This document shows, in pieces, positions 1 to 64,000 of a DNA stretch of 64,000 nt. How positions within the stretch are numbered: position 1 is the stretch's first letter; every line of letters starts with the position of its first letter. The notes beneath the pieces were generated by a model. It did not search any database. It had not been told where the DNA came from and was given only the letters and a program-made list of their open reading frames with translations. A program made the translations under genes and the position numbers. Origin of the DNA: a virus; the IMG/VR virus record IMGVR_UViG_3300021474_000004, positions 1 to 64,000 of that record. The stretch is one strand, 5' to 3'.

Positions 1-10
1 CTTCCGATCT
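1..10. other. Illumina adapter remnant
   Basis: The first ten bases, CTTCCGATCT, equal the 3' end of the common Illumina TruSeq adapter. The partial gene that follows reads normally up to this point and then continues into the adapter codons. This is therefore sequencing or assembly residue and not phage DNA, and it marks the real contig end. Confidence 0.85.
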
Positions 11-335
11 CCATGATGATTGATTTACGGTAATGGTATGCACGACTGTTAACCAGTCAAATTCAACTACGCCTTGACATTTGTCCAGTTTTGTTGAACT
101 TGTTATACCATTAACCAATTCGGGCAATCCTTTGGTAGTTCCCCATACACGGATACATGATGCGTTATGTAGTTTACAATCGTTACCATTACGTTCAAAA
201 CGACCTACATAAACCCATCCTCGCTGGAGGACGACTATTTTTATTTCTCCGGTATGCTCTGTATTTTTTACAGAATCTTTACGAACATAGAGCTGCCCGT
301 TAATTTCTACCTCATTAATTTTTTGTTGTTCCATG
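11..335 (-). CDS. DUF6948-like small phage protein, 3' end missing
   Basis: An open frame starts at the ATG at 335 and runs off the contig end without a stop, giving about 108 phage-derived residues. The middle carries a pattern VYVGRFERNG, then RVWGTTKGLPELV, then LDKC, which resembles DUF6948, a small phage family of unknown role. That match is from memory of the family and is moderate. It is the last visible gene of the leftward early operon. The final residues before the edge come from the adapter and should be ignored. Confidence 0.6.
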
Positions 336-345
336 TTTATTATTT

Positions 346-849
346 TTAATAACTTATTTCAAATGTGTCGCTGCTTGATTTTGCCGGTGGATATTCTGTG
401 GTCACCTCCCCGGTCTCCTTATCCACAACTTCTTTAGTGGTCTTAAGGGTCTTAAGTGTGGCCTCCAGCTCTTTTAGCTTTACCTTTTCCTGCTCTACCT
501 TAGCGCTCTGTTTGACCCAGGCTTCCGTCTTACTGAAATCCCAGGACACATTAGTCTGCTTTAGAATAGCGGTAGCTCTGTGTTTGGTTATGCCAGCCCT
601 TCCGCCCTTAGCAATCTCTGTGAGAACATTTGGAGCAATTGCCTTACGTGTATCCTCACAGATGTCCTTAAGGGCTTTGAGGCGAATGGCAAGGTCTACA
701 GGGTCAAGGAACCCTTCGGTGACCAGAGTGGCAAGCGTGTTAACTATTTGCTGTACCGAGGACTTGGATATAACACAAGGCTCTTTAAGGGATAAGAGGT
801 CTTGTATATCCAGTGGCTTTGCCAGTTTGTTTTCGTTAGTTGTTTCCAT
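346..849 (-). CDS. Conserved coiled-coil phage protein next to SSB-like gene
   Basis: This 167-residue protein starts at the ATG at 849, just after the stop of the SSB-like gene; an upstream in-frame ATG at 984 would overlap that gene by over 130 bases and is unlikely. Residues about 45-65 and 125-150 are charged and helical (KVEQEKVKLKELEATLKTLK), suggesting a coiled coil, and the C-terminus is Ser/Thr rich. Genes of this type sit beside single-strand binding proteins in Bacteroidota phages, but I do not know the function. The start is inferred from context and not from a clear ribosome site. Confidence 0.75.
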   Translation of the reverse strand: METTNENKLAKPLDIQDLLSLKEPCVISKSSVQQIVNTLATLVTEGFLDPVDLAIRLKALKDICEDTRKAIAPNVLTEIAKGGRAGITKHRATAILKQTNVSWDFSKTEAWVKQSAKVEQEKVKLKELEATLKTLKTTKEVVDKETGEVTTEYPPAKSSSDTFEISY

Positions 850-850
850 A

Positions 851-1603
851 TCAAAAGGGAAGGCTTTCATCTTCATTTGGTGGCGGTGCGTTAAATATAT
901 CATCGGTAATAGATGGCTCTCTGTCTCTATCCAGGTCTGGATGATATTCAGGTGACTCATCTTGTTCCGGTTCCAGGAAGTCATCCGGGGGTGCCTGTTG
1001 TGATGACGGAGGAGACTGTGGCATAGCCCCTTGCCTCATAGTCATCATGGTAGTATATTCCTTACTGCCCTGCATTTTCTCCTTGATGAACTGGGGCATC
1101 TTATCAAAGATTTCCTGTTTCCAGTCGTCATACACCAGAATCTTAGGCGGGTTGACGGCGGGTGGACAGGTAAGCCCTTCTGGTATAGGAGAAATGTTTT
1201 GAACCTTTTCCCTTACGGTTCCCTTCTTGGAGGTCTCATGTATAACGTTAATCATACACGTCCTTCCAACCAACTTGGTCAGGTCGACTCCTTTCTCCAC
1301 TTGTTCCGGGGTTAACTTCTTACCAAACCATGATTCAATATGGTCTCTCAGATGGGAGCCTTCAAACAGGGAGTTGGTGTATTCCCGGCTAAGGGCGTAT
1401 GGTTGTGCTGGGGTGCCTTCTTTGAACACGCGGGTCTTGGTAGGGAACTCCCAGCCAATGCGTACTTTCTTTTGTACCTTCACTTCTCCCATGTACTCAT
1501 CCATCACGGTTCCGATTTCAATTACTTCATAGCACCTGGCCACGTAGTTTCCAGCAGGCAGTAACGTTCTCTGCGGCTGTTCGTTTCTTGCAATTAAGCT
1601 CAT
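851..1603 (-). CDS. Single-stranded DNA-binding-like protein
   Basis: This 250-residue protein has an N-terminal beta-rich region (residues 10-140, with LLPAGNYVARCYEVIEIG and YVARCY-like strands), a proline-rich linker, and a long acidic tail ending NEDESLPF. An acidic tail closing with an aromatic residue after Pro is the hallmark of bacterial and phage SSB proteins (DDDIPF type), where the tip recruits replication and repair partners. The N-terminal start resembles phage DUF669/ssDNA-binding proteins. It is the first replication-type gene of the left operon and overlaps the next upstream gene by ATGA at 1600-1603. OB-fold identity is inferred from size and tail. Confidence 0.7.
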   Translation of the reverse strand: MSLIARNEQPQRTLLPAGNYVARCYEVIEIGTVMDEYMGEVKVQKKVRIGWEFPTKTRVFKEGTPAQPYALSREYTNSLFEGSHLRDHIESWFGKKLTPEQVEKGVDLTKLVGRTCMINVIHETSKKGTVREKVQNISPIPEGLTCPPAVNPPKILVYDDWKQEIFDKMPQFIKEKMQGSKEYTTMMTMRQGAMPQSPPSSQQAPPDDFLEPEQDESPEYHPDLDRDREPSITDDIFNAPPPNEDESLPF

Positions 1604-1836
1604 GTATCCTTTTGTAGTTTAAAAATGTTTGACCATCCCATTGAATCGTAGCAGTCCTGTGCCGCTACTACAACTTCGTGTATTGCATTGGCGGCTTCTG
1701 CATCAGATTGCCTGCCCTCCATTGCTTTAAGGTTATTCAAGATGCTACGCATGTTTCTGCGAATCTTAAACAAAATATATGCCCGGTAAGAATAAAATAT
1801 TACTAACCCGGCAAGGACTGATTTTAATAGTATCAT
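1600..1836 (-). CDS. Small membrane-anchored protein
   Basis: This 78-residue protein opens with one hydrophobic segment (residues 2-23, ILLKSVLAGLVIFYSYRAYI) followed by a basic stretch and a soluble helical tail. That is the profile of a single-pass inner-membrane protein with a cytoplasmic C-terminus. The gene overlaps its downstream neighbour by ATGA, so translation is probably coupled. The function is unknown. Confidence 0.7.
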   Translation of the reverse strand: MILLKSVLAGLVIFYSYRAYILFKIRRNMRSILNNLKAMEGRQSDAEAANAIHEVVVAAQDCYDSMGWSNIFKLQKDT

Positions 1837-1994
1837 TTCATTTGCCTTTTAAGTATCCAATTCTTTTTTGCCCGGCGGTAAATCTTTTTAAAGGTTACGT
1901 CCTTATTTACTGCAAGGCTTTCCTTGCGGGTCTTGATGTCATACATCTGGGACTTCACCAGTCGCCTGATTTTCTTTGCTAACTTCTGTCTCAT
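1833..1994 (-). CDS. Very basic 53-residue protein
   Basis: A short frame from ATG at 1994 to TGA at 1833 encodes 53 residues, about one third Lys/Arg (starts MRQKLAKKIRRLVKSQ). Both ends overlap neighbours by ATGA (1991-1994 and 1833-1836), the same coupling used throughout this operon, which supports it as a real gene. The charge suggests nucleic-acid binding, but nothing more can be said. Confidence 0.6.
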   Translation of the reverse strand: MRQKLAKKIRRLVKSQMYDIKTRKESLAVNKDVTFKKIYRRAKKNWILKRQMK

Positions 1995-2293
1995 CCGAAT
2001 ATGTCAGTGTTGTTTTGTTTCCTGTATTCTTTTTTCTCCTGCTCTATAGCCTGCCTGAAATTAGAGGCCATCTCGTCGTATCCAAATGTTTCTGCCTGGG
2101 CTACACATCGTTCCTTATCTTCGATGTCAAGGAGAGGAAAGGTTGTGGCAAGATAATGTTTTATAGCCCCGTCCTTCACTTCTTCGCTGCTCCTTTTTAC
2201 CAGCTCGCCGATAAGGACATCATCCTGTGCCAGCGTCTTAATAAACTCATCCTTCTTGATTATAATAGGATAAGGGATATAAAGTTTACTCAT
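1991..2293 (-). CDS. Hypothetical early protein, 100 residues
   Basis: The product is a soluble, acidic, helical protein of 100 residues with no motif I recognise (starts MSKLYIPYPIIIKKDEF). It overlaps the following basic gene by ATGA. The leader before its ATG contains ACTAAACTACAGG, a version of the recurrent leader seen before many genes on this strand. Confidence 0.7.
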   Translation of the reverse strand: MSKLYIPYPIIIKKDEFIKTLAQDDVLIGELVKRSSEEVKDGAIKHYLATTFPLLDIEDKERCVAQAETFGYDEMASNFRQAIEQEKKEYRKQNNTDIFG

Positions 2294-2331
2294 CTGTTTT
2301 CCTGTAGTTTAGTCGTCGTTAAAGTTAAATA

Positions 2332-2607
2332 TTAATCCCCAAAAGCCTTAGTAAAATATCCGTCTCTAAAATCTTTGTCAAGCTGTAGTACATTTTTGAA
2401 GCTGTATGTCAACCCTGATTTCCTTTTAAATTCAAGGTAGTCAGTTTGTTCCTGCTGGCTGAAACCGCCCAGGTCATTACCGTCCTTTAGGATAACGGAG
2501 ACCCCCGGTTTATCCGAACCTATGTTATATTTTTCGTACACAAATCCTTCCTGTGGGTGTGACCCCAGGAAGGCATGGTTCACAAATACAATATCACCTA
2601 CTTCCAT
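2332..2607 (-). CDS. Hypothetical early protein, 91 residues
   Basis: This 91-residue protein starts MEVGDIVFVNHAFLGSHPQ, an opening that looks like a small SH3-like or PUA-like beta barrel (VGDIVFV followed by GFVYEK). It starts one base after the stop of the CxxC protein upstream. No catalytic motif is visible. Function unknown. Confidence 0.7.
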   Translation of the reverse strand: MEVGDIVFVNHAFLGSHPQEGFVYEKYNIGSDKPGVSVILKDGNDLGGFSQQEQTDYLEFKRKSGLTYSFKNVLQLDKDFRDGYFTKAFGD

Positions 2608-2608
2608 A

Positions 2609-3196
2609 TTATTTAGTTGGGATAAATTCCCCCTTGTTTGTAATTATGTTCTGCATGATGGCGCGAAGGCGTTTGGTATCACTGTATATTTTAGAGCCAA
2701 ACAGAAGACTTGCATCTATCTCGTCTTGAGACGGAATATAACCAAATGCACCTCTTGCATAATTAGAAAAACCTGAGCTGTATCTTTTTTCAAAAGCAAT
2801 CTCTATCATGGATAATTGCCGTGGAGTAAAATATTTACTCATTAACTCCTTAGCTTCCCCATGAAGCGAACTTTGAAATATGACGTCACGGAACTTTAGC
2901 TTATTTTTGAAATGAGTTATACTCATAAGACAAGAACCTATAGCGCACACGCTACAGGTTTTAACTTTGTTGAAGTTAGACTGAATGTCATCAGCCTTGT
3001 CGGCGTAAAACCCGTTATTATAAATTGGAATCCTTACATACGCTCCAACAGAAGCGCCATATCGCCCGGCATCCAATTGTTTTAATACATCTTTTGCTAT
3101 AATGACCCGCTTGCCACCGGGGCTTGCCATTTCAAAACGCCAGTTATTGTACTGCGTTTTCAGGTTGAGCCACCTGAGATTTATATTTAGTTTCAT
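2609..3196 (-). CDS. CxxCAxG phage protein, paralogue of the gene at 52207-52695
   Basis: The 195-residue product contains CSVCAIGSCL near residue 82 and IEIAFEKRYSSGF near residue 131. The same two blocks, CSACAVGNIV and IEYAFESATK, occur in the same order in the protein at 52207-52695, so the two are paralogues. This C-x-x-C-A-[IV]-G plus IE-x-AFE pattern is frequent in Bacteroidota phage proteins; I do not know its function. Two cysteines are too few for a full zinc site without partners. The gene follows a 400-base tRNA-like region on the same strand and has the leader AACTTAAAATTAAAACG. Confidence 0.75.
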   Translation of the reverse strand: MKLNINLRWLNLKTQYNNWRFEMASPGGKRVIIAKDVLKQLDAGRYGASVGAYVRIPIYNNGFYADKADDIQSNFNKVKTCSVCAIGSCLMSITHFKNKLKFRDVIFQSSLHGEAKELMSKYFTPRQLSMIEIAFEKRYSSGFSNYARGAFGYIPSQDEIDASLLFGSKIYSDTKRLRAIMQNIITNKGEFIPTK

Positions 3197-3216
3197 CGTT
3201 TTAATTTTAAGTTAGT

Positions 3217-3311
3217 GCGGGGAGCTGGAGTCGAACCAGCAAACTATTCACCAACAAACAAAGGAAGTGGAACCTTTCCCATTGGCCGCTTTACCATTTG
3301 CGTACCCTCGC
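3217..3311 (-). tRNA. tRNA-like element with oversized anticodon loop
   Basis: Acceptor strands GCGAGGG and TCCCCGC pair with one A-C mismatch and one G-U. A D-arm (CGC, loop AAATGGTAAA, GCG) and a perfect T-arm (GCTGG TTCGACT CCAGC) are present. The anticodon stem CCAAT/GTTGG sits at the right distance, but the loop between its strands is 25 bases instead of 7, and the variable region is 10 bases. If the last seven loop bases, TTTGTTT, are the true loop, 18 bases would be extra. The amino-acid identity cannot be assigned; it may be a class II tRNA, an intron-bearing tRNA or a decayed gene. Confidence 0.4.
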
Positions 3312-3392
3312 AAAAGTGGGAGCCGGAGTCAATTTCCTTCGTCCGTCTCCCTTTATGTAGAAGCATCTCTTAGGTGGCTTAAGGCTTAAATG

Positions 3393-3483
3393 CTAAACGC
3401 TCTATCACTAAGCTACCACTCCTTGTTGTATTATCTTTTAAGAGGAGCGGGGCAGAATCAGACTGCCGCTTTTTAGTTTGAAG
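3393..3483 (-). tRNA. Putative circularly permuted tRNA, anticodon UCA
   Basis: On the minus strand the 3' half comes first: loop CTTCAAA (3483-3477), stem CTAAA, variable AAGC, T-arm GGCAG TCTGATT CTGCC, acceptor CCGCTCC (3450-3444). After about 21 bases the 5' half follows: acceptor GGAGTGG (3422-3416), TA, D-arm GCTT AGTGATA GAGC, G26, stem TTTAG (3397-3393). The acceptor strands pair 7 of 7 (one G-U), the anticodon stem 5 of 5, the T-stem 5 of 5, and all spacings are canonical. U33 and A37 are present, and the anticodon would be UCA, which reads UGA. The T-loop is TCTGATT and not TTCRANY. In normal order no tRNA can be folded here. Confidence 0.5.
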
Positions 3484-3594
3484 TACCACCTATATGCTTA
3501 TTACCAATAAGACTAAACCTAAAGCTACTGAACAACACTTACACCACTATATGAACGTAAGCGTGAATCTAAAGCTAAGGCTCAATCAGTTTCT

Positions 3595-4404
3595 TTATTC
3601 TAAACTGCCCTTATGCAGATAGTTGAAAAATTTCTCAGACGTCATTTCAGAAGCAACCACCGGAACTTCATTGGCTACCTTTAAAGCCTCTATGACTGCG
3701 GTAAGCATCTTGGTTCTACGAGCCAGGACGTTTGCCCTTTCCAGGTGAGACCATTCACCGGAGAATTTCTGATGTGTATAATCTCCAAGTTCCATGATAG
3801 TATCCCTTTGTGCCAACATAGGGGTGTACTTGGTACCCTTGTCCAATTTGTCAAGATTGGGGTCTGGCAAAATGTAAGCCTCTTTAACCGTTGTCTTTTT
3901 CACACCGGCTCTCATCTCGGTCTCAAATACATTTTTGTTTTTGTATTCAGGATTAGAGGTAGAAGACCAGTTCTCATCTTCTGTTCGCACAGGAATGTTT
4001 TCATACATGTCCTTTAGCGTAGCACTTTCCAGAAGCGTCTTTAGTCTAAGTAGTTCCAATGAAGTAAATTCTCCAAAGTGGATTCCATCTATGACCAGTT
4101 TGGTCTTTGCGACCCCGGAAGAATTTGTTTTTTCCTGGCTGAACAAGGCGTCAATATATTCCTTATTCATTGTCTTTAACCAGTCCAGCTTTTCGTCAAC
4201 TGTTGTTACAACCAGTTTGCTGTTACGGGCAGAGGGGTCATCTATAACCCCGGCTCTTGGGGAGTAGGTGTTCTTCTCTCCCTTGAATGCGCCCTGGGAG
4301 CCCTTAAAGAACTTTACATAGTCCTCCAGTCCCTTTTTAAAACTTGAGGCCAGATGGTCTGTTACAGCCAGAAGTACATTTAATTTTAAATCTTTTTTGT
4401 TCAT
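3595..4404 (-). CDS. DUF7873-like phage protein
   Basis: This 269-residue protein has the layout of a phage family of unknown function often seen in large phages (DUF7873): an N-terminal helix, a basic stretch, a central segment on a strand DGIHFGEFTSLELLRLKTLLES (quoted in parts: DGIHFGEFTSL, ELLRLKTLLE), then a conserved KTTVKEAYILPDP and a C-terminal helix ending in a kinase-like but featureless KFSGEWSHLERANVLARR block. No catalytic residues can be named. It starts at ATG 4404 and is separated from the ParB-like gene by 25 bases, so it is likely co-transcribed. Confidence 0.7.
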   Translation of the reverse strand: MNKKDLKLNVLLAVTDHLASSFKKGLEDYVKFFKGSQGAFKGEKNTYSPRAGVIDDPSARNSKLVVTTVDEKLDWLKTMNKEYIDALFSQEKTNSSGVAKTKLVIDGIHFGEFTSLELLRLKTLLESATLKDMYENIPVRTEDENWSSTSNPEYKNKNVFETEMRAGVKKTTVKEAYILPDPNLDKLDKGTKYTPMLAQRDTIMELGDYTHQKFSGEWSHLERANVLARRTKMLTAVIEALKVANEVPVVASEMTSEKFFNYLHKGSLE

Positions 4405-4429
4405 TCTGTTTTAGTTTAAGTATTATTAA

Positions 4430-5176
4430 TTAATCAATTTTAGACAGCCACACCTTCTTGTTGTTTTTCCAGTTGAAGATAGTTTCAAGCATGGTAAGGT
4501 ATTGTTTTACAGAACCGGCATGAACCAATTCTGTTGACATATATTGTAGTTTCTGCATGAATTTATCAAAGTCAAATTCTGGATGTTCTAAGGCATGAAC
4601 CATAGCAAACACAAAGCTGCGCCTTTTGTATCCATCATAGTATTGTTTTATACGATGAATCTTATCGCCAATATCATTGGCTTTCTTTAGTTGGGTTATC
4701 TTAAATGTCCCATTTTCAAATGCCTCTGGAGCTCCCCCCTTTCCTCCTGCCTGCGCCCCGGTGAGAAGGGATAACGAAATCTGGTGGGCAAATCCATACT
4801 TTTCCTGGAACTCTTTATATTTAACGTAGTCTTCCTTACCTTCATTGATATATCTGTGAAGGTAATCTTCGGCAACCCATTTATCATGGTTGGTATTAGC
4901 CCTTGTAACCTGTTCTATACCATAGCCTTTTACAATTATAAAGAATACAGGCTTCCCAAGTTGGGCAATGGCAGACAGCCTGTTCTGCCCGTCAATAATT
5001 TCAAACTTATCATTAACAATGATAGGTATTTGCAACTGCTCTTCCTCTATGGACTTCATGAGCTTTTGAACATGCCGATTGTCAAGTTCCCTGTTGCCTT
5101 TCAGTTTCTTAAAGACTCCATAGTCTTTAGTTTCGAGGACTTTGTTGACCTCCTTGAAGTGTTTAGCTTTTAACAT
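4430..5176 (-). CDS. ParB-like N-terminal domain protein
   Basis: Residues 25-80 form a ParB/sulfiredoxin-fold domain: GNRELDNRHVQKLMKSI, then IPIIVNDKFEIIDGQNRLSA. The IDGQNR box (residues 61-66) corresponds to the GQHR/GxRR nucleotide-binding box of ParB, which in chromosomal ParB binds and hydrolyses CTP. The remaining 165 residues are helical and could hold a helix-turn-helix, but none is clear. Phage ParB-like proteins act as nucleases, regulators or partition proteins. A perfect parS site lies at 18743-18758, but nothing in the sequence shows that this protein binds it. Full length is 248 residues. Confidence 0.8.
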   Translation of the reverse strand: MLKAKHFKEVNKVLETKDYGVFKKLKGNRELDNRHVQKLMKSIEEEQLQIPIIVNDKFEIIDGQNRLSAIAQLGKPVFFIIVKGYGIEQVTRANTNHDKWVAEDYLHRYINEGKEDYVKYKEFQEKYGFAHQISLSLLTGAQAGGKGGAPEAFENGTFKITQLKKANDIGDKIHRIKQYYDGYKRRSFVFAMVHALEHPEFDFDKFMQKLQYMSTELVHAGSVKQYLTMLETIFNWKNNKKVWLSKID

Positions 5177-5180
5177 CGTT

Positions 5181-5243
5181 TTACTGTTTGTTTATTTCTA
5201 TGATAATAATTAGCGTAAGTAACAGCAGTATCATAAACAACAC
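5181..5243 (-). CDS. Possible 20-residue membrane peptide
   Basis: A GTG-started frame between the ParB-like gene and the next upstream gene would encode 20 residues, almost all hydrophobic (LFMILLLLTLIIII). Several other tiny single-membrane-span genes exist in this operon, which makes it credible. The start codon is uncertain, since an ATG lies three codons further in, and no overlap with neighbours supports it. Confidence 0.25.
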   Translation of the reverse strand: MLFMILLLLTLIIIIEINKQ

Positions 5244-5271
5244 TACTGCATCAATTATTTTGGGGTTGATA

Positions 5272-5607
5272 TTATTTGACAATCTTACTACCTTTATCAA
5301 GGTCGCCAGACATCTTCATCCTGTATAGATTCACTGTCTCGTCCATTGTCTGCTCTATAAACAGACCTACAAATAAGGCTTCATTGTAGGGCATATCTTT
5401 TGCCATCTCCACCATTGCTGTAAGGTTCCCTCCCAGGTCTGCAACTATACCCTGTTCGTCCATAGCCATATTGGCATCTGTTATAGCCCTCATTTTGGTT
5501 TGAATCTCTTCGCTGCGCTCAAGGGTAAGACCCAGAATCTTATAGGTTTCTTTGGGTGGTGTATTCATTGCCACGTCCCTCATCTGTTGTGCCGTTCTTT
5601 TTTCCAT
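5272..5607 (-). CDS. Hypothetical protein, paralogue of the gene at 10330-10698
   Basis: This 111-residue helical, acidic protein shares a block with the protein at 10330-10698: MPYNEALFVGLFIEQTM here and MTPQQAFYAGWVVEQVL there, preceded in both by a GLT/GIT helix with E-x-x-x-K-x-x-AI. The two are probably diverged duplicates. A promoter with a TATATTTG box lies 29 bases before its ATG, so it heads a transcript that would cover the ParB-like gene and those beyond. Function unknown. Confidence 0.75.
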   Translation of the reverse strand: MEKRTAQQMRDVAMNTPPKETYKILGLTLERSEEIQTKMRAITDANMAMDEQGIVADLGGNLTAMVEMAKDMPYNEALFVGLFIEQTMDETVNLYRMKMSGDLDKGSKIVK

Positions 5608-5636
5608 TTTAGTTCAGTTAGTTATAATTTGGGCTG

Positions 5637-5644
5637 CAAATATA
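5637..5644 (-). promoter_or_regulatory. Bacteroidota-type promoter -7 box
   Basis: TATATTTG on the minus strand matches the Bacteroidota -7 consensus TAnnTTTG exactly. It is set in a very AT-rich stretch (5640-5670) and lies 29 bases before the ATG of the 5272-5607 gene. The leader contains the recurrent ACTAACTGAACTAAA motif. Confidence 0.6.
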
Positions 5645-5668
5645 GTATATTATATTGTAGTATAAAAT

Positions 5669-5920
5669 TTATTTTATACGCCATATTCTTATACCACCAT
5701 TGCTGCTACGGGTAGTAAACCTAATTTTTGGATTATTCCTTTTAGCCCAAAGTATAGCAGAAATTCTTAAAGAGTTCCCAAGATTAAGTTTACTATCCTT
5801 ATTGAATGGAATAAAAAAACTGTCTCCTATATTCAGTTTATTAAATGGATATTTCAATGGGGCTCCTGCCCCTTTACTTTTAGGAATTTGGATATTCTTT
5901 TCAATCTTAATAGGTTTCAT
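5669..5920 (-). CDS. Small conserved phage protein (GDSF ... RIWR type)
   Basis: An 83-residue basic protein with a pattern known from many phage small proteins: YPFNKLNIGDSFFIP in the middle and a C-terminus ending GGIRIWRIK. In relatives the spacing Y-P-[FW]-x4-[VI]-G-D-S-F and G-x-R-[VI]-W-R is conserved. The fold may bind nucleic acid, but the role is unknown. It starts 5 bases after the stop of the upstream gene at 5926. Confidence 0.75.
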   Translation of the reverse strand: MKPIKIEKNIQIPKSKGAGAPLKYPFNKLNIGDSFFIPFNKDSKLNLGNSLRISAILWAKRNNPKIRFTTRSSNGGIRIWRIK

Positions 5921-5925
5921 TTCTT

Positions 5926-6246
5926 TTATATGTTTTGTAATGCTTTAAAATAAACTGGACTCACCGGGAACTTAGGTCTGCGTGGAATGCGTAGTCTCTT
6001 ATACCCTGCCTTCTTCTTTTTCTTATAGTCCTCGATCTGTTCATTATAATACTTGTCACCATGAACTATCATGGCAAGGACATACGCTGCCTGTAAGGAC
6101 ATCTCGTAGTTAACCCTTGTGCCCTTAATTCTGAATGAGATAAGGTCGCCGGGTTTAAGCGTGACGGCTACAGGTCGGTTCCTGTAGCGACCCATAGGTG
6201 AGACCGCTAAGGTCTGCCGGGTAATGGGCTTAAGGAGTTTGGTCAT
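5926..6246 (-). CDS. Hypothetical basic protein, 106 residues
   Basis: The product is strongly basic, with a central KPGDLISFRIKGTR segment and a C-terminal run of Lys/Arg (DYKKKKKAGYKRLRIPRR). The GDLISFR block is like a small beta barrel, and the basic tail suggests nucleic-acid contact. It overlaps the upstream gene by ATGA at 6243-6246. Confidence 0.75.
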   Translation of the reverse strand: MTKLLKPITRQTLAVSPMGRYRNRPVAVTLKPGDLISFRIKGTRVNYEMSLQAAYVLAMIVHGDKYYNEQIEDYKKKKKAGYKRLRIPRRPKFPVSPVYFKALQNI

Positions 6247-6683
6247 CGTTTAAATATTTTGCCTTTAGTCGAATTGAGCTTTAATTTAGGAGGGGTGTTT
6301 TCAACAAGGTAATTATTCCATCTATCCGCCTCTTTCTTAACGGAAAACAATTGAGTCGTAATGACTTTTTTAACCGATGTTGAATGCAATCTTGTTGATA
6401 CTTGCGCTGGAGAGCCATATTTATGAGAACTTACGGAATACGTTTTGCCTGATTGGCGTACGGTTAAATCCCCGCCAACTAAAGACACTTCAAAATGCCA
6501 CCCTAAATTTTCAAATACCCTCTTTTCCCATTTTCCGCCTACCTCTTTTCCGCATTTTTTTATCAAAGCCTCTGCATCCCTATTTGCTTTTAGAAATTCG
6601 GCATGAGTACAATCGCCACCACAAGCAGGCGAGCAGTATATTTCACCTTTTCTGATAGGTGTCCATCTTTTTGATTCTTTCAT
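6243..6683 (-). CDS. Hypothetical protein with N-terminal cysteine cluster
   Basis: The 146-residue protein opens with KRWTPIRKGEIYCSPACGGDC, three cysteines and a histidine (residues 17-27) that could hold a metal, followed by helix, beta-rich and basic segments. No family is recognised. It is one of three genes whose leader carries the repeated structured RNA (here 6685-6781), so it may be controlled with the genes at 13135-13470 and 16006-16248. Confidence 0.75.
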   Translation of the reverse strand: MKESKRWTPIRKGEIYCSPACGGDCTHAEFLKANRDAEALIKKCGKEVGGKWEKRVFENLGWHFEVSLVGGDLTVRQSGKTYSVSSHKYGSPAQVSTRLHSTSVKKVITTQLFSVKKEADRWNNYLVENTPPKLKLNSTKGKIFKR

Positions 6684-6684
6684 T

Positions 6685-6781
6685 TTTGCAATCAGTTAGT
6701 TGTTTACGGGAGGGGACTACTATGAACCCCTCCCTTCCTCACAATTATACAGGGGCTTGGAACCCTGTAACTCAACTGCAA
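6685..6781 (-). ncRNA. Structured leader RNA, copy C
   Basis: On the minus strand, a stem ACAGGG/CCCTGT closes the 8-base loop TTCCAAGC (6768-6749). A linker TAATTGTGAGGAA follows, then a stem GGGAGGGG/CCCCTCCC (6734-6708), and finally the recurrent ACAACTAACTGA sequence, whose AACTG pairs with CAGTT at the 5' end. The same three-stem plan occurs at 13471-13558 and 16255-16327. It ends 1-2 bases before the ATG of the 6243-6683 gene. I do not recognise a known RNA class. Confidence 0.65.
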
Positions 6782-6790
6782 CACAATATC

Positions 6791-7147
6791 TTAGTCCCCT
6801 ATAACATAAATGTTATGGTTCTCATTGGTAGCCAACCAGTCACGAGCTATCTGTTTAGCCCTATCAAGGTTCGATGGTTGAACTACCACATATCTTTTAA
6901 TCATGAACACATTGGAAGAACGTGCTGCGGTCTCCCGGTATTTAATGTGTTCCTTTTTTAATGCCTGTTTGATTCCATTTAGTTCCCGTGTGGTAATATG
7001 GGATGGAGCCGGTGAATCTTCCCATTCTCCTGCATCAGAGCCGCCTACTACGGCATATTTGAACTCTGAATAACCTCTCATCGGGTCGGTGTGCCTCCAG
7101 CGCATAGCCATATTGAATGACTCCGGCTTGTTGGTAGTTGCTTTCAT
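6791..7147 (-). CDS. Hypothetical early protein, 118 residues
   Basis: A soluble 118-residue protein with an N-terminal Trp/Arg-rich segment (MRWRHTDPMRGYSEF) and helical C-terminal part. No motif recognised. It is followed at once by copy C of the leader RNA, so the RNA lies between this gene and the next one downstream. Confidence 0.7.
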   Translation of the reverse strand: MKATTNKPESFNMAMRWRHTDPMRGYSEFKYAVVGGSDAGEWEDSPAPSHITTRELNGIKQALKKEHIKYRETAARSSNVFMIKRYVVVQPSNLDRAKQIARDWLATNENHNIYVIGD

Positions 7148-7150
7148 CGT

Positions 7151-7342
7151 TTATGATTTTTGGTTTGTTATGCCAGTTATATACATCGTTGGCTTTAGCT
7201 TCTTAAACATATCCTCGGCTATCTTAGCCTCTGCTGCCCTTATCTCTATATACTGGCTCTTGGAGTCGTCGTTGAACAGGGAAAAATAAATCCTGTACTT
7301 CTTTAAAGGTAGCGCTGTTTCTTTTCTAAAATTCTGGTTCAT
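7151..7342 (-). CDS. Hypothetical protein, 63 residues
   Basis: A short protein with alternating beta-helix-beta character (KKYRIYFSLF, then IEIRAAEAKIAEDMFKKL), possibly a small ferredoxin-like fold. It overlaps the upstream membrane gene by ATGA at 7339-7342. Function unknown. Confidence 0.65.
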   Translation of the reverse strand: MNQNFRKETALPLKKYRIYFSLFNDDSKSQYIEIRAAEAKIAEDMFKKLKPTMYITGITNQKS

Positions 7343-7653
7343 AAATCTTTGATTGTTTCTGTTTCTAAAACTTGTTCCTGTAATAACTGCTTATTAGTTT
7401 CATTGATAAGACCTATATTCATTTGTATCATCCAGTAATCTATACTACGTTTGTGATACATCATATACCCGGTATCTATTACAAAAAAGTAATAGCCATT
7501 TGTTCCGTCGGTTGAATATACTTTACTGTGCGGAAAGTGTCCCTTTATTTCAAACAGGCACTCCTGTCTTGTTTTAGGAAATAAGTTCCACCTTAGCAGG
7601 TCAATTGTAAGAAAGGTCATAGCCATTATAAACCATAGCATAAATGTTTTCAT
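7339..7653 (-). CDS. Small protein with N-terminal membrane segment
   Basis: The 104-residue protein begins MKTFMLWFIMAMTFLTIDLL, a single hydrophobic segment that may be a membrane anchor or uncleaved signal. The rest is soluble with many aromatic residues (YYFFVIDTGYMMYH). Overlaps its neighbour by ATGA. No family recognised. Confidence 0.7.
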   Translation of the reverse strand: MKTFMLWFIMAMTFLTIDLLRWNLFPKTRQECLFEIKGHFPHSKVYSTDGTNGYYFFVIDTGYMMYHKRSIDYWMIQMNIGLINETNKQLLQEQVLETETIKDL

Positions 7654-7654
7654 A

Positions 7655-8005
7655 TTAGTTCTTTATTTTTTCAAAGCTGAATTTAACCTTTATCATCTTC
7701 ACCGGCTTGAGACCCGTAGGCCATCGCAGGCACTTAATCACTTCGCTTGTGACCTGGTACTGTGTCCTGTCAGCGAGTTCAATCTCATCCATCTTGGCAA
7801 ACCATGCAGCAAATATATTCTCTGCCTGCTCCACTATCTTCTTACGTGGTGCCTTGCCGGATATTTGTTCCAGCTCCATTCCGGGCAGCAACCTGCTCAC
7901 TTCAAACTTCATAGTAGGTTCAAACCCGGCAAATTCAAGGTCTCCCATTTTGTCATACCGCAGGGTTGCTATCCCTATCTCTAATCCTTTCACATTGTCA
8001 TTCAT
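7655..8005 (-). CDS. Hypothetical protein, 116 residues
   Basis: A soluble protein with a Trp-containing helix (AENIFAAWFAKMDEIELA) and a basic C-terminus. It lies directly downstream of the isocyanide synthase homologue, 12 bases after it, and would be on the same transcript, but nothing in it suggests a role in that chemistry. Confidence 0.7.
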   Translation of the reverse strand: MNDNVKGLEIGIATLRYDKMGDLEFAGFEPTMKFEVSRLLPGMELEQISGKAPRKKIVEQAENIFAAWFAKMDEIELADRTQYQVTSEVIKCLRWPTGLKPVKMIKVKFSFEKIKN

Positions 8006-8017
8006 AGTAGTTCATTT

Positions 8018-8920
8018 TTAAGATTCAAAATTATAAGGTTGTCCATCTTTGTAAACCAGGTGGTACCCGGCAGCCACGGCGTCCTTACGATGCAGTGTTT
8101 CATAAACCCCGTCAGGGTTCACATACACTACACTGTGCCACGGGCTGCGTGTGGCCTTTGGACTACGTATCAATTGGAAGGAATATTTTTTCCCGTTATT
8201 AATACTGTTGTGCATAGATAGCCTTACGCTATCCTTAAACTCATGGGCTATAAGGGCAGAGTATGCTTCATTGCGTAACATCATTTCACGGGTCAGCAAC
8301 TTTGCCGCCTTGTGTAATTGGTTACGGGATGGAAATTCTTTGACCGCCAGCTCTTCTTCCATGAATATAGACATTCCCCTGTACAGGTAATTAACGTCCG
8401 GCTCCATCAGGATGCGGCGCTCTAACTCTACAGGTGTGATGCCGAATTGCTCCACTACCTTAGCCCTCATGTTGGCAAGGTGTCCTTGTCCTCCGTAGAA
8501 GTCTCTAAGGTCATACCAGCGAATAGGGGCTACTTTGGCAAGGTCTATTGACCTCTGCTCATAGTCTTCTACTGTGGTGTCTGATATGCCCAGCAGGTCT
8601 GAGAATATAAAGCCATCACTTACGATGGAGATATTCACGCCCGGAGGGTATATCTTTTTGATTGCATCGTTGAACTGCCCGAAGTTTTTCAGTGACAGCT
8701 CTTCGCCCAGGTCAGGCAGTGTTCCTATTACCTTGTTCCTGGTATTAGCCGATTTCATCGGGTATCCCAGCATGACAAACGGAATAGGTTCCCCTGTTGT
8801 GACCTTTGAGTTTATCTTGTCGGCAAGTACCTGCTTGCCTACGGTCTCAAATTGGTCAATGGGCGTGGGTGGCATCCTAAAGTCCCGGAACGCCTCCACA
8901 ATTGATTCTGTTGTGTTCAT
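8018..8920 (-). CDS. Isocyanide synthase homologue (PvcA/IsnA/DIT1 family)
   Basis: This 300-residue, full-length protein carries the family signature in order: IPFVMLGYPMKSANTRNK (46-63), GTLPDLGEE (66-74), IYPPGVNISIVSDG (90-103), FSDLLGISD (106-114), and near the C-terminus RNEAYSALI, RLSMHNSINNGKKYSF, SPWHSVVYV and AAGYHLVYKDGQPYNF. Known members convert the amine of tyrosine, tryptophan or another amino acid to an isonitrile, taking the carbon from ribulose 5-phosphate; DIT1 in yeast belongs to the same family. I know of no such gene in a phage. It lies 28 bases after a cupin gene, as a two-gene unit inside an early phage operon with the same spacing and codon style as its neighbours. 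Substrate cannot be read from sequence. Confidence 0.85.
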   Translation of the reverse strand: MNTTESIVEAFRDFRMPPTPIDQFETVGKQVLADKINSKVTTGEPIPFVMLGYPMKSANTRNKVIGTLPDLGEELSLKNFGQFNDAIKKIYPPGVNISIVSDGFIFSDLLGISDTTVEDYEQRSIDLAKVAPIRWYDLRDFYGGQGHLANMRAKVVEQFGITPVELERRILMEPDVNYLYRGMSIFMEEELAVKEFPSRNQLHKAAKLLTREMMLRNEAYSALIAHEFKDSVRLSMHNSINNGKKYSFQLIRSPKATRSPWHSVVYVNPDGVYETLHRKDAVAAGYHLVYKDGQPYNFES

Positions 8921-8948
8921 TTAGTATTACAGTTTAGTTAGTAGTTTT

Positions 8949-9896
8949 TTATTCAGGTAAAATTATCCTGTCCACCTTACGTTCTATGTTATGGAACTTA
9001 AGGAACGTGCGGGCAGCAGGCTCATTGAGTTTAAGCAGAACCAAAGGGTCTTTGCGGTACTCCGGGTCAAGCAGTAGCTGGTTGGTTCCGGCAGGGATTG
9101 TTATGGTCTGAGGGCGCAATCCGTGTGGCTTGGTGACAGGTTCCCCTTCAATGATAATGTAGTGCATGCCCAGTTCGGGTACGTTATTGCTTTTAACCAG
9201 AACCACATCTCCTATCTGCAACCGCGCGGCATGTTCTTCACTGATTCGCACCACATCTTTTTTAGTCAATCGCACCTTGTCATCAAACAATTCAAGATTA
9301 AAAGGAGAGCTCATTAGCTTTGCCGTATCCACATCAGATACAAAGTGCAGTGTGGTACTTGGCAGCAGCGTGACAGCAGAATGTATTAACATCTTGCCGT
9401 CTGCGGGAGTGTGATAAAAGTTAGTATAGACTCCTTCTGTGACAATATCCGTCCTTACATACCTTACGGTATTTTTGAAAGGGTCAGTGCGGTGAAATAC
9501 GCTGGAAAGAATCTTTCCTGAAATGAGCGCTTCCAACTGATAGGCTTCATCATGGGCATGTATCTGTGATACCAGTCCAGATTTCCACCGTACCATTGTG
9601 TAACGGGCACTCGTCATGTCATCAATGGCCAGCGTGGTACGGTCTAAATTGAACTTCATGTCATCAGACGCCTTCGCCCAATTTTGTTTCTTTAAGGTCT
9701 GCGCCAGTTCGCTGAACATATCAAGGGTTACCGCTCTTTTTCGTTGGGCGTCCTGTCCATCTATTACAGGGGTTTCATTCAGGTAATGTTCATATCCTGG
9801 TCTGTACAGTTTTAGCTGTGCCTCATTGCCCGGAACGCCAGCCGCTATTGTGAGGAGCGGGTTAGTGCTGGCGTGATAATATTTTGTTTCATCCAT
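8949..9896 (-). CDS. Cupin-domain protein paired with the isocyanide synthase
   Basis: The 315-residue protein has a cupin-like core: RWKSGLVSQIHAHDEAYQ (residues 103-120) with His113 and His115 as metal-ligand candidates, ALISGKILSSVFH next, and a later TTLHFVSDVD with His184. This recalls cysteine dioxygenase-type cupins (non-heme iron), though the spacing is longer. A C-terminal half (about 200-315) is a different, beta-rich domain with GDVVLVKSNNVPELGMHYI. In bacterial isonitrile clusters the synthase is paired with an Fe(II)/2-oxoglutarate oxygenase (PvcB); a cupin would be a different but also iron-type partner. The pairing with the synthase is seen, the joint function is inference. Confidence 0.6.
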   Translation of the reverse strand: MDETKYYHASTNPLLTIAAGVPGNEAQLKLYRPGYEHYLNETPVIDGQDAQRKRAVTLDMFSELAQTLKKQNWAKASDDMKFNLDRTTLAIDDMTSARYTMVRWKSGLVSQIHAHDEAYQLEALISGKILSSVFHRTDPFKNTVRYVRTDIVTEGVYTNFYHTPADGKMLIHSAVTLLPSTTLHFVSDVDTAKLMSSPFNLELFDDKVRLTKKDVVRISEEHAARLQIGDVVLVKSNNVPELGMHYIIIEGEPVTKPHGLRPQTITIPAGTNQLLLDPEYRKDPLVLLKLNEPAARTFLKFHNIERKVDRIILPE

Positions 9897-9901
9897 AGTA
9901 G

Positions 9902-10012
9902 TTATTTATGTTTTGTCTTGCGTTTGAGTTCCCTTTTGTTTTTCACCATGCCTACAAATACCAAGATTACCAGTGAAACCGGTGTGGCAAGGGCAACAAA
10001 AATGTTCTCCAT
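9902..10012 (-). CDS. 36-residue single-span membrane protein
   Basis: ATG at 10012 to TAA at 9902. The peptide MENIFVALATPVSLVILVFVG continues into a Lys/Arg-rich tail (KNKRELKRKTKHK). This is a typical small phage membrane protein with positive-inside orientation. It lies between the cupin gene and the next upstream gene. Confidence 0.55.
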   Translation of the reverse strand: MENIFVALATPVSLVILVFVGMVKNKRELKRKTKHK

Positions 10013-10019
10013 AATTATT

Positions 10020-10301
10020 TTATTTTAATTGGTCTTCCAAATCAGCCCGTACATCATATACCAGCACATTCAGCTTGCGCTGAAATTCATGCGTGGTCTT
10101 AGATACGGGTTTGTCGTACATCAGTTCATAAATGAACTTGCCAGCTACAAAAGAGGCGTGCAGGGTGCCTATATGTTTTTGGTGGGCATCCGATACAGAG
10201 TAAACACCCTCTTTAGTAGAGAGGTTAATAGTCAGGTTCTCAAAGTGGAACCCGTCAGTAGTTGTTCCCAGAACGGGAACCTTGTCGGTCAGTAATTCCA
10301 T
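10020..10301 (-). CDS. Hypothetical protein, 93 residues
   Basis: A beta-rich soluble protein (FHFENLTINLSTKEGVYSV) with a charged C-terminal helix. No motif recognised. It starts at ATG 10301 with the leader AACTACT found before several genes of this strand. Confidence 0.7.
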   Translation of the reverse strand: MELLTDKVPVLGTTTDGFHFENLTINLSTKEGVYSVSDAHQKHIGTLHASFVAGKFIYELMYDKPVSKTTHEFQRKLNVLVYDVRADLEDQLK

Positions 10302-10329
10302 AGTAGTTTGTGTTTTAAATTGTTAGTGA

Positions 10330-10698
10330 TTAGTTGTCTCTTTCAGGATTGCTGCTATTAAGCAGGTTTATCAGAATTTCAAACGGGTCTGTGTGTTTGG
10401 CTGCAATGTTGTGATTGGTTCTTGTTAATACCTGCTCCACTACCCATCCTGCATAAAATGCCTGTTGCGGAGTCATTTTATCAAGCCTTTTAACGGCTCT
10501 GGTGTAAACTTCTTTACGGTTCCCAACTACACCGTCCTTGTACACCGTAGCCGTATCCTCGGAGTCGTCCTCTATGGCTTTTGTTATTTTGTTAGCCTGC
10601 TTCTCGGTGATGCCGATAATAGGAATCACGCTGACTTTGGCTTCCCTGTCCTGCTTGGTAAAATCCTCGCTGGAGTGCTTGTCTTTTTTGTTTGTCAT
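10330..10698 (-). CDS. Hypothetical protein, paralogue of the gene at 5272-5607
   Basis: 122 residues with a charged N-terminus, then a helix GITEKQANKITKAI and the block MTPQQAFYAGWVVEQVL, which aligns with MPYNEALFVGLFIEQTM of the 5272-5607 protein. The duplicated block is probably a helical hairpin. Function unknown. Confidence 0.7.
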   Translation of the reverse strand: MTNKKDKHSSEDFTKQDREAKVSVIPIIGITEKQANKITKAIEDDSEDTATVYKDGVVGNRKEVYTRAVKRLDKMTPQQAFYAGWVVEQVLTRTNHNIAAKHTDPFEILINLLNSSNPERDN

Positions 10699-10733
10699 TT
10701 GAATTTATGTTTAGTTAAATTAAATACCTACGA

Positions 10734-11000
10734 TTAAATGCCTGCTATGTAAACATCCCCGTCCCATGAAATATTCCATCCTTTGTTCCACCACCATTTC
10801 GTTATGACATAACTACCATTATAAATAAACCAGAGCCTTGTCTCTTCGTGCATTCGGACGCCCTTGATATGGGTCTTATTTTGTTTGATTGCATCAAGTA
10901 TAAGCGCCTCAACTCTTGCTATCTCATCTGGATAAGAATTAATGACGGCCTTCTTTACAACTTTAGCAGCCTCGTCTGCGGTTATGAATTTTTCTTTCAT
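10734..11000 (-). CDS. Hypothetical protein, 88 residues
   Basis: N-terminal helix (ADEAAKVVKKAVINSYPDEI), then a Trp-rich beta region (ITKWWWNKGWNISWDGDVY). The five tryptophans in 20 residues are unusual for this operon. No known family. Confidence 0.65.
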   Translation of the reverse strand: MKEKFITADEAAKVVKKAVINSYPDEIARVEALILDAIKQNKTHIKGVRMHEETRLWFIYNGSYVITKWWWNKGWNISWDGDVYIAGI

Positions 11001-11013
11001 GGCATTGTATGTT

Positions 11014-11379
11014 TTATCTTACTTCAATTATTACCTTCTTTGGCATCACATAAAAGTTCTGGTAGTCCTTTTTGTATTCCTCTTCCTGGTCGGCAAGGAA
11101 GACCTGTAGTGCATCATAGATGCGGTCAGATGTGGTATAATCATCCTTCCATACATGGGTGATTTCAAACTTATCGGTAAGGAACTCTGCAAGCCGGTAA
11201 AGGGCTACAGTGCCACCCTCTTCATATTCAGTGTACCCCATGTGGCTACCTGTGATAGCGCCACCCATAAGGTACAGGGTAACTTCATAGTGTACCTCCT
11301 GCCAGCTTGTGAACCCGTTAGGGAAGAATTTGCGGTCAGCCTTAGCTACGCTCTTGATGTAATGTCTGCGGGTGTCCAT
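11014..11379 (-). CDS. Hypothetical protein, 121 residues
   Basis: An acidic soluble protein with the segment EVTLYLMGGAITGSHMGYTEYEEGG and helical C-terminal part rich in Glu, Tyr and Lys. No motif recognised. Spacing to neighbours is short on both sides. Confidence 0.7.
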   Translation of the reverse strand: MDTRRHYIKSVAKADRKFFPNGFTSWQEVHYEVTLYLMGGAITGSHMGYTEYEEGGTVALYRLAEFLTDKFEITHVWKDDYTTSDRIYDALQVFLADQEEEYKKDYQNFYVMPKKVIIEVR

Positions 11380-11383
11380 AGGT

Positions 11384-11689
11384 TTATTTTCTTTTAAAGA
11401 ACATTCCTGTAGTTTGAAGTATATTTCTTAATGTCTCGGCAGTATTTTTATTATTGCAGTCTGCAATACATACAAGCCCTTGTCCGGGAATATGGGCAAA
11501 TACACTATAAAAAGTAGCCTGCTTTTCTTCTACCTGTTCCTCCCATCTCATAACACCTCCATTTTTACCTTTTATACTTACAGGCTTTCTTAAAACGTCC
11601 ATAGGGAAAACTATAAAATCTTCCAGCTTAACACCATGCGGAATCTCTTCGGGATGGAATGTTATCTTGGAATCAAATTTCTTTTTCAT
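11384..11689 (-). CDS. Hypothetical protein, 101 residues
   Basis: The central part GQGLVCIADCNNKNTAETLR looks like a small mixed alpha-beta domain of the kind that begins with a short strand and DCNN loop; it occurs in phage proteins of unknown role. It lies 13 bases after its upstream neighbour. Confidence 0.65.
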   Translation of the reverse strand: MKKKFDSKITFHPEEIPHGVKLEDFIVFPMDVLRKPVSIKGKNGGVMRWEEQVEEKQATFYSVFAHIPGQGLVCIADCNNKNTAETLRNILQTTGMFFKRK

Positions 11690-11702
11690 ATTTAAAATGG
11701 TT

Positions 11703-11912
11703 TTATGAATTTATAGGCGAAACTGTTACCCTTACAAAAACCTCATAGGATATATTTTGCTCCCCCTCAGTAATTATACTTTTATCTAATCCTATTCCAA
11801 TAAGGTCATTGGTTAGTTGTTCTTTTGACGCCTTGCCAATTAGTTCTTTTTGATAAGGGGACAGTTCATAAAAAATGTCACTGCCGTCTAATTTATATTC
11901 AAGTGTGAACAT
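11703..11912 (-). CDS. Hypothetical protein, 69 residues
   Basis: A short soluble protein, MFTLEYKLDGSDIFYELSP at the start, ending in a beta strand (SYEVFVRVTVSPINS). Not recognised. Confidence 0.65.
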   Translation of the reverse strand: MFTLEYKLDGSDIFYELSPYQKELIGKASKEQLTNDLIGIGLDKSIITEGEQNISYEVFVRVTVSPINS

Positions 11913-11925
11913 GGTATTATATTAT

Positions 11926-12105
11926 TTAAAGTAAATCATAAATGTCGCTGGGAGGTACAGAGAGCAGGTCTCCTATACGCTCTGCGGCAGCTCCCGGCTC
12001 TACCTCATGGTAGTCCAGCAGTTGATAGATGGTCTCCCGGTCTTGGGGTGACAGTGGGGCTATAGTTTCTGCTATAGCCTTTACTATCTGGTCGTTTGGT
12101 TTCAT
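11926..12105 (-). CDS. Acidic helical protein, 59 residues
   Basis: ATG at 12105 to TAA at 11926 gives a helical protein with two similar-looking helices (LSPQDRETIYQLLDYHE, then AAAERIGDLLSVPPSDIY), suggestive of a compact helix-turn-helix, though not clear enough to call one. It overlaps the next gene upstream by ATGA (12102-12105), which supports both. Confidence 0.55.
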   Translation of the reverse strand: MKPNDQIVKAIAETIAPLSPQDRETIYQLLDYHEVEPGAAAERIGDLLSVPPSDIYDLL

Positions 12106-12176
12106 CTCTTTGGTCTTTTGCGTCTTAGTAACCGTAGTATAAATATTACCACGGCGACAATCAGTATTATAGGCAT
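12102..12176 (-). CDS. 24-residue membrane peptide
   Basis: ATG at 12176 to TGA at 12102. MPIILIVAVVIFILRLL is followed by a basic tail RRKRPKR. It is coupled on both sides, by TAATG to the upstream gene (stop at 12176-12178) and by ATGA to the downstream gene. Such double coupling makes a chance frame unlikely. Confidence 0.5.
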   Translation of the reverse strand: MPIILIVAVVIFILRLLRRKRPKR

Positions 12177-12457
12177 TATTCTTCTTCCAAAAATCGTATC
12201 AGGTCTCTCTTGGTTTTAAACAGGTCGGTAACACTACCTATTTCATAGGTCACAGGGTCAATTGGATTAGCTGCCCATTGCAGCACTTTGGGTCTGTCAA
12301 ACATATCAGAGAACCCGTAAGTGGAACGGATGAGGTAAGGCTTGCCTTTGATGTCCTGCACCTCATAGCTTTCGTCCTGAGAGAATATTTGGTTGCCCAC
12401 AGAGAACCATTTTTTATTATTGGACTTGACTTCGGACAGTGTGAGTAGTGTTATCAT
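12176..12457 (-). CDS. Hypothetical protein, 93 residues
   Basis: A beta-rich protein with the run KKWFSVGNQIFSQDESYEV and a C-terminal helix TKRDLIRFLEEE. It overlaps the paralogous gene upstream by ATGA at 12454-12457. Not recognised. Confidence 0.7.
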   Translation of the reverse strand: MITLLTLSEVKSNNKKWFSVGNQIFSQDESYEVQDIKGKPYLIRSTYGFSDMFDRPKVLQWAANPIDPVTYEIGSVTDLFKTKRDLIRFLEEE

Positions 12458-12774
12458 ATCTTATGTTTAAGTTTTATGACACGGATGATAGTATCGTCGT
12501 AGTTGTGCCTTCTGGCTATAATCTTATCTTTATCAAAGTGAATTAGAGTATATCCTTTGTGACGGTATATACCACCGTCCATTTCAATTAAATCTACTCT
12601 TTCAGAAACGTTAGTAAGGTCAAATTCCTCCTTTGCAGCTCTGGCTAATGGACAATCTTTCCAATCTCCGAAATCGGCATCCTTAAAATGCTTCGCCCTT
12701 ACAATGAGAGGCAACGCCCCGATGCTCCATGCCTGCATCCATGTGATGCGCAGGAGCCATAAAAAGTTTCTCAT
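12454..12774 (-). CDS. AKHF-family protein, copy 2 of 3
   Basis: 106 residues. It shares with the proteins at 12771-13106 and 17121-17375 an opening IVRAKHFKDADFGDW, then DCPLARAAKEEF and a C-terminal TIIRVIKLK. The three are clear paralogues, two of them in tandem with ATGA coupling. The shared core of about 75 residues has Cys and Asp in a C-[PA]-[LI]-x-[RK]-A block. No function is known to me. This copy has an N-terminal hydrophobic extension with two Trp. Confidence 0.75.
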   Translation of the reverse strand: MRNFLWLLRITWMQAWSIGALPLIVRAKHFKDADFGDWKDCPLARAAKEEFDLTNVSERVDLIEMDGGIYRHKGYTLIHFDKDKIIARRHNYDDTIIRVIKLKHKI

Positions 12775-13106
12775 ACCTTAGTTAATTTAATGGTTCGTAT
12801 AATATTATCTCCGTAACTAAGCTCGTCTGCGGTAACAGAATCCATTTTAAACAAATGGCTACTATAGTCAGGATGTTTATATGTTACATATAGTCCTTTG
12901 TGATAATCTACCACCATTTCTGTGGTGCTCTCATATACAAGAGTGCCAAAAAATTCTCTTCCTGCTCTTGCTAACGGGCAGTCCGTTGTAGAGCTAAATC
13001 TTGCCTCCTGAAAATGCCTTGCCCTCACAATAAGGGTAACTTCCGGTAAGGTACGTTTGCCGGTTCCGTTGAACCAGTTCCGTATGGAATCAAATAATTT
13101 ATTCAT
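12771..13106 (-). CDS. AKHF-family protein, copy 1 of 3
   Basis: 111 residues with the family blocks IVRARHFQEARF, DCPLARAGREFFG and NIIRTIKLT. The N-terminal extension (MNKLFDSIRNWFNGTG) differs from copies 2 and 3. Overlaps copy 2 by ATGA. The conserved core spans about residues 25-111. Confidence 0.75.
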   Translation of the reverse strand: MNKLFDSIRNWFNGTGKRTLPEVTLIVRARHFQEARFSSTTDCPLARAGREFFGTLVYESTTEMVVDYHKGLYVTYKHPDYSSHLFKMDSVTADELSYGDNIIRTIKLTKV

Positions 13107-13134
13107 AGTTATTAATTTGGTTTTATGCTGTAGT

Positions 13135-13470
13135 TTATGCCGTCAGCAACATAGGGAACAGGCTGGCGGCTATGATGTCGCTTTCTTTATCCACCGCTTC
13201 CTTAAGGGCTTCTATTGACCTTATTTCAAACAGGCGTTTGAGCAATTCTACACCCCTTTCATCCTCCTGCATATATTTTATATACGCTGCGGTGGCCTTG
13301 TCTTCGTCAAGGCTCTCTCTATCCAGCCCCATATCATTCCATTTGTCTGAGACCTTAGCGGATACCTCTGCATTAATGAGGTCTGCGAGTAGTATTACAG
13401 CAGGAGGTAATCCAGAAAGTTTCTGCATTCTTATAGCGTCTCTGCGCTGTCTTTCCAAATCGTCTTTCAT
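13135..13470 (-). CDS. Hypothetical helical protein, paralogue of the gene at 13558-13890
   Basis: 111 residues, all helical and charged. Residues about 60-90 (YMQEDERGVELLKRLFE) match YMVDGDRGIKMLHEIID in the next gene upstream, so the two are diverged tandem duplicates separated by leader RNA copy A. Function unknown. The structured RNA at 13471-13558 ends right at its ATG, so its translation is probably regulated. Confidence 0.75.
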   Translation of the reverse strand: MKDDLERQRRDAIRMQKLSGLPPAVILLADLINAEVSAKVSDKWNDMGLDRESLDEDKATAAYIKYMQEDERGVELLKRLFEIRSIEALKEAVDKESDIIAASLFPMLLTA

Positions 13471-13558
13471 AACTGTTTAGTTAGTTTACACGCCCCGTGT
13501 ATCCATTCGGCAGCGTGTGCTCACTATCTTGTTCCGGCTTGCAACGGAGTAAACAGTT
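13471..13558 (-). ncRNA. Structured leader RNA, copy A
   Basis: An outer stem AACTGTTTA/TAAACAGTT of 9 perfect pairs (13550-13558 with 13471-13479) encloses a hairpin TCCG-TTGCAAGC-CGGA (13548-13533), the linker AAGATAGTGAGCACA, and a hairpin with stem ACACGC/GCGTGT (13518-13488). Copies B and C keep the plan while the stems change sequence on both sides. The element fills the whole gap between the genes at 13558 and 13470. Confidence 0.7.
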
Positions 13559-13890
13559 TAGGCAGCTACTTTAGCAACCATGTAGTCCACAATGGTTTTC
13601 ACTTCCTTGTCCAATACAACCTGGTGGTCTTGTGCGTCAATGATTTCATGAAGCATCTTGATGCCACGGTCTCCGTCAACCATGTAGTCATGGAAAGCGG
13701 TGTTCACTTTGTCGGCAACTTCATCATCATCGGTGTTAACCCCTTTGGCCTTTAAGGCAGAAGTAACAGCAGGTGCGGCAGATGCCATAAGTACCTGTTG
13801 TGTCATACCCATCATTACGTCAGTAAGTGGATTGCTCTGGTTGTCGCCAGTGGTAGTATCAGTACCAGTGGTGTTCTTTTTTGTTCTCAT
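13558..13890 (-). CDS. Hypothetical helical protein, 110 residues
   Basis: N-terminal 25 residues are Thr/Asn rich and probably disordered (TTGTDTTTGDNQSNPL). The rest is helical and carries YMVDGDRGIKMLHEIID, the block shared with the 13135-13470 protein. Its stop overlaps the outer stem of leader RNA copy A. Not recognised. Confidence 0.7.
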   Translation of the reverse strand: MRTKKNTTGTDTTTGDNQSNPLTDVMMGMTQQVLMASAAPAVTSALKAKGVNTDDDEVADKVNTAFHDYMVDGDRGIKMLHEIIDAQDHQVVLDKEVKTIVDYMVAKVAA

Positions 13891-14000
13891 TTTTGTAAAA
13901 TTTAATTAGTGATAAAAAAATATGGTTCGTGTTCCTCCTGTTTTGACACGCGGCACCATAAGCACACAGGCAATCTGCGTCCTTTAAAACAACAATATCA
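13891..14000 (-). terminator. Terminator-like hairpin in a 110-base gap
   Basis: On the minus strand TATGGT, about 25 bases containing CGTGT/ACACG, then ACCATA and a run of seven T form a hairpin with U-tract (around 13955-13918). It could end the transcript of the genes upstream or act as an attenuator before the 13558-13890 gene. No coding frame fits the gap. Confidence 0.45.
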
Positions 14001-14252
14001 TTAGACGTCGTACCTGAACAAATCGCCTATCGTCCGTATAAATGGAGCCACACCAAAGGCGTGTAAGGTATTGGATGCAATATGAGCGCCGGGGGTGTTC
14101 CAGTAGAACTCCACCGCCATCCCTGCTGCAATAAATATCATCCCTATAGACAGATGTCTCATGCGACAATGTATCTGTCGTACTTTGTCTTTAGGCTGCC
14201 CTCTTACGTCAGCCCTGTGCCTGTTTGGCGGTTTGCTCTTGCGTCTCATCAT
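14001..14252 (-). CDS. Small membrane protein, 83 residues
   Basis: A basic N-terminus (MMRRKSKPPNRHRADVRG) precedes one hydrophobic segment (LSIGMIFIAAGMAVEFYW) and an amphipathic tail (HAFGVAPFIRTIGDLF). It may span the membrane once or sit on it. Function unknown. Confidence 0.65.
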   Translation of the reverse strand: MMRRKSKPPNRHRADVRGQPKDKVRQIHCRMRHLSIGMIFIAAGMAVEFYWNTPGAHIASNTLHAFGVAPFIRTIGDLFRYDV

Positions 14253-14278
14253 TTTAGATTTAGTTAGTGTATCACCAT

Positions 14279-14449
14279 TTATTTAAGGTGTTTCTTTATA
14301 GTTGCTTCAATGCGTTTGGCGGCAAGGAACTTTGCCTGCTTGTCCAGTTTGCCAATGCTGGAAAGGGTTAGTTCCATTGACGTCAGCGTCCATTTAAGCT
14401 GCGCGTTAAGGTCAGAGACTTTAAGGGAATTGATTAAATCGGTGTGCAT
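14279..14449 (-). CDS. Hypothetical helical protein, 56 residues
   Basis: ATG at 14449 to TAA at 14279. Two helices, DLINSLKVSDLNAQLKW and a Lys-rich C-terminal helix AKRIEATIKKHLK. It fills most of the gap between two longer genes, in the same strand and frame density as its neighbours. Confidence 0.55.
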   Translation of the reverse strand: MHTDLINSLKVSDLNAQLKWTLTSMELTLSSIGKLDKQAKFLAAKRIEATIKKHLK

Positions 14450-14455
14450 GGTATA

Positions 14456-14665
14456 TTAAATATTAGTTTGCTCGTCTAAATATTCCCCATATTCAATAGG
14501 GAAATAAATCTGAATATCCTTCAATATTAAAGCATCATTGGATTGTGGCAGAATAATAGTATGTCTCAGCCACACTTTAATCTCAGCACTTTCCTGCTCG
14601 GTGCAATCTATGTCTCTTTTCTTTCGTTCTATTATTGCAATAAGCTCTTCGTCGTTAGATTCCAT
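14456..14665 (-). CDS. Hypothetical acidic protein, 69 residues
   Basis: Starts at ATG 14665 (MESNDEELIAIIERKKRD). A further upstream in-frame start at 14713 would overlap the next small gene fully and is less likely. Helical N-terminus, beta-rich C-terminus ending IEYGEYLDEQTNI. Unknown function. Confidence 0.6.
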   Translation of the reverse strand: MESNDEELIAIIERKKRDIDCTEQESAEIKVWLRHTIILPQSNDALILKDIQIYFPIEYGEYLDEQTNI

Positions 14666-14675
14666 ATAATTTAGT

Positions 14676-14777
14676 TTAGTAGTACCACCAGTAAGGGAAT
14701 TGTTTGATGTCATCCCACAACCACATCCATGTCAGTACGGAAAGGGTTATCAGGATGACGATTGCGAGGGTGAACAT
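14676..14777 (-). CDS. 33-residue membrane protein
   Basis: ATG at 14777 to TAA at 14676: MFTLAIVILITLSVLTWMW, then a Trp/Tyr-rich end (WDDIKQFPYWWYY). One membrane span with an aromatic belt. Likely real because it fills the gap exactly. Confidence 0.5.
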   Translation of the reverse strand: MFTLAIVILITLSVLTWMWLWDDIKQFPYWWYY

Positions 14778-14780
14778 AAT

Positions 14781-14879
14781 TTATATTCCTTTAGTAAGTC
14801 CTCCGTGTTTGAAGAACCTGCGGATGAATTTTTTAATGCGCTCCTTGCGTCTTTTCTTGCGGCTGTATAAGGGTTTCAT
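14781..14879 (-). CDS. 32-residue very basic peptide
   Basis: ATG at 14879 to TAA at 14781. The peptide is more than one third Lys/Arg (SRKKRRKERIKKFIRRFFK). It lies between two small genes with 2-4 base gaps. A nucleic-acid-binding or membrane-active role is possible, but not shown. Confidence 0.5.
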   Translation of the reverse strand: MKPLYSRKKRRKERIKKFIRRFFKHGGLTKGI

Positions 14880-14880
14880 A

Positions 14881-15216
14881 TTATGATTTTAATGACCTTT
14901 GGAATGCTTTGTCGTCACACAGTTCGGCAGCAAGGCACAGGATAGTGGAGCGGAGTTTGTACCCTTCGGCGTTCTTGTCTGCCCAGAAGCCACCGGGCAT
15001 ATAATCTGGCTTTGATATATTTAATTCAGGAAGATTTTTTGCGTTTATGGGTTCTGAGATAGCTGAGTGATATAACCTTTTTCCTATGGCTGCACACATT
15101 CCTATTTCGTGGTCGTATAAATCAATATTATTAAGCTCCTCCGTCTTTTCAATCTCTTCCACCAAAGAGAGATACAATTTTTTACGTTGACGCGGTGTTT
15201 TAATTTTTTGTAACAT
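14881..15216 (-). CDS. Hypothetical protein, 111 residues
   Basis: Starts at ATG 15216 (MLQKIKTPRQRKKLYLSLV), 12 bases after the stop of the upstream gene; a longer version beginning at 15285 would overlap that gene by 58 bases. The rest is helical with three cysteines near the C-terminus. Not recognised. Confidence 0.65.
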   Translation of the reverse strand: MLQKIKTPRQRKKLYLSLVEEIEKTEELNNIDLYDHEIGMCAAIGKRLYHSAISEPINAKNLPELNISKPDYMPGGFWADKNAEGYKLRSTILCLAAELCDDKAFQRSLKS

Positions 15217-15227
15217 AGATTTATGAT

Positions 15228-15647
15228 TTAGTATGCCTTGTCTATTCCGGCATCCCTTGCCCTTTGGGTTGCAAGTGCATCCCAATTGGTTTCACCTTCG
15301 TTATCTGTAGTTTCATTAAGCCCTTGCTCATTCTCTGCTTCGAGGTAGGCGCGTTTGCAGGCATCCTGTAGTTCATTAAGCAGGTCTGCTTTGCGTCCTG
15401 TGACCTTATCAGAGAAGCCGGAGACGTTCAATGCACCTCTTATTCCACCTCCCAGATAGTTGACGTATGCGCCAAAATGATGGGGTAAATAGTTGGGGTC
15501 GACGTCAAAGGCAGTAGCCACATCGGAGCCGTTAAAGCCCAATGTGCCACCCCTGTATCCTATGTCGTAGGACAAAGCGCCTATCTCCAATGCCTCAAGG
15601 TCTGCAATAGATTGCACCTTGCGCAATTGTTTGATGTTATATTTCAT
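15228..15647 (-). CDS. Hypothetical protein, 139 residues
   Basis: An N-terminal helix (KQLRKVQSIADLEALEIG) is followed by a glycine-rich beta part (YDIGYRGGTLGFNGSDVA, YLGGGIRGALN) and an acidic helical tail. The mid-section might bind a ligand, but no signature is present. Confidence 0.7.
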   Translation of the reverse strand: MKYNIKQLRKVQSIADLEALEIGALSYDIGYRGGTLGFNGSDVATAFDVDPNYLPHHFGAYVNYLGGGIRGALNVSGFSDKVTGRKADLLNELQDACKRAYLEAENEQGLNETTDNEGETNWDALATQRARDAGIDKAY

Positions 15648-15649
15648 AG

Positions 15650-15754
15650 TTAGTCCCTGTTAATTACTTTGATAGTATAACCGTATTTTGCGAAAAGGTC
15701 GGTAAGGAGTTCTATCTTTTTGTCGATGGTAGTGTTTTCGTCATCCAAGGCCAC
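15650..15754 (-). CDS. Small protein of about 34 residues, non-ATG start
   Basis: A frame ending at TAA 15650 has the end TTIDKKIELLTDLFAKYGY, plausible protein sequence, but no ATG. GTG at 15754 or TTG at 15748 are the candidate starts; both overlap the end of the gene at 15741-15866. It could also be reached by a frameshift from that gene. Confidence 0.35.
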   Translation of the reverse strand: MALDDENTTIDKKIELLTDLFAKYGYTIKVINRD

Positions 15755-15866
15755 CAAAGCCCCAGCCGTTGTTACTGTTATAGGGTTCTGTTTTGGTTGC
15801 TTTTTTAACAGCAAGATTACGTACCTCCTTGAGTTCCTCAGAGGGAGGTGTCCAGTGCATACTCAT
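15741..15866 (-). CDS. 41-residue protein
   Basis: ATG at 15866 follows AAGGAG at a good distance, one of the few clear Shine-Dalgarno sites in this strand. It encodes MSMHWTPPSEELKEVRNLAV and ends in a Gly/Trp-rich tail GWGFGGLG. Unknown function. Confidence 0.5.
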   Translation of the reverse strand: MSMHWTPPSEELKEVRNLAVKKATKTEPYNSNNGWGFGGLG

Positions 15867-15943
15867 GATTTCTCCTTTTTGTCTTTTAGGCAATATTTGC
15901 AATATCCGCCTACATCTCCTTTATGACCTTTTCAAAAAGGGCA
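15863..15943 (-). pseudogene. Zinc-ribbon-like reading frame interrupted by TGA
   Basis: The frame reads CPF, TGA (15932-15934), then KGHKGDVGGYCKYCLKDKK and ends TCATGA, overlapping the next ATG by ATGA as real genes here do. A zinc ribbon would need Cys where the TGA stands. No start codon is present after the TGA. It looks like a broken small gene, or one needing recoding. Confidence 0.3.
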
Positions 15944-15993
15944 CCCGTTATTCTTTTATGGATAACAGGTGCCTCGAATAGTGTAGCCTGCAT
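15910..15993 (-). CDS. Possible 27-residue peptide
   Basis: ATG at 15993 to TAG at 15910, MQATLFEAPVIHKRITGALF and a helical end. It overlaps the broken zinc-ribbon frame in another phase, so at most one of the two is likely to be functional. Confidence 0.3.
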   Translation of the reverse strand: MQATLFEAPVIHKRITGALFEKVIKEM

Positions 15994-16005
15994 AGGTCTT
16001 AAGGA

Positions 16006-16248
16006 TTACAAGCTCCTGGCATAAGATAGTGCCTGTGAATAGGTAGCGTCTGCAACCTGTTTAACAGGTGCACTGAAAGGAACCACCGGAACGTGTTTTG
16101 CTTTTTTAGCCCTCTTGCATTTGGGCTTTGACTCCGGTATGTCATAGGGCATAAAGCAGGTTTTGTCTTTTACGTAGGGTTTGGGTTTCCTATCGTACTT
16201 CTCGTTGAACGCGGGAGCGCGCAGTTCATTTTCAGTTAAGTTTCTCAT
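16006..16248 (-). CDS. Hypothetical basic protein, 80 residues
   Basis: Pro/Lys-rich and probably disordered in the middle (YDRKPKPYVKDKTCF, KPKCKRAKKAKHVP). It is the third gene preceded by the structured leader RNA (copy B, 16255-16327). Function unknown. Confidence 0.65.
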   Translation of the reverse strand: MRNLTENELRAPAFNEKYDRKPKPYVKDKTCFMPYDIPESKPKCKRAKKAKHVPVVPFSAPVKQVADATYSQALSYARSL

Positions 16249-16254
16249 TGTGTT

Positions 16255-16327
16255 AACAGTTTAGTTAGTTTGCAGCCTTTCGGCTGTGTTCACTATTATC
16301 ATTGCGGACTTACAACCGCTAACTGTT
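16255..16327 (-). ncRNA. Structured leader RNA, copy B
   Basis: On the minus strand: outer AACAGTT (16327-16321), hairpin GCGG-TTGTAAGT-CCGC (16319-16304), linker ATAATAGTGAACACA, hairpin CAGCC-GAAA-GGCTG (16286-16273), then AACTAACTAAACTGTT closing the outer stem. Relative to copy A, every stem differs in sequence but keeps pairing, and the 8-base loop (TTNYAAGY) and linker (ATAGTGARCACA) are kept. This is the pattern of a conserved RNA structure. Confidence 0.7.
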
Positions 16328-16328
16328 T

Positions 16329-16640
16329 TTATAGTAGTTCTTTAGGTATATCCGGCGTTCTTTTATATTCCCACCATTTACTTCCATCATATTCACCCCT
16401 TTCAAGCCACGTACCATCCTTTAACCATACATAGCCAAAAAGCTCCTGCCCTCCATATCCGTTATCGTATTCAAAATCAAGCTGTTTAAAGAAGTTCACC
16501 TCCTGTTTTTTGGTATGTTTTACAGGGAGTATAACTGTTGCGTGTTGGCTTACGTCCCATTCCTTTCCATGATTAATGCTGGCGCATTTAACAGGTGCCT
16601 TATTTTTGAGGATGTCCTGTAATTCATTTTTTGCGTTCAT
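16329..16640 (-). CDS. Hypothetical protein, 103 residues
   Basis: Contains KKQEVNFFKQLDFEYDNGYG and a Trp-rich end (WLERGEYDGSKWWEYKRTP). Beta-rich, soluble; no family recognised. Confidence 0.7.
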   Translation of the reverse strand: MNAKNELQDILKNKAPVKCASINHGKEWDVSQHATVILPVKHTKKQEVNFFKQLDFEYDNGYGGQELFGYVWLKDGTWLERGEYDGSKWWEYKRTPDIPKELL

Positions 16641-16646
16641 AGTAGT

Positions 16647-16742
16647 TTATTTACCTCCTTTAATCTTTGCCCACCTTGTAATAATGAGGAACATTGCAGG
16701 GAGGCAGGCAAGGATTGTAATGCCTTGTTCTACGTGGTTCAT
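16647..16742 (-). CDS. 31-residue membrane protein
   Basis: ATG at 16742 to TAA at 16647; one span, GITILACLPAMFLIITRW, then a basic tail. It is coupled by ATGA to the upstream gene (16739-16742). Unknown function. Confidence 0.5.
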   Translation of the reverse strand: MNHVEQGITILACLPAMFLIITRWAKIKGGK

Positions 16743-16921
16743 ATTTTTGTTATTTCGGTGACAGGTACGTGTTCTCTATTGCCATTTTCAAACTTAATCT
16801 CATACCAATCGAGTTCGTTTGGGTCGTTGGTTTCCTTTCCTAACATAATGGTAATAGTTGCAGGCATACCCCACACAGTTACCTTTTCGCTAATATTATA
16901 ATCTATGTTTAACGGGTTCAT
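16739..16921 (-). CDS. Hypothetical protein, 60 residues
   Basis: Beta-rich small domain (VTVWGMPATITIMLGKET, WYEIKFENGNREHVP). Overlaps both neighbours by ATGA. Not recognised. Confidence 0.65.
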   Translation of the reverse strand: MNPLNIDYNISEKVTVWGMPATITIMLGKETNDPNELDWYEIKFENGNREHVPVTEITKI

Positions 16922-17121
16922 ATACCCATGAATTTAGCGCCTTGCCTGCTCATTTGCTTTGCCTCTCCAATGGTTTGCTTTGTTAAAGCCCTCCATGAAT
17001 GAGGTTGCAGGGGTAGTATTGTGTACATAGCGTACATTTTGGCCTGTTGATTGATACCACGTCTTGTGATAGCCCTTAATGTCATAAGGGTGCGACAGGT
17101 AATAAAGAATTGTGTTTCCAT
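16918..17121 (-). CDS. Hypothetical basic protein, 67 residues
   Basis: Arg/Gln/Met-rich helical protein (RAITRRGINQQAKMYAMY). Overlaps its downstream neighbour by ATGA and its upstream neighbour by one base. Not recognised. Confidence 0.6.
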   Translation of the reverse strand: METQFFITCRTLMTLRAITRRGINQQAKMYAMYTILPLQPHSWRALTKQTIGEAKQMSRQGAKFMGI

Positions 17122-17375
17122 TAGGTTAGTTTTAGTGTTCTTATGACTTTATTGGAGTAGTGCAGTTTTTTGGCTTTTGCTTTATCTTTGTTAAATACAT
17201 CATTATCGTATCTCATGTTAAGACTATGATATACGTCTGCTATTCGTACAATATCAACCCCCGCTCTTGTGTACTTGCCTGTTAGTTCTCTTGCCGCTTT
17301 GTCAATTGCGCACCCATGTTCGGGGTCATAAAAGTCTGTACCTTTAAAATGCTTTGCTTTCAGTTGTAGTTTCAT
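17121..17375 (-). CDS. AKHF-family protein, copy 3 of 3
   Basis: 84 residues, the minimal form of the family: LKAKHFKGTDFYDPEHGC at the start, IDKAARELTG next, and NKVIRTLKLT at the end, matching the copies at 12454-12774 and 12771-13106. Without the N-terminal extensions of the others, it defines the shared core. Unknown function. Confidence 0.75.
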   Translation of the reverse strand: MKLQLKAKHFKGTDFYDPEHGCAIDKAARELTGKYTRAGVDIVRIADVYHSLNMRYDNDVFNKDKAKAKKLHYSNKVIRTLKLT

Positions 17376-17380
17376 AACAC

Positions 17381-17551
17381 TTACGGTTTTAGATGTTGTA
17401 CGTATGAAGCGAGGGAATAGGTTGCCGGTGTAAGCCCGTACACGTTTATACGCTCCTTAATCATAGGTGTATGCACCTTTACAGGCTGCATTGACTTAAT
17501 AGTCTTAAGGGCACTGATACGTGCCTTTTTGCGTGCTTTGCTTGTTCGCAT
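17381..17551 (-). CDS. Basic protein, 56 residues
   Basis: ATG at 17551 to TAA at 17381; opening MRTSKARKKARISALKTIK, then a more hydrophobic end (TYSLASYVQHLKP). Five bases separate it from each neighbour. Likely nucleic-acid binding from charge only. Confidence 0.55.
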   Translation of the reverse strand: MRTSKARKKARISALKTIKSMQPVKVHTPMIKERINVYGLTPATYSLASYVQHLKP

Positions 17552-17556
17552 AGGTA

Positions 17557-17898
17557 TTAGTTTATGTAATTAGATTTATTGAGTTTAGGTAATAGTCCAA
17601 CGGGATAAGAATCAAAGGATTGCAAGGCACCTGCGAGGGAATTAAGCCCTTTGGATATGCGCATAGCATAGCGCTCCAAATGGAACACACCTTTACTATC
17701 TTGCCACAGTACCCATTTGCCCGAACGTCCGTTATTGACGCGGGTATGAGTAGTCACACGGGCAACGTTAGCCCTCTTTGATTTAGGTATATTTCGGTAT
17801 ATACCTACATTGTGTTGAATGTCCATAAATGTAAAAATTAGCATAACAGGCGCGGTTTGACCGTAGTTACTATATGCTTCTATGCCGAATCTTATCAC
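17557..17898 (-). CDS. First gene of the leftward operon, hypothetical
   Basis: 113 residues with a hydrophobic stretch (TAPVMLIFTFMDIQHNVGIY), a basic centre and a Ser/Leu-rich end. It is the most upstream gene of the minus-strand block, so it would be made early. A promoter box lies about 370 bases upstream at 18268-18275. No family recognised. Confidence 0.65.
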   Translation of the reverse strand: MIRFGIEAYSNYGQTAPVMLIFTFMDIQHNVGIYRNIPKSKRANVARVTTHTRVNNGRSGKWVLWQDSKGVFHLERYAMRISKGLNSLAGALQSFDSYPVGLLPKLNKSNYIN

Positions 17899-18267
17899 GG
17901 GAGTATCTTGACAATTAACTAAGAATAGTTAACCATGTATAGAAGGTATTTAACAGCCTGTTACGTCTGACTTTATTTATTCCGTTACGGGTGGAAGGTG
18001 AATATATCGACCTTTTAACCTACCTTTGGTTATTGCGCGTTCGGTGGAATCGGACTTGCTTATCCCCTACATTGTGGAACTTAGTTCCTTGCGGCCTTTT
18101 TGCTCTTTATCCTATATACAAGGTATATAGACTTATTACAGTAACGGGAAACGTCCGAAACGAGGCACCCGCTTTGAAACCGTATATTTAGTAGTTAAGA
18201 AAAGGATAGGTACATTTGTAAGCTATTTAACCGCCCTCTTAATGTCCGTTATCATAGTCGAACGATG

Positions 18268-18275
18268 CAAACATA
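18268..18275 (-). promoter_or_regulatory. Leftward early promoter -7 box
   Basis: TATGTTTG on the minus strand matches TAnnTTTG. It is the only good box between the last rightward element and the first leftward gene, so it is the candidate start of the long minus-strand operon, with a leader of about 360 bases. Confidence 0.45.
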
Positions 18276-18584
18276 GTATAGGGAGGTGTACAAAAAGTAG
18301 TACAATAAGTTAGAATGATATATTTAATCGACTAACGGAATAATATAATCGACGAACGTATATATAAATCAGTTAAGCCATATAAGGCACAAAACACAAA
18401 ACAGATCAAAAATGAGGTTTCCGGTATATTAGACAAGGTGTATAGAAGAATGGAATAGCATTAACCATGCCAAACATATTAAAACTTATGCGTCCTATAT
18501 ACAGTACAGTGTGTGAATAAGTTACCTACCTAATGGCAGGCAGGTACCTATATATTAGTACTCACTTATAATCCCAATACACAC

Positions 18585-18955
18585 AAAGGACTACCCATTT
18601 TCTACGTCCAAAGGACTACCCCGAAAGCGCTACCATGTGCCACAACAAACCAGCTACCTACAAAAGGGTAACCACAAAGTTACTCATGTATGACAAAGTG
18701 GCAGGATGTAGGAAGGAAAGGAAGGGTAACCTTTTCCCCCTATGTTCCACGTGAAACAGGTTACCTAATTCCTTGTAACCCAATGAGTTACCCAATTATA
18801 GGTAGTGTTTCACACGTGGTTACCAATGACCTGTTAGACATTTATGACTACCCATAAATAGGTAGGACATGACATAATGTCAGGTAGCCGAAAAGGAGTA
18901 GCCATGACATGGTAGGGCACACAAAAAAAAGAAGTACCCCGAAAGGACTACCCCC
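18585..18955. repeat. Three AAAGGACTACCC repeats among many TACC/GGTA words
   Basis: The 12-base word occurs at 18585-18596, 18610-18621 and 18942-18953. Between them shorter GTTACC, CTACC, GGTAG and GGTAACC words recur on both strands at irregular spacing. Such clusters suggest repeated protein-binding sites (iterons) of an initiator or partition protein. Confidence 0.5.
18743..18758. promoter_or_regulatory. parS: Perfect parS site
   Basis: TGTTCCACGTGAAACA matches the bacterial chromosomal parS consensus TGTTNCACGTGAAACA at all fixed positions. A degenerate second copy, TGTTTCACACGTGG, follows at 18806-18819 with a 2-base insertion in the centre. ParB proteins load on this sequence and slide using CTP. 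Since host chromosomes carry the same site, the phage could be recognised by the host ParB. Confidence 0.8.
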
Positions 18956-19339
18956 ACAGGAACCACTTTACCCCTCCCCCCGGTAGCCGGGGTGGGATAT
19001 AGGAGTATCGGACTCCCGGACAGGGACATGAGCCTTACTCCCTCATAGCCTCCCACCCATTCATGCACCTTCCTTATCCTTCCTTGAGGGTCACAAGCCT
19101 TTTCATTGACGCAGGGCTGTCATAACCTTTCCATATCCCGGCACACCTACGGTAAAGGACACCTTACCCCCTGCAGGGGTACCTGGGGGTCACACAAGGA
19201 CGTATAGGGGTCATGGGTATTGAGATGGACAGAAGCAAATCACCTGTGCCCAGGTCGTCTGTAAGGGGACGTAGGAGGGGAATAGAAAAGGATATTGTCT
19301 CTATTATTGTAGCTAAGAGACGAAACCTCATAAAGTATT

Positions 19340-19405
19340 GATTATCAGTATAGGTCAGTTCAATCGAACTTGATTTTTGTTCAATAGTTCTGAACAAGTT
19401 TGATG
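19340..19405. promoter_or_regulatory. Operator-like inverted repeats before the rightward gene
   Basis: GTTCAATCGAAC is a near palindrome, and TTGTTCA-ATAGTTC-TGAACAA is a 7-base inverted repeat. A further TAGTTCAATA lies after the promoter at 19432-19441. The repeated GTTCAAT word around one promoter suggests a repressor operator. Confidence 0.45.
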
Positions 19406-19421
19406 TTAGTAACTATTTTAA

Positions 19422-19429
19422 TAGTTTTG
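19422..19429 (+). promoter_or_regulatory. Rightward promoter -7 box
   Basis: TAGTTTTG matches TAnnTTTG, with TTTG at 19399-19402 as the -33 box and 19 bases between. The ATG at 19450 lies 21 bases downstream. Overlaps the operator-like GTTCAAT repeats. Confidence 0.6.
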
Positions 19430-19449
19430 GTATAGTTCAATAATATTGT

Positions 19450-20046
19450 ATGATGATTAGTAATAAATACAGCACAAAGCCGGTATATGTGAATAATCCA
19501 TTTTCTAAGGAAGCAGTTAGTTCTTTTAAATCGGACTGGATAGATTACAGGGAGAAAGGAGTAAGGATGATAGTAGAGGAGACCGGAGAGGTTATGGACT
19601 TTAAAAAGCCGGAAAGCAGCGTCCAGGTCTTTGAGGATACAGCAAGGTTTGTTAAGTTCTATGCAGGCTTCGGGGAGCAGTTCCGTAAACTAAAAGAAAG
19701 CGGTCAGAGCATCTTCTGGTTTATATTTCTTAAACGCCTTAAGCGCAACAGGGACTTTGTGTATATAGACATGGCTGAATGCGTAGCGTACTGCGGATGG
19801 AAAAGCAAGACCGGGTTCTACACCGGGCTGTGTGACCTCATTGAACATGATTTCATTGCTAAAAAAGCGCAGGAGGAAAACTGTTTCTTTATTAATATCA
19901 CCCTGTTCTTCAATGGTAGCCGCAAACACTTACAGGTGTTCAGGGATTGGGTAACAGCAGAGAAAGCTAAGGTTCCGCCGGAAGTAAATAAATTACAAGA
20001 TAAAAATACAGGTGGGCAATTGGAATCAGAGAAGGGGGGTGAGTGA
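19450..20046 (+). CDS. RepL-like winged-helix replication initiator
   Basis: The 198-residue protein has a central winged-helix region (residues 88-160): FWFIFLKRLKRNRDFVYID, AYCGWKSKTGFYTGLCDLIE, FFINITLFFNGS. This follows the pattern of RepL-type plasmid initiators (helix, helix, turn, CxLIExxFI, then the wing with YxINPxxFxxG). Residues 1-70 are charged and the last 20 are disordered. It is the first gene right of the non-coding region with parS and repeats, as an initiator beside its origin would be. A related protein is at 23598-23927. The initiator role is inferred. Confidence 0.65.
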   Translation: MMISNKYSTKPVYVNNPFSKEAVSSFKSDWIDYREKGVRMIVEETGEVMDFKKPESSVQVFEDTARFVKFYAGFGEQFRKLKESGQSIFWFIFLKRLKRNRDFVYIDMAECVAYCGWKSKTGFYTGLCDLIEHDFIAKKAQEENCFFINITLFFNGSRKHLQVFRDWVTAEKAKVPPEVNKLQDKNTGGQLESEKGGE

Positions 20047-20218
20047 CCAGTGCGCATCACTTGCAAGGGGGCTTACCACAGAACAAACCCTGGACTGTCG
20101 TCAGGACAGGAACTGGGAACAGTTTGATAAGCTGTCCATTGAAAATAAACTTTATGCCTGCCGCCGGGAAATGGAGTTTTACCTTGAGCATGGATATTCT
20201 ATTTATAAAAAATCATAA
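20039..20218 (+). CDS. Hypothetical protein, about 59 residues
   Basis: A frame ending at TAA 20218 with helical content (FDKLSIENKLYACRREMEFYL). The start is likely GTG at 20039, overlapping the end of the RepL-like gene; another GTG lies at 20012. Unknown function. Confidence 0.45.
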   Translation: MSDQCASLARGLTTEQTLDCRQDRNWEQFDKLSIENKLYACRREMEFYLEHGYSIYKKS

Positions 20219-20311
20219 TTAGTAAACATGATTAAAATTAGTACAGAAATATTTGTTTATTTCAAATAAAGGAAGTAATGTTGCACAACTAACTAAACTA
20301 AAAAAACGAAA

Positions 20312-20647
20312 ATGGAAGACTGGAATCCCGGAGACACGGCTATCTGTATTGACAATAGCCCAGTAAATGGTGCTGATGGAAACCCATTGCGAAAAGGGTC
20401 TGAGTATATGATACAGGCTATTACAAAGTGCAAATGCGGTGGTACCTTTTTTAACGTAGGAATCTCTTCATCGTCATTTTTTACAAAAACAGGAACAACC
20501 TTTACCTGTTGCGGGGAAGAAACATCGGATGGCATCTGGTGGTTTGCTGCCAGGCGCTTTACCAAAAAGAAGACTCTACAGGCCACAGAGTTCAAAGAGG
20601 TATCCTACTCTAAAGTAATTGAAACCGAAAAACAAACAGCTAATTAA
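20312..20647 (+). CDS. Cysteine-rich beta protein, tandem copy 1
   Basis: 111 residues. Opening DWNPGDTAICIDNS, then KCKCGG, TCCGEE and a Trp-rich IWWFAARRF. The cysteine pairs (CKCG and TCCG) could bind one zinc ion. The next gene repeats every block, so the two are tandem paralogues. The family is common among Bacteroidota phages with unknown function. The leader is the recurrent AACTAACTAAACTAAAAAAACG. Confidence 0.75.
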   Translation: MEDWNPGDTAICIDNSPVNGADGNPLRKGSEYMIQAITKCKCGGTFFNVGISSSSFFTKTGTTFTCCGEETSDGIWWFAARRFTKKKTLQATEFKEVSYSKVIETEKQTAN

Positions 20648-20648
20648 T

Positions 20649-20942
20649 ATGGAACAAAATCATAAAGACTGGAAGGTAGGCGACCTGGTTCTTTGTATGA
20701 ATGACTCTTCATTAAACAAAGACCCATCACTACCCTTCTATGGAGTGGAATGCAAGGCAGGATTGATTTATAAAATAAAAGCAATAAGCTATTGCCCCGG
20801 CTGCGGTAATATGAATATAGATATTGGTGCCAGAAATGGTAATGGTATATACGAGACGCATTGCTGCGTCTGTGATGAAAGAACAATTAGCAAGGTGGGA
20901 TGGTGTAAAGCGGAGAGATTTTTTAAACTAACTATAAACTAA
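20649..20942 (+). CDS. Cysteine-rich beta protein, tandem copy 2
   Basis: 97 residues starting at ATG 20649 (MEQNHKDWKVGDLVLCMNDS). CPGCG and HCCVCDE provide four to five cysteines, and the end VGWCKAERFFKL matches copy 1. Two adjacent copies point to a recent duplication. Confidence 0.75.
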   Translation: MEQNHKDWKVGDLVLCMNDSSLNKDPSLPFYGVECKAGLIYKIKAISYCPGCGNMNIDIGARNGNGIYETHCCVCDERTISKVGWCKAERFFKLTIN

Positions 20943-20946
20943 AAAC

Positions 20947-21105
20947 ATGAACTACAAGAACGTAAGAACATCAGAGGTCATAGGGGTCTCTGATTACAAT
21001 AAACTCTCCACTACCCAGCGCTACCTGTGGCTGGCAACCAAAGACGCGGTGACACATTACCTGGACTTTAATAAGACCGGAGGGTATGTGGCAAAGCTGA
21101 TGTAA
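20947..21105 (+). CDS. Hypothetical protein, 52 residues
   Basis: ATG at 20947 to TAA at 21105; MNYKNVRTSEVIGVSDYNK then a helical part with RYLWLATKDAVTHYL. It starts 4 bases after the previous stop. Not recognised. Confidence 0.55.
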   Translation: MNYKNVRTSEVIGVSDYNKLSTTQRYLWLATKDAVTHYLDFNKTGGYVAKLM

Positions 21106-21109
21106 TTTC

Positions 21110-21274
21110 ATGGATAACTGCGAAAATTCAGAACGCCTGGATTCTGTACAGACAACCTATTTTTACAGGTGGGCAGGAAGCCTTATAGACAGAGAAATAA
21201 AGGCCATACCGGCAGAAAAAAATATATCACAAATACGAATCATTACCAAAGATAAAGATGAAACCAAAGGATAG
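21110..21274 (+). CDS. Hypothetical protein, 54 residues
   Basis: ATG at 21110 to TAG at 21274, overlapping the next gene by 17 bases. Helical middle (TYFYRWAGSLIDREIKAIP). Unknown function. Confidence 0.45.
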   Translation: MDNCENSERLDSVQTTYFYRWAGSLIDREIKAIPAEKNISQIRIITKDKDETKG

Positions 21275-21551
21275 ATGGGACAACCCGGCATTCCCGGTTG
21301 ACTTCGCACCGCAGACCACACAGGAAATAGAGAGCTATGCTCAGGACTGTGGTCTTACCAAGAGGGAATATTTCTATGCCAAGACCTTACAAGGGTTACT
21401 GGCAGATGGTATATATACAAACCCGGCTCTGCAAGAACAGGTAAGAGGACATGGATTTGACCCGGATAAGGATGGGGTCATGGACTCATTGGTTGCTATT
21501 ACAGTGAGTGTAGTGGCAGAAGCAGTATTAAAAGAACTTGAAAAAAGATAA
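21258..21551 (+). CDS. Conserved small phage protein, 97 residues
   Basis: The N-terminus NPAFPVDFAPQT, followed by GLTKREYFYAKTLQGLLA, is a pattern seen in many phage proteins of unknown function (short proteins beginning with a Phe-Pro motif and a G-[LM]-[ST]-x-R-[DE]-Y block). The C-terminal helix ends VVAEAVLKELEKR. Confidence 0.7.
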   Translation: MKPKDRWDNPAFPVDFAPQTTQEIESYAQDCGLTKREYFYAKTLQGLLADGIYTNPALQEQVRGHGFDPDKDGVMDSLVAITVSVVAEAVLKELEKR

Positions 21552-21558
21552 AAATAAT

Positions 21559-22440
21559 ATGGGACTTATAAGAGGACACATAAAATCAAGGGGTATAGAA
21601 TATGGTATGGCGCATATTGTTTTTGAACCCAGCCCGGATGGACTTTTCGTTAAGGATGAGAGCACTAATTTTATCTCACCATTCATAGAATCAAAAAAGC
21701 CGGACTGCGATAAGTGGCAGAAAGACTTTGAGATACTTAAGTGTAAGAGAGAATGCTATAATTACGCACATATAGGTATACATGATTATAATGAAGTCTG
21801 TTTAGCTCCACCGCAATGTGACATCTGGTCAGTACGCAGGCTAAAGGATAATACGGTATGGACTGTAGGAGACCGGGACAGGCGTTATGGAAAAATATCC
21901 GGCTTCAATCGGATATGTAATGAAAAAGAAAATTTTGGCGTTCCTTATATCATGGCTCTGTTCGGAGAGCGAACAAAGGTTAACCTGTCCTGCCTGGAGG
22001 TGCCGGAAAAGGTAAAACCTAATAATTGCGTATGCTATGATGAGTACGGAAACCCTTTATATAAAGGAGAAAAAGTATATTGGGTAGACTATCCTGAAAA
22101 TTTATTATATAATCTTCCTGCTGAATCCGGCGAATGCTATGCAGAGGATGTGGCAAAATCATTTGAGCTGAACAGACATTATTTTAAATATAAATCCAAT
22201 ATGGGTACGTGGATAAGTAGTAGGATAAATGAGTTTGGGGAACAGCTTAATAAGTCAGTATGTAAAATAATGACGGTTACATTAAAACATTCATGCTTTA
22301 ACGGAACTGGGTATCAGACAACCATGAGTGATATTCCTATTTGCTGGCGTGACAGGGTGAACAAAATGATTGGAGAATCTTACAATGATATGATAAATAA
22401 ACTTAACCTTAACGACATAGAAAAAATAGAAATAAAATGA
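21559..22440 (+). CDS. Hypothetical protein, 293 residues
   Basis: ATG at 21559; a TTG at 21538 would overlap the previous gene. It contains many cysteines (about nine) spread over the length, Trp/Tyr-rich segments (DIWSVRRLKDNTVWTVGD) and a C-terminal helix. Cysteine pairs such as KCKRECYNY suggest metal sites, but no family is recognised. It ends in ATGA overlap with the MazG-like gene. Confidence 0.7.
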   Translation: MGLIRGHIKSRGIEYGMAHIVFEPSPDGLFVKDESTNFISPFIESKKPDCDKWQKDFEILKCKRECYNYAHIGIHDYNEVCLAPPQCDIWSVRRLKDNTVWTVGDRDRRYGKISGFNRICNEKENFGVPYIMALFGERTKVNLSCLEVPEKVKPNNCVCYDEYGNPLYKGEKVYWVDYPENLLYNLPAESGECYAEDVAKSFELNRHYFKYKSNMGTWISSRINEFGEQLNKSVCKIMTVTLKHSCFNGTGYQTTMSDIPICWRDRVNKMIGESYNDMINKLNLNDIEKIEIK

Positions 22441-22718
22441 GCGAACAAACACATACAAGACCCGACATCATAGCAGAAACAACCTATGAGTCACTAACAA
22501 TAATAAAAGACGCCCTCTTTCGCAAACTCAATCAAAAAGGAAATCACGCCTTCGTTTCCACACATGAAATACTTGGAGTGGTGACAGAGGAGTATCATGA
22601 GGTCATAGATGCAGTGAAGTATAATAATAAAGATAAGGTGCGCAAGGAGCTTATAGACCTGGCAGTGGCCTGTGTACATGGAATATCTTCGATTGATAAT
22701 GGTAAAATAGATTGGTAG
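22437..22718 (+). CDS. MazG-like nucleotide pyrophosphohydrolase-related protein
   Basis: 93 residues with EILGVVTEEYHEVIDAVK (44-61) and RKELIDLAVACVHG (69-82). The spaced acidic residues (E-x2-EE-x2-E then E-x2-D) match the metal-binding helices of MazG/HisE-type enzymes, which remove abnormal nucleotides or ppGpp. The sequence is near the minimal length of such a domain. Overlaps the upstream gene by ATGA. Confidence 0.6.
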   Translation: MSEQTHTRPDIIAETTYESLTIIKDALFRKLNQKGNHAFVSTHEILGVVTEEYHEVIDAVKYNNKDKVRKELIDLAVACVHGISSIDNGKIDW

Positions 22719-22762
22719 CAACAAATCATAGTAATTTTTTAAATCGCCTTGAAGAACTTGCC

Positions 22763-22990
22763 ATGTCAAAAGACAATTTAAGAAAGCCTCCTAAACTTGA
22801 GAGCAACGAACCACCACCTTCACCATCTAATCCTAAAAACAATACAGCAATGAACAAACACATCAAAGGCATGACAGCGCCGGGACAATCGTTCAACACC
22901 CTATCAAGCGGAGCCAGCTTCACAAAGTCCAATAAAGGCAAAAGGAGCAAGCGCCGGGCACAGAAAAAGTCACGTAAGAAAAACAGGTAA
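22763..22990 (+). CDS. Basic low-complexity protein, 75 residues
   Basis: From ATG 22763. Pro/Asn-rich first half and a Lys/Arg-rich C-terminus (KGKRSKRRAQKKSRKKNR). A longer form would start at TTG 22712, overlapping the MazG-like gene. Probably disordered and nucleic-acid binding. Confidence 0.5.
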   Translation: MSKDNLRKPPKLESNEPPPSPSNPKNNTAMNKHIKGMTAPGQSFNTLSSGASFTKSNKGKRSKRRAQKKSRKKNR

Positions 22991-22992
22991 TC

Positions 22993-23601
22993 ATGAAAGC
23001 ACTAAGACGAAAAGACAATAAAGAATGGGTTGTTTTTAGTGACGCCGGATTCTTTGTATCTAAGTATCCAGATTCGCTTGCGGACGAAGCTACTATGGAA
23101 GGCATTAAAGAATACATAGAAGTATTAGGAGAGCCACTTAGCCAGGAGCTTATTGAATCTCTTGAGCAATACGAAATAGTGGATGTGGAGTTTTGGGTGC
23201 CTGCGGATAACCCGGTACCGGATAGTATTGAAGGAGACATACGAAGCAATCAGGATGAACTACTATTTAAGGGTTACACAAAAATGCCTGTGTATGACAA
23301 GAAAGCAGATGATGAAAAATCAATGCTTGACATATTGTTGAAGTGGCTTGCGGATGCCAGTGCTTTTGGTTTTGGAAAAGTTCTTATATCGTTTGACTCA
23401 AAGGATAAGGCTGAAAAATTCAGAACTACACTTAAACAGGAGTTCAAACCTATACGAACACACAAAACTAAAGGTGACGATGTTATGGTTCATGGACTTG
23501 ATAGCCTTTGGTTTGGTAGAGTTGTATTATATTATCCTAATGACAGCGAATGTGACGACCAGATTATTGAAGGAGACATACGAAACGAAATACATCTATG
23601 A
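22993..23601 (+). CDS. Hypothetical acidic protein, 202 residues
   Basis: Alternating helix and strand with no cysteine motif. The word IEGDIRS occurs at residues about 78 and near the C-terminus (IEGDIRNE), a short internal repeat. The segment LLKWLADASAFGFGKVLISFD could be a small Rossmann-like element. Ends in overlap with the next gene. Confidence 0.65.
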   Translation: MKALRRKDNKEWVVFSDAGFFVSKYPDSLADEATMEGIKEYIEVLGEPLSQELIESLEQYEIVDVEFWVPADNPVPDSIEGDIRSNQDELLFKGYTKMPVYDKKADDEKSMLDILLKWLADASAFGFGKVLISFDSKDKAEKFRTTLKQEFKPIRTHKTKGDDVMVHGLDSLWFGRVVLYYPNDSECDDQIIEGDIRNEIHL

Positions 23602-23927
23602 CCATCGGCGACAGTCCATTTAATTATTCTAAATCGCCATCACAGGCCGCAGCATTGCCTAACTCACGCAAGTTGGAAGACCTGTTTTTCAAAGGCTACT
23701 TCACTATGAAGCCATCCGCCAAAGATGTCCTGATGTATATTGTTGGGGTATTACCTGCTGGTAAGGACTATGTAGAACTCAAGGCTCCAAAGGTCATGAA
23801 GTCCACCGGCATCAAATCCAATGAGACCTATTACCGCAGCCTTAAGACCCTCATGGAAAGGGGGTATATTGCCAGGTCGCTAAAGCAGGGGACTTACTTC
23901 ATTAACCTCAATAAAATGTTTATATGA
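23598..23927 (+). CDS. RepL-like winged-helix protein, short
   Basis: 109 residues; LMYIVGVLPAGKDYVEL, STGIKSNETYYRSLKTLME and RGYIARSLKQGTYFINLNK match the winged-helix region of the 19450-20046 protein in order. It lacks the N-terminal and C-terminal extensions, so it may be a regulator of the first rather than an initiator. Overlaps its neighbour by ATGA. Confidence 0.6.
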   Translation: MTIGDSPFNYSKSPSQAAALPNSRKLEDLFFKGYFTMKPSAKDVLMYIVGVLPAGKDYVELKAPKVMKSTGIKSNETYYRSLKTLMERGYIARSLKQGTYFINLNKMFI

Positions 23928-24007
23928 TAGCTGTTATTTTGTCTGTAGTCAGCTTAGTACTAAGTGTGTATAGTCTTTTATCGGCATTAAAAAATAAAAA
24001 CAAATGA
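23924..24007 (+). CDS. 27-residue membrane peptide
   Basis: ATG at 23924 overlapping the upstream TGA (ATGA) to TGA at 24007: MIAVILSVVSLVLSVYSLL and a KNKNK end. Coupled on both sides by ATGA, which argues for a real gene. Confidence 0.5.
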   Translation: MIAVILSVVSLVLSVYSLLSALKNKNK

Positions 24008-24114
24008 TGGGCTGGCATAATTTTATTACAATCGTTGTAATGATAATTTTATTGTCCCTGTTCCTGGGAGCATACCTTAATAAAAAAGACGATGATGAAC
24101 AAGATAACCCTTAA
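24004..24114 (+). CDS. 36-residue membrane protein
   Basis: ATG at 24004: MMGWHNFITIVVMIILLSLF then an acidic end KKDDDEQDNP. One span, N-terminus out by charge rule. Its end overlaps the start of the next gene by about 23 bases. Confidence 0.5.
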   Translation: MMGWHNFITIVVMIILLSLFLGAYLNKKDDDEQDNP

Positions 24115-24757
24115 CGACAAAGTGTTTATAGAGATTCCTATAGCGTTGTGTACTAATGAACAACTTGATTTCAATGAAGGATTTCATCCTGTAACAGTAG
24201 TTGAAAATAATCGCAAGACCTTTCACTGGGCAAGATATAATGGTGCTAACTGGCATTCAGATACCACCGGGGCGCATGTTATACCTATTTGTATATATAT
24301 ACCCGAAGACATGGTTCCAATAGAGCTTAAGGAAGAGCCGTCACAGCAGGAAATAGAATCCGGTCTTATGTTTGGAATTATTCAACCTGTACCTATCCGG
24401 CTTAAGGCGTATGATAAGAAGAATAAAATTATATCCCAGGTGCTGTGTGTGAACTGGGAAGATAAATTTATGACAGTGCGAAGCGGGGCGAGGGGAGCTA
24501 TATTGAGGCCGCTCCACGAAATGCACATCTTAAGGATGAGTGAGTTTTTTGATTGCAATGATACAGAGTGTAAAGAGCTTGATGTGGTAGAGGTGCCGGA
24601 GCCACGGCATCTTACACGGATTATAACTTATCATAAGACCGGGGAATGGAGGCTTGCCGATAAGCGTGGCAGGAGCCAGCGTATATTTCAGAAAGATTGG
24701 AAAGGACTTAAAATAATAGGGCACTATCTCATTAACAAGGAGGAACTAAAAGATTAA
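24092..24757 (+). CDS. Hypothetical protein, 221 residues
   Basis: Beta-rich protein with GFHPVTVVENNRKTFHWAR and IPICIYIPEDMVPIEL in the N-terminal half and a charged C-terminal half. Two consecutive ATG codons are possible starts. No family recognised. Confidence 0.7.
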   Translation: MMNKITLNDKVFIEIPIALCTNEQLDFNEGFHPVTVVENNRKTFHWARYNGANWHSDTTGAHVIPICIYIPEDMVPIELKEEPSQQEIESGLMFGIIQPVPIRLKAYDKKNKIISQVLCVNWEDKFMTVRSGARGAILRPLHEMHILRMSEFFDCNDTECKELDVVEVPEPRHLTRIITYHKTGEWRLADKRGRSQRIFQKDWKGLKIIGHYLINKEELKD

Positions 24758-25038
24758 TGGGAACGCTGCAAGAATCTATTTTTATGCAACACAGGATGAC
24801 CATTATGCTTATGGATAAAGATGACCAGCCATCTGACGTGATACAGATAATGATTTTCACTGTACCTAATGCCTGTGTTGCAGACCTGGCGGATGGATAT
24901 GGATTATGGAATACCGATACTAATAAGGTGTTGTTGCTGGAAGAAAGATATATAGAGTTCCTGTCATGCAGGACACAAAAACAACAGGGAGAATTTTTTG
25001 CCAGGCTCACTAAGACATCCAGCAGGCTACTCGGTTAA
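24757..25038 (+). CDS. Hypothetical protein, 93 residues
   Basis: TAATG coupling to the previous gene. Beta-rich first half (MTIMLMDKDDQPSDVIQIM), helical second half. It is the last gene before the capsid block. Not recognised. Confidence 0.65.
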   Translation: MGTLQESIFMQHRMTIMLMDKDDQPSDVIQIMIFTVPNACVADLADGYGLWNTDTNKVLLLEERYIEFLSCRTQKQQGEFFARLTKTSSRLLG

Positions 25039-25096
25039 AAGATATTAACATTTTATATGTTTACATGACACTTTGTCAGTATGACATTTTGTCTGC

Positions 25097-25104
25097 TAAA
25101 TTTG
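25097..25104 (+). promoter_or_regulatory. Late promoter -7 box before the head genes
   Basis: TAAATTTG matches TAnnTTTG, 25 bases before the ATG at 25130. Just upstream, TGACACTTTGTC and TGACATTTTGTC form a direct repeat (about 25066-25092), probably a binding site for a late activator. Confidence 0.5.
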
Positions 25105-25129
25105 GGGTAACCAAAAATAGCTACACAAA

Positions 25130-26383
25130 ATGCCTGAAAATCAAACAGCGCCTGCGCAAGACCAGACCTCGGTAATACCACCGGAGCTGCTTAGCGTATT
25201 ATCTCTCGCAGAAGCCAATGGCGGAGATGCCCTGGCAGACGCAATGAAAATCCTGGAACGCAATGACATTAAAATCGTAGGAGCGGACAACAAAGGAATT
25301 TATGACGACAGGAATACCCCAGGCCAACAGGCTCCTGTACAGCAGAATGCACCGGCACCTGCCCAGGCTCCTAATCCAGCCCCCGCTCCGGCAAAACAGA
25401 ACACAGACCCAAACAACATACTCAATGATTTTATAGAGCCCAATGCGGCTCCGGCAAATAGTATCGTAGCCAACTCCATCGAAGACATCACAAAAATCCT
25501 TAAGGATAAGTACAATATCCAGGATATACCCACATTCCTTGAGTCGGCTGACAAGTGGCGTTCAAAAGCCACCCAGTCCGAACAGGAGATACAAAGACTC
25601 CAGAACTTTAAAGGAGCATGGGACAACCTTCCCCCTGACTTACAGGACGTAATGGTTGCCTATTATGAGAACCGGGACTATACAGAAATATTAAACAGTC
25701 CCAAATTCATCAATCTTAATAAGCCTTTTGAACAGCAGGATATAGCTAAGGTAGTTCGCTATCTTAATCCTGACATCAACCTTAGCAATAAGGATGCAGA
25801 TGATTATGTTGACTTGGGAGACATCAAAGACCCCAGCGTAAAGGCTTTAATCAATACAGCAAAGACTCAATACGCCCGTGAACAGGCTTCTTATAAAGCC
25901 AACCTGACCTCGCAAAAAACTGCACAGCAAGAAGACCAACGCAAGTTCGTTTCCTCTGTCGATGCGTCGTTGCAAAAGTTGACTACAACTCTTCCTACCA
26001 CAGCCGCAGAGCGCGTCAAAGACGTTGCCGGTGTGCTTAAGAGCGGAGATATAGAAGGCTCTTTGTTCTACCAGGGTGATTTATTGAGAGAGGATGCTGC
26101 CGAGCGCGCCTACTATGCCCTTCATGGTAAAGCACTTATTGCTGCTGCAAAAGAAAAAATTGCAGAGCTCAATAAGACCATTGAGACCACGGTAAGTGGC
26201 GGTAGCGGTGACCAGCCTCGCCAGTTCAAGAGAGGGTCTAATGGTCAGGCTCCAAAACCACGGGAAGTGGAACATGCAGAGGAGTTCGCAAACGCGGTAT
26301 CAAAGAGAGGGTCTGTTTACGACCCTGACCCGCAGAAAGATGAGAACGCCCGTAAAAATGCACGTCCTGCCTGGGTCAGTTAA
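25130..26383 (+). CDS. Head scaffolding-like protein
   Basis: 417 residues with a Pro/Ala/Gln-rich linker (70-90), long helical parts (residues 120-320, for example KSDIEDITKILKDKYNIQD and the QEIQRL coil) and a polar, basic C-terminus (NARKNARPAWVS). It lies immediately before the major capsid gene, the usual place for an assembly scaffold. Function is from position and composition, not from a signature. Confidence 0.6.
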   Translation: MPENQTAPAQDQTSVIPPELLSVLSLAEANGGDALADAMKILERNDIKIVGADNKGIYDDRNTPGQQAPVQQNAPAPAQAPNPAPAPAKQNTDPNNILNDFIEPNAAPANSIVANSIEDITKILKDKYNIQDIPTFLESADKWRSKATQSEQEIQRLQNFKGAWDNLPPDLQDVMVAYYENRDYTEILNSPKFINLNKPFEQQDIAKVVRYLNPDINLSNKDADDYVDLGDIKDPSVKALINTAKTQYAREQASYKANLTSQKTAQQEDQRKFVSSVDASLQKLTTTLPTTAAERVKDVAGVLKSGDIEGSLFYQGDLLREDAAERAYYALHGKALIAAAKEKIAELNKTIETTVSGGSGDQPRQFKRGSNGQAPKPREVEHAEEFANAVSKRGSVYDPDPQKDENARKNARPAWVS

Positions 26384-26409
26384 TTTTTAACCCCTAAAGA
26401 AAACAACAA

Positions 26410-27666
26410 ATGCAACTTTTCACGTTTCCCTCACCTTCATTCAACAACGCAGAGTTGAATGCGCCGGGCTCCAATTATGCCCAGCAATACGGTAAGGATA
26501 CGACCAAGCTCATAATGGAAATCATACGCAAGACCATCTTCGATGCCGTTCCTGCTGATTACTATGACCTGGCAATCCTTAATATGCAAAATGCGAAATT
26601 TGTCTCTGGTGACGAGCATATATACTTTGAAAAAAGTATCCAGCGCCAGGGTATCCTTACCACTGTCCTTTCAGGTAATATTGCTGCCGGTAGCGTACAG
26701 ATCATCCCCATCACTAATATTGATGATGCTGGCGTAGACTACATTGTGCAGAATACAACCACGCAGGTAAGGGGTACTATCACCTCCGTGAATACAACCC
26801 TGGGCACCATGACCGTTCAGGCTTATTCAGGGCAGACCTTGCCACAGCTTAATTCCGGGTCTCAGTACACCTACATCCTGTCTACCTCTGTAGATGGTGA
26901 CGGAACAAGCAACATCACCCAGTCTCAGCGTTTGGACAACCTGATTGAACGTTATAATTATGTTCAGCAGTTTGCAAGGCGTACAGACTATGGTCGTATG
27001 GAAAAGTTCAAGTATGACAAAATCGGCACTACCGATTACGTTACCGAAAACAAGAAAGAGCTTATCAACCAGTATCGTATGGACTTGTCCAACGCTATGT
27101 GGAACGGTGAGCGCGGTGAGGTAACATTGTCAAACGGGACAAAGGTTAAAACAATGGGCGGCCACTATCCAACCATGTTGGCAGCAGGCTCTGTTCAGAT
27201 TTCAACCACCATTTCCAACCTGCCGGATGCAGTGATGCAGGCTCACTACCTTTCCCGTTACGGGACAGGAAACTACGTGCGTATGTTATATGCCGTACCT
27301 GAAATGATTCACAACATTGCTGTTGCCCTCAAACAACCTTTGATTCGCTGGCAGCCAAAGAATGATACTGCTGCTGATTTAGGGCTGGAGTATATGAGCT
27401 TTGGTGATGGCAAACTGGTGTTTGTTCCAATGCAACGCTGGGAACAGAAGTCTAATTGCTTCTCTGCCGATTGGGAAAAGAGGATAATCCTTTTAGACCA
27501 GCAGAACATCATACCTGTTCTGGCATGGGGCGAACGTACCGGGTACATTGGAGACCGTTCCCAGAATCCATATACTTTCAATAACTACTCAACTGAGTAC
27601 ATTGAAGGAACTATGAGCGTGGAGCACAACAATCCACTTGCCGGTGCAATCATCGACGTAATGTAA
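26410..27666 (+). CDS. Major capsid protein
   Basis: 418 residues. It follows the scaffold by 26 bases, has the length and hydrophilic, Gly/Asn-rich character of HK97-fold capsid proteins, and includes a long central helix with LDNLIERYNYVQQFARRTD (the spine-helix type) and a C-terminal beta region (TEYIEGTMSVEHNNPLAG). No protease gene is near, so processing is not obvious. The identification depends on context and composition. Confidence 0.7.
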   Translation: MQLFTFPSPSFNNAELNAPGSNYAQQYGKDTTKLIMEIIRKTIFDAVPADYYDLAILNMQNAKFVSGDEHIYFEKSIQRQGILTTVLSGNIAAGSVQIIPITNIDDAGVDYIVQNTTTQVRGTITSVNTTLGTMTVQAYSGQTLPQLNSGSQYTYILSTSVDGDGTSNITQSQRLDNLIERYNYVQQFARRTDYGRMEKFKYDKIGTTDYVTENKKELINQYRMDLSNAMWNGERGEVTLSNGTKVKTMGGHYPTMLAAGSVQISTTISNLPDAVMQAHYLSRYGTGNYVRMLYAVPEMIHNIAVALKQPLIRWQPKNDTAADLGLEYMSFGDGKLVFVPMQRWEQKSNCFSADWEKRIILLDQQNIIPVLAWGERTGYIGDRSQNPYTFNNYSTEYIEGTMSVEHNNPLAGAIIDVM

Positions 27667-27752
27667 CTGTTTGTTTAGGTTTAAGTAACAGGGTGGGTTC
27701 CGTTCCATCCCATCCTGTTACCCACACCTTTATGATTTCACAACCAATCAAT

Positions 27753-28001
27753 ATGGCAAGCAAAGAAGGAATCTGTAACGTCTGTATAGACAAAGCGGAC
27801 AATGGCGTAACCCTATGCTGGGAAGTAAGGACTAAAAGACCTTCCGGCGGTAAGGGGACTTACGACACAATGGACATGAATTACGAATACAAGAAAGAGG
27901 TATATACTAAAAATGATATACCTAAAGCTCTTGAGCGTATTGAAGACCTCATTGAAGAAATGACAGGGGTAGAAAAAGCAGAAACAGAAGAAGAATATTA
28001 A
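27753..28001 (+). CDS. Small acidic virion-region protein, 82 residues
   Basis: Start taken at ATG 27753 (MASKEGICNVCIDKADNGV); an ATG at 27732 is also possible. Acidic, with Glu-rich C-terminal helix. It lies between the capsid and structural genes and may be a head decoration protein. Not recognised. Confidence 0.55.
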   Translation: MASKEGICNVCIDKADNGVTLCWEVRTKRPSGGKGTYDTMDMNYEYKKEVYTKNDIPKALERIEDLIEEMTGVEKAETEEEY

Positions 28002-28016
28002 AACCAAAACCAATTT

Positions 28017-28259
28017 ATGATACCATCAATAGGAAGAATCGTAATTTACAAACCTCGCGAAAAAGAACTCATCAAACTTGGCGGCAACCATGAAAACGGG
28101 ACAACCGAATGCCCTGCCATTATAGTTAATGTTTGGGGGGATACAGAGGATTCCTGTGCCAATCTTAAAGTGATAGGCGATTCGGATAGAAACATCTGGG
28201 TTACTTCTGCCTCGCAAGGTGAAGCGGAAGGCGAGTGGCATGAACCAACAAAAAAATAA
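28017..28259 (+). CDS. Small SH3-like virion-region protein
   Basis: 80 residues, with TECPAIIVNVWGDTEDSCANLKVIGD in two pieces, a pattern of small beta proteins frequently found among phage genes (CPAIIVNVW then NLKV and a WHE or WHP end). The leader AAACCAAAACCAA repeats the one of the next gene. Confidence 0.65.
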   Translation: MIPSIGRIVIYKPREKELIKLGGNHENGTTECPAIIVNVWGDTEDSCANLKVIGDSDRNIWVTSASQGEAEGEWHEPTKK

Positions 28260-28271
28260 AAACCAAAACCA

Positions 28272-29087
28272 ATGAAACTTTACGATAAAGACGACATCTT
28301 TGGTGGCGCAGAAGAAGCTCCAAGAGACCCACAGAAACAACCACAGAGACCGGGAGCGCCTGTAGAACAGGAAAAGCCAGCGTCCCCGGTAAAACATCTG
28401 ACCCAGAAAGAGGGAACTAACATCACCGATATTAAAGGTGTATTGGAAGCCCTTCGCGGCAACCCGGAACTGTTAGCTCAGTTCAAGACCCTTATGGGCA
28501 CCGGCGTCATTCCTTCCAATAATGATAACTATAATGACATTGACCTGGAAGACACGTTGGATGTCCCGGTTACTTTCTTTACCTATTGTATAGCTTATGT
28601 CACCCTGGATGATAAACGCTTTGGCAGGGAAGTAAAAAACCCGGCAGGGCGCAGGATAAACTTCAAGCATGTGCAGACCCTGCGTATTGCAGGTGGTCGC
28701 CCACGGGATGATAAGTGGATTCAGATTTCCACTTATACCACCTGGAGCAAGAAGGAAGCTATGTGGCTCGAAAGACATTCCAAGTTCAATGTGAAGTTCC
28801 ACAAGACTGTACAAAAGGAACATGCCGAAAACACAGAGCTTATGCTTGCACAGATGGAAGCCAGCTCTTACGTATCGGCGCTTGGTCAACATGAACTCCT
28901 TGCTGACTATAAAAACAATATCAACCCGGTACCTAACACAGACTTTGATTTTATGAAGAGCAAGGTATATGAATGGCATGTGAACCGCATCCTGGAGATA
29001 CACAAGAGAACACGCCAGGCTGTAGTACAGCAAACATTCAATACACTGGAGTCGCTCAACCCGGCAGGAAGCCCACAGCGCAAATAG
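28272..29087 (+). CDS. Structural-region hypothetical protein, 271 residues
   Basis: N-terminus Pro/Gln-rich and disordered, central part with LDVPVTFFTYCIAYVTLDDK and a basic ERHSKFNVKFHKTVQKEH helix. It lies between the capsid and the ring proteins. Ends in TAG. No family recognised. Confidence 0.65.
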   Translation: MKLYDKDDIFGGAEEAPRDPQKQPQRPGAPVEQEKPASPVKHLTQKEGTNITDIKGVLEALRGNPELLAQFKTLMGTGVIPSNNDNYNDIDLEDTLDVPVTFFTYCIAYVTLDDKRFGREVKNPAGRRINFKHVQTLRIAGGRPRDDKWIQISTYTTWSKKEAMWLERHSKFNVKFHKTVQKEHAENTELMLAQMEASSYVSALGQHELLADYKNNINPVPNTDFDFMKSKVYEWHVNRILEIHKRTRQAVVQQTFNTLESLNPAGSPQRK

Positions 29088-29145
29088 GCCGTGACTGTTT
29101 AGAAACAGTTTGATATAATCAGTTTATTAAATACTGTAGCTGCAA

Positions 29146-29153
29146 TAACTTTG
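29146..29153 (+). promoter_or_regulatory. Leaderless-type promoter box
   Basis: TAACTTTG matches TAnnTTTG; only CTTC separates it from the ATG at 29158. TTTA lies 19 bases upstream as a -33 partner. In Bacteroidota the start site is about 7 bases after this box, so the mRNA should begin at or next to the ATG. Confidence 0.65.
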
Positions 29154-29157
29154 CTTC

Positions 29158-29904
29158 ATGCCAATAGTTTGTCAGGATATAGTGAATCAGGTAGCTGCGG
29201 AGTTAGGGGCAGAAGGCAATGATTATTATTTGTGGACGAGGGATTACATGCCTGCCATAAAACTTGCTATCAAGGACATGGTGAAGGCTATCCGTGACAA
29301 GCTGGGCAGCAATTCCTTCACAGAGCAGGCGGCGCAGGAACTTAAGCAGAACATTATCTATCAGACCAATGCCTTTAGCCGGTTCAGGATTACGGATGAC
29401 ATATTTTCATTGGTTGCCGTCATACCAGAGCCTACTATGTCTCCATCTAATCCATCTATCACATCTGGCACTACTTCACAATCATTCAAGCGTACCGATG
29501 TGGCTTTCCTGGGGTCAACCCATACCGCTACACGCCAGACAGATAATGAGTTCTATCTTGGTCAGGGCAATCCTTTCCAGGACGGATTTGCACTGGAACC
29601 GGAAAGAAATATAAGGACATACTCTTATATTCTGTATGGTGATTCTACAGCAGGAAGCTATGCAGCAGGAGGAAGCGAAATAGGATTGAGTCCGGCTGTC
29701 AATGTTGGGTTTGTGGCTATATCCCAGCTCATCAATCCTACAGAGCCGGTAAATATTACGGACTCCATTCAGTTCCCAATGAACCTGAAAAGTATTATAG
29801 TGTTATTTACCAAACATCACATAACTTTTAAACCCTTAGATTCCAGTCAAATCAATTTAACTACAATGGATGAAATCACGCAAGCATTAAAAGCCTTTGA
29901 ATAA
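29158..29904 (+). CDS. Ring/connector-sized structural protein
   Basis: 248 residues with helices in the first third (DYMPAIKLAIKDMVKAIRDKL) and a Thr/Ser-rich beta part. Size and place between capsid and large tail protein suggest a head-tail connector or tail ring, inferred from order. The homing endonuclease gene follows directly. It is started by the leaderless promoter at 29146. Confidence 0.6.
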   Translation: MPIVCQDIVNQVAAELGAEGNDYYLWTRDYMPAIKLAIKDMVKAIRDKLGSNSFTEQAAQELKQNIIYQTNAFSRFRITDDIFSLVAVIPEPTMSPSNPSITSGTTSQSFKRTDVAFLGSTHTATRQTDNEFYLGQGNPFQDGFALEPERNIRTYSYILYGDSTAGSYAAGGSEIGLSPAVNVGFVAISQLINPTEPVNITDSIQFPMNLKSIIVLFTKHHITFKPLDSSQINLTTMDEITQALKAFE

Positions 29905-30547
29905 TGAAAAGAATAGAAATGATAGGACAAGTTTTTGAAATGCTAACGGTTATGGAATACGCTGGCAGCAAAAAGACAAGTACGTATTACTTATGCCAAT
30001 GCTCTTGCGGCAACAAAATAACAACAACTCGAAGATGGCTGATAAATGGTAGAGCTAAAAGCTGTGGGTGTAGTAAAAATAACTTTATATCCCGCTCAAA
30101 TACAAGGCACGGAGAATCGCAACCAGGAAAAAAGACAGTTGAGTACATGACATGGAATGGAATAAAAAATAGATGCTATAACGAAAAAGACCATAATTAT
30201 GACAAGTATGGGGGTCGTGGAATATCGGTATGCAGCAGATGGATTGAGAGTTATGATAATTTTTTATCCGATATGGGGAGACGTCCTCCTGGTAAATATT
30301 CATTAGATAGAATAGATAATAATAAAGGATACTCTCCAGATAACTGTAGGTGGGCTACAAATAAAGAACAGTCAAGAAATACAAGGACAAATAGAATCAT
30401 TGAATTTAAGGGTCAAGAAATGACCTTAACAGAATGGTCTGAAACATTAGGATTGAAAGTATTCACGTTAGCCATGAAATTAAAAAGTAAAACAATTCCA
30501 GAGATAATTAAAATTCAATCGCTCTGTAGAGCAGTCTAATGAAAAGA
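29902..30547 (+). mobile_element. HNH homing endonuclease insertion flanked by 11-base repeats
   Basis: The 11-base word TAATGAAAAGA occurs at both ends (29902-29912 and 30537-30547). Removing one copy and the DNA between joins the stop of the 29158 gene to the start of the 30539 gene by the same TAATG overlap used elsewhere. This suggests that the endonuclease gene was inserted at the junction of two structural genes without breaking either. Confidence 0.55.
29904..30539 (+). CDS. HNH/AP2-type homing endonuclease
   Basis: 211 residues. N-terminal zinc-like cluster (YLCQCSCGNKITTTRRWL and SCGCSKN, residues 30-55), then TWNGIKNRCYNEKDHNYDKYGG, GRGISVCSRW and the conserved SLDRIDNNKGYSPDNCRWAT (residues 132-151), which is typical of phage GIY/HNH-like free-standing endonucleases with an AP2-like DNA-binding part. 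Base composition is more AT-rich than its neighbours, a sign of separate origin. It probably spreads by cutting phage genomes that lack it. Confidence 0.85.
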   Translation: MKRIEMIGQVFEMLTVMEYAGSKKTSTYYLCQCSCGNKITTTRRWLINGRAKSCGCSKNNFISRSNTRHGESQPGKKTVEYMTWNGIKNRCYNEKDHNYDKYGGRGISVCSRWIESYDNFLSDMGRRPPGKYSLDRIDNNKGYSPDNCRWATNKEQSRNTRTNRIIEFKGQEMTLTEWSETLGLKVFTLAMKLKSKTIPEIIKIQSLCRAV

Positions 30548-31264
30548 GTTTCTTACAGATATTTAGCTTTTAGCTCTTTGGCTGCACTCAAGAAAGTGTT
30601 TGCCGATAGCGACATTAAGTTGCTCGACATTTTATTCTGGGTCAAGATGGCCGTCAACTCCGTTGTTGCCAAGACCCTTACCGGCAAGCCTCCTACCGGC
30701 TCCTATCTTGCCACCTTTACTAATGTTCCTGTTATCTATAATAATAAAGACAATGGCAGCCTGTTGTTCCGAAAAAAATACCTGTCCCTCCCGGCAAACA
30801 TATTTGACCTGCCACTGGACAATGCTATAGACTGGATGAACTTCCGTAATCCTTCCTTCATTCCTAATTGCGGGTGTAAAGAACATTTTACTTTTCAGCG
30901 CTCCACACTGGTTCAGATAAAGCTCATGTATGATACCGCTTTTGAAAAACCGGGCATAGAAGATAATTTCTATTTCGTAAGGGTCAACGACCTGTTATAT
31001 TTATTTGGAATAGAAGACGTGCAGGTCAAGGCGGTAGATATGGCAATAAGAACCTCAGTTAGTCCGTACATCAGCTCGATGACGCTGGACGATGAAGTAA
31101 TGCTTAATGACGAACAGGTTCTGGATGTCATCAGCAAAGTAGTCAGTATAGGGCGTTATGTCATGATGGTTCCAAAAGAAAGAGTGGAAGACGGAACGGA
31201 TACTACAGCTACGCCTCCAGGAAGGGTTATACAGCCGGAACAAACTGCCGGTATTGGACAATAA
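30539..31264 (+). CDS. Structural protein, second ring/connector candidate
   Basis: 241 residues. Helical N-terminus, then basic and aromatic segments (LLFRKKYLSLPANIFDLP) and a C-terminal Pro/Thr-rich tail. It follows the endonuclease by a TAATG overlap. Connector role is inferred from position. Confidence 0.6.
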   Translation: MKRVSYRYLAFSSLAALKKVFADSDIKLLDILFWVKMAVNSVVAKTLTGKPPTGSYLATFTNVPVIYNNKDNGSLLFRKKYLSLPANIFDLPLDNAIDWMNFRNPSFIPNCGCKEHFTFQRSTLVQIKLMYDTAFEKPGIEDNFYFVRVNDLLYLFGIEDVQVKAVDMAIRTSVSPYISSMTLDDEVMLNDEQVLDVISKVVSIGRYVMMVPKERVEDGTDTTATPPGRVIQPEQTAGIGQ

Positions 31265-31306
31265 AAGTAGTTAATAAAATTACTGTGAATAGATTGGCAG
31301 TCTGGA

Positions 31307-31314
31307 TAACTTTG
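31307..31314 (+). promoter_or_regulatory. Leaderless-type promoter box
   Basis: TAACTTTG with TCGTT before the ATG at 31320, the same arrangement and same box as at 29146. The two genes should respond to the same factor. Confidence 0.65.
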
Positions 31315-31319
31315 TCGTT

Positions 31320-32105
31320 ATGATTACAGTCAACGATTTTATTCCACTTGGGCAAATGCTGCGTGACGTAAGCACCCGCACTGGTGACCCTGAATATAAG
31401 AGCGGTCTTACCCGTGGATGGTACATCCAGGTGATAAGGGACGCCCTGGATTCGTTGGCTTTCTCAGGTTATCCGCAAAGGGTCACACTTGATTTTGATT
31501 TTCCTAAAGTAAGTTTCAGGATGGATTGGCCTAAAGGTGTATTTAACATACAGGAAGTATATGGTATCAACGGAGATGATTGCAGTGTTACCAATGCACA
31601 AAATATATATTGGAAAAGAGAGTTCAACCCTTTACCATACGGTAAAGGATATACAGCAGCGAGACAGGAATCAGGTAGCGCCAATGATGCCGCCAGCGAT
31701 ATAGTGAACACAGACCCTTTTAATGGAAAATTCTTTTCGTTCCTGGCAATGGAAGGAGAGACGCTCTATTATTTTAATGTACAGAATGGGGTATTGTTTT
31801 TTTCCAATACCTGTAGCACATTTGATAAAATACGTATAGTGTGTTCCGGTACCTACGGCGACATAGATAACCTCCCTTGCGTTCCAAGACCATTAAAGAA
31901 ATTTGTGATGGATTATGGTCGTCATGAGTTTTATATAGCTAAAGCAAATGAATCTCCCGGTTTATTAAAGATGGCAGAAAAGGCATATCAGGATATGTAT
32001 GACGTAAAAGTAGGAAGCTGGTGGCAGGCAATGAAATTTATGAAGTCTGTGGATAAGAAAAAGAATGAAGACCTGGATGAATATAACAGAAGGGGGAACT
32101 GGTAA
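31320..32105 (+). CDS. Third ring/connector candidate
   Basis: 261 residues. LGQMLRDVSTRTGDPEYKSG at the start, aromatic-rich middle (FRMDWPKGVFNIQEVYGI), and a C-terminal helix. Proteins of about 250 residues placed before the large tail gene in crAss-like phages form tail rings; I infer that role here and see no motif proving it. Confidence 0.6.
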   Translation: MITVNDFIPLGQMLRDVSTRTGDPEYKSGLTRGWYIQVIRDALDSLAFSGYPQRVTLDFDFPKVSFRMDWPKGVFNIQEVYGINGDDCSVTNAQNIYWKREFNPLPYGKGYTAARQESGSANDAASDIVNTDPFNGKFFSFLAMEGETLYYFNVQNGVLFFSNTCSTFDKIRIVCSGTYGDIDNLPCVPRPLKKFVMDYGRHEFYIAKANESPGLLKMAEKAYQDMYDVKVGSWWQAMKFMKSVDKKKNEDLDEYNRRGNW

Positions 32106-35100
32106 ATGAAACCTGTAAAATTTTCAGAAGAAGTCTGCGTATTCAGCAATGGTATAGGCTATACGGTTGATGCTGAGTACCTGGGTCTAATTACAGGTAA
32201 ACGTTACTATGACGCACTCAACATCCGTCTTCGGCAAAAGTCCGGTGTCAACTCAGGTGTCCCGGTTGCCATCAACGGAGAGCAGCTTAAGTATCCATTG
32301 ATTGTTCCTTATCACCTGGGGGGTGGGGGCTTTACCAGCGAGTGTATTGCCAACGCCTTCCTTCCCGCTCAACTATCCTATAAGTGTATCCTTGCCACAA
32401 TGGTACAAGGACACCTGTTTGAGATATGGGCAGATAAGGACAGAATCCTTCCTACATTTTTCAGGGCGGACGGTCATGTTGTTGCCGGTGGAAATGGGAA
32501 TCACACTATACCATTCTCTGTTGATTATCCTATACAATATTCTACAAACAATACACCTCTTGGCGGAGAAATTTTTCTTACCGATAACCATGTGGTTCCG
32601 CAGATATATGTAATAAGCGACATGCTTATCAATTCTGGTATTGACCTTGCCTCCGGCATTCGCACAGGGGCATGTACTGATAAATACTTTGCATCTTACA
32701 ACTACACAGATTATTCTATCAATACTGCCACACAGGCAGACCATCCTGTTTTTATAGAACTTGCAACTGCACAACCGGCAGGAAGTATTATACTTGGAAC
32801 CAGTGGGCTGTTCCCCGGAACCTATCAGTATTCTATTCAATACGTGGACTCACAAGGCAATACTACAGACTGGAGTGAACCTACACCAAATATCCCGGTA
32901 ATAGCTAATATAGATTCAGCAAACAGTAATACTTTTCCTTATTTACAGATGGTTGGAGCAGCGCCACAGCCGCTTGCCACAGAAGGTATAGGAATTGGTA
33001 TTCATATCCGTTTCAGGGTCACAAACATTAATAACTACAGCAGCATGAATATAAGACGGGTTGCTTATAATTCAGGTTCGCCTATAGGAACACAAGGCAC
33101 AGAGACTATTGTTTATCAATTTAATATTACGGCAGGCCAAATAGGCATTGTAGATATATTTGATTTTGGGGCTACAGGAACATCACTTACCGTAAGCGCA
33201 CAAAGAACAACGCAGGCGGTAATAGAGACAGCTAAAGGAATCCGGTACTATGACCGCACTCTTTATCTTGCTAATATTAATTATGCTTCCAGGGATGTAA
33301 GTGGTGTGACGTTTTTAACGTCCCCTGACACGGCATGGCCTGTGATGAAAAATATCGGAACCATTGGACATCACGACCCGTACAATTCTGTTTATTATAA
33401 ACACTTCATGAACCGGGAGCGTTATGGTTTTGGAGTAAAGTATATAGATGGATTTAATACCCAATCTTTTGTAGGAGCTTTTCCGGGCGCTGGCAACCCA
33501 ACCAATTACGGAGGAGCGTTTAATAATTATATGATGCCCAACCGCAGGGATACAGCTACTTCTATAAACAACTATAGCCAGGATGGGACTACAGTAACAG
33601 TAACAGCATCCGATGTAACCAATACGCCCAATCCTACATTTGAAATATTTGACATGAGTAATGCGGCATCAAAGAATGATACCATTACCTATAAAAATAT
33701 ATTTGCCACCGCATCTTCTTTTAATGTTAAGCCCACGAGCCAGATTACTATGTATAATGCCAATATAGGTGCCGGGGCTGTAAGCGGAAGTAATGTTGTT
33801 GCTCCGTATTATCCATTCACCCCCAAGAATGAGAACGACCCTGATGTATCGGGGCATAACTTTGTGGTTAACACTGCGGTTTATACCGGCATAGATAGTT
33901 TTGGGAACCCATTATCAAAAATATCACTACTCAGCACCCCGGCTTATCAACCGAAAGGGTTTGCACAACAGTATCTTACAATGGGAATGTCTATGGCTGG
34001 ACTTGCTAATATTCCATCATGGGTTTCTGCATTCTCTATACAGGTAACCCCTCCCGCCGGAAGAGTGGTAACACAGGGGATAGCATTCTATTCCCTTAAT
34101 GAAAATCCAACAACCCCAGGAGCAAGCGGAGCTACCAAAGACACCGATAAGATAGTATTCTACTCTCCTGATGCCGAGACAGGACTTACGCTCATGCAGG
34201 ATATTATAGACAATCCAAGTATATACAGCGTGGAGTTTATTTGCCCTCTTGGTTCATTCAGTGAAGTATATAGTTTTCGTATAGCGCAGGATGGAATTAA
34301 TTTCAGTGTACCTACATCTTACGCCGGGTACAATGTTGACATGGTTAATTATGCCAGGGTTTATTACGATAATTCTTTAATCAATACGGACGGGTTGACC
34401 CAAATTGGCAACGGTGACGGGTATGTTAATTTTGGCAGGTTTAGAAACGTTGCCTCTGCTGGCGGGTCTGTAGCAAACATTTTTAATAACTCCAATCCTG
34501 GCAATGCACAGGTAGGGGTAACAGGAGCTACTGCTGTAACTACTAAATCAGGCAGGCAAACATTCTATAAGATTCAATTAGATGCACCTCTATACAGTAC
34601 CGGCTCTCCCGGAAGTAATATAGACGCTGCTTATGGAACAACTAATCTAAAGAGGTTCACAGAGCCTTTTTATATTGTTAACATAGTTCGCAAGGATGCT
34701 GTTGTTGACACTTCTGTTAACCAGACACAATATGTTTCAACAGGGCACTATCAGAAAATATCATCTATCATAGGTCAATCAAACGGTGCCGCAAAGCAAT
34801 CATTTTTGCTGGTAGACGAAAATCCAGGAGACTGCATTGTAAAAAACGGGACGGATATAAAATACATCTGGATAGAAGACATTAACGGGAACCAGTTGCC
34901 GTGGGTAAATATTTCTATGGCAGGAACGGGGTCTTTTACACTGGCTAATATATTTGGAGATATAGCTAATGGTACCAATAACTCAGGAGCTAACCCAACC
35001 AATATATTAGCAGGAGTTTATTCCCAATCCATTACGCAGGTGAATGGCCTGGATAGATTTTATACTATAATATTTGAATCCATACCGGGACAGAACCAGG

Positions 35101-37214
35101 CTTATTGTATTCCAACCGGAGGGTACAACATACTTGTTAATTATGATAACAGATTCCCGGTAACCTGTTTTGGCGATAATATAAATGGGGACGCCGTTTG
35201 GGCTCCTATAGATGGAAGTGTTGGTAACGGCGGAGATGCAGAACAGCTATCTCCTGTAGCCTCTGACCATCCGGGAAACTTTAACCTGGACATAGGATTC
35301 CCTTACTTTCATTATGAATGTAACCCCAGGCTGTATATACCTAATTACCTGGGGGGAGGGTCTATTCCTTCCGGCGCTCCGTGGATACAACAGCTAAACT
35401 CAACGGCACTTCACCTCATCAGGCAAATGCTTAATGTATTTACCTGTTCTTCCAAGACACATGTACCATATTGTTTTAACGAGTTACAGGTGACTGCCAA
35501 TTACGGGAACCAATACTTTCCTCTTATGAATTATGTAATGAGGTCAAGCAACTGGGACGCCTCTGTGACAGATGTGTCTACCACACAACTTGCAGGCGGA
35601 TATTATTCTACCGATTACCTTGATGAGTTCTCTGCCGGAACTTCACCTCATTTTAAAATACAGAACTGGATTTATGGTGGCTTCCGTTTCAAACAGTCTA
35701 CTCTCAATTGGAATATAGATTACTCAGAAGGAGAAGTAAATTTTCCTTCCTTCGGTCGTCCGGTAGTAGGATATAATCCACAAACATTTTTCCCAACCAG
35801 GAGTGTTTGGTCTGTTCAAAGACAGATTAATGACATTAACGACCCTTCGCTTCGCACTTTCCCTGCATTAAACTACAGGGACATTGATGATAACACCGGG
35901 GAAATAAAACTATTATACTCCGCCCAGAGTGCAGGCCGTGGCGATAACCTGTATGCCTTTACAGAGCATGGCATTTGTTTACTGATGACTGACAAGTATG
36001 TGGTGAGGCAGGGGGCAGGAACTGATTGGACGGTAGTGCAGGGGAGTGGGGATGAGGCGGTAATGCTGGAAGAGTGGCTGCACCGCGATATTGGATTAGG
36101 TGATGAGATGTGGCGCAGTTTTGCAGAACATGATAATGTTGCCTGGTTTGCCAACAAGCAAAGTATTTATAAATTTGAAAATGAAAAGGCGCATGATATT
36201 GCAATGCCCTATTTTCACTGGAGGTACCAGCAGGACATACTGGATAATATGCGCCCTGGTTTTCTGTCAGACCTCACAGGGTTCTACGACATCTATCATG
36301 GAGAATATTGGCTATCCTATAAGGACAGAACTTTTACCTGTTACGGAACAGGAACGTATGAAATACAATCCCCGGTAAACTACAATGGGCTGTATTATCA
36401 AATAGATGGAGAGTTAGGTGCTGTATTATTGCCCACTCCCCAATATGCAATAGAACAATTGTTTATTTACAATAATACAAACTCTCCTGTTCAGGTGCAG
36501 TTTTTCAGTGGAACAATATATCCTACTTTATGTTTTATAGCGCCCCAGATGTACCGCTCCTTTAATATATACGGGTATGGCAGTAATCTTACAAATCCTT
36601 TCTTGTGGGAGTGTTCGCCGGATGATATTGCATGGAGCGACTCACTTCTCAATCCGATTGTCCTTGTATGGCAGGACGAACCGGATACCGAAGAGCGTGG
36701 CAAATGGGTGAGCCGGTTTACTTATGAATTTGACAAGTTCGCTTCCGATAATAATAATTCGTATGGGTTCAGAAATGTTATATCGGGACAGGGTGGAGCA
36801 TGGCAGCTTGACCGTGGTAACCAGATAAACGGAGCGAATGTGGCGGCAGAGATTACCGGGTTTTGTACAGGAGATAATCATATCCGCATTCAATACGGAG
36901 CCGAAGCAGAGCAGCCTTATTCTAAGGAGTTTCATAAATTGAGAATCAATGGTAATGTCAAACCTACGCGCATTGAGTTCTTCCAACATTCAGACCAGGT
37001 AGATAATGATGCCCCTGTTTGTTTCCTGGATATTTCTACAGATTCCCTGTACCTGAAAGACTACTACGGATTTGAGGCTCTTATACCACGCAAGAGTGCA
37101 AGCCCAAATGACAGGCTACAAGGAAGGATGCTTTATTACAAAATAAAATACAATGGAGGAAGTCCACTTTTCCGTGTGACAGACTCAGTTGTCTCATTCC
37201 ATAAGATTAAATAA
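32106..37214 (+). CDS. Very large tail (muzzle/stabilisation-like) protein
   Basis: 1702 residues, beta-rich throughout. The C-terminal third (about residues 1230-1420) has repeated FTEHGI, VRQGAG, WLHRDIGLGDEMW, AWFANKQSIYKFEN and HDIAMPYFH segments, the look of a beta-propeller like those in P22 gp10-type tail-stabilisation and crAss-like muzzle proteins. It starts 1 base after the previous stop. It would form the tail end that contacts receptor-binding proteins. The domain assignment is by pattern, so moderate. Confidence 0.65.
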   Translation: MKPVKFSEEVCVFSNGIGYTVDAEYLGLITGKRYYDALNIRLRQKSGVNSGVPVAINGEQLKYPLIVPYHLGGGGFTSECIANAFLPAQLSYKCILATMVQGHLFEIWADKDRILPTFFRADGHVVAGGNGNHTIPFSVDYPIQYSTNNTPLGGEIFLTDNHVVPQIYVISDMLINSGIDLASGIRTGACTDKYFASYNYTDYSINTATQADHPVFIELATAQPAGSIILGTSGLFPGTYQYSIQYVDSQGNTTDWSEPTPNIPVIANIDSANSNTFPYLQMVGAAPQPLATEGIGIGIHIRFRVTNINNYSSMNIRRVAYNSGSPIGTQGTETIVYQFNITAGQIGIVDIFDFGATGTSLTVSAQRTTQAVIETAKGIRYYDRTLYLANINYASRDVSGVTFLTSPDTAWPVMKNIGTIGHHDPYNSVYYKHFMNRERYGFGVKYIDGFNTQSFVGAFPGAGNPTNYGGAFNNYMMPNRRDTATSINNYSQDGTTVTVTASDVTNTPNPTFEIFDMSNAASKNDTITYKNIFATASSFNVKPTSQITMYNANIGAGAVSGSNVVAPYYPFTPKNENDPDVSGHNFVVNTAVYTGIDSFGNPLSKISLLSTPAYQPKGFAQQYLTMGMSMAGLANIPSWVSAFSIQVTPPAGRVVTQGIAFYSLNENPTTPGASGATKDTDKIVFYSPDAETGLTLMQDIIDNPSIYSVEFICPLGSFSEVYSFRIAQDGINFSVPTSYAGYNVDMVNYARVYYDNSLINTDGLTQIGNGDGYVNFGRFRNVASAGGSVANIFNNSNPGNAQVGVTGATAVTTKSGRQTFYKIQLDAPLYSTGSPGSNIDAAYGTTNLKRFTEPFYIVNIVRKDAVVDTSVNQTQYVSTGHYQKISSIIGQSNGAAKQSFLLVDENPGDCIVKNGTDIKYIWIEDINGNQLPWVNISMAGTGSFTLANIFGDIANGTNNSGANPTNILAGVYSQSITQVNGLDRFYTIIFESIPGQNQAYCIPTGGYNILVNYDNRFPVTCFGDNINGDAVWAPIDGSVGNGGDAEQLSPVASDHPGNFNLDIGFPYFHYECNPRLYIPNYLGGGSIPSGAPWIQQLNSTALHLIRQMLNVFTCSSKTHVPYCFNELQVTANYGNQYFPLMNYVMRSSNWDASVTDVSTTQLAGGYYSTDYLDEFSAGTSPHFKIQNWIYGGFRFKQSTLNWNIDYSEGEVNFPSFGRPVVGYNPQTFFPTRSVWSVQRQINDINDPSLRTFPALNYRDIDDNTGEIKLLYSAQSAGRGDNLYAFTEHGICLLMTDKYVVRQGAGTDWTVVQGSGDEAVMLEEWLHRDIGLGDEMWRSFAEHDNVAWFANKQSIYKFENEKAHDIAMPYFHWRYQQDILDNMRPGFLSDLTGFYDIYHGEYWLSYKDRTFTCYGTGTYEIQSPVNYNGLYYQIDGELGAVLLPTPQYAIEQLFIYNNTNSPVQVQFFSGTIYPTLCFIAPQMYRSFNIYGYGSNLTNPFLWECSPDDIAWSDSLLNPIVLVWQDEPDTEERGKWVSRFTYEFDKFASDNNNSYGFRNVISGQGGAWQLDRGNQINGANVAAEITGFCTGDNHIRIQYGAEAEQPYSKEFHKLRINGNVKPTRIEFFQHSDQVDNDAPVCFLDISTDSLYLKDYYGFEALIPRKSASPNDRLQGRMLYYKIKYNGGSPLFRVTDSVVSFHKIK

Positions 37215-37235
37215 CTTTACCAAAATTCACTCACT

Positions 37236-37985
37236 ATGCCAGCAGCAGATTTAGGAACAACCCTTAGTACACTTGATGCCTTTGCCCCACTTGCCGGTAA
37301 CATGATTGATACCGGGTTACAGGCAGGGCTTGGCGCTTACCAGTTACTATATGCCAATAAATTAAAACGGCAGGCAAATGCACTTTTCCCTACTTCTGTA
37401 GACCCGCAGGAACAGCAATACAACCAGGAATTAAATTCTATACGCAAGGGTAGTTATAGCGGTGCTTCTTATGCCAACGCCATACGGAGCCTGCGTACAC
37501 AGCAGATGAACTCAGGGCGTGATATAGTGGCCAAAGCTGGCGGGTATGGTGGTGGCGCTATTGCAGGGCTTGCCTTAAATGCGGGAGAGGCAGATGATGC
37601 CTATGGCAAGATAGCCTCAACGTTAAGCCATGACCTGATGGGATACCAACAGATGTATGGAGCCAGTACAAATAGTATGGTTAAACGCAGGGCTGACCTG
37701 GACATGATGAAATATGGACAGGCAGAAGCAGATTATCGCGAAGATAAAGCAGCCGGATATTCCAATTTCTTTGGAGCCACGGCAGGCAAGGGAATACAAG
37801 ATGTGAATTTTAAGAATATAGCCACTGCGTTAACAGCAAACAAAAGACCTCCGGTTCAAGGCGAGGACTACGGAATAGCAGATGATGGTACCCAGCCTCC
37901 TGTTATGAACGCTCCTATGCAGTCTTACGGGACAGAAGCGGATAACATGCAATCTCCTTACGCGGCATACAATCCCTATCACTAA
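37236..37985 (+). CDS. Internal virion protein, small
   Basis: 249 residues, rich in Ala/Gly/Gln/Tyr, with GYGGGAIAGLALNAGEA and a membrane-like stretch near residue 90. Such composition and place (after the tail protein, before two larger ones) resembles internal/cargo virion proteins. A weak box TAACTTTA stands 16 bases before the start. Ends by TAATG overlap. Confidence 0.6.
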   Translation: MPAADLGTTLSTLDAFAPLAGNMIDTGLQAGLGAYQLLYANKLKRQANALFPTSVDPQEQQYNQELNSIRKGSYSGASYANAIRSLRTQQMNSGRDIVAKAGGYGGGAIAGLALNAGEADDAYGKIASTLSHDLMGYQQMYGASTNSMVKRRADLDMMKYGQAEADYREDKAAGYSNFFGATAGKGIQDVNFKNIATALTANKRPPVQGEDYGIADDGTQPPVMNAPMQSYGTEADNMQSPYAAYNPYH

Positions 37986-39781
37986 TGGCTGACGATTTAA
38001 AATATAATGACATAGGGGAAGACCAGGTAGAAGACTCTAATGACTCAGAGGTAATTACCGGGCAGGACACCCCTGCGGAAGCATACGGTGCCGGTGTCGC
38101 CGCTTACCAGCAGGCTGCAAGAAAAAATAAAGACAACGGCTCAACTCCGTATAGCCCCATAGCCGCAGCCCTTTCCAGAACACGCAACAGTGCGCAACAG
38201 ATTCCGGGAGTCCCCGGAAGTATTTCTACAGACCCTGGTACACCAGGGATAACAAGAGACCAGGCATATCCTTCCGCTCCTGTAAGGATGCAGGATTTGC
38301 CGGGAAGGTATTTTGGTGCCACTCCTATATTTCTTGGTGGCCAGCCACTGTATCCTGTATCATTGGAAGAAGCCCGTAGGCGTTCCAATAATGATTACAT
38401 GGCGTCACAGGAACAGGCAAGGCAACAGAATGAAAACACGCTGTTCACAAATCTTACAAGGCAAAAGGTAGCCCCTGCATACCAGGAAAAGGCGGATAAG
38501 ATGCTGGATGACCTTTATGATGATTACTCAAAAACATTTGCGCAGAAAGGAAGATATGGTGCAGTAGCCGCTTATAACGACCCTAATAGCCCTGAGTTCA
38601 AAGAGTTTACACAGAAGTACCATAACTACCTGCAATCTACAGAGGCCATCAATCACATGGACACTCTTTTGTCGCAGGCGCAACAACGTCCACCCGATGA
38701 ATTATCCCCCGCTACCAAAGCCCAAATTATAAAATTCCAGACCGGAGGGTTTATGAACCCGGACGGCACTGTTGATACACAGACCCTACAAAAGTCTTAT
38801 GTTGACCTGGCTAAATATATGGGCTATGATGGTATTATAAAAAGCATTGCACCCTATATAGCAAAGGATAGTGAATCATTTTTCCAGCAAGGAGCCAAAG
38901 ATGCAAACGGGAAAGAAATATCTCCTCTTGATAATGACCACCAGTTTATAACAGAGGTTAAGAAAAATCCAAATTGGGACAAGCTCATTGATAGTAAGTA
39001 TGTTCCTATGCTGCTTAGTCATGCCGGATTAAACCCTGCTCTCAATGACCCTAAAGCAGCGCACGATTATCTTAAGCAGATACTTCCTGAGTTCGTAGAA
39101 AAGCATTTCTATGATGTGCAAAGGTCTTCTGCAAGTGCCGGAGAAAATAAGGTGGCCAATGAAGGTAATTGGGTAGTTGATTTTGCCAACCAGGTAAGAG
39201 GCAGTAATGTAGATGGAGCCGTTCACACCGGCGGAGAAAATGATAACAACCCTCGCGGTGTGATGATGCAGGCTCCGGGAGACATGTCTACCAATATCAC
39301 TAATCCTAATTTCTTAAAATATATTGTAACAGGACAGGATGCCAACGGCAACGCTATTACAGCCCAGGACACCCGCAAAACAATAGTTAATCCTATATCC
39401 GGTTTATGGAAGGACAATTCCACCGGAGATATATATAAAGTTCCTGCTGCTGCCAAAAATCCAACTACAGGAGATATTGATTGGGGGCAGGTACGCACTC
39501 CGGCTAATAAAGTAACTAATATGTGGACGGATGTAATAGTTCCGTATTACAGAAGTGTAGGAGGGACTGGGGCAGAAACTAAATTGACCCAGATTCAAAA
39601 GAAAATGTGGACACAGCAACCGCAGGAAGCACAGGCTCTTGGTATTCCTCCACTCCCTAAAGGTGGAAATGCAGCCCCGGCAGCATCTGCCCCGGCTAAA
39701 ACTATAGTAAGAACAGGAGTTGACAAGACAGGGAAAAAAGTAGTTCAATATTCAGACGGTACTGTAGGATATGCCCAATAA
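37985..39781 (+). CDS. Internal virion protein, middle
   Basis: 598 residues. Acidic N-terminus, Pro-rich region (ASIPG-type PGVPGS, TPGITRD), then a helical body. No enzymatic motif visible. Likely ejected with the DNA or structural, inferred from place in the block. Overlaps the next gene by 11 bases. Confidence 0.6.
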   Translation: MADDLKYNDIGEDQVEDSNDSEVITGQDTPAEAYGAGVAAYQQAARKNKDNGSTPYSPIAAALSRTRNSAQQIPGVPGSISTDPGTPGITRDQAYPSAPVRMQDLPGRYFGATPIFLGGQPLYPVSLEEARRRSNNDYMASQEQARQQNENTLFTNLTRQKVAPAYQEKADKMLDDLYDDYSKTFAQKGRYGAVAAYNDPNSPEFKEFTQKYHNYLQSTEAINHMDTLLSQAQQRPPDELSPATKAQIIKFQTGGFMNPDGTVDTQTLQKSYVDLAKYMGYDGIIKSIAPYIAKDSESFFQQGAKDANGKEISPLDNDHQFITEVKKNPNWDKLIDSKYVPMLLSHAGLNPALNDPKAAHDYLKQILPEFVEKHFYDVQRSSASAGENKVANEGNWVVDFANQVRGSNVDGAVHTGGENDNNPRGVMMQAPGDMSTNITNPNFLKYIVTGQDANGNAITAQDTRKTIVNPISGLWKDNSTGDIYKVPAAAKNPTTGDIDWGQVRTPANKVTNMWTDVIVPYYRSVGGTGAETKLTQIQKKMWTQQPQEAQALGIPPLPKGGNAAPAASAPAKTIVRTGVDKTGKKVVQYSDGTVGYAQ

Positions 39782-42700
39782 TAAAAAACCAGACCCGCAG
39801 GATATACAGTGGGACGCTCCGCATCCAAGTGATGTAACCTGGGATACACCCGCCACACCCCAGCCAGCTCCTGCCATGCCTGCACCTGCCCAGCAGGGAG
39901 GCAACATTGTACCTATGTGGTCTCATCAACAGGAGCCTGCACCTAATGCGCCGCTTGCATCTACTAACTATGGCGTGTCAGAAACAAATCAAAATGCACC
40001 TGCGCAGCCCCCTTTAGAGTCTTCGGTTCCCGGTCAGCCAGATGCAACAGACAAGGCTCTTAAAAGGGCTAACGATTTTATAGACCAGGCGTCTGAGTTT
40101 TTACCGGAAGGAAATGTAAAGGATGTATCAACGCTGGCAGCAAAAGGTGCATTAGGAGCTGTCCAACAATTTAAGCAAGGTTCAGAACAGGTAGCACAGG
40201 CCGGAGGTGTTCAGCAGGGAGCACAAGCTATTCCCACTTCGCAGAATGCACAGGTAGAACAGGATGCCTCAAAAGAAAATGTCGCATATAGTGGCGTAGC
40301 CACAATCGTAGGTCTTGGCAAAATGCTTATGGGCGTAGGGGCTCTTACTGTACCTGAAATTAATGCCTGGAACTATGGGTCTGCGGCATTGGCACAGTCC
40401 TCTCCGGGCGTAGCCACTCAGGTTAATAACTTCTTTTCTTCTAAAGCAGAAGATGACCCAAATTCTCCCAACTTCGGTAAGGTGATTATTCCTACAGGGG
40501 CGGCTCCTATAATCCTTGACTCTAATAAGCCGGGACAAAAAGCTGTCCTGGAGTTCCTTGATTTCCTTCCGCAGTTAGTACTTGGTGGTATGATTGCCGA
40601 AGGCGTTTCGGTAGACCAGGCAAACGAAATAGCATCCAAGATTAAAAAAGGAGAGGTGCTCACCCCGCAGGAAGATGCCATTGCCGCAAAAGGAACACAA
40701 ACATATCTGTCAGACCCTAAGAATATTATCACCAATGAGACCCTGGGCAAAATAAAGCCCGACCTGTCAGATGGTAAGAAGGTAGCCGTGGCTCCTCTTA
40801 TTGAACAAAAGCAGGCACTGGAACAACGTAATGTAGGGCTACTTGAGTCTAAGGGCAAACTGGATTCTTCTTTTCATGATGACGTGGATAAAGAAGTTGC
40901 CGATAACGAGAAACAAATAGCTACCTTAACCCAACAAATAAAAACTAAGGCAAATGAAAAAGAAACTACGCCAGGCACTGCGCAAGGTGCCAATACCCAA
41001 GCCGACAACAGACCCGGCGAGAGCCAAGAGGGAGAAGGAGTGGGACAGCAGCAATTACAGGGAGGAGTACAAGGACAACAGCCTGGAGCAGATACAGGCA
41101 CCCAACCTGATACCCAAGAAACTGTTGCGTCGAATGAAAAACCAGGGATAATCAATGCCCCTACAAAGCAAACGTCAGATGCGCTGGATGTTCAAGAACC
41201 ATCCGCAGATGGCAAAGGAATGGGCGTCGGAGACACCCAACCTCAAGGAACTACCGGAAAAGAAGAAGGTAGCGGAAACGCTAAAGGCGCACCGAAAGAA
41301 GAAATAAAACTGGAGTCACATCCTGGTTTTGAAGCCCCTGACCTCAAGGACTATGAAGGGAAAGATTCAGACCTGTTCCCGGAAAGGGAATGGGCTAACA
41401 ATCCTGACCGCGTTACCATGCGTGATGGCAATGAAGTAGGAACAACTTTCCGACAACTGGCCAAGCAGACCCAGGATGGAATGAAAGATGTTAAGGACAA
41501 TGCGCCTGATAACACTCTTATCACCACTCATTCCAAGAATGGCAGGATGATTAATGCCTTAAGAAAAGTGGGTGATGATATAGACCTGGATAGTGATGAA
41601 GGAATAAAAAAAGTAGCTAAGGCATATCTTGCAGAACCCGATATAGAAAAGGGGGAGCCCCAAACCACAAAACTTGATAATGGAAAAACAGTGCATGTCG
41701 CTATGCACGGAACTACCGAGGACGACCTGAAAGATTTTAATTCCGGGCAGAGTCCAGTTAATCTTTCTAAGGAAGGCATCAAGGACAGCAAGGATACAGC
41801 ACAGGCAGTTGAAGATAAAAACATAAGCCATATTATCAGCTCTCCTACAGAGAGGGCAATGAAGACGTCTAAGATTATCCAGGAGCATCTTAATAAACAG
41901 ATAGCTGAACAGAAATCCAAAGAGCCTGTCATGTCCGCAGAGGACTTTGATAAACAAGGGCTCAACTACGGCCTACAGGAAGATGGTACACGTATGGAAC
42001 CTGAGTTAAACATCAAGTTCAAAAAACCTATTACCAACAACCAGATGCGCCGCATCAACGAGGTGATGGATTTACCTAAAGGCGCATTATCCGAAGATGG
42101 TAAGGAGCTTACTATAACCAACGATTCTAAAACAAAGACCCATGACCAATTCATTGCCGACGTCGCAGTCCTCAAAAACAAACTCAATGAGTTCAAGCGA
42201 GTTCCAACAGAAATTAACCAACGTGTTAGGAGACTGGCTTCCGAAGTTGAAGGGGGCACCGAAGCTGCTACACAGCCAGAAACCGGCAACAAGCCAGCCG
42301 AAACTGAACCAGCAAACACCAACACAGTCAATACCGGCAGTGAAGGCGGACAACCTGAACCAGTCCCCGGCGAACCCACTGGGACAACTGACGCCGCCAG
42401 ACCAAACCAAGAATCAGAACCTGTAACACAGGCTGCTGGCTTTGCCGGTGGCGCAGAGCCTCCACAACCACCAGATGTGACAAGAGAGGGAGTATATGAC
42501 GATACGCCTGACTATAATAAATCTTCTTCACCTGTACAGGATTTCCTTAATGATACAAGAAGCGCCCCTAAGTTTGAACGAGATATAGCACAGAATGTAA
42601 AACAGCTCAACGGTATCAATAAGGCCAATACGCTCCGCGCTGTGAAGCTCATGGAAATGCTGCCGGATAAATTTAAAGACCCGGTACTCCAGGAGAATGT

Positions 42701-45047
42701 ATATCACCACATGGAAGACCCAACACTGACACTTACCGCAGACGAGATGGAGTTCAGGGATAAATATGTGGTTCCGGTGCTTAATGAGATTCAAGGGCTG
42801 TATCGTAAACTGGAAAAAATAGACCCTGAATCTGCGGCGGCGGCAATGAAAGATGCTGTTAATTATTTCCCGCGTCTGGCTAAAGACAAGCAGGGAATCA
42901 TTGACCGTATAATAAATGGAACTAAATACATAACCGGCGGCGGCTTATTAGGTAAAACAGCATCTTCTCTTAAAAGCCGTATTTATAAAGCCCTTACAGA
43001 TAATAATGGCAACAGGACGCTTGTAACTATGAAGGATGGAAGGGTTACGGCTTTGCATGGATTTGACGAAGATGGCAATTCTGTAACACAAGACCTGGGT
43101 GGATTTAAAAGAAGTGATAAAGGTCTTAGTACAAAAGAACTGAGAGATAAACAACTTAATGATGACCTGGGCTATGATAAAAAGATGGGCAAATTACAGG
43201 CGGAGAAGAAAAATATCCAACGCTTCGCTGATGACCCTAAAGGACAAAGAAGGCTTGATTACATTGAGAAGAAAATTAATGACCTCAATGCAGCGAAAGA
43301 CAAGATAAATGAACATTATGACGGTGTGCAAAAAGTAGATGACCTTAATGCAGAACGCACAGACCTTCGCAATTCATTAATTACTATAAAGGATAAAGAG
43401 CAAAGACAACAAGTGCAGGCTCGTATTGCAGACCTTCGGAAACAATCAGAAGACCTGGAAAACCAGATGCCTAAATACTGGGTAGACAAAAACGGTAAGT
43501 TTTATTCTATAGGTGAAGCTACAACCAAAGAGATTGAAGAAAAGTCCCCTACTCAATATTATCATACCCCATTTGCAAACGTGATGTCATCCTATCTTGA
43601 CTTACAGAGGGCTGACACAGCAAATACATTTATTGACCACTTTAAAGAATCTCCAGAATTTAGTAAGATAGGCGTTCCTAAAGGCGACAAAACGGTTCCG
43701 GGAGATTGGCGCGAGGTATTACCTATACAATTTAAAGGATATGTTTTCGACCCTAAAACGGCGGCTAACTTAGATTTACTTTATCGCAATGGTAAAGCCG
43801 ACCCACTTCAATCCCTTACTAATATAAATACATTCTTTCGGGATACTATAGTGCTTGGGCCGGGCGTAAAGCACTGGTATAATATTGCTGACCAATGGAT
43901 AAAACAGGGAGGTTTAGTTACAAGGTTAACTAACCCGGTACGCACCACTAAGGCCATGATGAAAGCGTTCCATGATGTATCTACGCAGAGCCCGGATTAT
44001 TTTAAAGCCCTTGAGAATGGAGCAGGGTTAATGTACCGGGAAACGCAGGACGCTTCTAACCTGCTGCTTAAAGTAGCGCTGGAGCAAAAGAATCAGACAT
44101 GGTTCCAGAAGCTATCTGACAAGATGGGGTATGCTAATCCAGAAACATTATTTGAAGCACTTCGCAGCACTTCTCATAAATCTGCATTTTACGTAAATGA
44201 TATGTTGGTTATGCAGGCTATAAACGAAGAGGTTGCAAAAGGTAAGCCGTGGAGCGAAGCTGTAAAGGAGGTTCATAAATATCTGCCGGATTACCAGATA
44301 CCGGCTCAGGTGCTTGGCAGCGAGAACCTTGCAAAAGTCCTTCGCAACCCCAACCTGTTAACATTCGGCTCTTACCATTATAACATCATGGACTCATACG
44401 CTAATATGGCAAACGACCTGGGCAGGGCAATGAGTAATTCAGGTATGAGTGCTGCAGATAGGGGGCTTGCTGTCGACCGGGTGGCCACTGCTGCATTTAT
44501 GCACTTTGCTTTCTATGCAGGACTTACGGCTCTGTATCATGCTGTTGGGGGAGATAAGGATAAAAAGATAGGGTCTTCCGGTGGCACTAAGTTCATGGAT
44601 GATGCTATAGATTTCATTAAAGGGAATAAGAATTTAAGACAGTTTGTTCAGGGGTATTTCATGCCAGCCGTAGGAACACAGGCTGCCGCAGAGCTGATAA
44701 CCAATACCAAATTATCTCCTTACGAATCCGGTAATATATATACCCCCACCGATGTAAACAACCATCCCGGCGAAGCGCTTAAAGATATAGGCAAATACCT
44801 TGAAACTAAAGTAGCACCACAGACATCACAGCTACAAAGCGGCAAACAGACCGCCGGTGATTTTATACAAGACCAATTACTCAATACAAAAATTGACCGT
44901 ACCGACCAGGAGCAGAAGTTTATGCAGCTCCTTCATGAAAGAGACCAGATAAACCAGAAGGTACATGACCTTAAGAAAAAGGGGAAGTATTCGGAGGCCA
45001 CACAACTTCAACAACAGTATAACCAGGACTTGAATAATGCCAGGTAA
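39771..45047 (+). CDS. Giant internal virion protein with permuted histidine-phosphatase-like domain
   Basis: 1758 residues. Residues 1-130 are Pro/Ala/Gln-rich, 190-320 membrane-like and helical, 370-550 low-complexity. Residues about 550-720 carry phosphoglycerate-mutase-type motifs in swapped order: LITTHSKNGRMINAL (His587) comes first, then VHVAMHGTTEDD (His646), LSKEGIKDSKDTA and IISSPTERAMKTSKII (Arg695). The first Arg of the RHG motif is Met. The last 700 residues are helical and resemble large virion proteins that enter the host (segments FFRDTIVLGPGVKHW, LMYRETQDASNLLLKVA). The phosphatase part is by my own motif reading. Confidence 0.6.
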   Translation: MPNNKKPDPQDIQWDAPHPSDVTWDTPATPQPAPAMPAPAQQGGNIVPMWSHQQEPAPNAPLASTNYGVSETNQNAPAQPPLESSVPGQPDATDKALKRANDFIDQASEFLPEGNVKDVSTLAAKGALGAVQQFKQGSEQVAQAGGVQQGAQAIPTSQNAQVEQDASKENVAYSGVATIVGLGKMLMGVGALTVPEINAWNYGSAALAQSSPGVATQVNNFFSSKAEDDPNSPNFGKVIIPTGAAPIILDSNKPGQKAVLEFLDFLPQLVLGGMIAEGVSVDQANEIASKIKKGEVLTPQEDAIAAKGTQTYLSDPKNIITNETLGKIKPDLSDGKKVAVAPLIEQKQALEQRNVGLLESKGKLDSSFHDDVDKEVADNEKQIATLTQQIKTKANEKETTPGTAQGANTQADNRPGESQEGEGVGQQQLQGGVQGQQPGADTGTQPDTQETVASNEKPGIINAPTKQTSDALDVQEPSADGKGMGVGDTQPQGTTGKEEGSGNAKGAPKEEIKLESHPGFEAPDLKDYEGKDSDLFPEREWANNPDRVTMRDGNEVGTTFRQLAKQTQDGMKDVKDNAPDNTLITTHSKNGRMINALRKVGDDIDLDSDEGIKKVAKAYLAEPDIEKGEPQTTKLDNGKTVHVAMHGTTEDDLKDFNSGQSPVNLSKEGIKDSKDTAQAVEDKNISHIISSPTERAMKTSKIIQEHLNKQIAEQKSKEPVMSAEDFDKQGLNYGLQEDGTRMEPELNIKFKKPITNNQMRRINEVMDLPKGALSEDGKELTITNDSKTKTHDQFIADVAVLKNKLNEFKRVPTEINQRVRRLASEVEGGTEAATQPETGNKPAETEPANTNTVNTGSEGGQPEPVPGEPTGTTDAARPNQESEPVTQAAGFAGGAEPPQPPDVTREGVYDDTPDYNKSSSPVQDFLNDTRSAPKFERDIAQNVKQLNGINKANTLRAVKLMEMLPDKFKDPVLQENVYHHMEDPTLTLTADEMEFRDKYVVPVLNEIQGLYRKLEKIDPESAAAAMKDAVNYFPRLAKDKQGIIDRIINGTKYITGGGLLGKTASSLKSRIYKALTDNNGNRTLVTMKDGRVTALHGFDEDGNSVTQDLGGFKRSDKGLSTKELRDKQLNDDLGYDKKMGKLQAEKKNIQRFADDPKGQRRLDYIEKKINDLNAAKDKINEHYDGVQKVDDLNAERTDLRNSLITIKDKEQRQQVQARIADLRKQSEDLENQMPKYWVDKNGKFYSIGEATTKEIEEKSPTQYYHTPFANVMSSYLDLQRADTANTFIDHFKESPEFSKIGVPKGDKTVPGDWREVLPIQFKGYVFDPKTAANLDLLYRNGKADPLQSLTNINTFFRDTIVLGPGVKHWYNIADQWIKQGGLVTRLTNPVRTTKAMMKAFHDVSTQSPDYFKALENGAGLMYRETQDASNLLLKVALEQKNQTWFQKLSDKMGYANPETLFEALRSTSHKSAFYVNDMLVMQAINEEVAKGKPWSEAVKEVHKYLPDYQIPAQVLGSENLAKVLRNPNLLTFGSYHYNIMDSYANMANDLGRAMSNSGMSAADRGLAVDRVATAAFMHFAFYAGLTALYHAVGGDKDKKIGSSGGTKFMDDAIDFIKGNKNLRQFVQGYFMPAVGTQAAAELITNTKLSPYESGNIYTPTDVNNHPGEALKDIGKYLETKVAPQTSQLQSGKQTAGDFIQDQLLNTKIDRTDQEQKFMQLLHERDQINQKVHDLKKKGKYSEATQLQQQYNQDLNNAR

Positions 45048-45053
45048 TCATAC

Positions 45054-45061
45054 TATATTTG
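45054..45061 (+). promoter_or_regulatory. Leaderless-type promoter box
   Basis: TATATTTG, with TAGT before the ATG at 45066. It lies between the end of the giant virion gene and a small gene, so that gene has its own transcript. Confidence 0.6.
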
Positions 45062-45065
45062 TAGT

Positions 45066-45293
45066 ATGTATCAAATGCTACTAACACTACTTGCTGAACT
45101 GGGCGCACGTCAGCATAAATTGATTGTTACATTCGGGAAGACCCTCACAGAAGAGGATTTAATTTCTATGGAGCTCACTATATTTTCCAAAAATGTACAT
45201 AAGTTTACTTCTGTTAAATTCAACAAGGATAAAGATGCAGCGCTGGATGCAGCATCAAAAGAAGTACTTGTCAAGATTCTTAAAGATTTCTAA
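45066..45293 (+). CDS. Hypothetical protein, 75 residues
   Basis: Helical, Lys-rich protein (KHLIVTFGKTL then ISMELTIFSKN) of unknown role, last gene of the rightward block. Its stop overlaps the stop of the opposing DUF5675-like gene (45290-45293). Confidence 0.6.
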   Translation: MYQMLLTLLAELGARQHKLIVTFGKTLTEEDLISMELTIFSKNVHKFTSVKFNKDKDAALDAASKEVLVKILKDF

Positions 45294-45733
45294 ACCGTCT
45301 CCCCTACAGCATGCACCGTAAGCATGAATGGTTCTCCGCCAAACAAATCATGTATAGCATCGAAGGCGACAGTACTGCTGAGTATATCGGGCTCTGTGTC
45401 ACCGGGCAGTTCTCCATAAGACAATCCGGGAGCAACACAGCCCTCAAGCTGAGATACCTTATTGGCCGGGTGAATCCTGATACCGGAACGGTTAGGAACA
45501 TTCTGTAACTCATACGTGAATACATTATGCCCTGCCAGGATAGTAAGGTGCGGACTAAGATTCCATATACACTGGTAAACTCCTGGTGGAATACAACTGA
45601 CATCCGGGTCGTTATTTAACCACGGGCGCTCCAGGGTAAGGCATTTATATTGCCCTGTCTGGCTATTCCCTGTAAATGAACCACGGGTTTCTGTACCATT
45701 ATCCGTGTTGCGGTATAGGTCTGCTGTATTCAT
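45290..45733 (-). CDS. DUF5675-like protein of the lysis region
   Basis: 147 residues with the family run TLERPWLNNDPDVSCIPPGVY, VPNRSGIRIHPANKV, EGCVAPG. This unnamed family occurs in phage lysis cassettes and in bacteria; an enzymatic or wall-binding role has been suggested but not settled. It is the only candidate for a wall-acting protein in this cassette. Confidence 0.75.
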   Translation of the reverse strand: MNTADLYRNTDNGTETRGSFTGNSQTGQYKCLTLERPWLNNDPDVSCIPPGVYQCIWNLSPHLTILAGHNVFTYELQNVPNRSGIRIHPANKVSQLEGCVAPGLSYGELPGDTEPDILSSTVAFDAIHDLFGGEPFMLTVHAVGETV

Positions 45734-45930
45734 GATTTTTTATTTTCAAGTGCGGCTAAACGTTTTGTTATTTCGTCCCTGACAAACCGTTCCATTTCAT
45801 CTTTGCAATCATTAAGCTCCTGCTGTAAGGCAGACCTGTCAGCCTTAGCTGCCTTCTTGCTTTGATTGTACTGGTTCATAATAAGAGTTATCACACTTAT
45901 TATTATTGCTATGAGCGCTCCTTTATCCAT
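45730..45930 (-). CDS. Small coiled-coil membrane protein
   Basis: 66 residues from ATG 45930: MDKGALIAIIISVITLI, then a charged coiled coil (KKAAKADRSALQQELNDCKD). One span plus coil is the shape of an inner-membrane spanin or holin helper. Its stop is TGA in ATGA overlap with the next gene. Confidence 0.55.
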   Translation of the reverse strand: MDKGALIAIIISVITLIMNQYNQSKKAAKADRSALQQELNDCKDEMERFVRDEITKRLAALENKKS

Positions 45931-46324
45931 CGTCCCTGTGATAAATATAAATAGCCCAACCATGAAAAAAGGCAAAGCCAACCTTGAATAAATAATCAAT
46001 CCCCTGTGCCATCTGGCCGTGAGATACAGCAACAAATGAATTTACCATTACCCACACGGCAACCTGTGTAAGTATTAATTGCTGAGGGAACAATAACAGC
46101 ACGCCAAGTAATGAATGTTTAATATTCATGGCTATAAACGGAAGGAAAGAAGATGTAAAAAGAACCGTACACATAATAGTATATCCCGGTATGATTTCAT
46201 GTATAGCCCTTATGCTAAGTGTGTCTTTAGAAGCCGGGTCTACAAGCAATGCTACAGCCCACCATATATGAACCAGTGACGAATAGTATATTATCGCCTT
46301 TTTGTATATGCTAAATGTGAGCAT
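45923..46324 (-). CDS. Multi-span membrane protein, lysis-region
   Basis: 133 residues from ATG 46324 (TAATG coupling to the gene upstream); four hydrophobic segments, including HIWWAVALLVDP, TIMCTVLFTSSFLPFIAM and LLGVLLLFPQQLILTQVAV. Holin-like by place, but larger than most holins. A longer start at 46339 is possible. Confidence 0.6.
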   Translation of the reverse strand: MLTFSIYKKAIIYYSSLVHIWWAVALLVDPASKDTLSIRAIHEIIPGYTIMCTVLFTSSFLPFIAMNIKHSLLGVLLLFPQQLILTQVAVWVMVNSFVAVSHGQMAQGIDYLFKVGFAFFHGWAIYIYHRDDG

Positions 46325-46512
46325 TAGTATCTGTGCCAATGTCCAAGTCCGTCAAATACCCCGAAGTATTGCAATACAATTAGAAGCAGTATTAAAAGGA
46401 GTATTACTATTACCCAATTTTTTCTTGGTTGAGCTATAGGCAGGTAATTTATTATAGCTCCGGCTATAACAATTACAATGGCTAACAATATTAAAAATTC
46501 AATTATTCCCAT
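46324..46512 (-). CDS. Two-span membrane protein (Thivi_2564-like)
   Basis: 62 residues with two long hydrophobic segments, LLAIVIVIAGAIINYLPI and WVIVILLLILLLIVLQYFG, separated by a short basic turn. Small bacterial and phage proteins with this plan (Thivi_2564 family) are of unknown function; a holin role fits its position. Confidence 0.55.
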   Translation of the reverse strand: MGIIEFLILLAIVIVIAGAIINYLPIAQPRKNWVIVILLLILLLIVLQYFGVFDGLGHWHRY

Positions 46513-46522
46513 GTGAATTATT

Positions 46523-46834
46523 TTAAGGCGTTACAGTTGTGGTTGCGGGTGGGGCAGTAGCTGCGGCATCAGCATTAGATTGCATTTTTTCCCAATCCAC
46601 AGAAAGCATAGAAAGAATAGACCCTATTCCACCTATAGCCACTCCATGAGTTGCCAGGGTATAAACGAAGTGTGGGAGCCCGGTCATGACCAGGACGCTG
46701 CCACTTGCTCCGCCAATTGTTAAAAGGATGGCCAGCATCTTCTTCCAGAATACAGGCATTGGCGCTTTAATTCGTTGCCACAGGGAGCGAATTGTTATCT
46801 TGTCCCTGTTGGCCAGCAGACTTAGGTTGTTCAT
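46523..46834 (-). CDS. Holin-like protein, 103 residues
   Basis: Cytoplasmic N-terminus, two hydrophobic segments (MLAILLTIGGASGSVLVM and LATHGVAIGGIGSILSML) and an Ala/Thr-rich C-terminus. This is the common plan of Bacteroidota phage holins in a lysis cassette. Its start lies inside the small gene 46767-46919. Confidence 0.6.
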   Translation of the reverse strand: MNNLSLLANRDKITIRSLWQRIKAPMPVFWKKMLAILLTIGGASGSVLVMTGLPHFVYTLATHGVAIGGIGSILSMLSVDWEKMQSNADAAATAPPATTTVTP

Positions 46835-46919
46835 GTCGGATTGGTTTTTTTCTTCTGAATGCGTGAATTAGAAACAAAAGTATTAATACGTCGAAAATTA
46901 AGAAAACTATTTCTTTCAT
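46767..46919 (-). CDS. 50-residue membrane protein overlapping the holin gene
   Basis: ATG at 46919 to TAA at 46767, in another frame from the holin-like gene for its last 68 bases. MKEIVFLIFDVLILLFLIHAF gives one span and a polar tail. It is coupled to the upstream gene by ATGA. Overlapping small membrane genes are common as spanins or holin inhibitors, but no lipobox is seen. Confidence 0.5.
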   Translation of the reverse strand: MKEIVFLIFDVLILLFLIHAFRRKKPIRHEQPKSAGQQGQDNNSLPVATN

Positions 46920-47215
46920 AGAAATTGAGATTTGAACAGTGAATTGTCATCATCTGCACGTATAAATTTATCGCGCTCCATAGCCTCTTTTATCTTTTCC
47001 CGGTAGGCTGACTTATATTCTTCCCCTATACTGCTTTCGCTAAGAACCTCATGTATGGTCATTACAGTAAGGCGTAACAACTTATTCTCCCTCTGCCTCC
47101 TGTTTGCCTTAAGGTTAAGGGTTCTTAATGCCCAGGCACAGGTACCCATAAATATAGTTATAACCAGGTCTTTAACCAGGGCTACATTATCATCAGAGAG
47201 TATGTCAAGCAGCAT
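46916..47215 (-). CDS. Membrane protein with charged tail, lysis-region
   Basis: 99 residues. N-terminal hydrophobic helix (LVKDLVITIFMGTCAWALRTL) and a long charged helix (KANRRQRENKLLRLTVM). Spanin-like plan, single span with periplasmic or cytoplasmic coil. No signal peptide cleavage site. Confidence 0.55.
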   Translation of the reverse strand: MLLDILSDDNVALVKDLVITIFMGTCAWALRTLNLKANRRQRENKLLRLTVMTIHEVLSESSIGEEYKSAYREKIKEAMERDKFIRADDDNSLFKSQFL

Positions 47216-47223
47216 GGCGATAT

Positions 47224-47628
47224 TTATGTTACAGTTAAATTAAGGGTCATATCGTTATTAAGTCCTCCAAGCTCATATACACACCACATGAGTATATCTT
47301 TTAATTGTGTGTTTGTGTAAGTGGTAGTAAGGACATTAGTTCCATTTAAAGCTACCAGCGCAGCAATGACATCGTTTCGTTTTGTTATAATTGCCGTCAT
47401 AGCAGCCGTAGGAGTAAGGTCTGATACGCTGAATGTTTTGCTTGCCAGGTTAGAGGCGGAGGGTGACCAGGTATAGGTATCAGCCTTATTTACACTACCA
47501 ATACTAAACCCATAAGGCAACGTAGAATCCTGCACCGTAATTATTACAGAATTGGAATCCGTAAATACTACGTTTCCAGTTCCTGTTATAACAGGCGGAT
47601 TTGTGTTCCAGTTTATTGCTATCTGCAT
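47224..47628 (-). CDS. Tail-fibre accessory protein
   Basis: 134 residues, Thr/Asn/Val-rich beta protein (ITGTGNVVFTDSNSVIITVQD) with a helical end. It follows the fibre gene by one base and may be a fibre tip or chaperone. Not recognised. Confidence 0.55.
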   Translation of the reverse strand: MQIAINWNTNPPVITGTGNVVFTDSNSVIITVQDSTLPYGFSIGSVNKADTYTWSPSASNLASKTFSVSDLTPTAAMTAIITKRNDVIAALVALNGTNVLTTTYTNTQLKDILMWCVYELGGLNNDMTLNLTVT

Positions 47629-47629
47629 A

Positions 47630-49501
47630 TTATGATGTCCTCCAAAGTGAAATTAAATTGAATGTAAAGGCATAATTGCTACTGCTTGAATTTTTACCTG
47701 TTACTTTAATGGATAAGGTATGTTTCCCTGCCGTTACTACCTGTCCTGTGATAGTAAGATAATAGGCTCCTGTTGGGGCGGAAGACAAATATCCATCTGC
47801 TGTTCCTATACTCGTTCCGTCTAATAAAAAGGCTATCTGTCCCCTGTTGGTTCCTTTGAAATATTGAATATTGAAAGTGTAGGTTCCCGCACTGGTTCCT
47901 ACAATAAAATTTATCTGGTCATTAATCGTTACCGAGCTATTATAAAAATCTCCGTTAAGTAATTCGTTTACCACCTCGCTTACCCATGTACCCTGTGTTG
48001 TAGATGATGCGTTAGCGGGATATAATGTAAGATGAGCGTCGTGATAACTTATATTATCAACATAGGCATCTGTGGCCACTTTAGTATCATTACTGCCCAC
48101 TGATTGAGTGGTAGCTATAGTTCCGTTAACAAGAGCTGTACTTATACTCCATACACCGGCAGCTACCTGTGCAATACCGGTAGATGCAGATGTATTTATT
48201 CCTGTTCCTCCGTATGTTGATGATATTGCTGTCCCGTTCCACGTCCCGGAAGTTATCGTTCCCACAGTGGCTATATCTGTACCTACTAATTTAGAGGCGG
48301 CTATAGAACCGGCAAGCATGGCATTTGTTACAACTCCGGCTCCTATAGTAGTGGCAATAGAGGTGGTTCCTGAACCAGTAACATTTCCAGATAATGTTAT
48401 TGATTGGTTCGCTGTAAGGTATCCGCTATCATTAGTCCACTGCGATATATTTCCGGTCTTATTACTTAATGCCTGGCTGCCTGTAAGGGTTACCACACTG
48501 GAGCCTATATCAAAAACATTAGAAGAACTTATAGTGATATGGTTTGCCGTACCGGTAAGAGGAACCGCCCCGGTGAGCAAATTAACAGAGCTCACCCCTG
48601 TAGTTAGGGCTCCTATATTCCCATTAAGTTTCTCAATCGCCGACAGGACAGAATCGGTAGCTGAAATTGTTCCGGCTCCAGAAACATAACCTGTTATAGC
48701 CTGTCCTGTGACTGAGGTATTGGTTAGTGAAACAGTAATAGACGTTGTTCCGGTTCCTGTAGCTCCACCAGATAACGTTATTGATTGATTGGCTGTGAGG
48801 TAACCTGCGTCATTAGTAAACGAAGAAACGTTTGTTGGAAAGGTTGCAAGGCTTAAGTCGCCCCTGAAATACTGGGCAGTAGTTCCTGTGGTGATAGCTG
48901 CCTGCTTTCCATTAAATGTATTCCAGTCCGTATGACTCAGGTACCCATCTGTTGTAGTATTGGCTTTTGTGATTGATAACGTCAGGTCAGCAGACAGGTT
49001 CCCGCCACCGGATAGCGGCGCTGTGGTTCCTATGTTCCTTGAGGTGGGAACATACCCGGTAACAGAGGTAAGATACCCCACATCGTTTGTCCATTGGGAA
49101 ATAAGGCCGCTCTTATTGGTGAGGGTGTCAGAAGAGGATGCTGTTATATAGCCTGGGTCGTTTGTAAAGGAAGATAGGCTGGTAGGGAAGGTGGCCAGCG
49201 ATAGGTCACCACGGAAATACTGTGCCGTAGTACCAAGTGTTATAAGCGCCTGTTTAGCATTGAGGGCATCCTGTAAATCTGTTTGATTGGACAGTGTTCC
49301 GGTTATGTTACCCCAGGTTGCAGAAGTGGAAGAGGAGGATGTTTTCTGGTATGGAACCAGTGTTCCAAGTTTAGTTCCTATATAAATTATTCCATCTGTA
49401 CCAAAATATATAAAGTCCTCAATGATGAGCTGTTTATTCTGCTTCGTTTGCCTTAGCAGTGGAGGCGACTGTAAATATAATTGGGCATTGATGGTTTGCA
49501 T
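47630..49501 (-). CDS. Tail fibre with repeated segments
   Basis: 623 residues with repeated motif units, for example NQSITLSGGATGTGTTSIT, SSFTNDAGYLTANQS and AQYFRGDLSLATFPTNVSSF, several times each. Short hydrophobic-Asp-Gly repeats of this kind build the trimeric shaft of phage tail fibres. The C-terminal 130 residues are different (a knob with YFKGTNRGQIAFLLDG) and probably bind the receptor. The gene is the largest of the leftward fibre cluster. Confidence 0.7.
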   Translation of the reverse strand: MQTINAQLYLQSPPLLRQTKQNKQLIIEDFIYFGTDGIIYIGTKLGTLVPYQKTSSSSTSATWGNITGTLSNQTDLQDALNAKQALITLGTTAQYFRGDLSLATFPTSLSSFTNDPGYITASSSDTLTNKSGLISQWTNDVGYLTSVTGYVPTSRNIGTTAPLSGGGNLSADLTLSITKANTTTDGYLSHTDWNTFNGKQAAITTGTTAQYFRGDLSLATFPTNVSSFTNDAGYLTANQSITLSGGATGTGTTSITVSLTNTSVTGQAITGYVSGAGTISATDSVLSAIEKLNGNIGALTTGVSSVNLLTGAVPLTGTANHITISSSNVFDIGSSVVTLTGSQALSNKTGNISQWTNDSGYLTANQSITLSGNVTGSGTTSIATTIGAGVVTNAMLAGSIAASKLVGTDIATVGTITSGTWNGTAISSTYGGTGINTSASTGIAQVAAGVWSISTALVNGTIATTQSVGSNDTKVATDAYVDNISYHDAHLTLYPANASSTTQGTWVSEVVNELLNGDFYNSSVTINDQINFIVGTSAGTYTFNIQYFKGTNRGQIAFLLDGTSIGTADGYLSSAPTGAYYLTITGQVVTAGKHTLSIKVTGKNSSSSNYAFTFNLISLWRTS

Positions 49502-49519
49502 TTGATACCATAAATTAAC

Positions 49520-50059
49520 TTACATTAACCTTCTCCATTTAATTGAATTTGCATCCCATGCCCACATAACTACAAGACCGGCAGTTGCGGATGTTAATGG
49601 GCTTTCTATTGTACCTGCACCAGATGACATTGTTAGTAATGTTACTGCCGGGACAAAACGTATCATAACAATTCCCTGCAAACTGGAATCTACTGTGCCA
49701 AAACTAATAGAACCGCTTGTAATAGTTCCGGTTCCATCCAGTATCATAATTACATCATATCCATTATTAGGGAAATTAATACCAACAGAAAAACTATTTG
49801 TAATAGTGGTGCCAACGATATATCTCGAAGATATTGTTGGTTTATTTTTAATATAATCAACAGCCGCAGAATTACTCTCATTCCAATCTGACTGCACTTG
49901 TACTAATCCGGCACTATCGTCTATTTTATTATAAGTAGAATCAATTATATTTTGAAGAGTAATCCTACCTACATCACCAGACAGTGAATTGCGACGACTA
50001 TTATTAAATGTATTATTATTTACTATAGAAGTCAGTTCGGCTCTTGAAAATTGTGGCAT
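49520..50059 (-). CDS. Tail-fibre protein with SDWNE motif
   Basis: 179 residues. Contains VQVQSDWNESNSAAVDYIKNKP, here split: VQSDWNESNS and AAVDYIKNKP, a phrase common near the start of phage and prophage tail fibres, followed by a beta-rich end. It probably attaches to or forms the fibre base. Confidence 0.65.
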   Translation of the reverse strand: MPQFSRAELTSIVNNNTFNNSRRNSLSGDVGRITLQNIIDSTYNKIDDSAGLVQVQSDWNESNSAAVDYIKNKPTISSRYIVGTTITNSFSVGINFPNNGYDVIMILDGTGTITSGSISFGTVDSSLQGIVMIRFVPAVTLLTMSSGAGTIESPLTSATAGLVVMWAWDANSIKWRRLM

Positions 50060-50085
50060 GTCTTATGTTTTTTAATGTTGGTATT

Positions 50086-50511
50086 CTAAAGCCATGAAGT
50101 TGTTGCACTGTCATAAACCAGTTTCACATAACCATCCTTAGCAATGGTAGTAGGGGCAGAAACAACCGTCCCGCCGGTAAATGTAACAGCCGTCAATACC
50201 TGGGTAGATTTAATTTCTATGGTATCATTGTTTTTTGGAGATGCAGGAAGGGCAAAAGTTAATGCCGCAAGTGTCCCTGCCGGGTTAATCAGGTTGTAGT
50301 TATTGACTTGAAGGGTTACCGTTCCGGTTGTAACGGGTATAAATATTACGTGAGGTAGTTGCCCGTTATCATCTACAATGTTTTCCATAGAAGCTATACA
50401 TATTTCCATGAAGGCTCCTATGTCACTGGTGTCAGAACCTCTCTGGGAGGCTATGTATTTTATGTTATAAAGGGCTGTTAGTAACCCTGTTCTGCCCGTT
50501 GGATTTGCCAT
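50086..50511 (-). CDS. Structural beta-rich protein, fibre cluster
   Basis: 141 residues, N-terminal helix (TGLLTALYNIKYIASQRG), then beta-rich Thr/Val-rich end with hydrophobic repeats (TVTLQVNNYNLINPAG). First gene of the fibre cluster. Baseplate or fibre connector inferred. Confidence 0.55.
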   Translation of the reverse strand: MANPTGRTGLLTALYNIKYIASQRGSDTSDIGAFMEICIASMENIVDDNGQLPHVIFIPVTTGTVTLQVNNYNLINPAGTLAALTFALPASPKNNDTIEIKSTQVLTAVTFTGGTVVSAPTTIAKDGYVKLVYDSATTSWL

Positions 50512-50566
50512 TGTCTGTATTTTTTGTAAAAGTCATCAGAAAATACAGCATATAGAAACGCTTTTA

Positions 50567-50893
50567 TTAATCAATATTCAAATCATCGGGCTTGTTAAGA
50601 GACGCCTCTCTTTTGATTTTAACTTTATTCTCCACTTCGTTTCTTACCACCCCGTTTATATAGTCATGATACTTCTGCATCTCGGTACGCAGTTTAAGGT
50701 ACCTGCGCCGGAACTCCATAACCTCTTCGTTAATATTTTTAACTTCCAGGTTGGCAAGTGGGATAGCAAGCTCCATCATCATTGCGCATAACTCCTTATA
50801 AGTAAGAAGGTTCTGTGGAAATGTACTATCCCGGTCAAGCAAGCTCCTTATTTTTAACGTAGCCTTGCTGTGCCGAACCTTTTTGACGCCCAT
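50567..50893 (-). CDS. Hypothetical charged helical protein
   Basis: ATG at 50893 gives 108 residues (MGVKKVRHSKATLKIRSLLD...), basic and helical with a coiled region (EEVMEFRRRYLKLRTEMQKY). A longer version to 50977 would overlap the neighbour by 124 bases. Not recognised. Confidence 0.55.
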   Translation of the reverse strand: MGVKKVRHSKATLKIRSLLDRDSTFPQNLLTYKELCAMMMELAIPLANLEVKNINEEVMEFRRRYLKLRTEMQKYHDYINGVVRNEVENKVKIKREASLNKPDDLNID

Positions 50894-51261
50894 TTCTTGT
50901 ACGCCTTCTTCGTTTTGAGCTTCTGCTCCTTGCTCCCGAAGTTCCATTCCTTGTGTGCCAGGTATTTCTTCGCCCATAATTTTCTATCTGTTTTTACTTG
51001 TTGCGGAATTTCATTTTTTATAAATACTACCTTTGAGTCCGGCTCCGGCGTGACCATTAATTCGACACCAAGATAAGCAAGCATTTTCACTATTTCATCA
51101 ATGGTCAAATTGAGTTTTCTTTCATTACGCAATTTAAAATTACAGGTTCCGTAGTTGTACCATATAAACCACTTGGTCATATCATCATCTGGTACGCCCA
51201 TCATTCCAAGCAGCATAGGATAGACAATCTTAGCTTCTTTTAACCTTTGCTGCACCAACAT
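50854..51261 (-). CDS. Hypothetical helical protein, about 135 residues
   Basis: Start at 51261 or 51216. Contains WFIWYNYGTCNFKLRNERK, a repetitive helix, and a very basic C-terminus (KQKLKTKKAYKKWASKRFG). Overlaps both neighbours by 30-40 bases. Possibly nucleic-acid binding. Confidence 0.5.
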   Translation of the reverse strand: MLVQQRLKEAKIVYPMLLGMMGVPDDDMTKWFIWYNYGTCNFKLRNERKLNLTIDEIVKMLAYLGVELMVTPEPDSKVVFIKNEIPQQVKTDRKLWAKKYLAHKEWNFGSKEQKLKTKKAYKKWASKRFGTARLR

Positions 51262-51679
51262 CCTCAACCCCTTGCTTTGAATCAGGATTGTCTTTAAAAG
51301 ATTCAAATGGTGCAAAGATTGTTTCTTCATGACATCTTGAAATGACCTGTAAATATAGGGAAGTAAACATAGAATCGTTATAAGACATTTTATCCCTGGC
51401 ATAATTGGAGTAATAAACTACCATAGTACTCTTTTTGCACTTAAGCTCGTCCCTTATGATATTGAGGGACAGGCTGGGATAAAGAAGGACACGCATTATG
51501 TGGCAGTAAATAGCCCTGGCAATGGTCAGATGAGCACTTCCCCGGACGTTACTGCCATCCAGCTCAATGCTGGCTCCGTCTGTGACCACTTCCTCACACA
51601 GTTGTCGCAGGCAACTCTTTACTTTGTTGATGTATTGCAGGGAGTAGATGTTCTCCTGCACTTTCAGTTTGGCTGGCAT
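51230..51679 (-). CDS. DnaA domain-IV-like helix-turn-helix protein
   Basis: 149 residues from ATG 51679. Residues about 50-110 (HLTIARAIYCHIMRVLLYP, SLSLNIIRDELKCKKSTMVVYY) follow the pattern of the DNA-binding C-terminal domain of DnaA: AR-x-IAMYL, then SLxxIGRxF, then a turn and TxVxxA. There is no AAA+ part in the protein. It may bind an origin or regulatory site, though the match is by pattern only. Confidence 0.5.
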   Translation of the reverse strand: MPAKLKVQENIYSLQYINKVKSCLRQLCEEVVTDGASIELDGSNVRGSAHLTIARAIYCHIMRVLLYPSLSLNIIRDELKCKKSTMVVYYSNYARDKMSYNDSMFTSLYLQVISRCHEETIFAPFESFKDNPDSKQGVEDVGAAKVKRS

Positions 51680-51694
51680 GATAGCCAAATATAC

Positions 51695-52030
51695 CTATTT
51701 CTTTATCCTCCAGGTATGGTTTGGTTTGGTAAATGCTCCTTTGCGCATTGTGGACATCTTTTCCAGGAATGGCTCCTTACAGTTAGTAAGGCTGTGCATT
51801 GCCCGGCGTATATCTGTAAGCAGGAATTTATAGCCGCTTTCGTTCAGTATCTTAAACACGTCAGCCGGGGTAAATCCGTTACGGGGGTCAAACTTAGTAA
51901 AGATGAGCCTGACGGCCTCTTCCTGCTTTAAGTTCTGAGTAAAGGCTATTTCCAATTGTTCCCCCTTGAGGTGGATGGTGTTATAGAATTGTCCTTTAGG
52001 AATATCTGTTTGATTTTGTATTTTAGGCAT
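51695..52030 (-). CDS. Winged-helix-like regulator, 111 residues
   Basis: From ATG 52030 (a second ATG at 52033). Residues 55-105 (GFTPADVFKILNESGYKFL, TDIRRAMHSLTNCKEPFLEK, FTKPNHTWRIKK) form a winged helix with the wing ending in a basic WRIKK. Probably a transcription factor; start and end overlap neighbours slightly. Confidence 0.6.
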   Translation of the reverse strand: MPKIQNQTDIPKGQFYNTIHLKGEQLEIAFTQNLKQEEAVRLIFTKFDPRNGFTPADVFKILNESGYKFLLTDIRRAMHSLTNCKEPFLEKMSTMRKGAFTKPNHTWRIKK

Positions 52031-52214
52031 CATTTTTATTTTCAGTAGGTGAACCAAGCAATGCAACTTCTTCAAGGTCAAACTTAAAATTCCATTTACT
52101 TTGTGTGATAAGATATTCCGCTTTATTCTTCGGTCTTAATAACTTATATATATCTCCAACAAGTACCTTATTTCTGTCTTTAAGTTTCTGATATGATGAT
52201 TTACTATTAGGCAT
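52023..52214 (-). CDS. Hypothetical basic protein, 63 residues
   Basis: From ATG 52214 (MPNSKSSYQKLKDRNKVLVG); begins within the end of the upstream gene. Basic with a helical middle and polar tail. Not recognised. Confidence 0.5.
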   Translation of the reverse strand: MPNSKSSYQKLKDRNKVLVGDIYKLLRPKNKAEYLITQSKWNFKFDLEEVALLGSPTENKNDA

Positions 52215-52695
52215 ATTGTAGCTCCAGTTCCGGGTGGTGTTTAAATGCGTCCTTGTAGGATGGGTCATTAATACCATCCAGTTCCATGAGAACATCCATG
52301 ACAGCCATCAACCCGTTATATTGGTCGGCTATGATTTCGGATTCAGAATAATTTTTATAAGAGATACTTCTTTCTATTTTAGTGGCAGATTCAAATGCGT
52401 ACTCTATTTTAGCTATATCAGATGGATTATACCCGGTTAGCGCCTCAACCTTTTCACCAATACCCTTCTCATAAAATACACTACTACCGTTCACTATAAA
52501 CAAAATTATTCCGTACCAGTAAATTCCCCTATCGACCACTTTATCACATCCATCTTCATGTATAATTACAGGTAATCCTTCTGCATGTCGAACAATATTT
52601 CCAACTGCACAAGCGCTACAACTCCCCTTCTCTAATGTCCCATTATAAAACCCTTTAACCAGGGCGTCATAAGCATTCTGAAATCTTTTTGTCAT
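52207..52695 (-). CDS. CxxCAxG phage protein, paralogue of the gene at 2609-3196
   Basis: 162 residues with CSACAVGNIVRHAEGLP (residues 24-40), GCDKVVDRGIYWYG and IEYAFESATK. Same blocks as in the 2609-3196 protein but a different context, here in the recombination block. Function unknown. Confidence 0.75.
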   Translation of the reverse strand: MTKRFQNAYDALVKGFYNGTLEKGSCSACAVGNIVRHAEGLPVIIHEDGCDKVVDRGIYWYGIILFIVNGSSVFYEKGIGEKVEALTGYNPSDIAKIEYAFESATKIERSISYKNYSESEIIADQYNGLMAVMDVLMELDGINDPSYKDAFKHHPELELQYA

Positions 52696-52699
52696 CGTT

Positions 52700-53137
52700 T
52701 TAGTTTTTAGTTTGTTTATTAATTAGTTTAAATTGAAAGCATAACATAGCACTATCCCTGGCATGTTCATTTGTTTTGCCGGTATAGCCTGTGACCTTAC
52801 TGAAATAGTCAGCCTTCATCTTGGTTCTATTATTCTTAGGGGCTACCATTTCATGAGGAATCTTAAGGTCTGTAAGGAAGTCTTCCCATATTTTAGAATC
52901 CCGTTTCACTGACCCAGCCCCTTGCAGCACCTCCCGTCCCCGGTCTTTGGGAATCCACTTGCGTTTACGGGCATCTTCTACCCGGACATATAAGTCACTA
53001 TCTTTTCTGAACATAAACTCCACCAAACTCAAAGCCTGGTGTACCATACCAGATTCACACATAGTCAACCGCTTCTGTTCTGTGTCCCAAATGGAAATAC
53101 CTGTGTTTACACCTACATCTATACCTATCACCTTCAT
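52700..53137 (-). CDS. RuvC-like Holliday junction resolvase
   Basis: 145 residues. VIGIDVGVNTG at 3-13 gives the first catalytic Asp (Asp7), VEDARK at 53-58 gives Glu54, and NEHARDSAMLC at 123-133 gives the last acidic residue (Asp128). The length and order fit phage RuvC-type resolvases of the RNase H fold, which cut branched DNA before packaging. The gene overlaps the ribbon-helix-helix gene by ATGA. Confidence 0.8.
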   Translation of the reverse strand: MKVIGIDVGVNTGISIWDTEQKRLTMCESGMVHQALSLVEFMFRKDSDLYVRVEDARKRKWIPKDRGREVLQGAGSVKRDSKIWEDFLTDLKIPHEMVAPKNNRTKMKADYFSKVTGYTGKTNEHARDSAMLCFQFKLINKQTKN

Positions 53138-53301
53138 TTTCCCTTAGCCTGTTTATGTAATATCATAGTGAACATCAAGTCACCGGCTATTGAACTGCAT
53201 GACCTGCGGGTCTTTTTGTGTTCCTTCTCAATATAAGATACCACATCGGCATCTATTGTCCAGCAGACCGCTACTTTATTCTTTCGTTTTATTGTTGGCA
53301 T
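53134..53301 (-). CDS. Ribbon-helix-helix-like regulator, 55 residues
   Basis: ATG at 53301 to TGA at 53134, too short for most gene finders. The sequence, NKVAVCWTIDADVVSYIEKE then RRSCSSIAGDLMFTMILH, follows the CopG/Arc plan: one beta strand, two helices with a S-x-[IV]-A-x2-L turn. It probably binds DNA as a dimer. It is coupled by ATGA to the resolvase and driven by a leaderless box at 53308-53315. Confidence 0.6.
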   Translation of the reverse strand: MPTIKRKNKVAVCWTIDADVVSYIEKEHKKTRRSCSSIAGDLMFTMILHKQAKGK

Positions 53302-53307
53302 TGTTTG

Positions 53308-53315
53308 CAAATGTA
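53308..53315 (-). promoter_or_regulatory. Leaderless-type promoter box
   Basis: TACATTTG on the minus strand matches TAnnTTTG; CAAACA separates it from the ATG at 53301. It starts the resolvase and ribbon-helix-helix transcript apart from the HNH gene upstream. Confidence 0.6.
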
Positions 53316-53340
53316 GTATATTATATTCATAGTATGAAAA

Positions 53341-53820
53341 CTATTTTCTACCATGCTCCTTTCTATGACAATCTATACAGAGTATAAGTAAATCGCCTGG
53401 CTCCTCTTTAAAAATTCTATCGTACGTTAAATGATGTATATGTAAATACCTTCTATCGCAAGATTTGCCGCAGCGCTGACAAACTTCACCCCTTTCAGCT
53501 AATAGCCTTAGCCTTATATTTCGCCATTCTTTACTCTTAAGGTAATCGTGATATTCTTTCTTATATGCCGCTATTTCCTTTTTAGTCCTTCCCTTGAAGC
53601 CCCTTACTGAATCAGGGTTAATATTTTTCTCGTTTCTATAAAAATCAATAAACCACCGCTTAGGACTTCCGTGAATCTGATACCCGTACATTTCTGCAAA
53701 GGCTATTATCAAAACATTCTGTTTCGACATTGGATATACTACATAGCCACCCTTGCGTAAATGACTAATAAGATACCTTCTCGCCTCGTTTAAAAACCGT
53801 AAATTAGCTCTTTTTCCCAT
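53341..53820 (-). CDS. HNH endonuclease
   Basis: 159 residues. Residues 114-156 hold the HNH core: CQRCGKSCDRR, LHIHHLTYDRI and LLILCIDCHRKEHG, with four zinc-binding cysteines (114, 117, 148, 151) and His129/130 as active-site residues. The N-terminal part has basic helices (ARRYLISHLRKGGY). Such free-standing genes sit near terminase or recombination genes; a packaging role is possible but a homing endonuclease cannot be excluded. Confidence 0.8.
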   Translation of the reverse strand: MGKRANLRFLNEARRYLISHLRKGGYVVYPMSKQNVLIIAFAEMYGYQIHGSPKRWFIDFYRNEKNINPDSVRGFKGRTKKEIAAYKKEYHDYLKSKEWRNIRLRLLAERGEVCQRCGKSCDRRYLHIHHLTYDRIFKEEPGDLLILCIDCHRKEHGRK

Positions 53821-53835
53821 GCCTTATTTTTGAAT

Positions 53836-54654
53836 CTATATTAAGCCGGTAATGTGGTCTGGCCTTGCCTGCCATATACATCCCTCTCTAAAATATTCGT
53901 AAGACCTGTGTATATACCAGGATAGCCTTTCCAGGTACACCTTATAAGAAACTCCTGCGAGAATCAGTTCCGGCTTAGATTTTTTAAACCTGATGACCTT
54001 CTTTTTATGAAGTTCCTTTTTAAGTCTACGTCCTGTTGATTTACTTCGCCCACAAAGGATTCCTGATAATTTATCTGATATAAAAACAATGGGTTTATGT
54101 CCATATTTATTTTTACCTTTTACCGGCATTGACTGTTGACATCTTTTCCTATTGTAATTAGATTTGATAAGCAATCCTCTTATGTGTACTACTACGTCAT
54201 GTTTGGAGCCATTTTTAAATGAAATTATTTTGTATGTGTGGGTGTATCCTGTCAGTTCTTTAGTGGCTCTGTTGATAGATACTAAATGCCATCCATGCTT
54301 ATTTTTCCAGGCAAGTCCAAGCTCCCTTAAGGCTTTAAGCCAGTTTGCAAGTGTGTTACGGTTAATGCCCTGATGTGTTAAGTTATGGATGTGTCCTGAT
54401 TTCCATTTTCGTTTGAGCTTAAGCCAGATGGCAAGCATTGGGATATGGTTATTATCTGCCGCCCATTTAACTAAAGGGAATGAGACCTTTATAGTGTCTC
54501 GGTTGAAATGCGAAAGCCCCCTGGGTTGAACAGGAGGCTTTGCAGTATGCTTAGGCGTGCGGGTGCTTAGTCCGCTTATTACCGTTGGAGAATCTTTCGA
54601 TTCAAACGCCTTTAGCGGGTCTTCAACTGTACAAATATAGGCACTATTATTCAA
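53836..54654 (-). CDS. DNA-binding winged-helix protein, replication-type
   Basis: 272 residues, very basic. Residues 50-125 read as a winged helix (IPMLAIWLKLKRKWKSG, INRNTLANWLKALRELGLA, HGWHLVSINR). Residues 190-260 hold a second basic domain (SKSTGRRLKKELHKKKV). Start is set at TTG 54654; no ATG lies in the first 60 codons, so the start is doubtful. A TATATTTG box lies inside the apparent gene at 54632-54639. First gene of the recombination block, so it may bind the origin. Confidence 0.5.
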   Translation of the reverse strand: MNNSAYICTVEDPLKAFESKDSPTVISGLSTRTPKHTAKPPVQPRGLSHFNRDTIKVSFPLVKWAADNNHIPMLAIWLKLKRKWKSGHIHNLTHQGINRNTLANWLKALRELGLAWKNKHGWHLVSINRATKELTGYTHTYKIISFKNGSKHDVVVHIRGLLIKSNYNRKRCQQSMPVKGKNKYGHKPIVFISDKLSGILCGRSKSTGRRLKKELHKKKVIRFKKSKPELILAGVSYKVYLERLSWYIHRSYEYFREGCIWQARPDHITGLI

Positions 54655-54655
54655 C

Positions 54656-54701
54656 GGTAATAAAATTTAAGCATCACAAATATGTTAATAATTTTATTAC
54701 C
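54656..54701. promoter_or_regulatory. 12-base inverted repeat in a divergent region
   Basis: GGTAATAAAATT (54656-54667) and AATTTTATTACC (54690-54701) are perfect inverted repeats 22 bases apart, between the leftward replication genes and the tRNA locus. It is probably an operator, for example for the ribbon-helix-helix protein; no promoter box is seen on the plus strand. Confidence 0.45.
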
Positions 54702-54747
54702 TGCCAACTTTGTTTATCCCCACAACAAATGTTAATATTGCAGGCAG

Positions 54748-54829
54748 GAAGGAGGCTGGCAGGAGTTCAAATCTCTCTTGGTGCCGCAAGGCGCTATAGT
54801 TTAATTGGCGGAGAACACCTTCCTTACAT
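54748..54829 (+). tRNA. Putative circularly permuted tRNA-Val (anticodon UAC)
   Basis: The 3' half comes first: anticodon-stem strand GAAGG (54748-54752), variable part, T-arm AGGAG TTCAAAT CTCTC (54761-54777) and acceptor TGGTGCC (54779-54785). A GCAA tetraloop links to the 5' half: acceptor GGCGCTA (54790-54796), TA, D-arm GTTT AATTGGCGGA GAAC, A26, stem CCTTC (54818-54822), loop CTTACAT (54823-54829). Acceptor 7 of 7 pairs (two G-U), anticodon stem 5 of 5; the T-stem has a mismatch and one extra T. The loop ends one base before tRNA-Met starts, so RNase P cutting of tRNA-Met would free this half. Confidence 0.5.
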
Positions 54830-54902
54830 TGCGGTGTAGAGCAGTTGGTAGCTCGTCAGGCTCATAACTTGAAGGCCGGTGGTTCGAGTCCACTCACCGC
54901 TA
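54830..54902 (+). tRNA. trnM: tRNA-Met (anticodon CAT)
   Basis: Acceptor TGCGGTG pairs with CACCGCT at six of seven positions; the first pair is a T-T mismatch. D-arm GAGC-AGTTGGTA-GCTC, G26, anticodon arm TCAGG-CTCATAA-CTTGA, variable AGGCC, T-arm GGTGG-TTCGAGT-CCACT are canonical. The 1-72 mismatch recalls initiator tRNA, but the anticodon stem lacks the three G-C pairs of initiators, so elongator Met is as likely. No CCA is encoded. Confidence 0.85.
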
Positions 54903-54920
54903 CAACTAAACTAAAAACGA

Positions 54921-55379
54921 ATGTGGGAACGATTCAGACACAGGTGGTTCAGACGACATCACCATCACAAACATCACTTAGTATTCAAATTAATTCACAA
55001 ACATAATAATCACATGGCCAACTACATCACAACCCTGGAACTTCCAGATTCAACCCCGGCTCCCATTACAGTACAACTGGTGGGACTGGCGGCAGACGGC
55101 GTTACCGTACTGCCAATTACCAACATTGCCTTTGCTTCTACAAGCACAGCCGTATTCACTATTGCCCAGGAAACAGCTAATCCTGCCAATGTAGACATTA
55201 CCATTGTAGCTGCCGGAACAGGCACTATTAATGGGACTGCTACATTCTCAGATGGCTCTACCGGGTCAGCAGTACTTACTGTAATCTTCGATGCTATTGC
55301 TAAAACAGCTTCACTGGTATGGTCTTTAGTTAGCCCTGCACCAGCAGCTCCAGCAGCAGCACCTGTAGTTACAGCGTAA
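54921..55379 (+). CDS. Ig-like domain protein with His-rich N-terminus
   Basis: 152 residues from ATG 54921, which has the recurrent ACTAAACTAAAAACGA leader. Residues 1-31 are basic and contain HHHHKHH, then an Ig-like beta domain begins (about 32-120: PAPITVQLVGLAADGVTVL, FASTSTAVFTIAQET, GTATFSDGSTGSAVLTV), then an Ala/Pro tail. Ig-like folds decorate many phage heads and tails. A shorter start at 55014 would leave only the domain. Confidence 0.6.
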   Translation: MWERFRHRWFRRHHHHKHHLVFKLIHKHNNHMANYITTLELPDSTPAPITVQLVGLAADGVTVLPITNIAFASTSTAVFTIAQETANPANVDITIVAAGTGTINGTATFSDGSTGSAVLTVIFDAIAKTASLVWSLVSPAPAAPAAAPVVTA

Positions 55380-55438
55380 AAAATGGCGGGGACATCTATG
55401 GCGGGGCTATAGATTCATAAGGGTACCCTGATAATGCA

Positions 55439-55457
55439 AGAGAGCAATCTCTTTTTT
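55439..55457 (+). terminator. Small hairpin with T-run
   Basis: AGAGA-GCAA-TCTCT followed by T's forms a GNRA-capped hairpin with a short U-run, 60 bases after the Ig-like gene. Probable intrinsic terminator of that gene or of the tRNA transcript. Confidence 0.5.
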
Positions 55458-55465
55458 GGAAGAAG

Positions 55466-55510
55466 GCCGAAAGGTGGTTCCGTCAGACGTACCATTCTTT
55501 CGGCTTTTTT
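55466..55510 (+). terminator. Strong intrinsic terminator
   Basis: GCCGAAAG (55466-55473) and CTTTCGGC (55497-55504) form an 8-base stem followed by TTTTTT. Inner bases GGTGGT/ACCATT can pair more. It lies just before the promoter of the next gene. Confidence 0.75.
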
Positions 55511-55513
55511 GTG

Positions 55514-55521
55514 TATATTTG
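55514..55521 (+). promoter_or_regulatory. Leaderless-type promoter box
   Basis: TATATTTG, with TAGAC before the ATG at 55527. Directly after the terminator at 55466-55510. Confidence 0.65.
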
Positions 55522-55526
55522 TAGAC

Positions 55527-55784
55527 ATGATAGTCAGAAAAGAGAAGGATTTGGCAGATATAATAAAAGCTGCCATGAAGGCCAGCAAGCATAATAAACT
55601 CAGTTTATCTTCTGCATCCGGCGTACAGCGCTCAGGTATCTATGGGTACCTGTCCGGTAAAAAATCTATTACCATGAGGACGTTTGTAAAGCTGATGGCT
55701 GCTATGAATTACGAGGTGGATATGAAGTTGATTCTTCTGCCGCCTGTTGTTAAGCAGGCAGAACCAGAACAACAAAAAGTTTAA
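55527..55784 (+). CDS. Helix-turn-helix regulator, 85 residues
   Basis: ATG at 55527 (a longer frame reaches back to 55434 but would overlap the terminator and lacks a start signal). Residues 13-60 form an XRE-type helix-turn-helix: DLADIIKAAMKASKHNKL, SLSSASGVQRSGIYGYLSG, SITMRTFVKLMAAMNY. It likely represses or activates late or lysis genes. Transcribed alone, between two terminators. Confidence 0.7.
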   Translation: MIVRKEKDLADIIKAAMKASKHNKLSLSSASGVQRSGIYGYLSGKKSITMRTFVKLMAAMNYEVDMKLILLPPVVKQAEPEQQKV

Positions 55785-55873
55785 TACCTTTGCTCCCTCC
55801 AGGGGTGTCATACCCTCCAGTTTAGTTAGTGTTTAGAGGCCGGAAGTTTCTCATCGTTCTTCCGGCTTTTTTT
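55785..55873 (+). ncRNA. Possible small RNA
   Basis: A box TACCTTTG (55785-55792) is followed by about 80 bases without a frame and then a terminator with stem GCCGGAAG/CTTCCGGC (55839-55866) and seven T's. A short hairpin CCAGGGGTGTCATACCCTCCAG lies at the start. The layout promoter, short untranslated piece, terminator is that of a small regulatory RNA, but it could be just the end of the HTH gene's transcript. Confidence 0.4.
55839..55873 (+). terminator. Intrinsic terminator with seven-T run
   Basis: GCCGGAAG (55839-55846) pairs with CTTCCGGC (55859-55866), 12-base loop, then seven T's. It separates the HTH gene and the possible small RNA from the packaging genes. Confidence 0.75.
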
Positions 55874-55933
55874 ATGCCTGTTAATTTCTTATTTTAATAA
55901 CTATCTGTAAATAATCTATATTTATCGGCTATA

Positions 55934-56548
55934 ATGAACGTTGTAGACGACCAGCAAGATAGTACCGGGATAAAGGTGAGGTTATTCATGCCTCCCAAAA
56001 AGCCCAAGACCATGAAGGAAGCCTATCCCGAATTGGCAGCCGTACCGGAATTTGAAGAGCTGGACGACAATGAACTTCGTTATGTATATTATTTTGCCTG
56101 TAAGGATTCCCCTTTCTATAATGATTTCCCTATACGGGTAAAAGAGTCTAAATGTTTTGATACAGCCTTTGGTAAACACAGGGAAGTGGAAGGAAGGAAA
56201 GCGGCTTTTATAGGCGACATGAAGGATGAGCACATCGTTAAGGCTATCATAGCCATGAAGATGTATTCTCCTACTATTCGCCAGCGCGCCCAGAAGATGA
56301 CCAATATGATGCTGGATGAATATGAGAATATGATTCTTGCATTCAAGAACAGGATATGGCTATCACCCGATGATGCAAAACCTTATGTGGAACTGACTGT
56401 GAAGATAACCTCTGCATTGCCGGAACTTGTTAAACAGGCAGAGCATGGGTATGGTATAACAGAAAGAGCAAAAGGGAACAATGCTTCGGAAGAACGTGAG
56501 GAAGATGGAATTTTTGAAAACGCAATGAACACAATAGACCCAACTTAA
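55934..56548 (+). CDS. Protein of unknown function before the portal gene
   Basis: 204 residues, acidic and helical (MKEAYPELAAVPEFEELDD, NELRYVYYFACKDSPFYND) with a C-terminal acidic tail. The place before a portal gene is where terminase subunits usually stand, but no Walker or nuclease motif is present, so a terminase cannot be claimed; a small-terminase-like or head protein is possible. A box TATATTTA, not ending in G, precedes it. Confidence 0.55.
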   Translation: MNVVDDQQDSTGIKVRLFMPPKKPKTMKEAYPELAAVPEFEELDDNELRYVYYFACKDSPFYNDFPIRVKESKCFDTAFGKHREVEGRKAAFIGDMKDEHIVKAIIAMKMYSPTIRQRAQKMTNMMLDEYENMILAFKNRIWLSPDDAKPYVELTVKITSALPELVKQAEHGYGITERAKGNNASEEREEDGIFENAMNTIDPT

Positions 56549-56551
56549 AAC

Positions 56552-58783
56552 ATGATATTCCCAACAGTCTCCCAAACCATGCACCCTTCCAGAACCTTAC
56601 CGGAATCCGAGAAAGGGGAAGAGTATCACGTACAGTGGGGTAGGTACATACTATCACAAACCAATAACCCCATGTCGTTGTATAATATATACAAGTATAT
56701 TATCAACTGGAATTTCTATAAAGGCAATCAATGGATAATGAATGAAGACCTTGAGCCGTTCCTTAAGGACGATAGCGGGGATGTGCGCAACCGTATTCGT
56801 TGGTGTTACAATATTATACGTCCTTTTGTGCGTTCCCTTACCGGCAATTCCATTCTTAATTCCTATACAGTACGAGCTTATAACACTTCTGCTTATGTTG
56901 TTAAGCAGCGAGAAGAAGAGAAGGCCAAGCGGCTCCAGGCACATAAAATGATGGAGGGCATGCCTGCTTTAAAAAAATCATGGAGCAGCAAGATGAACCT
57001 GGGAAAGACTCCGCAGGAATCGCTGGATAATTTCAGTAATGATAATATTGACATAGGAGAAATGCAGATGAACGCCCTTTTCCGCAGGGTGGAACGTATG
57101 TCAAACTTCACCATGATGGACGAAGAGATAGTAAAGAACCTGGCGCTGGGCGGAATAGCCACTGTAAAAGAAGAGGTGATAAACGGAGAGTGGTGCGAAC
57201 GCGTGATAGACCCTACTTATACTGTTATAGATACTTCTGCAACCTTGCCCGACCTGTCAGATGCTTCCTTTGGAGGAGACCTTGACCTGGATGATGTGAC
57301 CCAGACCTTTGAGAAGTGGCCGGGACTCACAGATAGCGAAAGAGAAAAAATAGAACACTATGCAATGGCTGCCCAATGGCTCCAGAGCAGGTTTGATTTC
57401 TGGACAAGGTTATTTGGTTCTATGTATGGAAGGGTGCCTATGTATAACTTATACTGGCACGACACAGAACCGCTTAAGTATGGATATATTAAAGATGAGA
57501 ACGGTCTTACCATGTCTATCATCGACCATCCCAACAGCAAGTACACACAGAAGGATATAGTTCGTAAATCAAAACTACCTGCGGAGAAGAGAATAAAAGA
57601 AATGCAGGAGAGCGGGGTTCACATTAAGCATAAAGATATTATACGCTATATCTCTTTCATACCGGCAGAACTGGTTGGAGAAAATATAGTGGGCGAATAT
57701 GGTGTGTATCCTTATGATGAGGTGTATGATGAAGCCCCATTTGTAAATAAGCTACCTTATAAATATGCTACATACGATTACCGTTACGGAGAACTACTTA
57801 CTCCTACCGATACAATAGTTGACCCGCAACGTATGATGAACAGGTATCTTTCTATGATGGAGGGAGCCCTTAATAGTATGCGTGGTGCCAGTTATATTTA
57901 CGATAAGGGTATTATGGCGGACGAGGATGATGGGGAGTCGGAGATGAAGCGCAAGATGAATAAATCAGAGCCTATCGGGGTAGACGCTTCGCGTTACGGA
58001 GGCAATGTGCAGAATGCTATTGTGCCTTATAGTAATACCGATATGCTTAACGCCGCCACCGGGTACACTACCATCCTCAATAATATAAAACTGATGACCG
58101 AAAATACTACCGGGGTCAACCAGTATATGCAGGGGTTGGGAGCCGGTAAGAAATTAGCCGTGGGAGTACAGCAAAGCTCCATCGAACAGGGCACCCTAAT
58201 GCAGCAGTCCTTCTATGCCCGTGTAGCTAATTTGTACCTGGACATCTATAAGAACATAGCTAACAGGGGACGTAAGTTCTACGCAAAAGATTCAAAGATT
58301 ATCTATGAGATGCTTCACGGTTCTTTGCAGGAGTTTAAATTTTTAAAGGATAACAGGTACCAGAATTTCCATGTAGAGCTTCGCAGGGTACCGGATTCCT
58401 TTACGGACATCGACCAGGTGAACCAGATGTTGTTCCAGTTAAAGCAACTTGACCTTATAGGAGATGAACAATTTGCTACCCTGTTTAGTCGCGCAGAACT
58501 TGACCAGGTTTCTTCTGCTATATTGGAATATACGCGTAGTAAACAGAGGTTATCAGACCACATGCAGCAGGAGCAGCAACAGCAAAAACAGGAAGCGCAG
58601 GGTCAGCAACAGCAGGAGCGCCAGGATACATTTAACATGGCCAACAGCGATAAGCAGTTTAAGCTCATGGAGGAACATCTTAAGGGAGCCAATAAAATTG
58701 ATGCCATAAAAGCTAAGGGAGATACCGACCTGGCATACCAGATGCTGATTGCAAAAAGTAAAGAAAATCAAAACCAGGAATAA
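56552..58783 (+). CDS. Portal protein
   Basis: 743 residues. The central helical plan, with NMLGKTPQESLDNFSNDN-like charged helices (residues 155-175), IPAELVGENIVGEYGVYPYD, then repeated helices near residues 430-600, and the Gln-rich C-terminal tail (QQEQQQQKQEAQGQQQ), fits large podovirus portal proteins. It is the largest gene of this part and has the size used by N4- and crAss-like phages (about 700-800). The portal forms the ring where DNA enters and tail proteins join. Assignment is by fold-like pattern and size. Confidence 0.6.
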   Translation: MIFPTVSQTMHPSRTLPESEKGEEYHVQWGRYILSQTNNPMSLYNIYKYIINWNFYKGNQWIMNEDLEPFLKDDSGDVRNRIRWCYNIIRPFVRSLTGNSILNSYTVRAYNTSAYVVKQREEEKAKRLQAHKMMEGMPALKKSWSSKMNLGKTPQESLDNFSNDNIDIGEMQMNALFRRVERMSNFTMMDEEIVKNLALGGIATVKEEVINGEWCERVIDPTYTVIDTSATLPDLSDASFGGDLDLDDVTQTFEKWPGLTDSEREKIEHYAMAAQWLQSRFDFWTRLFGSMYGRVPMYNLYWHDTEPLKYGYIKDENGLTMSIIDHPNSKYTQKDIVRKSKLPAEKRIKEMQESGVHIKHKDIIRYISFIPAELVGENIVGEYGVYPYDEVYDEAPFVNKLPYKYATYDYRYGELLTPTDTIVDPQRMMNRYLSMMEGALNSMRGASYIYDKGIMADEDDGESEMKRKMNKSEPIGVDASRYGGNVQNAIVPYSNTDMLNAATGYTTILNNIKLMTENTTGVNQYMQGLGAGKKLAVGVQQSSIEQGTLMQQSFYARVANLYLDIYKNIANRGRKFYAKDSKIIYEMLHGSLQEFKFLKDNRYQNFHVELRRVPDSFTDIDQVNQMLFQLKQLDLIGDEQFATLFSRAELDQVSSAILEYTRSKQRLSDHMQQEQQQQKQEAQGQQQQERQDTFNMANSDKQFKLMEEHLKGANKIDAIKAKGDTDLAYQMLIAKSKENQNQE

Positions 58784-58784
58784 G

Positions 58785-60863
58785 ATGAAGAAGACAGTAG
58801 GATTAGTACTTGCGATAATATTAGCCTTGATGTTTGTGCTCAGTGCCGGGGCGCAAACAAAACCAATTTCATTTCATTATCATGAACGCCGCGTAACAGT
58901 AAGGCACAAAGGAATAGAATCATTTACACATCCATCGTATCCCGGATATAGGTTTGTGGTGGATTCGGATAGGGTTTATAAAGGTATAGCTATTGATAAA
59001 TTTCACCACAGGGCTATGCGTATGATATATTTATCAAAAGGGAAGGATTCAATTGCATGGCTCCCTATTGATATTCAAAAGGTTCTATGTGATAAAATGG
59101 CTACACCCCCAATGCCAATGCAGTCACCACCTGTTACCATACCGGGTATTGTTCCTTCATTGCAATCCTTGCCGGGATGTCCTTATGTTCTTTATATGAA
59201 TTTCAGTGGCGGCAGAATTTATAATATAAATTGGTGCGACACTGCCTTTACTTGTGCTGCTGCACAATTGACAACAGCTCAGATTATAGAAACATGGGCT
59301 CGCGTAGCAGAGAAATACAGGTTGTTCAATGTAAATATAACAACGGATTCAAATGTTTATAATGCTGCGAAGTATAAAGGGTATTGTATGATAACCCCTA
59401 CATGGCAATGGTATGGGGAGCTACCTGGTGGAGTTTCTTTTGTAGGTGCAGGATGGAATCTTATTGCATACAACCCATGTTTCAGTTTTACTACAGGGCT
59501 TGCTAATACACCTCAGTATATAGCAGAGGCTACCGCGCATGAGTTTGGACATTTGATACCTGGGTTTATTCATCACGGACAATTTAATTCGTCCTGTGTT
59601 AATATTAATCAATACAATCAAGGCCACGGCTCAGGCATAAATGGCTGGGCTCCTATTATGGGTAGCGGGTATGGCTTCCAATGGGATTTGTGGGCGGATT
59701 CTGCCACTACAGCAGCTACCTGTTATTTACAGCCACAACATGATTACAAACAGGCAAATAGCAATGGGCTTACTTATAGGGTAGACGACATAGGCAATAA
59801 TATAAATACAGCAAGGGCTGAAACGATAATCAATAATTCCTTTTCTGATAGTGGTGTAATTACTCCGGGGGATACCGATGTACTTAAGATTAGCACAACA
59901 GGAGGGTCATTAACAGTAAATGTTAATCCGTGGTCATGGAATGGCTCCGGCACATGCCTGCTCCCAAAGATGGTTATAAAGAACAGTGCAGGACAAATTA
60001 TTAGTATTGATACACCTAATACCATTGGTATAACACGGACTATTACCGGCTTGCCATCCGGGTCTTATTATGTTTTTATTACCGGCAGGTATCTTATATC
60101 ATGGCTTGATTACGGGTATAAATTAATTCCGACAGCAGGACAATTTTACATTACCGGAACCATTACACAAACAGCGCAACCTCCAGTAATCCAGGTAAAC
60201 AATTCATCTATATGCAAAGGACAGACAACAACACTGATAGTGAGCGGAGGCTCCAGCTATTCGTGGACGCCGGGGACAGGGTTGTCCGCGACCAGTGGGG
60301 CAACCATATTAGCGTCACCTACTGTCACTACTACCTATACTATCGTTGGGACGGGGTCGAATGGGTTGAGCGGCTCAACCACCTCCATAGTTACAATCAA
60401 TCCCCCACCGACCATAACGACATCTCCATCCTCACAAACAATTAGTGCAGGTAAGACTGCGCAGATAGTTGCTTCGGGTGCAAGCGTTTATTCCTGGAGC
60501 CCAACAGGGCTCACGGGGTCAGACGTAACAGTTTCTCCTGCGATAAGTACAACTTATACAGTTACAGGAACCAGTAGTACCGGGTGTACTTCTACCTCTA
60601 CTGCGATAGTAGATGTGACTACAACAAGCTGTGCTACCCCTGTAACAACATTAAAGTTTAATACAGCAAACAGAACAAGCGCCCTGCTTCAATTCCCTGA
60701 CAATGGAGCGTGTAGTTACACCGGAACAATCACTCCTGCCGGTGGAATTGTAACAATTCAAAAGAGCAGTCCTAACCAGGTGCATGTGACAGGATTAAAG
60801 ACCCAGACTTTATACACCCTGACTATCAATGGCGGGGTGCCGGTTCAATTTAAAACGCAGTAA
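58785..60863 (+). CDS. Secreted metalloprotease with host-type adhesion modules
   Basis: 692 residues from ATG 58785, which directly follows the portal gene. The N-terminus is a signal peptide (MKKTVGLVLAIILALMFVLS, then AGAQ). Residues 245-300 carry the zinc site EATAHEFGHLIPGFIHHG (His252, Glu253, His256) and a Met-turn WAPIMGSGYG (Met292), typical of metzincins. Residues about 460-620 hold two PKD/Ig-like repeats (SYSWTPGTGLS, TTTYTIVGTGSNG) and the end a fibronectin-like part, as in Bacteroidota surface proteins. Such a gene in a phage is unusual and probably taken from a host. It may cut host surface proteins. The zinc-site spacing (HExxHxxxGxxH) is one residue longer than usual. Confidence 0.75.
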   Translation: MKKTVGLVLAIILALMFVLSAGAQTKPISFHYHERRVTVRHKGIESFTHPSYPGYRFVVDSDRVYKGIAIDKFHHRAMRMIYLSKGKDSIAWLPIDIQKVLCDKMATPPMPMQSPPVTIPGIVPSLQSLPGCPYVLYMNFSGGRIYNINWCDTAFTCAAAQLTTAQIIETWARVAEKYRLFNVNITTDSNVYNAAKYKGYCMITPTWQWYGELPGGVSFVGAGWNLIAYNPCFSFTTGLANTPQYIAEATAHEFGHLIPGFIHHGQFNSSCVNINQYNQGHGSGINGWAPIMGSGYGFQWDLWADSATTAATCYLQPQHDYKQANSNGLTYRVDDIGNNINTARAETIINNSFSDSGVITPGDTDVLKISTTGGSLTVNVNPWSWNGSGTCLLPKMVIKNSAGQIISIDTPNTIGITRTITGLPSGSYYVFITGRYLISWLDYGYKLIPTAGQFYITGTITQTAQPPVIQVNNSSICKGQTTTLIVSGGSSYSWTPGTGLSATSGATILASPTVTTTYTIVGTGSNGLSGSTTSIVTINPPPTITTSPSSQTISAGKTAQIVASGASVYSWSPTGLTGSDVTVSPAISTTYTVTGTSSTGCTSTSTAIVDVTTTSCATPVTTLKFNTANRTSALLQFPDNGACSYTGTITPAGGIVTIQKSSPNQVHVTGLKTQTLYTLTINGGVPVQFKTQ

Positions 60864-60913
60864 TATTTTAAAGGTGATTAACAAAACAATTATCTGGGCA
60901 TAATCAACAAACC

Positions 60914-60921
60914 TAATTTTG
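60914..60921 (+). promoter_or_regulatory. Leaderless-type promoter box
   Basis: TAATTTTG, with TCAC before the ATG at 60926. It starts the second fibre block. Confidence 0.65.
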
Positions 60922-60925
60922 TCAC

Positions 60926-61654
60926 ATGGCACATTTCCAGGCAAGCCTTACTGAAAATAATATCCCGGCAATAAGCCTTGACGCAACGACCGGGATTATA
61001 ACTTTTGTGGACTCCTCAAACTACGGAGCTAACACAGACCCTGGGCATACCCTTTCTAACTTTTCGGTTTACAGGCGTTTTGTGGTACTTGATTTTAATA
61101 ATGTTGCCACAGTATATGATGCAGAAGGAAATGGAGGGGTTACAATTCAGCCTCCATCTACAGCTCCCGATAGCGGTAATGACCCACAGACCTATCAGAC
61201 TGATGGGGATGGAGTTTATACTGTAACATTATATACTGTTCCGGTTTATAATTCCGGTGTATCCTATAGCCTGGGAGACCAGGTTTGGTACGCTGGAAGT
61301 TTTTACAACAGTCTTCAAAATTCAAATAGTGCCAATACTCCGGGCTCTGCCCCTTCATGGTGGTCTTTGCTTGGTGCTGATGCTTCTGCTACCAATCCAG
61401 ACTTCCTGTCTTCCAAGTACCGGGTGTGGATTAATTTTTCTATTACTACAGCTCTTATCAATTGCTGGATGAATGCAGTGGTTAGTGCAGCTAATGTACA
61501 ATACAGTTCTCTCAATCCATGCAAGAACGAGGATATGATGAGGGCAAACCAGATGGACATGATACTGACTGCCATTAACATCAATGCCACTAATGGGAAA
61601 TGGGATGAAGTGACGGCTCTTATTACACAAGCTCAATCAATTTGTAACTGCTAA
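60926..61654 (+). CDS. Structural protein with CBM5/12-like carbohydrate-binding module
   Basis: 242 residues. Residues about 105-150 (YNSGVSYSLGDQVWYAGSFY then APSWWSLLG) match the plan of carbohydrate-binding modules of the CBM5/12 type: Y-x-x-G-D-x-V-x-Y-x-G-x-x-Y and a final aromatic pair. It could let the virion bind chitin-like or polysaccharide surfaces. The rest is beta-rich with a helical C-terminus. Ends with TAATG overlap. Confidence 0.65.
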   Translation: MAHFQASLTENNIPAISLDATTGIITFVDSSNYGANTDPGHTLSNFSVYRRFVVLDFNNVATVYDAEGNGGVTIQPPSTAPDSGNDPQTYQTDGDGVYTVTLYTVPVYNSGVSYSLGDQVWYAGSFYNSLQNSNSANTPGSAPSWWSLLGADASATNPDFLSSKYRVWINFSITTALINCWMNAVVSAANVQYSSLNPCKNEDMMRANQMDMILTAININATNGKWDEVTALITQAQSICNC

Positions 61655-61935
61655 TGCCAACCCAGGTACAATATAGCGGACTCACCTTTGCACAACAGGT
61701 ATCTATTGTGGATGGCTGTTATGCAGACAGGTTCTCACAATATATATGCGACCCATGCAGGGCTATCAAGTGCTGCAGTGATGAATGCTTTTGGGAACTA
61801 AGATGGTTGCAGATGGTAGTGAAGGTTCTCAGTCAGGGGACAGTTCAGAATACACTTACTGAACAACAGCTCCAGGCCATGATAGCCGATACAGAGTGTT
61901 TAAATTTTATTCCAGCTTCATTAAATGGCTCTTAG
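61654..61935 (+). CDS. Cysteine-rich structural-region protein, 93 residues
   Basis: Six or more cysteines in DGCYADRFSQYICDPCRAIK and CCSDECFWELRW, spaced like a disulphide or zinc domain. Overlaps the previous gene by TAATG. Not recognised. Confidence 0.6.
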   Translation: MPTQVQYSGLTFAQQVSIVDGCYADRFSQYICDPCRAIKCCSDECFWELRWLQMVVKVLSQGTVQNTLTEQQLQAMIADTECLNFIPASLNGS

Positions 61936-63456
61936 ATGAATCAATGTTTTAATCCTTTACAGTTTCAGAGTGGCAGTCCACTACCCCCGGTTACAACCAG
62001 CGAGGTGACATGGAATGGCGGAGCCCTGAACTTTTTGGGATTCAACGACGGAGCTAATTATAACAATATAGGACTTGCTATAGATGCGGCTCTTCAAACT
62101 TTAACTACAGCCCTCTCAGGTTCTACATGGAACTATACGCAGATAACCAGCAATGCCGCTATTACTAATGGGGGTCTTACTATTAATTCAGGTACCCGGC
62201 TTGATAATGCTTTCTCGCAGGTGCTTGGATATATAGGTACAATTAATACTACTATATCAGGCTTAGGGCTTACTTCTATAGCCGGTGGGACATTTGCCAA
62301 TATCACAGGTAGCCCTTTTGCAACTCTTAATGCGATTATTACAGGGCTTAATACGGATATAGGGACATTAAAGACAGCAGTGGCTCCTATAGGTACCTTT
62401 GAAACTACAGCCGATGTAATATCAAGGGAGTCAGACCATTTTGTAAACTTTATAGTAGCTTCCGGGTTGGGGCAATCTTCTACCGGGTTGAGTTATACTA
62501 TAGCTGCCGGTACCGGATACGTAGGAGGGGTAAGGTTAACTATAACTTCTGCAACAGGAGCGCTTACAGCCACTTCTGACAACTATCTTTATTTGCAAAA
62601 CAATAGCGGGACAGGAACTATTATTCCGGTAGCCGTTCCTATTAGCGGGTCTCCAACACCGCCTTCCAATTCTATTGTTCTTTGGAAGCTGACCACTAAT
62701 GGTTCTGCGGTAACAGCCGTTGCAGACCTGCGTAATTTCAGGTACCTGGCAGCAGGTCAGTTTAATCCAAGCGATATAGGCTCAGGCGACATAACTTCTG
62801 CTATGCTTGCTAACACAGCAGTTACAGCAGGCTCTTATGTAGCAGCAAACATTACTGTCAATGCACAGGGGCAAATAACAGCCGCCTCCAGTATCTTCAA
62901 TATCACATCAGTAACTAACGGGCAATTATTACAATATAACTCTACAGCAACCGCCTGGGAGAATGTCAATCTTATTGGCTCCGGCGGTTTATTCCCAACA
63001 GGAACTAACGGCCAGTTCCCGGTATATAATGGCTCCGGCGGATTTACAGCTACCACTATAACTTCATCCAACCTGTCAGACTTCAACCTTACATCACCTG
63101 CTAATTTTGCAAGGTTGACTTATGATACCGCTACCAGTAAGATTATATTCCGCAATGAGTTCAACAGGGTTACCCTAACAGGAACCGCTACACTTACTAT
63201 AGAACAGACCCTGGCAGCAGTTAATACAACGAGTGCCGCCTTTACATTAACACTTCCCGCCGCCAGTACTTTCCCGGTAGGGGTAATGTATATCATTAAA
63301 GATGAGGGTTATGATTGCGCTACCCACAACCTGACCATAGCTATACAGTCCGGTGATAAGTGGAATAATGGCAGCGTTGGCGTGGGTACGACCATGAGTT
63401 CTAACGGACAGGTTATAAAATTCTACAGCGACGGCTCTGCATTTCATTTGGTGTAA
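61936..63456 (+). CDS. Tail fibre, second set
   Basis: 506 residues. Beta-rich with repeated Thr/Ser/Gly segments (GLTINSGTRLDNAFSQVLGY, TTITSSNLSDFNLT) and a C-terminal region (residues 400-506) like the fibre in the leftward set. A short stretch ATADVISRESDHFVNF recalls fibre base proteins. The second fibre set may attach to another host or surface part than the leftward one. Confidence 0.65.
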   Translation: MNQCFNPLQFQSGSPLPPVTTSEVTWNGGALNFLGFNDGANYNNIGLAIDAALQTLTTALSGSTWNYTQITSNAAITNGGLTINSGTRLDNAFSQVLGYIGTINTTISGLGLTSIAGGTFANITGSPFATLNAIITGLNTDIGTLKTAVAPIGTFETTADVISRESDHFVNFIVASGLGQSSTGLSYTIAAGTGYVGGVRLTITSATGALTATSDNYLYLQNNSGTGTIIPVAVPISGSPTPPSNSIVLWKLTTNGSAVTAVADLRNFRYLAAGQFNPSDIGSGDITSAMLANTAVTAGSYVAANITVNAQGQITAASSIFNITSVTNGQLLQYNSTATAWENVNLIGSGGLFPTGTNGQFPVYNGSGGFTATTITSSNLSDFNLTSPANFARLTYDTATSKIIFRNEFNRVTLTGTATLTIEQTLAAVNTTSAAFTLTLPAASTFPVGVMYIIKDEGYDCATHNLTIAIQSGDKWNNGSVGVGTTMSSNGQVIKFYSDGSAFHLV

Positions 63457-63510
63457 AACTTTATTTGTTTAATTGTTGGCGGTGTGTATTTTTACCACTA
63501 AACAACACTC

Positions 63511-63915
63511 ATGCAATTAACATACGACGACATTGGAGTAACAGGAAATATCCTTGACGCACTTGGTTCTGTTCCATCAGAGATAGCCGGTGATGTCATT
63601 CTCTGTAAGATGGATATAATAGACCATTACAATAAGTATAAGGAGTTCAAGAAAGAAATTGTTTCCAAGTATGCCATCAGGGATGAGAAAGGGATTTATA
63701 AAATGAAACACAATGATGGTACCGGTCAGGACGAGATTGACTTCGGGGAAAATAAAAAAGATGTAGACGATGTTTGGGAGAAGTTCTTAAAAAAGAAAGT
63801 GGATGTAAAGATAACCTCTTCTATACCCACATCAAAGCTGGCGGCAGGGTTAGCCAAAATAGGAGTACCTCCTAACCAGCTTGAACCATTGTTCGGAATA
63901 TTTATAAATAAATAA
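63511..63915 (+). CDS. Hypothetical protein, 134 residues
   Basis: Acidic N-terminus (LTYDDIGVTGNILDALGSVP), charged middle and a C-terminal helix. No family recognised. Follows the fibre gene by about 54 bases, which contain a weak box. Confidence 0.6.
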   Translation: MQLTYDDIGVTGNILDALGSVPSEIAGDVILCKMDIIDHYNKYKEFKKEIVSKYAIRDEKGIYKMKHNDGTGQDEIDFGENKKDVDDVWEKFLKKKVDVKITSSIPTSKLAAGLAKIGVPPNQLEPLFGIFINK

Positions 63916-63916
63916 A

Positions 63917-64000
63917 ATGAGCACCAAGTATGTACTATTGATTACCGGAATCCTGTTCTTCGTGTGTATCCTTTTATTATCTAAGGATTGCAGTGATAAC
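63917..64000 (+). CDS. Membrane protein, truncated by window end
   Basis: ATG at 63917; 28 residues seen (MSTKYVLLITGILFFVCILLL then SKDCSD), one membrane span or lipoprotein-like signal. The rest lies beyond the window. Confidence 0.5.
   Translation, partial: MSTKYVLLITGILFFVCILLLSKDCSDN

Follow-up and report, generated by a model that had tools for sequence, protein, structure and literature searches.

The known producers of isocyanides are bacteria, fungi and a few other eukaryotes. Isocyanides bind metals and are often antibacterial, and in the cellular gene clusters that make them the product is oxidized or decarboxylated by a TauD-type dioxygenase or a P450. Isocyanide synthases (ICSs, also called isonitrile synthases) can change substrate within the family: CrmA is specific for valine, and the resulting valine isocyanide is inhibitory to both S. 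aureus and E. coli; isocyanides have been found to bind copper (PMC9381783). The three-gene rhabduscin cluster, isnAB-GT, gives E. coli phenoloxidase inhibition (PMC6386379). Phage-host chemistry has so far been known mainly through proteins and base modification. A published family-wide survey of ICSs does not mention viruses, and the open literature that we searched (subscription journals lay mostly outside that scope) held no earlier report of a viral ICS.

We analysed a 64,000-base stretch (the window) of the 72,112-base virus record IMGVR_UViG_3300021474_000004 (phage G000). Its early operon, at approximately 0.3-17.9 kb, consists of tightly packed small minus-strand genes, among which an open reading frame on the minus strand at 8018-8920 encodes a 300-aa ICS homologue; the plus strand across the same interval is full of stops. 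The original prediction had recognized a full-length protein of the PvcA/IsnA/DIT1 family here, embedded among small phage genes, and both parts were borne out. The PF05141 (DIT1_PvcA) search that it had proposed returned E=4e-65 and 220.5 bits against a cut-off of 26.4, covering profile positions 1-272 of 273, and the conserved motif blocks that it had listed are present. Against solved structures, the single sequence matched PvcA (3e59, E=4.7e-28) as well as an L-Tyr/L-Trp isonitrile synthase (9dh4 and 9dhm, E from 5e-28 to 9e-28). A profile built from this protein and two viral orthologues matched PvcA-family structures at E from about 1e-33 to 1e-36, implying that the viral protein probably adopts the PvcA/IsnA fold. 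An AlphaFold model based on a three-row alignment was of low confidence (mean pLDDT 41). The window protein missed the equivalog cut-off of the NCBIfam model TyIsonSynPvcA (NF045653), with 112.9 against 600 bits.

The record encodes a phage portal protein (56552-58783; phrog_156, E=2.7e-17) and a Holliday-junction resolvase. Searches of IMG/VR and INPHARED with its putative large terminase and portal yielded no close relatives, and its 418-aa candidate capsid protein had no provirus match in 395 Bacteroidota genomes, in a search run without a positive control. Pfam recognized only DUF5675, DUF7303, HTH_3 and HNH domains among 47 window proteins encoded by early and late small genes; no hydratase, transporter, TauD/2OG dioxygenase or P450 partner was recognized among the window genes scanned with Pfam. 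Several features of this genome are recorded here in their own right. A minus-strand gene at 4430-5176 encodes a ParB/DUF262-like protein (phrog_12305, E=5e-34; GmrSD_N, 3.5e-6, below cut-off). Three paralogous small proteins, two of them in tandem, are encoded on the minus strand at 12454-12774, 12771-13106 and 17121-17375 and have the common motif (R/K)A(K/R)HF...C(P/A). A tRNA-like gene lies at 3215-3289 (minus), with an abnormal anticodon (two bases, 'gt') as called by ARAGORN; an ACTACT-ATG upstream motif is too rare for interpretation; and the end of the 72-kb record (11850-12113 in locus L013) carries a tandem repeat coding (GNGDGYG)n that is probably an assembly break point.

Scans of IMG/VR with the ICS protein and its alignment identified exactly two further carriers, G001 (IMGVR_UViG_3300023106_000002; 95.6 kb) and G002 (IMGVR_UViG_3300046454_000154; 41.4 kb), and scans with a bacterial-type motif, the G002 ICS and the ICS-linked sequences described below (window cupin, C-terminal domain and small protein) added none; such scans work through short exact motifs and may therefore miss distant viral carriers. 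INPHARED phages contained no ICS. The G001 and G002 proteins are 54% and 56% identical to the window ICS, respectively, and also pass the PF05141 cut-off at full length. Orthologues at this level of identity in two other phages, together with the E-value of the PF05141 match, exclude chance similarity.

The original prediction had paired the ICS with a neighbouring cupin. The adjacency stands, with 28 bases (8921-8948) separating the ICS from an upstream 315-aa cupin gene on the minus strand at 8949-9896, but the unit proved to comprise three genes rather than two. The third, on the minus strand at 7655-8005, encodes a 116-aa protein of a family of about 112 aa, with orthologues adjacent or nearly adjacent to the ICS in G001 (E=4e-13) and G002 (E=2e-11). 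It had no meaningful match in Pfam, PHROG, NCBIfam or PADLOC and is absent from INPHARED phages, and none of the three cassette proteins matched a PADLOC anti-phage defence family. All three phages keep the order cupin, ICS and 112-116-aa protein. G002 has kept just the C-terminal domain of the cupin, encoded by a 109-aa ORF of its own immediately upstream of the ICS, and the rest of its 41-kb record revealed no cupin barrel. The G001 cassette has a 175-aa gene between the cupin and the ICS and a weakly methyltransferase-like gene between the ICS and the small protein; these two insertions map to 9453-9980 (the 175-aa anonymous gene) and 10906-11649 (the methyltransferase-like gene) in the coordinates of locus L001. 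An all-against-all protein comparison of the three genomes showed nothing in common beyond the cassette except one weak match of virion proteins, linking G000 with G001, and a few short, marginal matches. Neither the cupin, nor its C-terminal domain, nor the small protein occurred in about 80 bacterial ICS neighbourhoods, and a search of ten whole genomes with a bacterial ICS, run without a positive control, did not recover the cupin. The persistence of three neighbouring genes as a group in phages with little else in common is strong evidence that the cassette behaves as a functional unit that moves horizontally.

The cupin combines a cysteine-dioxygenase (CDO)-like barrel at approximately residues 80-200 with a conserved separate C-terminal domain at about 210-315 (8949-9263, minus strand), the sole part kept in G002. 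This C-terminal domain is 39-46% identical in the alignment of the three phages, and across all loci compared its hmmsearch profile matched only in these carriers. The G001 orthologue is 32-35% identical and just reaches the PF05995 (CDO_I) cut-off (23.0 of 23 bits, E=6.2e-5); the window cupin alone falls below it and has no significant family match. A two-row profile of both proteins placed CDO chains as the top 20 of 22 PDB matches (E 0.006-0.06), and in a profile comparison with two bacterial CDOs only the His-x-His strand aligned. No match to a PCO/ADO-type thiol dioxygenase was obtained, and the predicted structure was of low confidence (mean pLDDT 45). The His-x-His site noted at the outset corresponds to H113 and H115, which, like H172 and H184, are invariant between the G000 and G001 cupins. 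H113, H115 and H172 are likely iron ligands, with H172 assigned from our reading of a gapped stretch in which the printed alignment places another residue; H184 stands where CDO has His155 and is a candidate second-sphere residue. At the positions aligned with Arg60 and Tyr157 of CDO (rat numbering; Arg60 binds the cysteine carboxylate), the cupins have Leu/Ile and Val/Leu, respectively, in a weak alignment. Since these two residues are not conserved, the cupin is unlikely to oxidize free cysteine. As G002 retains only the C-terminal domain, the barrel is dispensable and cannot be essential to the core chemistry; where present, it could by position stand in for the TauD-type or P450 partner of cellular ICSs.

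We compared the three viral ICSs with 94 bacterial rows from a canonical-motif collection. The highest viral-bacterial identity was 36% among the ICSs sampled, and since the set comprised the best 80 of 503 relatives of a Hymenobacter enzyme plus plasmid hits, a closer cellular relative may exist. In contrast to the loss of conserved residues that the original prediction named as a reason to abandon the assignment, nearly all polar invariants are kept: K56, S57, N59, K63, D70, E73, D102, D108, Y120, R216, R233, S235, H237, K245, W261 and H262. Thirteen of the 16 columns fixed in at least 98% of the bacterial proteins are identical in all three phages (the exceptions being F53, G247 and P260). 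At the same time, the viral proteins have in common the replacements S217N, W220Y, I236M, Q239S, G247S, T259S, L275T and Y211R, and all three have lost the otherwise fixed W257. We read this pattern as preserved core chemistry combined with an altered amine pocket, with the pocket itself assigned by inference from the alignment. That otherwise fixed sites have changed in concert speaks against free Tyr or Trp, the classical substrates. The viral pocket seems unlike the Tyr/Trp type, and the probable substrate is therefore a different amino acid; we lean, if only slightly, towards a substrate other than tyrosine or tryptophan.

On this basis we propose the following scheme. Like PvcA, IsnA and CrmA, the ICS would take an amino acid (through its alpha-amine) or a similar small amine and condense it with ribulose 5-phosphate into an isocyano compound; it probably does form an isonitrile. 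In two of the three phages the CDO-like iron cupin would then oxidize or decarboxylate this product, and that the cupin acts on it at all is a plausible step that we place somewhat below an even chance. The two components present in every carrier, the C-terminal domain and the 112-aa protein, would serve to bind, transport or channel the product or to shield the cell that makes it. Finally, by ligating copper, iron or haem centres the isocyanide would inhibit metalloenzymes of the host, or else rival cells and phages, although we regard a metalloenzyme-directed or antibacterial role as doubtful. The proposal as a whole, in which phages exchange the cassette horizontally and use it to make a small isocyanide while infecting, is the likeliest of the readings considered and about evenly poised between right and wrong. 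Its fullest form, offered tentatively, is that phages of Bacteroidota carry a mobile biosynthetic cassette and arm themselves with an isocyanide of their own, as a weapon during infection or against other phages. The cassette would then comprise an ICS of a novel subfamily, a cupin akin to thiol dioxygenases where an oxygenase of the usual kind would stand, and two previously undescribed accessory proteins.

The main rival posits an altered reaction or substrate. The ICS might act on an amine not belonging to any free amino acid (a polyamine, an aminated nucleobase, or a peptide or protein amine, for instance on the 112-aa partner) or yield an N-formyl product, as has been proposed for yeast Dit1, and the outcome would then be modification of DNA, RNA or protein instead of a secreted metabolite. 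About 21-23 of 57 bacterially fixed positions are replaced in the viral ICSs, on a long stem, the partners that are always kept are small proteins without an enzyme signature, and yeast turns tyrosine into N-formyl tyrosine, an isocyanide not having been established there (PMC5974471). However, Pfam recognized no nucleotide-modification gene among the 47 window proteins, and a CDO-like cupin better fits a small-molecule substrate; we consider such an altered reaction unlikely.

The length of that stem could also be taken to mean that the viral ICS is a catalytically dead relic, or a fold exapted without isonitrile chemistry. In the ICS tree the three viral proteins form one clade (100/99) outside the main cellular body, on a stem of 1.8 changes per site, the long branches warning against reading its exact position, and several near-fixed residues have been lost. 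Yet the residue is kept in 162 of 299 codons between the G000 and G001 ICSs, 99 of them with a different codon, and differences by codon position run at 0.42, 0.28 and 0.65. Purifying selection acts on all three cassette genes. Retention of nearly all polar invariants in three diverged lineages under such selection, with stable linkage to the same partners, makes a relic improbable, and we continue to favour an active isocyanide-forming enzyme. The same tree contains, at loci L064 and L097, second and very divergent ICS paralogues near the canonical one, which lie on a long joint branch.

G001 and G002 point to flavobacteria as their hosts. G001 has a crAss-like terminase, portal, capsid and polymerase; its portal and capsid are 66% and 79% identical to those of the Flavobacterium psychrophilum phage FpV4, with which most of its genome is collinear. 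G002 is a tailed phage of another type; its unrelated terminase and portal come closest to other Flavobacterium phages. ICSs are rare in these likely hosts: 3 of 395 Bacteroidota genomes had one, including the seed genome and one marginal match of 20 bits. In the order that contains an Aquimarina genome the count was 2 of 396 (the seed and the same marginal match), and in that of a Taibaiella MAG it was 1 of 398 (the seed alone). Because of this rarity, and because the Hymenobacter and Taibaiella ICSs belong to a different clade, the cassette is not a recent copy of a host gene. The distribution also bears on the idea that the product scavenges copper or iron for the infected cell, making the cassette a host-fitness trait, a classical auxiliary metabolic gene set akin to those for isonitrile chalkophores. 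Copper binding by isocyanides (PMC9381783) and the iron transporters that adjoin some cellular ICS clusters, as at the Streptomyces melanogenes locus, are in keeping with this idea. But the cassette has no transporter or receptor gene, the scarcity of ICSs among Bacteroidota means that no host function was copied, and slow metal acquisition would be of little gain to a lytic-type phage, so a metallophore role is also improbable. Bacterial contamination or misassembly is very improbable and was rejected: all three carriers are environmental assemblies, but phage genes flank the cassette in every record, no bacterial ICS relative above 36% identity was found, and in G001 the cassette (78.6-82.3 kb) sits in the variable early arm of a genome syntenic with FpV4, with homologues of FpV4 early genes on either side; FpV4 itself lacks the cassette.

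That three otherwise near-unrelated phages share an ICS cassette suggests that an isocyanide is made during infection. What is new is a phage carrier for a known enzyme family, a new ICS subfamily, a new oxygenase-like partner and two proteins without a known fold. If the ICS is active, phages can deploy a metal-binding small-molecule warhead. From the concerted ICS replacements and the new cupin partner one would further expect an isocyanide and a tailoring reaction that are both new.

Compared with known systems, the viral ICS resembles the PvcA/IsnA-type L-Tyr/L-Trp isonitrile synthases in homology over the whole domain, in size and in its polar invariants, but it forms a separate long-stem clade marked by S217N, W220Y, Q239S, G247S and the loss of W257. 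The Bacteroidota enzymes of Hymenobacter and Taibaiella likewise carry PF05141 and come from the phylum of the likely hosts; they are, however, only about 29-32% identical to the viral proteins and group with other bacterial ICSs in the tree. They also bear a fused TetR-like N-terminal domain, and a TauD-UbiA protein lies beside the Hymenobacter ICS. The fusion was tested against Pfam for the Hymenobacter protein (L006, 7284-8918), a similar extension is seen in L102 and L103, and such a protein may be a self-regulating biosynthetic enzyme. The phage cupin is like cysteine dioxygenase (PF05995) in its His-x-His site and likely third His, and CDOs are its best-matching solved structures, but it has an extra N-terminal region and a 105-aa C-terminal domain and is without equivalents of R60 and Tyr157. 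Like the bacterial and fungal clusters (pvcAB, isnAB, DIT1/DIT2, xan and crm), the phage cassette sets an ICS beside a putative non-haem-iron or haem oxygenase. In contrast to them, its carrier is a phage, its oxygenase-like partner is a CDO-like cupin and not a TauD protein or P450, and the constant companions of its ICS are a short anonymous gene and a C-terminal domain.

Follow-up and report, generated by a model that had tools for sequence, protein, structure and literature searches.

Evidence for a circularly permuted histidine-phosphatase domain in a presumed cargo protein of a phage distantly related to crAss-like phages

Histidine phosphatases have one of the most widespread of all enzyme folds, and the phage domain described here would show where that fold tolerates re-cutting. 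The fold (SCOP c.60) has a sheet of order 324156 with strand 5 antiparallel, and its strands 5 and 1 are adjacent and antiparallel. Residue roles have been assigned in a solved family member: phosphate is bound by R8, R58, and H149 and accepted by H9, E82 probably donates the proton, and N15 assists; N15 and E82 vary between families (PMC12051542). RosC, the AFP phosphatase of roseoflavin biosynthesis, belongs to this superfamily and has an N-terminal extension that lets a sequential structure alignment begin ahead of strand 1; that extension is a domain-swapped helical lid, not a permutation (PMC12051542). Searches of the open literature turned up no histidine phosphatase that is permuted in nature.

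The five crAss001 cargo proteins gp45-gp47, gp49, and gp50 are present in virions and are expected to enter the cell partly unfolded (PMC10172136). Injected polyvalent phage proteins carry enzymes of other kinds, and the survey that describes them makes no mention of phosphatases in its main text (PMC5512222).

The virus record considered here is 72,112 bases long, and the window, the whole stretch of DNA that was analyzed, covers 64,000 nucleotides of it. One long gene in this window encodes a protein in which Pfam, PHROGs, and NCBIfam together recognize a single known domain, His_Phos_1 being its sole Pfam match above cut-off. Its layout is as follows.

39771..45047 (+): 1758-aa gene, an open ORF for a large multi-part protein, presumed to be a virion cargo protein
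40971..41285 (+): low-complexity linker preceding the domain, residues 401-505 (78% G/P/Q/T/E/N/S in 401-450)
41322..41918 (+): whole circularly permuted histidine-phosphatase domain, residues ~518-716, delimited by profile tests of both halves and an AlphaFold2 model
42171..42470 (+): low-complexity linker following the domain, residues 801-900, identified by composition

What automatic annotation sees is the first half of a branch-1 histidine phosphatase, which is unambiguous at residues 646-713 as a matter of sequence: PF00300 (His_Phos_1) matches there with E 1.4e-12 and 48.1 bits (cut-off 21.7), aligning profile positions 6-73 of 194. The nearest NCBIfam model for this half is alpha-ribazole phosphatase CobC (E 1.5e-10, far below its cut-off), and NCBIfam matches lie in this same half alone, with no convincing Pfam match elsewhere in the 1758-aa protein. 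A permuted domain explains why such annotation sees a truncated half, and the remainder of the family's sequence appears to lie upstream.

41688..41918 (+): former N-terminal half, residues 640-716, with VHVAMHGTT (His646), the LSKEGI..S helix, SSPTERAMKTS (Arg695), and strand 3
41322..41675 (+): former C-terminal half, residues 518-635, with DYEG (canonical WEG) at 527-530 and GTT at 557-559 replacing GES; within it lie beta4, LITTHS with His587, and beta5, QTTKL
41676..41690 (+): tight turn (DNGK), residues 636-640, from former strand 5 to former strand 1; the corresponding strands of the model are 631-634 and 640-645

For a comparison set, ordinary histidine phosphatases were gathered from 80 genome loci, of which 71 were kept, and 6 others were added, giving 77 canonical proteins. 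The profile of these proteins has just two matches in the 1758-aa protein, and their order is swapped: columns 105-152 at residues 539-589 and columns 9-77 at residues 646-714. When the profile was rotated between columns 79 and 91, it instead aligned as a single stretch over residues 539-714 and scored about 51.7 bits, whereas the best canonical stretch, which is the first half, scored 45.7. Globally aligned, residue 520 corresponds to canonical column 80, and the first-half match brings column 77 to residue 714; the circle is therefore complete, running from column 80 to the end and then from 1 to 77, once.

At the level of sequence, the similarity of the second half to the canonical family is modest. 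If residues 640-716 were the sole phosphatase remnant, a truncated first half with chance similarity upstream, there would be no permuted domain at all; this reading would account for the best Pfam stretch being the first half, for the lack of any significant Pfam match when the upstream segment was run alone, and for the low score of the upstream half within a whole-protein search, just 4.8 bits with E 1.1 scaled to 1000 sequences, which would be insignificant in a large search. Against it, a profile of the canonical C-terminal halves alone gives 12.9 bits on residues 526-637, a score reached by 0 of 5000 shuffles (best shuffle 6.4) and by no other natural 112-aa tile (best 3.9 among 300 tiles and 7.8 among 1686). 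Profile comparison by hhalign gave the upstream segment a probability of 88.6-89.3% (score 36.7), whereas none of 60 shuffles exceeded 11.8% (score 21) and none of six other segments from the 1758-aa protein exceeded 1.2%; a further profile-comparison run gave 83.9% with a slightly different alignment. The histidine of the canonical second halves also falls on His587 when those halves are aligned unguided. Together with the completed column circle and an upstream part that folds confidently in prediction without homologues, these results make a truncated remnant very improbable. A mixed alignment of canonical halves (A4) was dropped, its fragments having been misplaced by MAFFT.

The predicted structure points the same way. 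An AlphaFold2 model built with homologue rows for the first half only reached a mean pLDDT of 75.6 and a pTM of 0.68, and residues 555-635, practically without homologous rows, were modeled at pLDDT 83-93. Its elements match those of the alpha/beta histidine-phosphatase fold, and the superposition on solved structures covers the first half only: Foldseek matched that half to solved family members with prob 1.00 at 1.2-1.9 A over 69-74 columns, and VIA-align matched the same part with Z up to 7.2 and an rmsd of 4.2 A over 87 aligned residues. Since sequential programs cannot follow a permutation, a match restricted to the first half is what a permutant should give. For the structure-prediction check proposed in the earlier note, the outcome was a confident model with matching elements and a first half that superposes on the family, the second half being missed by the sequential aligners. 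Two other structural results were set aside. A single-sequence model was too poor (pLDDT 52.7) for its fold matches (Z <=3.2) to carry meaning, and macrodomain-like Foldseek matches, with rmsd mostly of 6-10 A, were judged to be sequential chance matches of the permuted sheet, the His/Arg motifs pointing elsewhere.

Strand topology offers a separate line of support. Because strands 5 and 1 of the family lie side by side and antiparallel, a permutation would need a tight turn between them, and such a turn is predicted at residues 636-640. The new ends lie in the loop past strand 3, right before the L-x-E..FG.WEG segment (here FEAPDLKDYEG). No strand 6 of the canonical fold was seen in the domain. 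Separate tests of each half, the structure prediction, and the strand topology all support the permuted domain, and we regard it as very probably a real circular permutation of a branch-1 histidine phosphatase. The earlier note had proposed that the halves stand in reversed order, and the profile matches, hhalign, shuffles, AlphaFold2 model, and strand topology all bear this out; its motif positions were likewise correct, placing His587 (41529-41531) in LITTHSKNGRMINAL, His646 (41706-41708) in AMHGTTEDD, and Arg695 (41853-41855) in SSPTERAMKTS. Its limits for the domain, residues 574-710, were too narrow, and residues ~518-716 replace them.

What this domain could do depends on a phosphate pocket in which some positions are kept and others are changed.

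41331..41333 (+): Glu521, candidate general acid (E82), off the canonical position by one residue when aligned globally
41529..41531 (+): His587, second catalytic histidine (canonical H150), placed by profile, hhalign, and unguided alignments
41703..41705 (+): Met645, replacing the invariant Arg of RHG (R in 77/77 canonical sequences)
41706..41708 (+): His646, expected phospho-accepting histidine (H9), placed by Pfam and profile alignment
41724..41726 (+): Asp652, replacing the pocket Asn (N15; N in 77/77 canonical sequences)
41853..41855 (+): Arg695, second phosphate-binding arginine (R58), placed by profile alignment

Three of the 4 core residues are thus kept (His646, Arg695, and His587). 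RHG has become MHG, as had been noted earlier, with Met645 aligned to the arginine found in every canonical sequence; the change of Asn to Asp652 is a second pocket substitution, absent from that earlier list. Between them, Met645 and Asp652 remove one positive charge from the pocket and add one negative charge. The GES motif is replaced as well, reading GTT with Thr558, and its conserved partner Arg is Gln566.

Compared with branch 1 (PF00300; the CobC, PhoE, GpmB, and HFP types), the domain has in common the motifs of both halves, both catalytic histidines, the second arginine, and the types of strand and helix. It differs in its swapped halves, in the changes of Arg to Met, Asn to Asp, and GES to GTT, in the strand 6 that was not seen, in its setting inside a 1758-aa protein, and in scoring below every subfamily cut-off. 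Both half-sequence matches of branch 1 are present, in reversed rather than canonical order, and the phospho-accepting histidine, second catalytic histidine, and second phosphate-binding arginine are present. We accordingly treat the domain as a superfamily member by descent and not as a canonical catalytic member, because the RHG arginine is Met645.

Loss of the invariant arginine makes activity uncertain, and judging from these residues, weak or altered catalysis and no catalysis at all seem about equally probable. With Met645 and Asp652 in the pocket, the expectation would be weak or re-targeted phosphoryl transfer via His646, or binding without turnover, rather than the activity of an ordinary efficient phosphatase. 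If catalysis has been lost and the fold kept, the domain would be a permuted pseudophosphatase that binds a protein or phosphorylated ligand, or merely a structural module of a virion protein. We take this to be a real possibility that falls somewhat short of an even chance: the RHG arginine, whose counterpart R8 binds phosphate (PMC12051542), and the pocket asparagine are both gone, a methionine and an acidic residue stand at the phosphate site, and GES and its conserved arginine are lost, but His646, Arg695, and His587 have been kept despite very deep divergence, which would be unexpected without selection on the site. At the other extreme, the protein could be an ejected phosphatase of ordinary efficiency that, as infection begins, dephosphorylates a host phosphoprotein or a nucleotide or sugar-phosphate signal, by analogy with other enzymes carried by injected polyvalent proteins (PMC5512222). 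The three kept core residues and a cargo-like gene position would suit such an enzyme, but the Arg-to-Met and Asn-to-Asp changes do not, and both packaging and substrate are putative; we consider it unlikely. Since the nearest subfamily models, CobC among them, lie far below their cut-offs, no substrate can be named.

Whether the protein enters a host cell at all has to be judged from the genes around it. The phage is an unclassified, distant relative of gut crAss-like phages. Its portal shares 24.6% identity with that of the crAss-like phage cr10_1 (E 2e-5 in a phage collection and about 1e-10 in direct comparison), and a 417-aa protein at 25130 matches cr10_1 gp62 with E 1.1e-5 when a small number of sequences were compared directly. 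The orders of both the head genes and the tail genes resemble those of cr10_1, and two genes upstream of the 1758-aa gene belong to this parallel.

32106..37214 (+): 1702-aa gene, placed where crAss-like phages have gp35, a virion structural protein; its C-terminus is weakly similar (E 0.039)
37985..39781 (+): 598-aa gene directly upstream, with an 11-nt overlap with the 1758-aa gene, in the position of crAss-like gp33 (594 aa)

The 1758-aa gene lies past the tail and muzzle-like genes, as the cargo genes do in cr10_1, and it resembles Crassvirales cargo (crAss001 gp45-gp50; cr10_1 gp32-gp34) in gene position, in large size, and in the 11-nt overlap ahead of the last large gene, shared with cr10_1 gp33/gp32. 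Unlike Crassvirales cargo, it has a phosphatase domain, and the word "phosphatase" is absent from the main text of the crAss001 atlas (PMC10172136). Compared with the cr10_1 proteins encoded at the cargo position (gp32-gp34), the protein gave no significant sequence match, and so we infer its cargo role from position; for the same reason we do not class it as a member of Crassvirales cargo, position suggesting a like role only. The earlier description of a virion protein injected with the DNA is thus plausible on crAss-like gene order. Judged by this analogy, the 1758-aa protein is probably ejected. The protein could instead work inside the cell that produces the phage, perhaps in assembly or as an enzyme expressed late, and the positional basis of packaging together with the missing sequence match to the cr10_1 cargo-position proteins would allow this, but the parallel in gene order past the tail and muzzle-like genes makes it rather unlikely. 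The protein is also like polyvalent proteins (PMC5512222) in being very long, in carrying an enzyme-type domain between low-complexity linkers, and in its likely delivery with DNA, the last by analogy; no LPD or other polyvalent Pfam domain was found in it. Polyvalent proteins combine two or more disparate domains in a single polypeptide with a phage packaging context, and Pfam, PHROGs, and NCBIfam recognized one known domain here.

Taken jointly, these observations lead us to lean toward a true permutant, carried in an ejected cargo protein, whose early target is a phosphorylated ligand. Strand 5, at the old C-terminus, would have been fused to strand 1, at the old N-terminus, via the short DNGK turn, and fresh ends would have opened in the loop past strand 3. 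The 1758-aa protein would most likely be packaged in the virion, pass through the tail partly unfolded, and refold in the host, where the refolded domain may act early on its phosphorylated ligand. Were it ejected, the protein would extend the set of proteins that phages bring into the cell by a domain that handles phosphoryl groups. A more far-reaching version, which we regard as improbable in its entirety, is that this is the first naturally permuted histidine phosphatase, delivered by the virion, with its phosphate pocket rewired (Met for Arg, Asp for Asn) and its new ends next to the active site, which would leave its activity on a phosphorylated host signal under the control of linker, ejection, and refolding.

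The arrangement appears to be rare. In tblastn searches of 50,697 phage and 72,556 plasmid records with the whole protein and with the domain, only weak canonical first-half matches were found. Scans of viral contigs found no relative of the domain, the domain pair alignment, the C-terminal part, or the portal, terminase-like, or capsid-like protein, and a genome scan with the domain found none either, in both cases under a requirement for near-exact short peptides that distant relatives could escape. As no relative of the 1758-aa protein was found, the swapped order is seen in one sequence only. The permuted model matched 355 of 395 Bacteroidota genomes, and the matches listed were all of ordinary order, either essentially the first half only or somewhat longer, mostly by stop read-through, with no contiguous permuted domain among them. 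A second, canonical phosphatase copy was sought in the phage and not found.

Several other features of the record deserve mention. The portal and parallel head gene order, with no close relatives, may mark a deep-branching crAss-like lineage (24092-32105, 56552-58783; L002:6005-8458); the terminase-like gene is assigned by motifs only, and the RNA polymerase motif DFDGD was not found in the long frames of the phage. A 300-aa gene at 8018-8920 (-) gives a nearly full-length match to the isocyanide synthase family DIT1_PvcA (Pfam E 4e-65) and a match below cut-off to an NCBIfam L-tyrosine isonitrile synthase (E 1.4e-32). A tblastn search with this PvcA-like gene found no relative in 50,697 phage records, and a phage-borne isonitrile synthase would therefore be unusual. 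Directly upstream on the same strand, a 315-aa gene at 8949-9896 (-) without a family match could encode a partner enzyme. At 3595-5176 (-), a DUF7873 protein (E 2.7e-35) adjoins a ParB-like partition protein (phrog_12305, E 4.7e-34). Two tRNA-like genes lie at 3215-3289 (-) and 54830-54903 (+); the anticodon of one is incompletely called, and the other is a tRNA-Met (CAT). At the extreme end of the record, L002:11783-12112 holds a long repeat coding for alanine-valine dipeptides (VAVAVA...), which may be a low-complexity assembly end.

Follow-up and report, generated by a model that had tools for sequence, protein, structure and literature searches.

The gene at positions 58785-60863 (+ strand) of the window, by which we mean the whole 64,000-nucleotide stretch analysed here, was captured from a bacterial (Chitinophagales-type) secreted metalloprotease, as sequence comparison firmly indicates. 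The window belongs to an uncultivated virus record of 72,112 bp. We are highly confident of the family and origin of the protein as described below, and its capture, predicted fold and export type are strongly supported, in places directly shown, at the level of sequence.

Origin and domain layout of the protease

The start codon of the metalloprotease gene lies 1 base past the stop codon of the portal gene (56552-58783, + strand; Pfam P22_portal PF16510, 4.8e-16; PHROG phrog_156 portal, 2.7e-17). The open reading frame contains no internal stops and is intact over 692 aa. The first-pass annotation had described a secreted metalloprotease gene directly after the portal gene, and this description stands. 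It had also named a contig-joining artefact among the findings that would overturn it. No sign of such a join was seen, and it was rejected because the frame is intact, the GC content is like that of the surroundings and the codon usage is mid-range among the window genes.

The closest relatives of the protein are secreted metalloproteases of Chitinophagales (Bacteroidota), with 39-41% identity (E 2e-80 to 7e-61). Such scores rule out a chance similarity. The homology covers the catalytic and PPC (pre-peptidase C-terminal) domains and places the protein within this family. Bacterial relatives are spread over Verrucomicrobiota, Planctomycetota, Pseudomonadota and Bacteroidota. Comparison with host genomes, which had been suggested earlier as a way to find the source of the gene, pointed to the same group: the best relatives in 396 genomes from the order of Longitalea (Chitinophagales) were 40-41% identical. 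One complete relative (L205, 1282 aa, genome G095) was 39% identical over aa 118-611 of the window protein (E 2e-80). In the tree, the window protein grouped with G095 proteins (support 97/90), and every other phage copy lay elsewhere. This nesting among Chitinophagales secreted metalloproteases identifies the gene as a captured bacterial gene and bears out the idea of a host-like source. The end branch of the window protein is long (1.63), so its exact placement is less sure than its origin. The host of the phage is probably a Chitinophagales-like bacterium.

The protein begins with a Sec-type signal peptide, MKKTVGLVLAIILALMFVLSAGAQ (~aa 1-24; 58785-58856, + strand), identified by eye and by hydropathy (3.37), with cleavage near AGA-Q by eye. 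It is the only classical signal peptide in the window that is followed by a long soluble part, and the protein is quite probably exported. An unmatched N-terminal insert of ~93 aa follows (aa 25-117; 58857-59135, +), which the bacterial relatives lack; it had no Pfam match, and the alignment with the bacterial proteins L205 and L193 begins only at aa 118-123. The next parts are the metzincin-like catalytic domain (aa 123-334; 59151-59786, +) and the PPC domain (aa 334-462; 59784-60170, +). By fold, the latter resembles the s3b domain of clostridial collagenase ColG (Z 14.2, 2.0 A over 105 residues). Sequence comparison then supports two Ig/PKD-like repeats (60171-60620, +) of the kind seen in Bacteroidota secreted proteins; they are ~34-45% identical to those of Chitinophagales-type proteins. 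The C-terminal module (60621-60860, +) is FN3-like by its sequence pattern, judged by eye. It had no match at E 1e-6 in 298 Chitinophagales-order genomes, and a similar FN3 module is visible by eye in L205.

The domain order and Ig-repeat type are shared with L205, which consists of a signal peptide, metzincin, PPC, Ig repeats, FN3 and a T9SS-type CTD (by eye). In contrast to L205, the window protein lacks the T9SS CTD, has fewer repeats, a shifted zinc His and the extra 93-aa N-terminal insert, and has no separate partner gene upstream. Its search for the T9SS sorting domain (NCBIfam TIGR04183 / PF18962) gave no match; TIGR04183 scored above cut-off in bacterial L012 and L016 and in phage L091 and L093. 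The Ig-like tail proteins 9ncf and 9c2d, matched in the PDB, were rejected as an identity for the protein because the matches span the Ig repeats only and are uninformative on the enzyme.

Pfam, PHROGs and NCBIfam gave nothing above cut-off for the metalloprotease, which therefore falls outside their models. The AlphaFold2 model (91 aligned sequences) had pLDDT >90 over most of the catalytic and PPC domains. When the catalytic domain was folded alone (pLDDT 84.5), the VIA-align matches listed were essentially all metzincins, including adamalysins, ADAMs and archaemetzincins, with atrolysin C at the top (Z 9.5). Foldseek alone was weak for this domain (E 0.04). As modelled, the catalytic domain has the metzincin fold.

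The catalytic domain contains HEFGHLIPGFIHH, with HEFGH at aa 252-256, and WAPIMG, with the Met-turn Met292 (59658-59660, +). H252, E253, H256, H263 and M292 are invariant across 91 aligned relatives. The signal peptide, the HEFGH site with its Met-turn and the host-like PKD/Ig modules had all been noted in the first-pass annotation, and each was recovered here. The displaced zinc His, the loss of the T9SS tag, the N-terminal insert and the many phage homologues lay beyond its reach. The zinc site HEFGHLIPGFIH (H252, E253, H256, H263; 59538-59573, +) is one residue longer than the exact metzincin spacing HExxHxxGxxH. The window protein reads HExxHxxxGxxH, whereas the spacing is canonical (HExxHxxxxxH) in all 53 phage homologues. 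Its third zinc His is thus one residue further than in all other relatives compared (53 phage relatives and the bacterial ones checked, with one planctomycete row uninformative because it aligned at a different HExxH). The three zinc His, the catalytic Glu and the Met-turn of the metzincin clan are all present. Because of the off-by-one spacing, we call the protein metzincin-homologous rather than a proven active metzincin; proteolytic activity is probable but unproven.

Homologues in other phages and the upstream partner family

The first-pass annotation had considered such a protease unusual for a phage structural cluster. It is not unique in this respect: similar proteases occur in other phage late clusters. 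Approximately 50 distinct homologues were found in phage records, from several separate captures. The phage label on the tree requires at least four changes; since gains and losses both count as changes, the number points to several separate events rather than to precisely four captures. The virus status of most homologue-bearing contigs is that assigned by IMG/VR; phage hallmark genes were confirmed on three of them, namely a head protease and the major head protein on L094, the tail sheath and tube on L104, and fibre J on L005. The window portal had no match in nine homologue-carrying phages, and the carriers therefore probably do not form a single lineage. The whole-protein scan and the C-terminal scan of viral contigs returned no relatives.

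The homologues occur in three forms. Lipoprotein forms are about 300 aa long, have TSP3-like repeats and adjoin small membrane and lysis-type genes. T9SS-tagged forms (TIGR04183 above cut-off in L091 and L093, the tag seen by eye in L125 and L162) are accompanied by a conserved secreted partner gene. Leaderless forms lie in cyanophage head or tail modules, such as the cyanophage-type homologue of L005 that adjoins the central tail fibre J. In Bacteroidota-type phages the homologue is an export product, as it is a lipoprotein or T9SS-tagged. These Bacteroidota-type proteins (L091-L172) share a homologous catalytic domain, an export signal and a late neighbourhood with the window protein. They differ from it in their export tag, canonical zinc spacing and lack of Ig/FN3 modules, and the lipoprotein form carries TSP3-like calcium repeats. 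Within 6.5 kb of the homologue, at 51 loci, holin-like or small membrane genes were present at 18, endolysin-type genes (M15, amidase) at 7 and structural genes at 10; these are raw lower bounds, uncorrected for background.

Among 50,697 named phage records, a homologue was found only in S-CRM01, and the Bacteroidota-type forms therefore appear unstudied. The S-CRM01 protein (SCRM01_042, a pre-peptidase C-terminal domain protein) combines a metzincin with a PPC domain, like the window protein, and is its best viral fold match (E 5.7e-23). Its gene lies four genes past the portal in a cluster of head genes, between the head protease and the scaffold. The two proteins are 27% identical; SCRM01_042 has no signal peptide and lies on a separate tree branch. 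The metzincin-PPC enzyme family is already known in bacteria, and S-CRM01 is the one prior phage annotation. Earlier reports cover T9SS-tagged phage proteins (PMC7468147, PMC6949934) and a secreted metzincin that comes from a phage (PMC8235301). The Cryophage T9SS cargo (PMC7468147) resembles the window protein in being made up of phage-encoded Bacteroidota secreted enzymes, but it comprises glycoside hydrolases and a PA14 protein and no protease, and the window protein lacks the T9SS tag. In a literature search, neither metzincins in Bacteroidota phages nor their recurrent capture by Bacteroidota-type phages with several export tags was found described, an absence that is not proof.

Several homologue loci had further features. 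In L010 (10804-13119), a subtilase (S8) lipoprotein with FN3 is encoded directly after the metzincin lipoprotein, i.e., two exported proteases in one phage. In L102 (9653-10609) and its relatives, a thrombospondin-3-like calcium-repeat stretch precedes the catalytic domain of the lipoprotein metzincins. Homologous proteins are encoded after the metzincin in two cyanophage-type contigs (L004:4125-4832 and L005:11206-11913), with an L,D-transpeptidase (YkuD) match in L004.

The partner of the T9SS-type proteases belongs to one family of secreted ~145-aa proteins encoded directly upstream of the protease, both in T9SS-type phage loci (L091:4432-4878, L093:9453-9887, L162:1607-2065) and in about 14 bacterial loci (L195-L204, L012, L193, L205). 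The family had no Pfam match and is a candidate inhibitor or chaperone. Since the pair is found in bacteria and in T9SS-type phages, phages took up the two-gene unit at least once. A search of the window for this family gave no significant match, and the gene upstream of the metalloprotease is the portal gene. The N-terminal insert (aa 25-117) is possibly a propeptide or a fused partner, which is unproven. Its best pairing, with the L162 partner, beat 500 of 500 shuffles. Over all 19 partners, the score was reached by 27 of 3000 shuffles, and it was equalled by 10 of 113 unrelated window pieces; hhalign and phmmer were not significant. On these results, the insert as a copy of the partner is not supported.

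Possible role in virion release

Our leading, tentative proposal is that the captured secreted protease is Sec-exported late in infection and cleaves envelope or surface proteins, which would help virion release. We infer its time of expression, substrate and effect as follows. The protease would be made late, from the structural gene cluster, and exported by Sec into the periplasm, reaching the outside of the cell during or after lysis. It would then cut envelope or surface proteins and so free virions from the cell and its protein-rich coat, and the PPC, Ig-like and FN3-like modules may anchor it to the cell surface or matrix. The nearest working precedent is the secreted phage-origin metzincin Mtz of Listeria, whose gene follows those of holin and lysin in prophages and whose catalytically active form raises phage lysis and virion release (PMC8235301). 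The Mtz/Tim pair is Gram-positive, lies beside holin/lysin and includes a TIMP-like partner (PMC8235301); it is likened to the window protease by function. Unlike Mtz/Tim, the window gene has no adjacent secreted or lipoprotein partner gene and no holin or endolysin alongside.

A release-aiding role of the window protein itself is plausible but uncertain. Against it, the lysis-like cassette lies ~11 kb from the metalloprotease gene, on the minus strand. The protein may also be inactive, given the zinc spacing, and without a T9SS tag it would have no evident route across the outer membrane before lysis. A broader reading is possible rather than probable: phages of Bacteroidota-type bacteria may have repeatedly captured secreted metzincins, in places as a partner-protease unit, and export them in various ways (as lipoproteins, through T9SS or by plain Sec) to serve as a general module for release or surface control; in the window phage the N-terminal insert may have taken the place of the partner or be its fused form. 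Little is understood of how phages lyse and leave Gram-negative Bacteroidota, whose outer surfaces are rich in protein. An exported protease that recurs in phages and bears host secretion tags is a candidate, open to direct test, for a part in release, in surface remodelling or in exclusion, and such tagged proteases show phage use of host secretion routes.

An exported protease might instead trim receptors or other proteins on the surface of the infected cell and thereby prevent binding by other phages or by the phage's own progeny. The export signals of the Bacteroidota-type homologues and the tail-fibre-like genes that follow the window gene are consistent with such exclusion, which has been proposed for the T9SS-tagged Cryophage cargo (PMC7468147). 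We consider it unlikely, as the late-cluster position suggests expression later than exclusion matters most.

Carriage of the protease on the virion or its tail, for digestion of surface layers at entry, is improbable. Ig/FN3-like modules are common on virions, and the window protein bears modules of this type. The cyanophage-type homologues also have no signal peptide and lie in tail modules (L005, by fibre J) or in the head cluster (S-CRM01). However, the classical signal peptide would take the window protein out of the cytoplasm, where virions are assembled, and the Bacteroidota-type homologues are lipoproteins or T9SS cargo. The dedicated export tags in related phages (lipobox, T9SS CTD) favour export by infected cells over virion carriage.

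It is very doubtful that the protein is a catalytically dead decoy or binding protein whose zinc loop drifted after capture. The displaced third His and the long branch would fit this, but the three His, the Glu and the Met are all retained though the remainder has diverged to 39% identity. Least probable is a secreted cargo that digests external protein or matrix for the infected host or population, in an auxiliary nutrient role: the bacterial homologues are secreted T9SS enzymes and Cryophage carries T9SS cargo enzymes (PMC7468147), but the window gene is placed in a late cluster.

Other genes of the record

On the 3' side, the metalloprotease gene is followed by a gene for a 242-aa protein that matches tail fibres and, weakly, a carbohydrate-binding module, and further downstream by one for a tail-fibre-like protein. 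We read the 817-aa protein at the far end as the terminase, from its position and sequence style. In the comparison with crAss-like phages it gave no useful match, and the window portal matched that of cr10_1 weakly (24.6% identity over 39% of the portal length, E 2e-5). Searches with the portal or the terminase-like protein found no useful relatives of the phage.

The minus-strand cassette at 45290-47215, opposite to the structural genes, encodes a DUF5675 protein (1e-22) and several small membrane proteins, and is likely a lysis cassette. Within a 1758-aa protein (39771-45047, +) lies a histidine phosphatase domain (Pfam PF00300, 1.4e-12). A 152-aa protein (54921-55379, +) has a bacterial Ig-like look by eye, with no Pfam match, and is a possible decoration protein. 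The 72-kb record ends in a long simple repeat (Gly-Asp/Ala-Val coding; L002:13850-14113), which is perhaps the reason why the assembly stops there.
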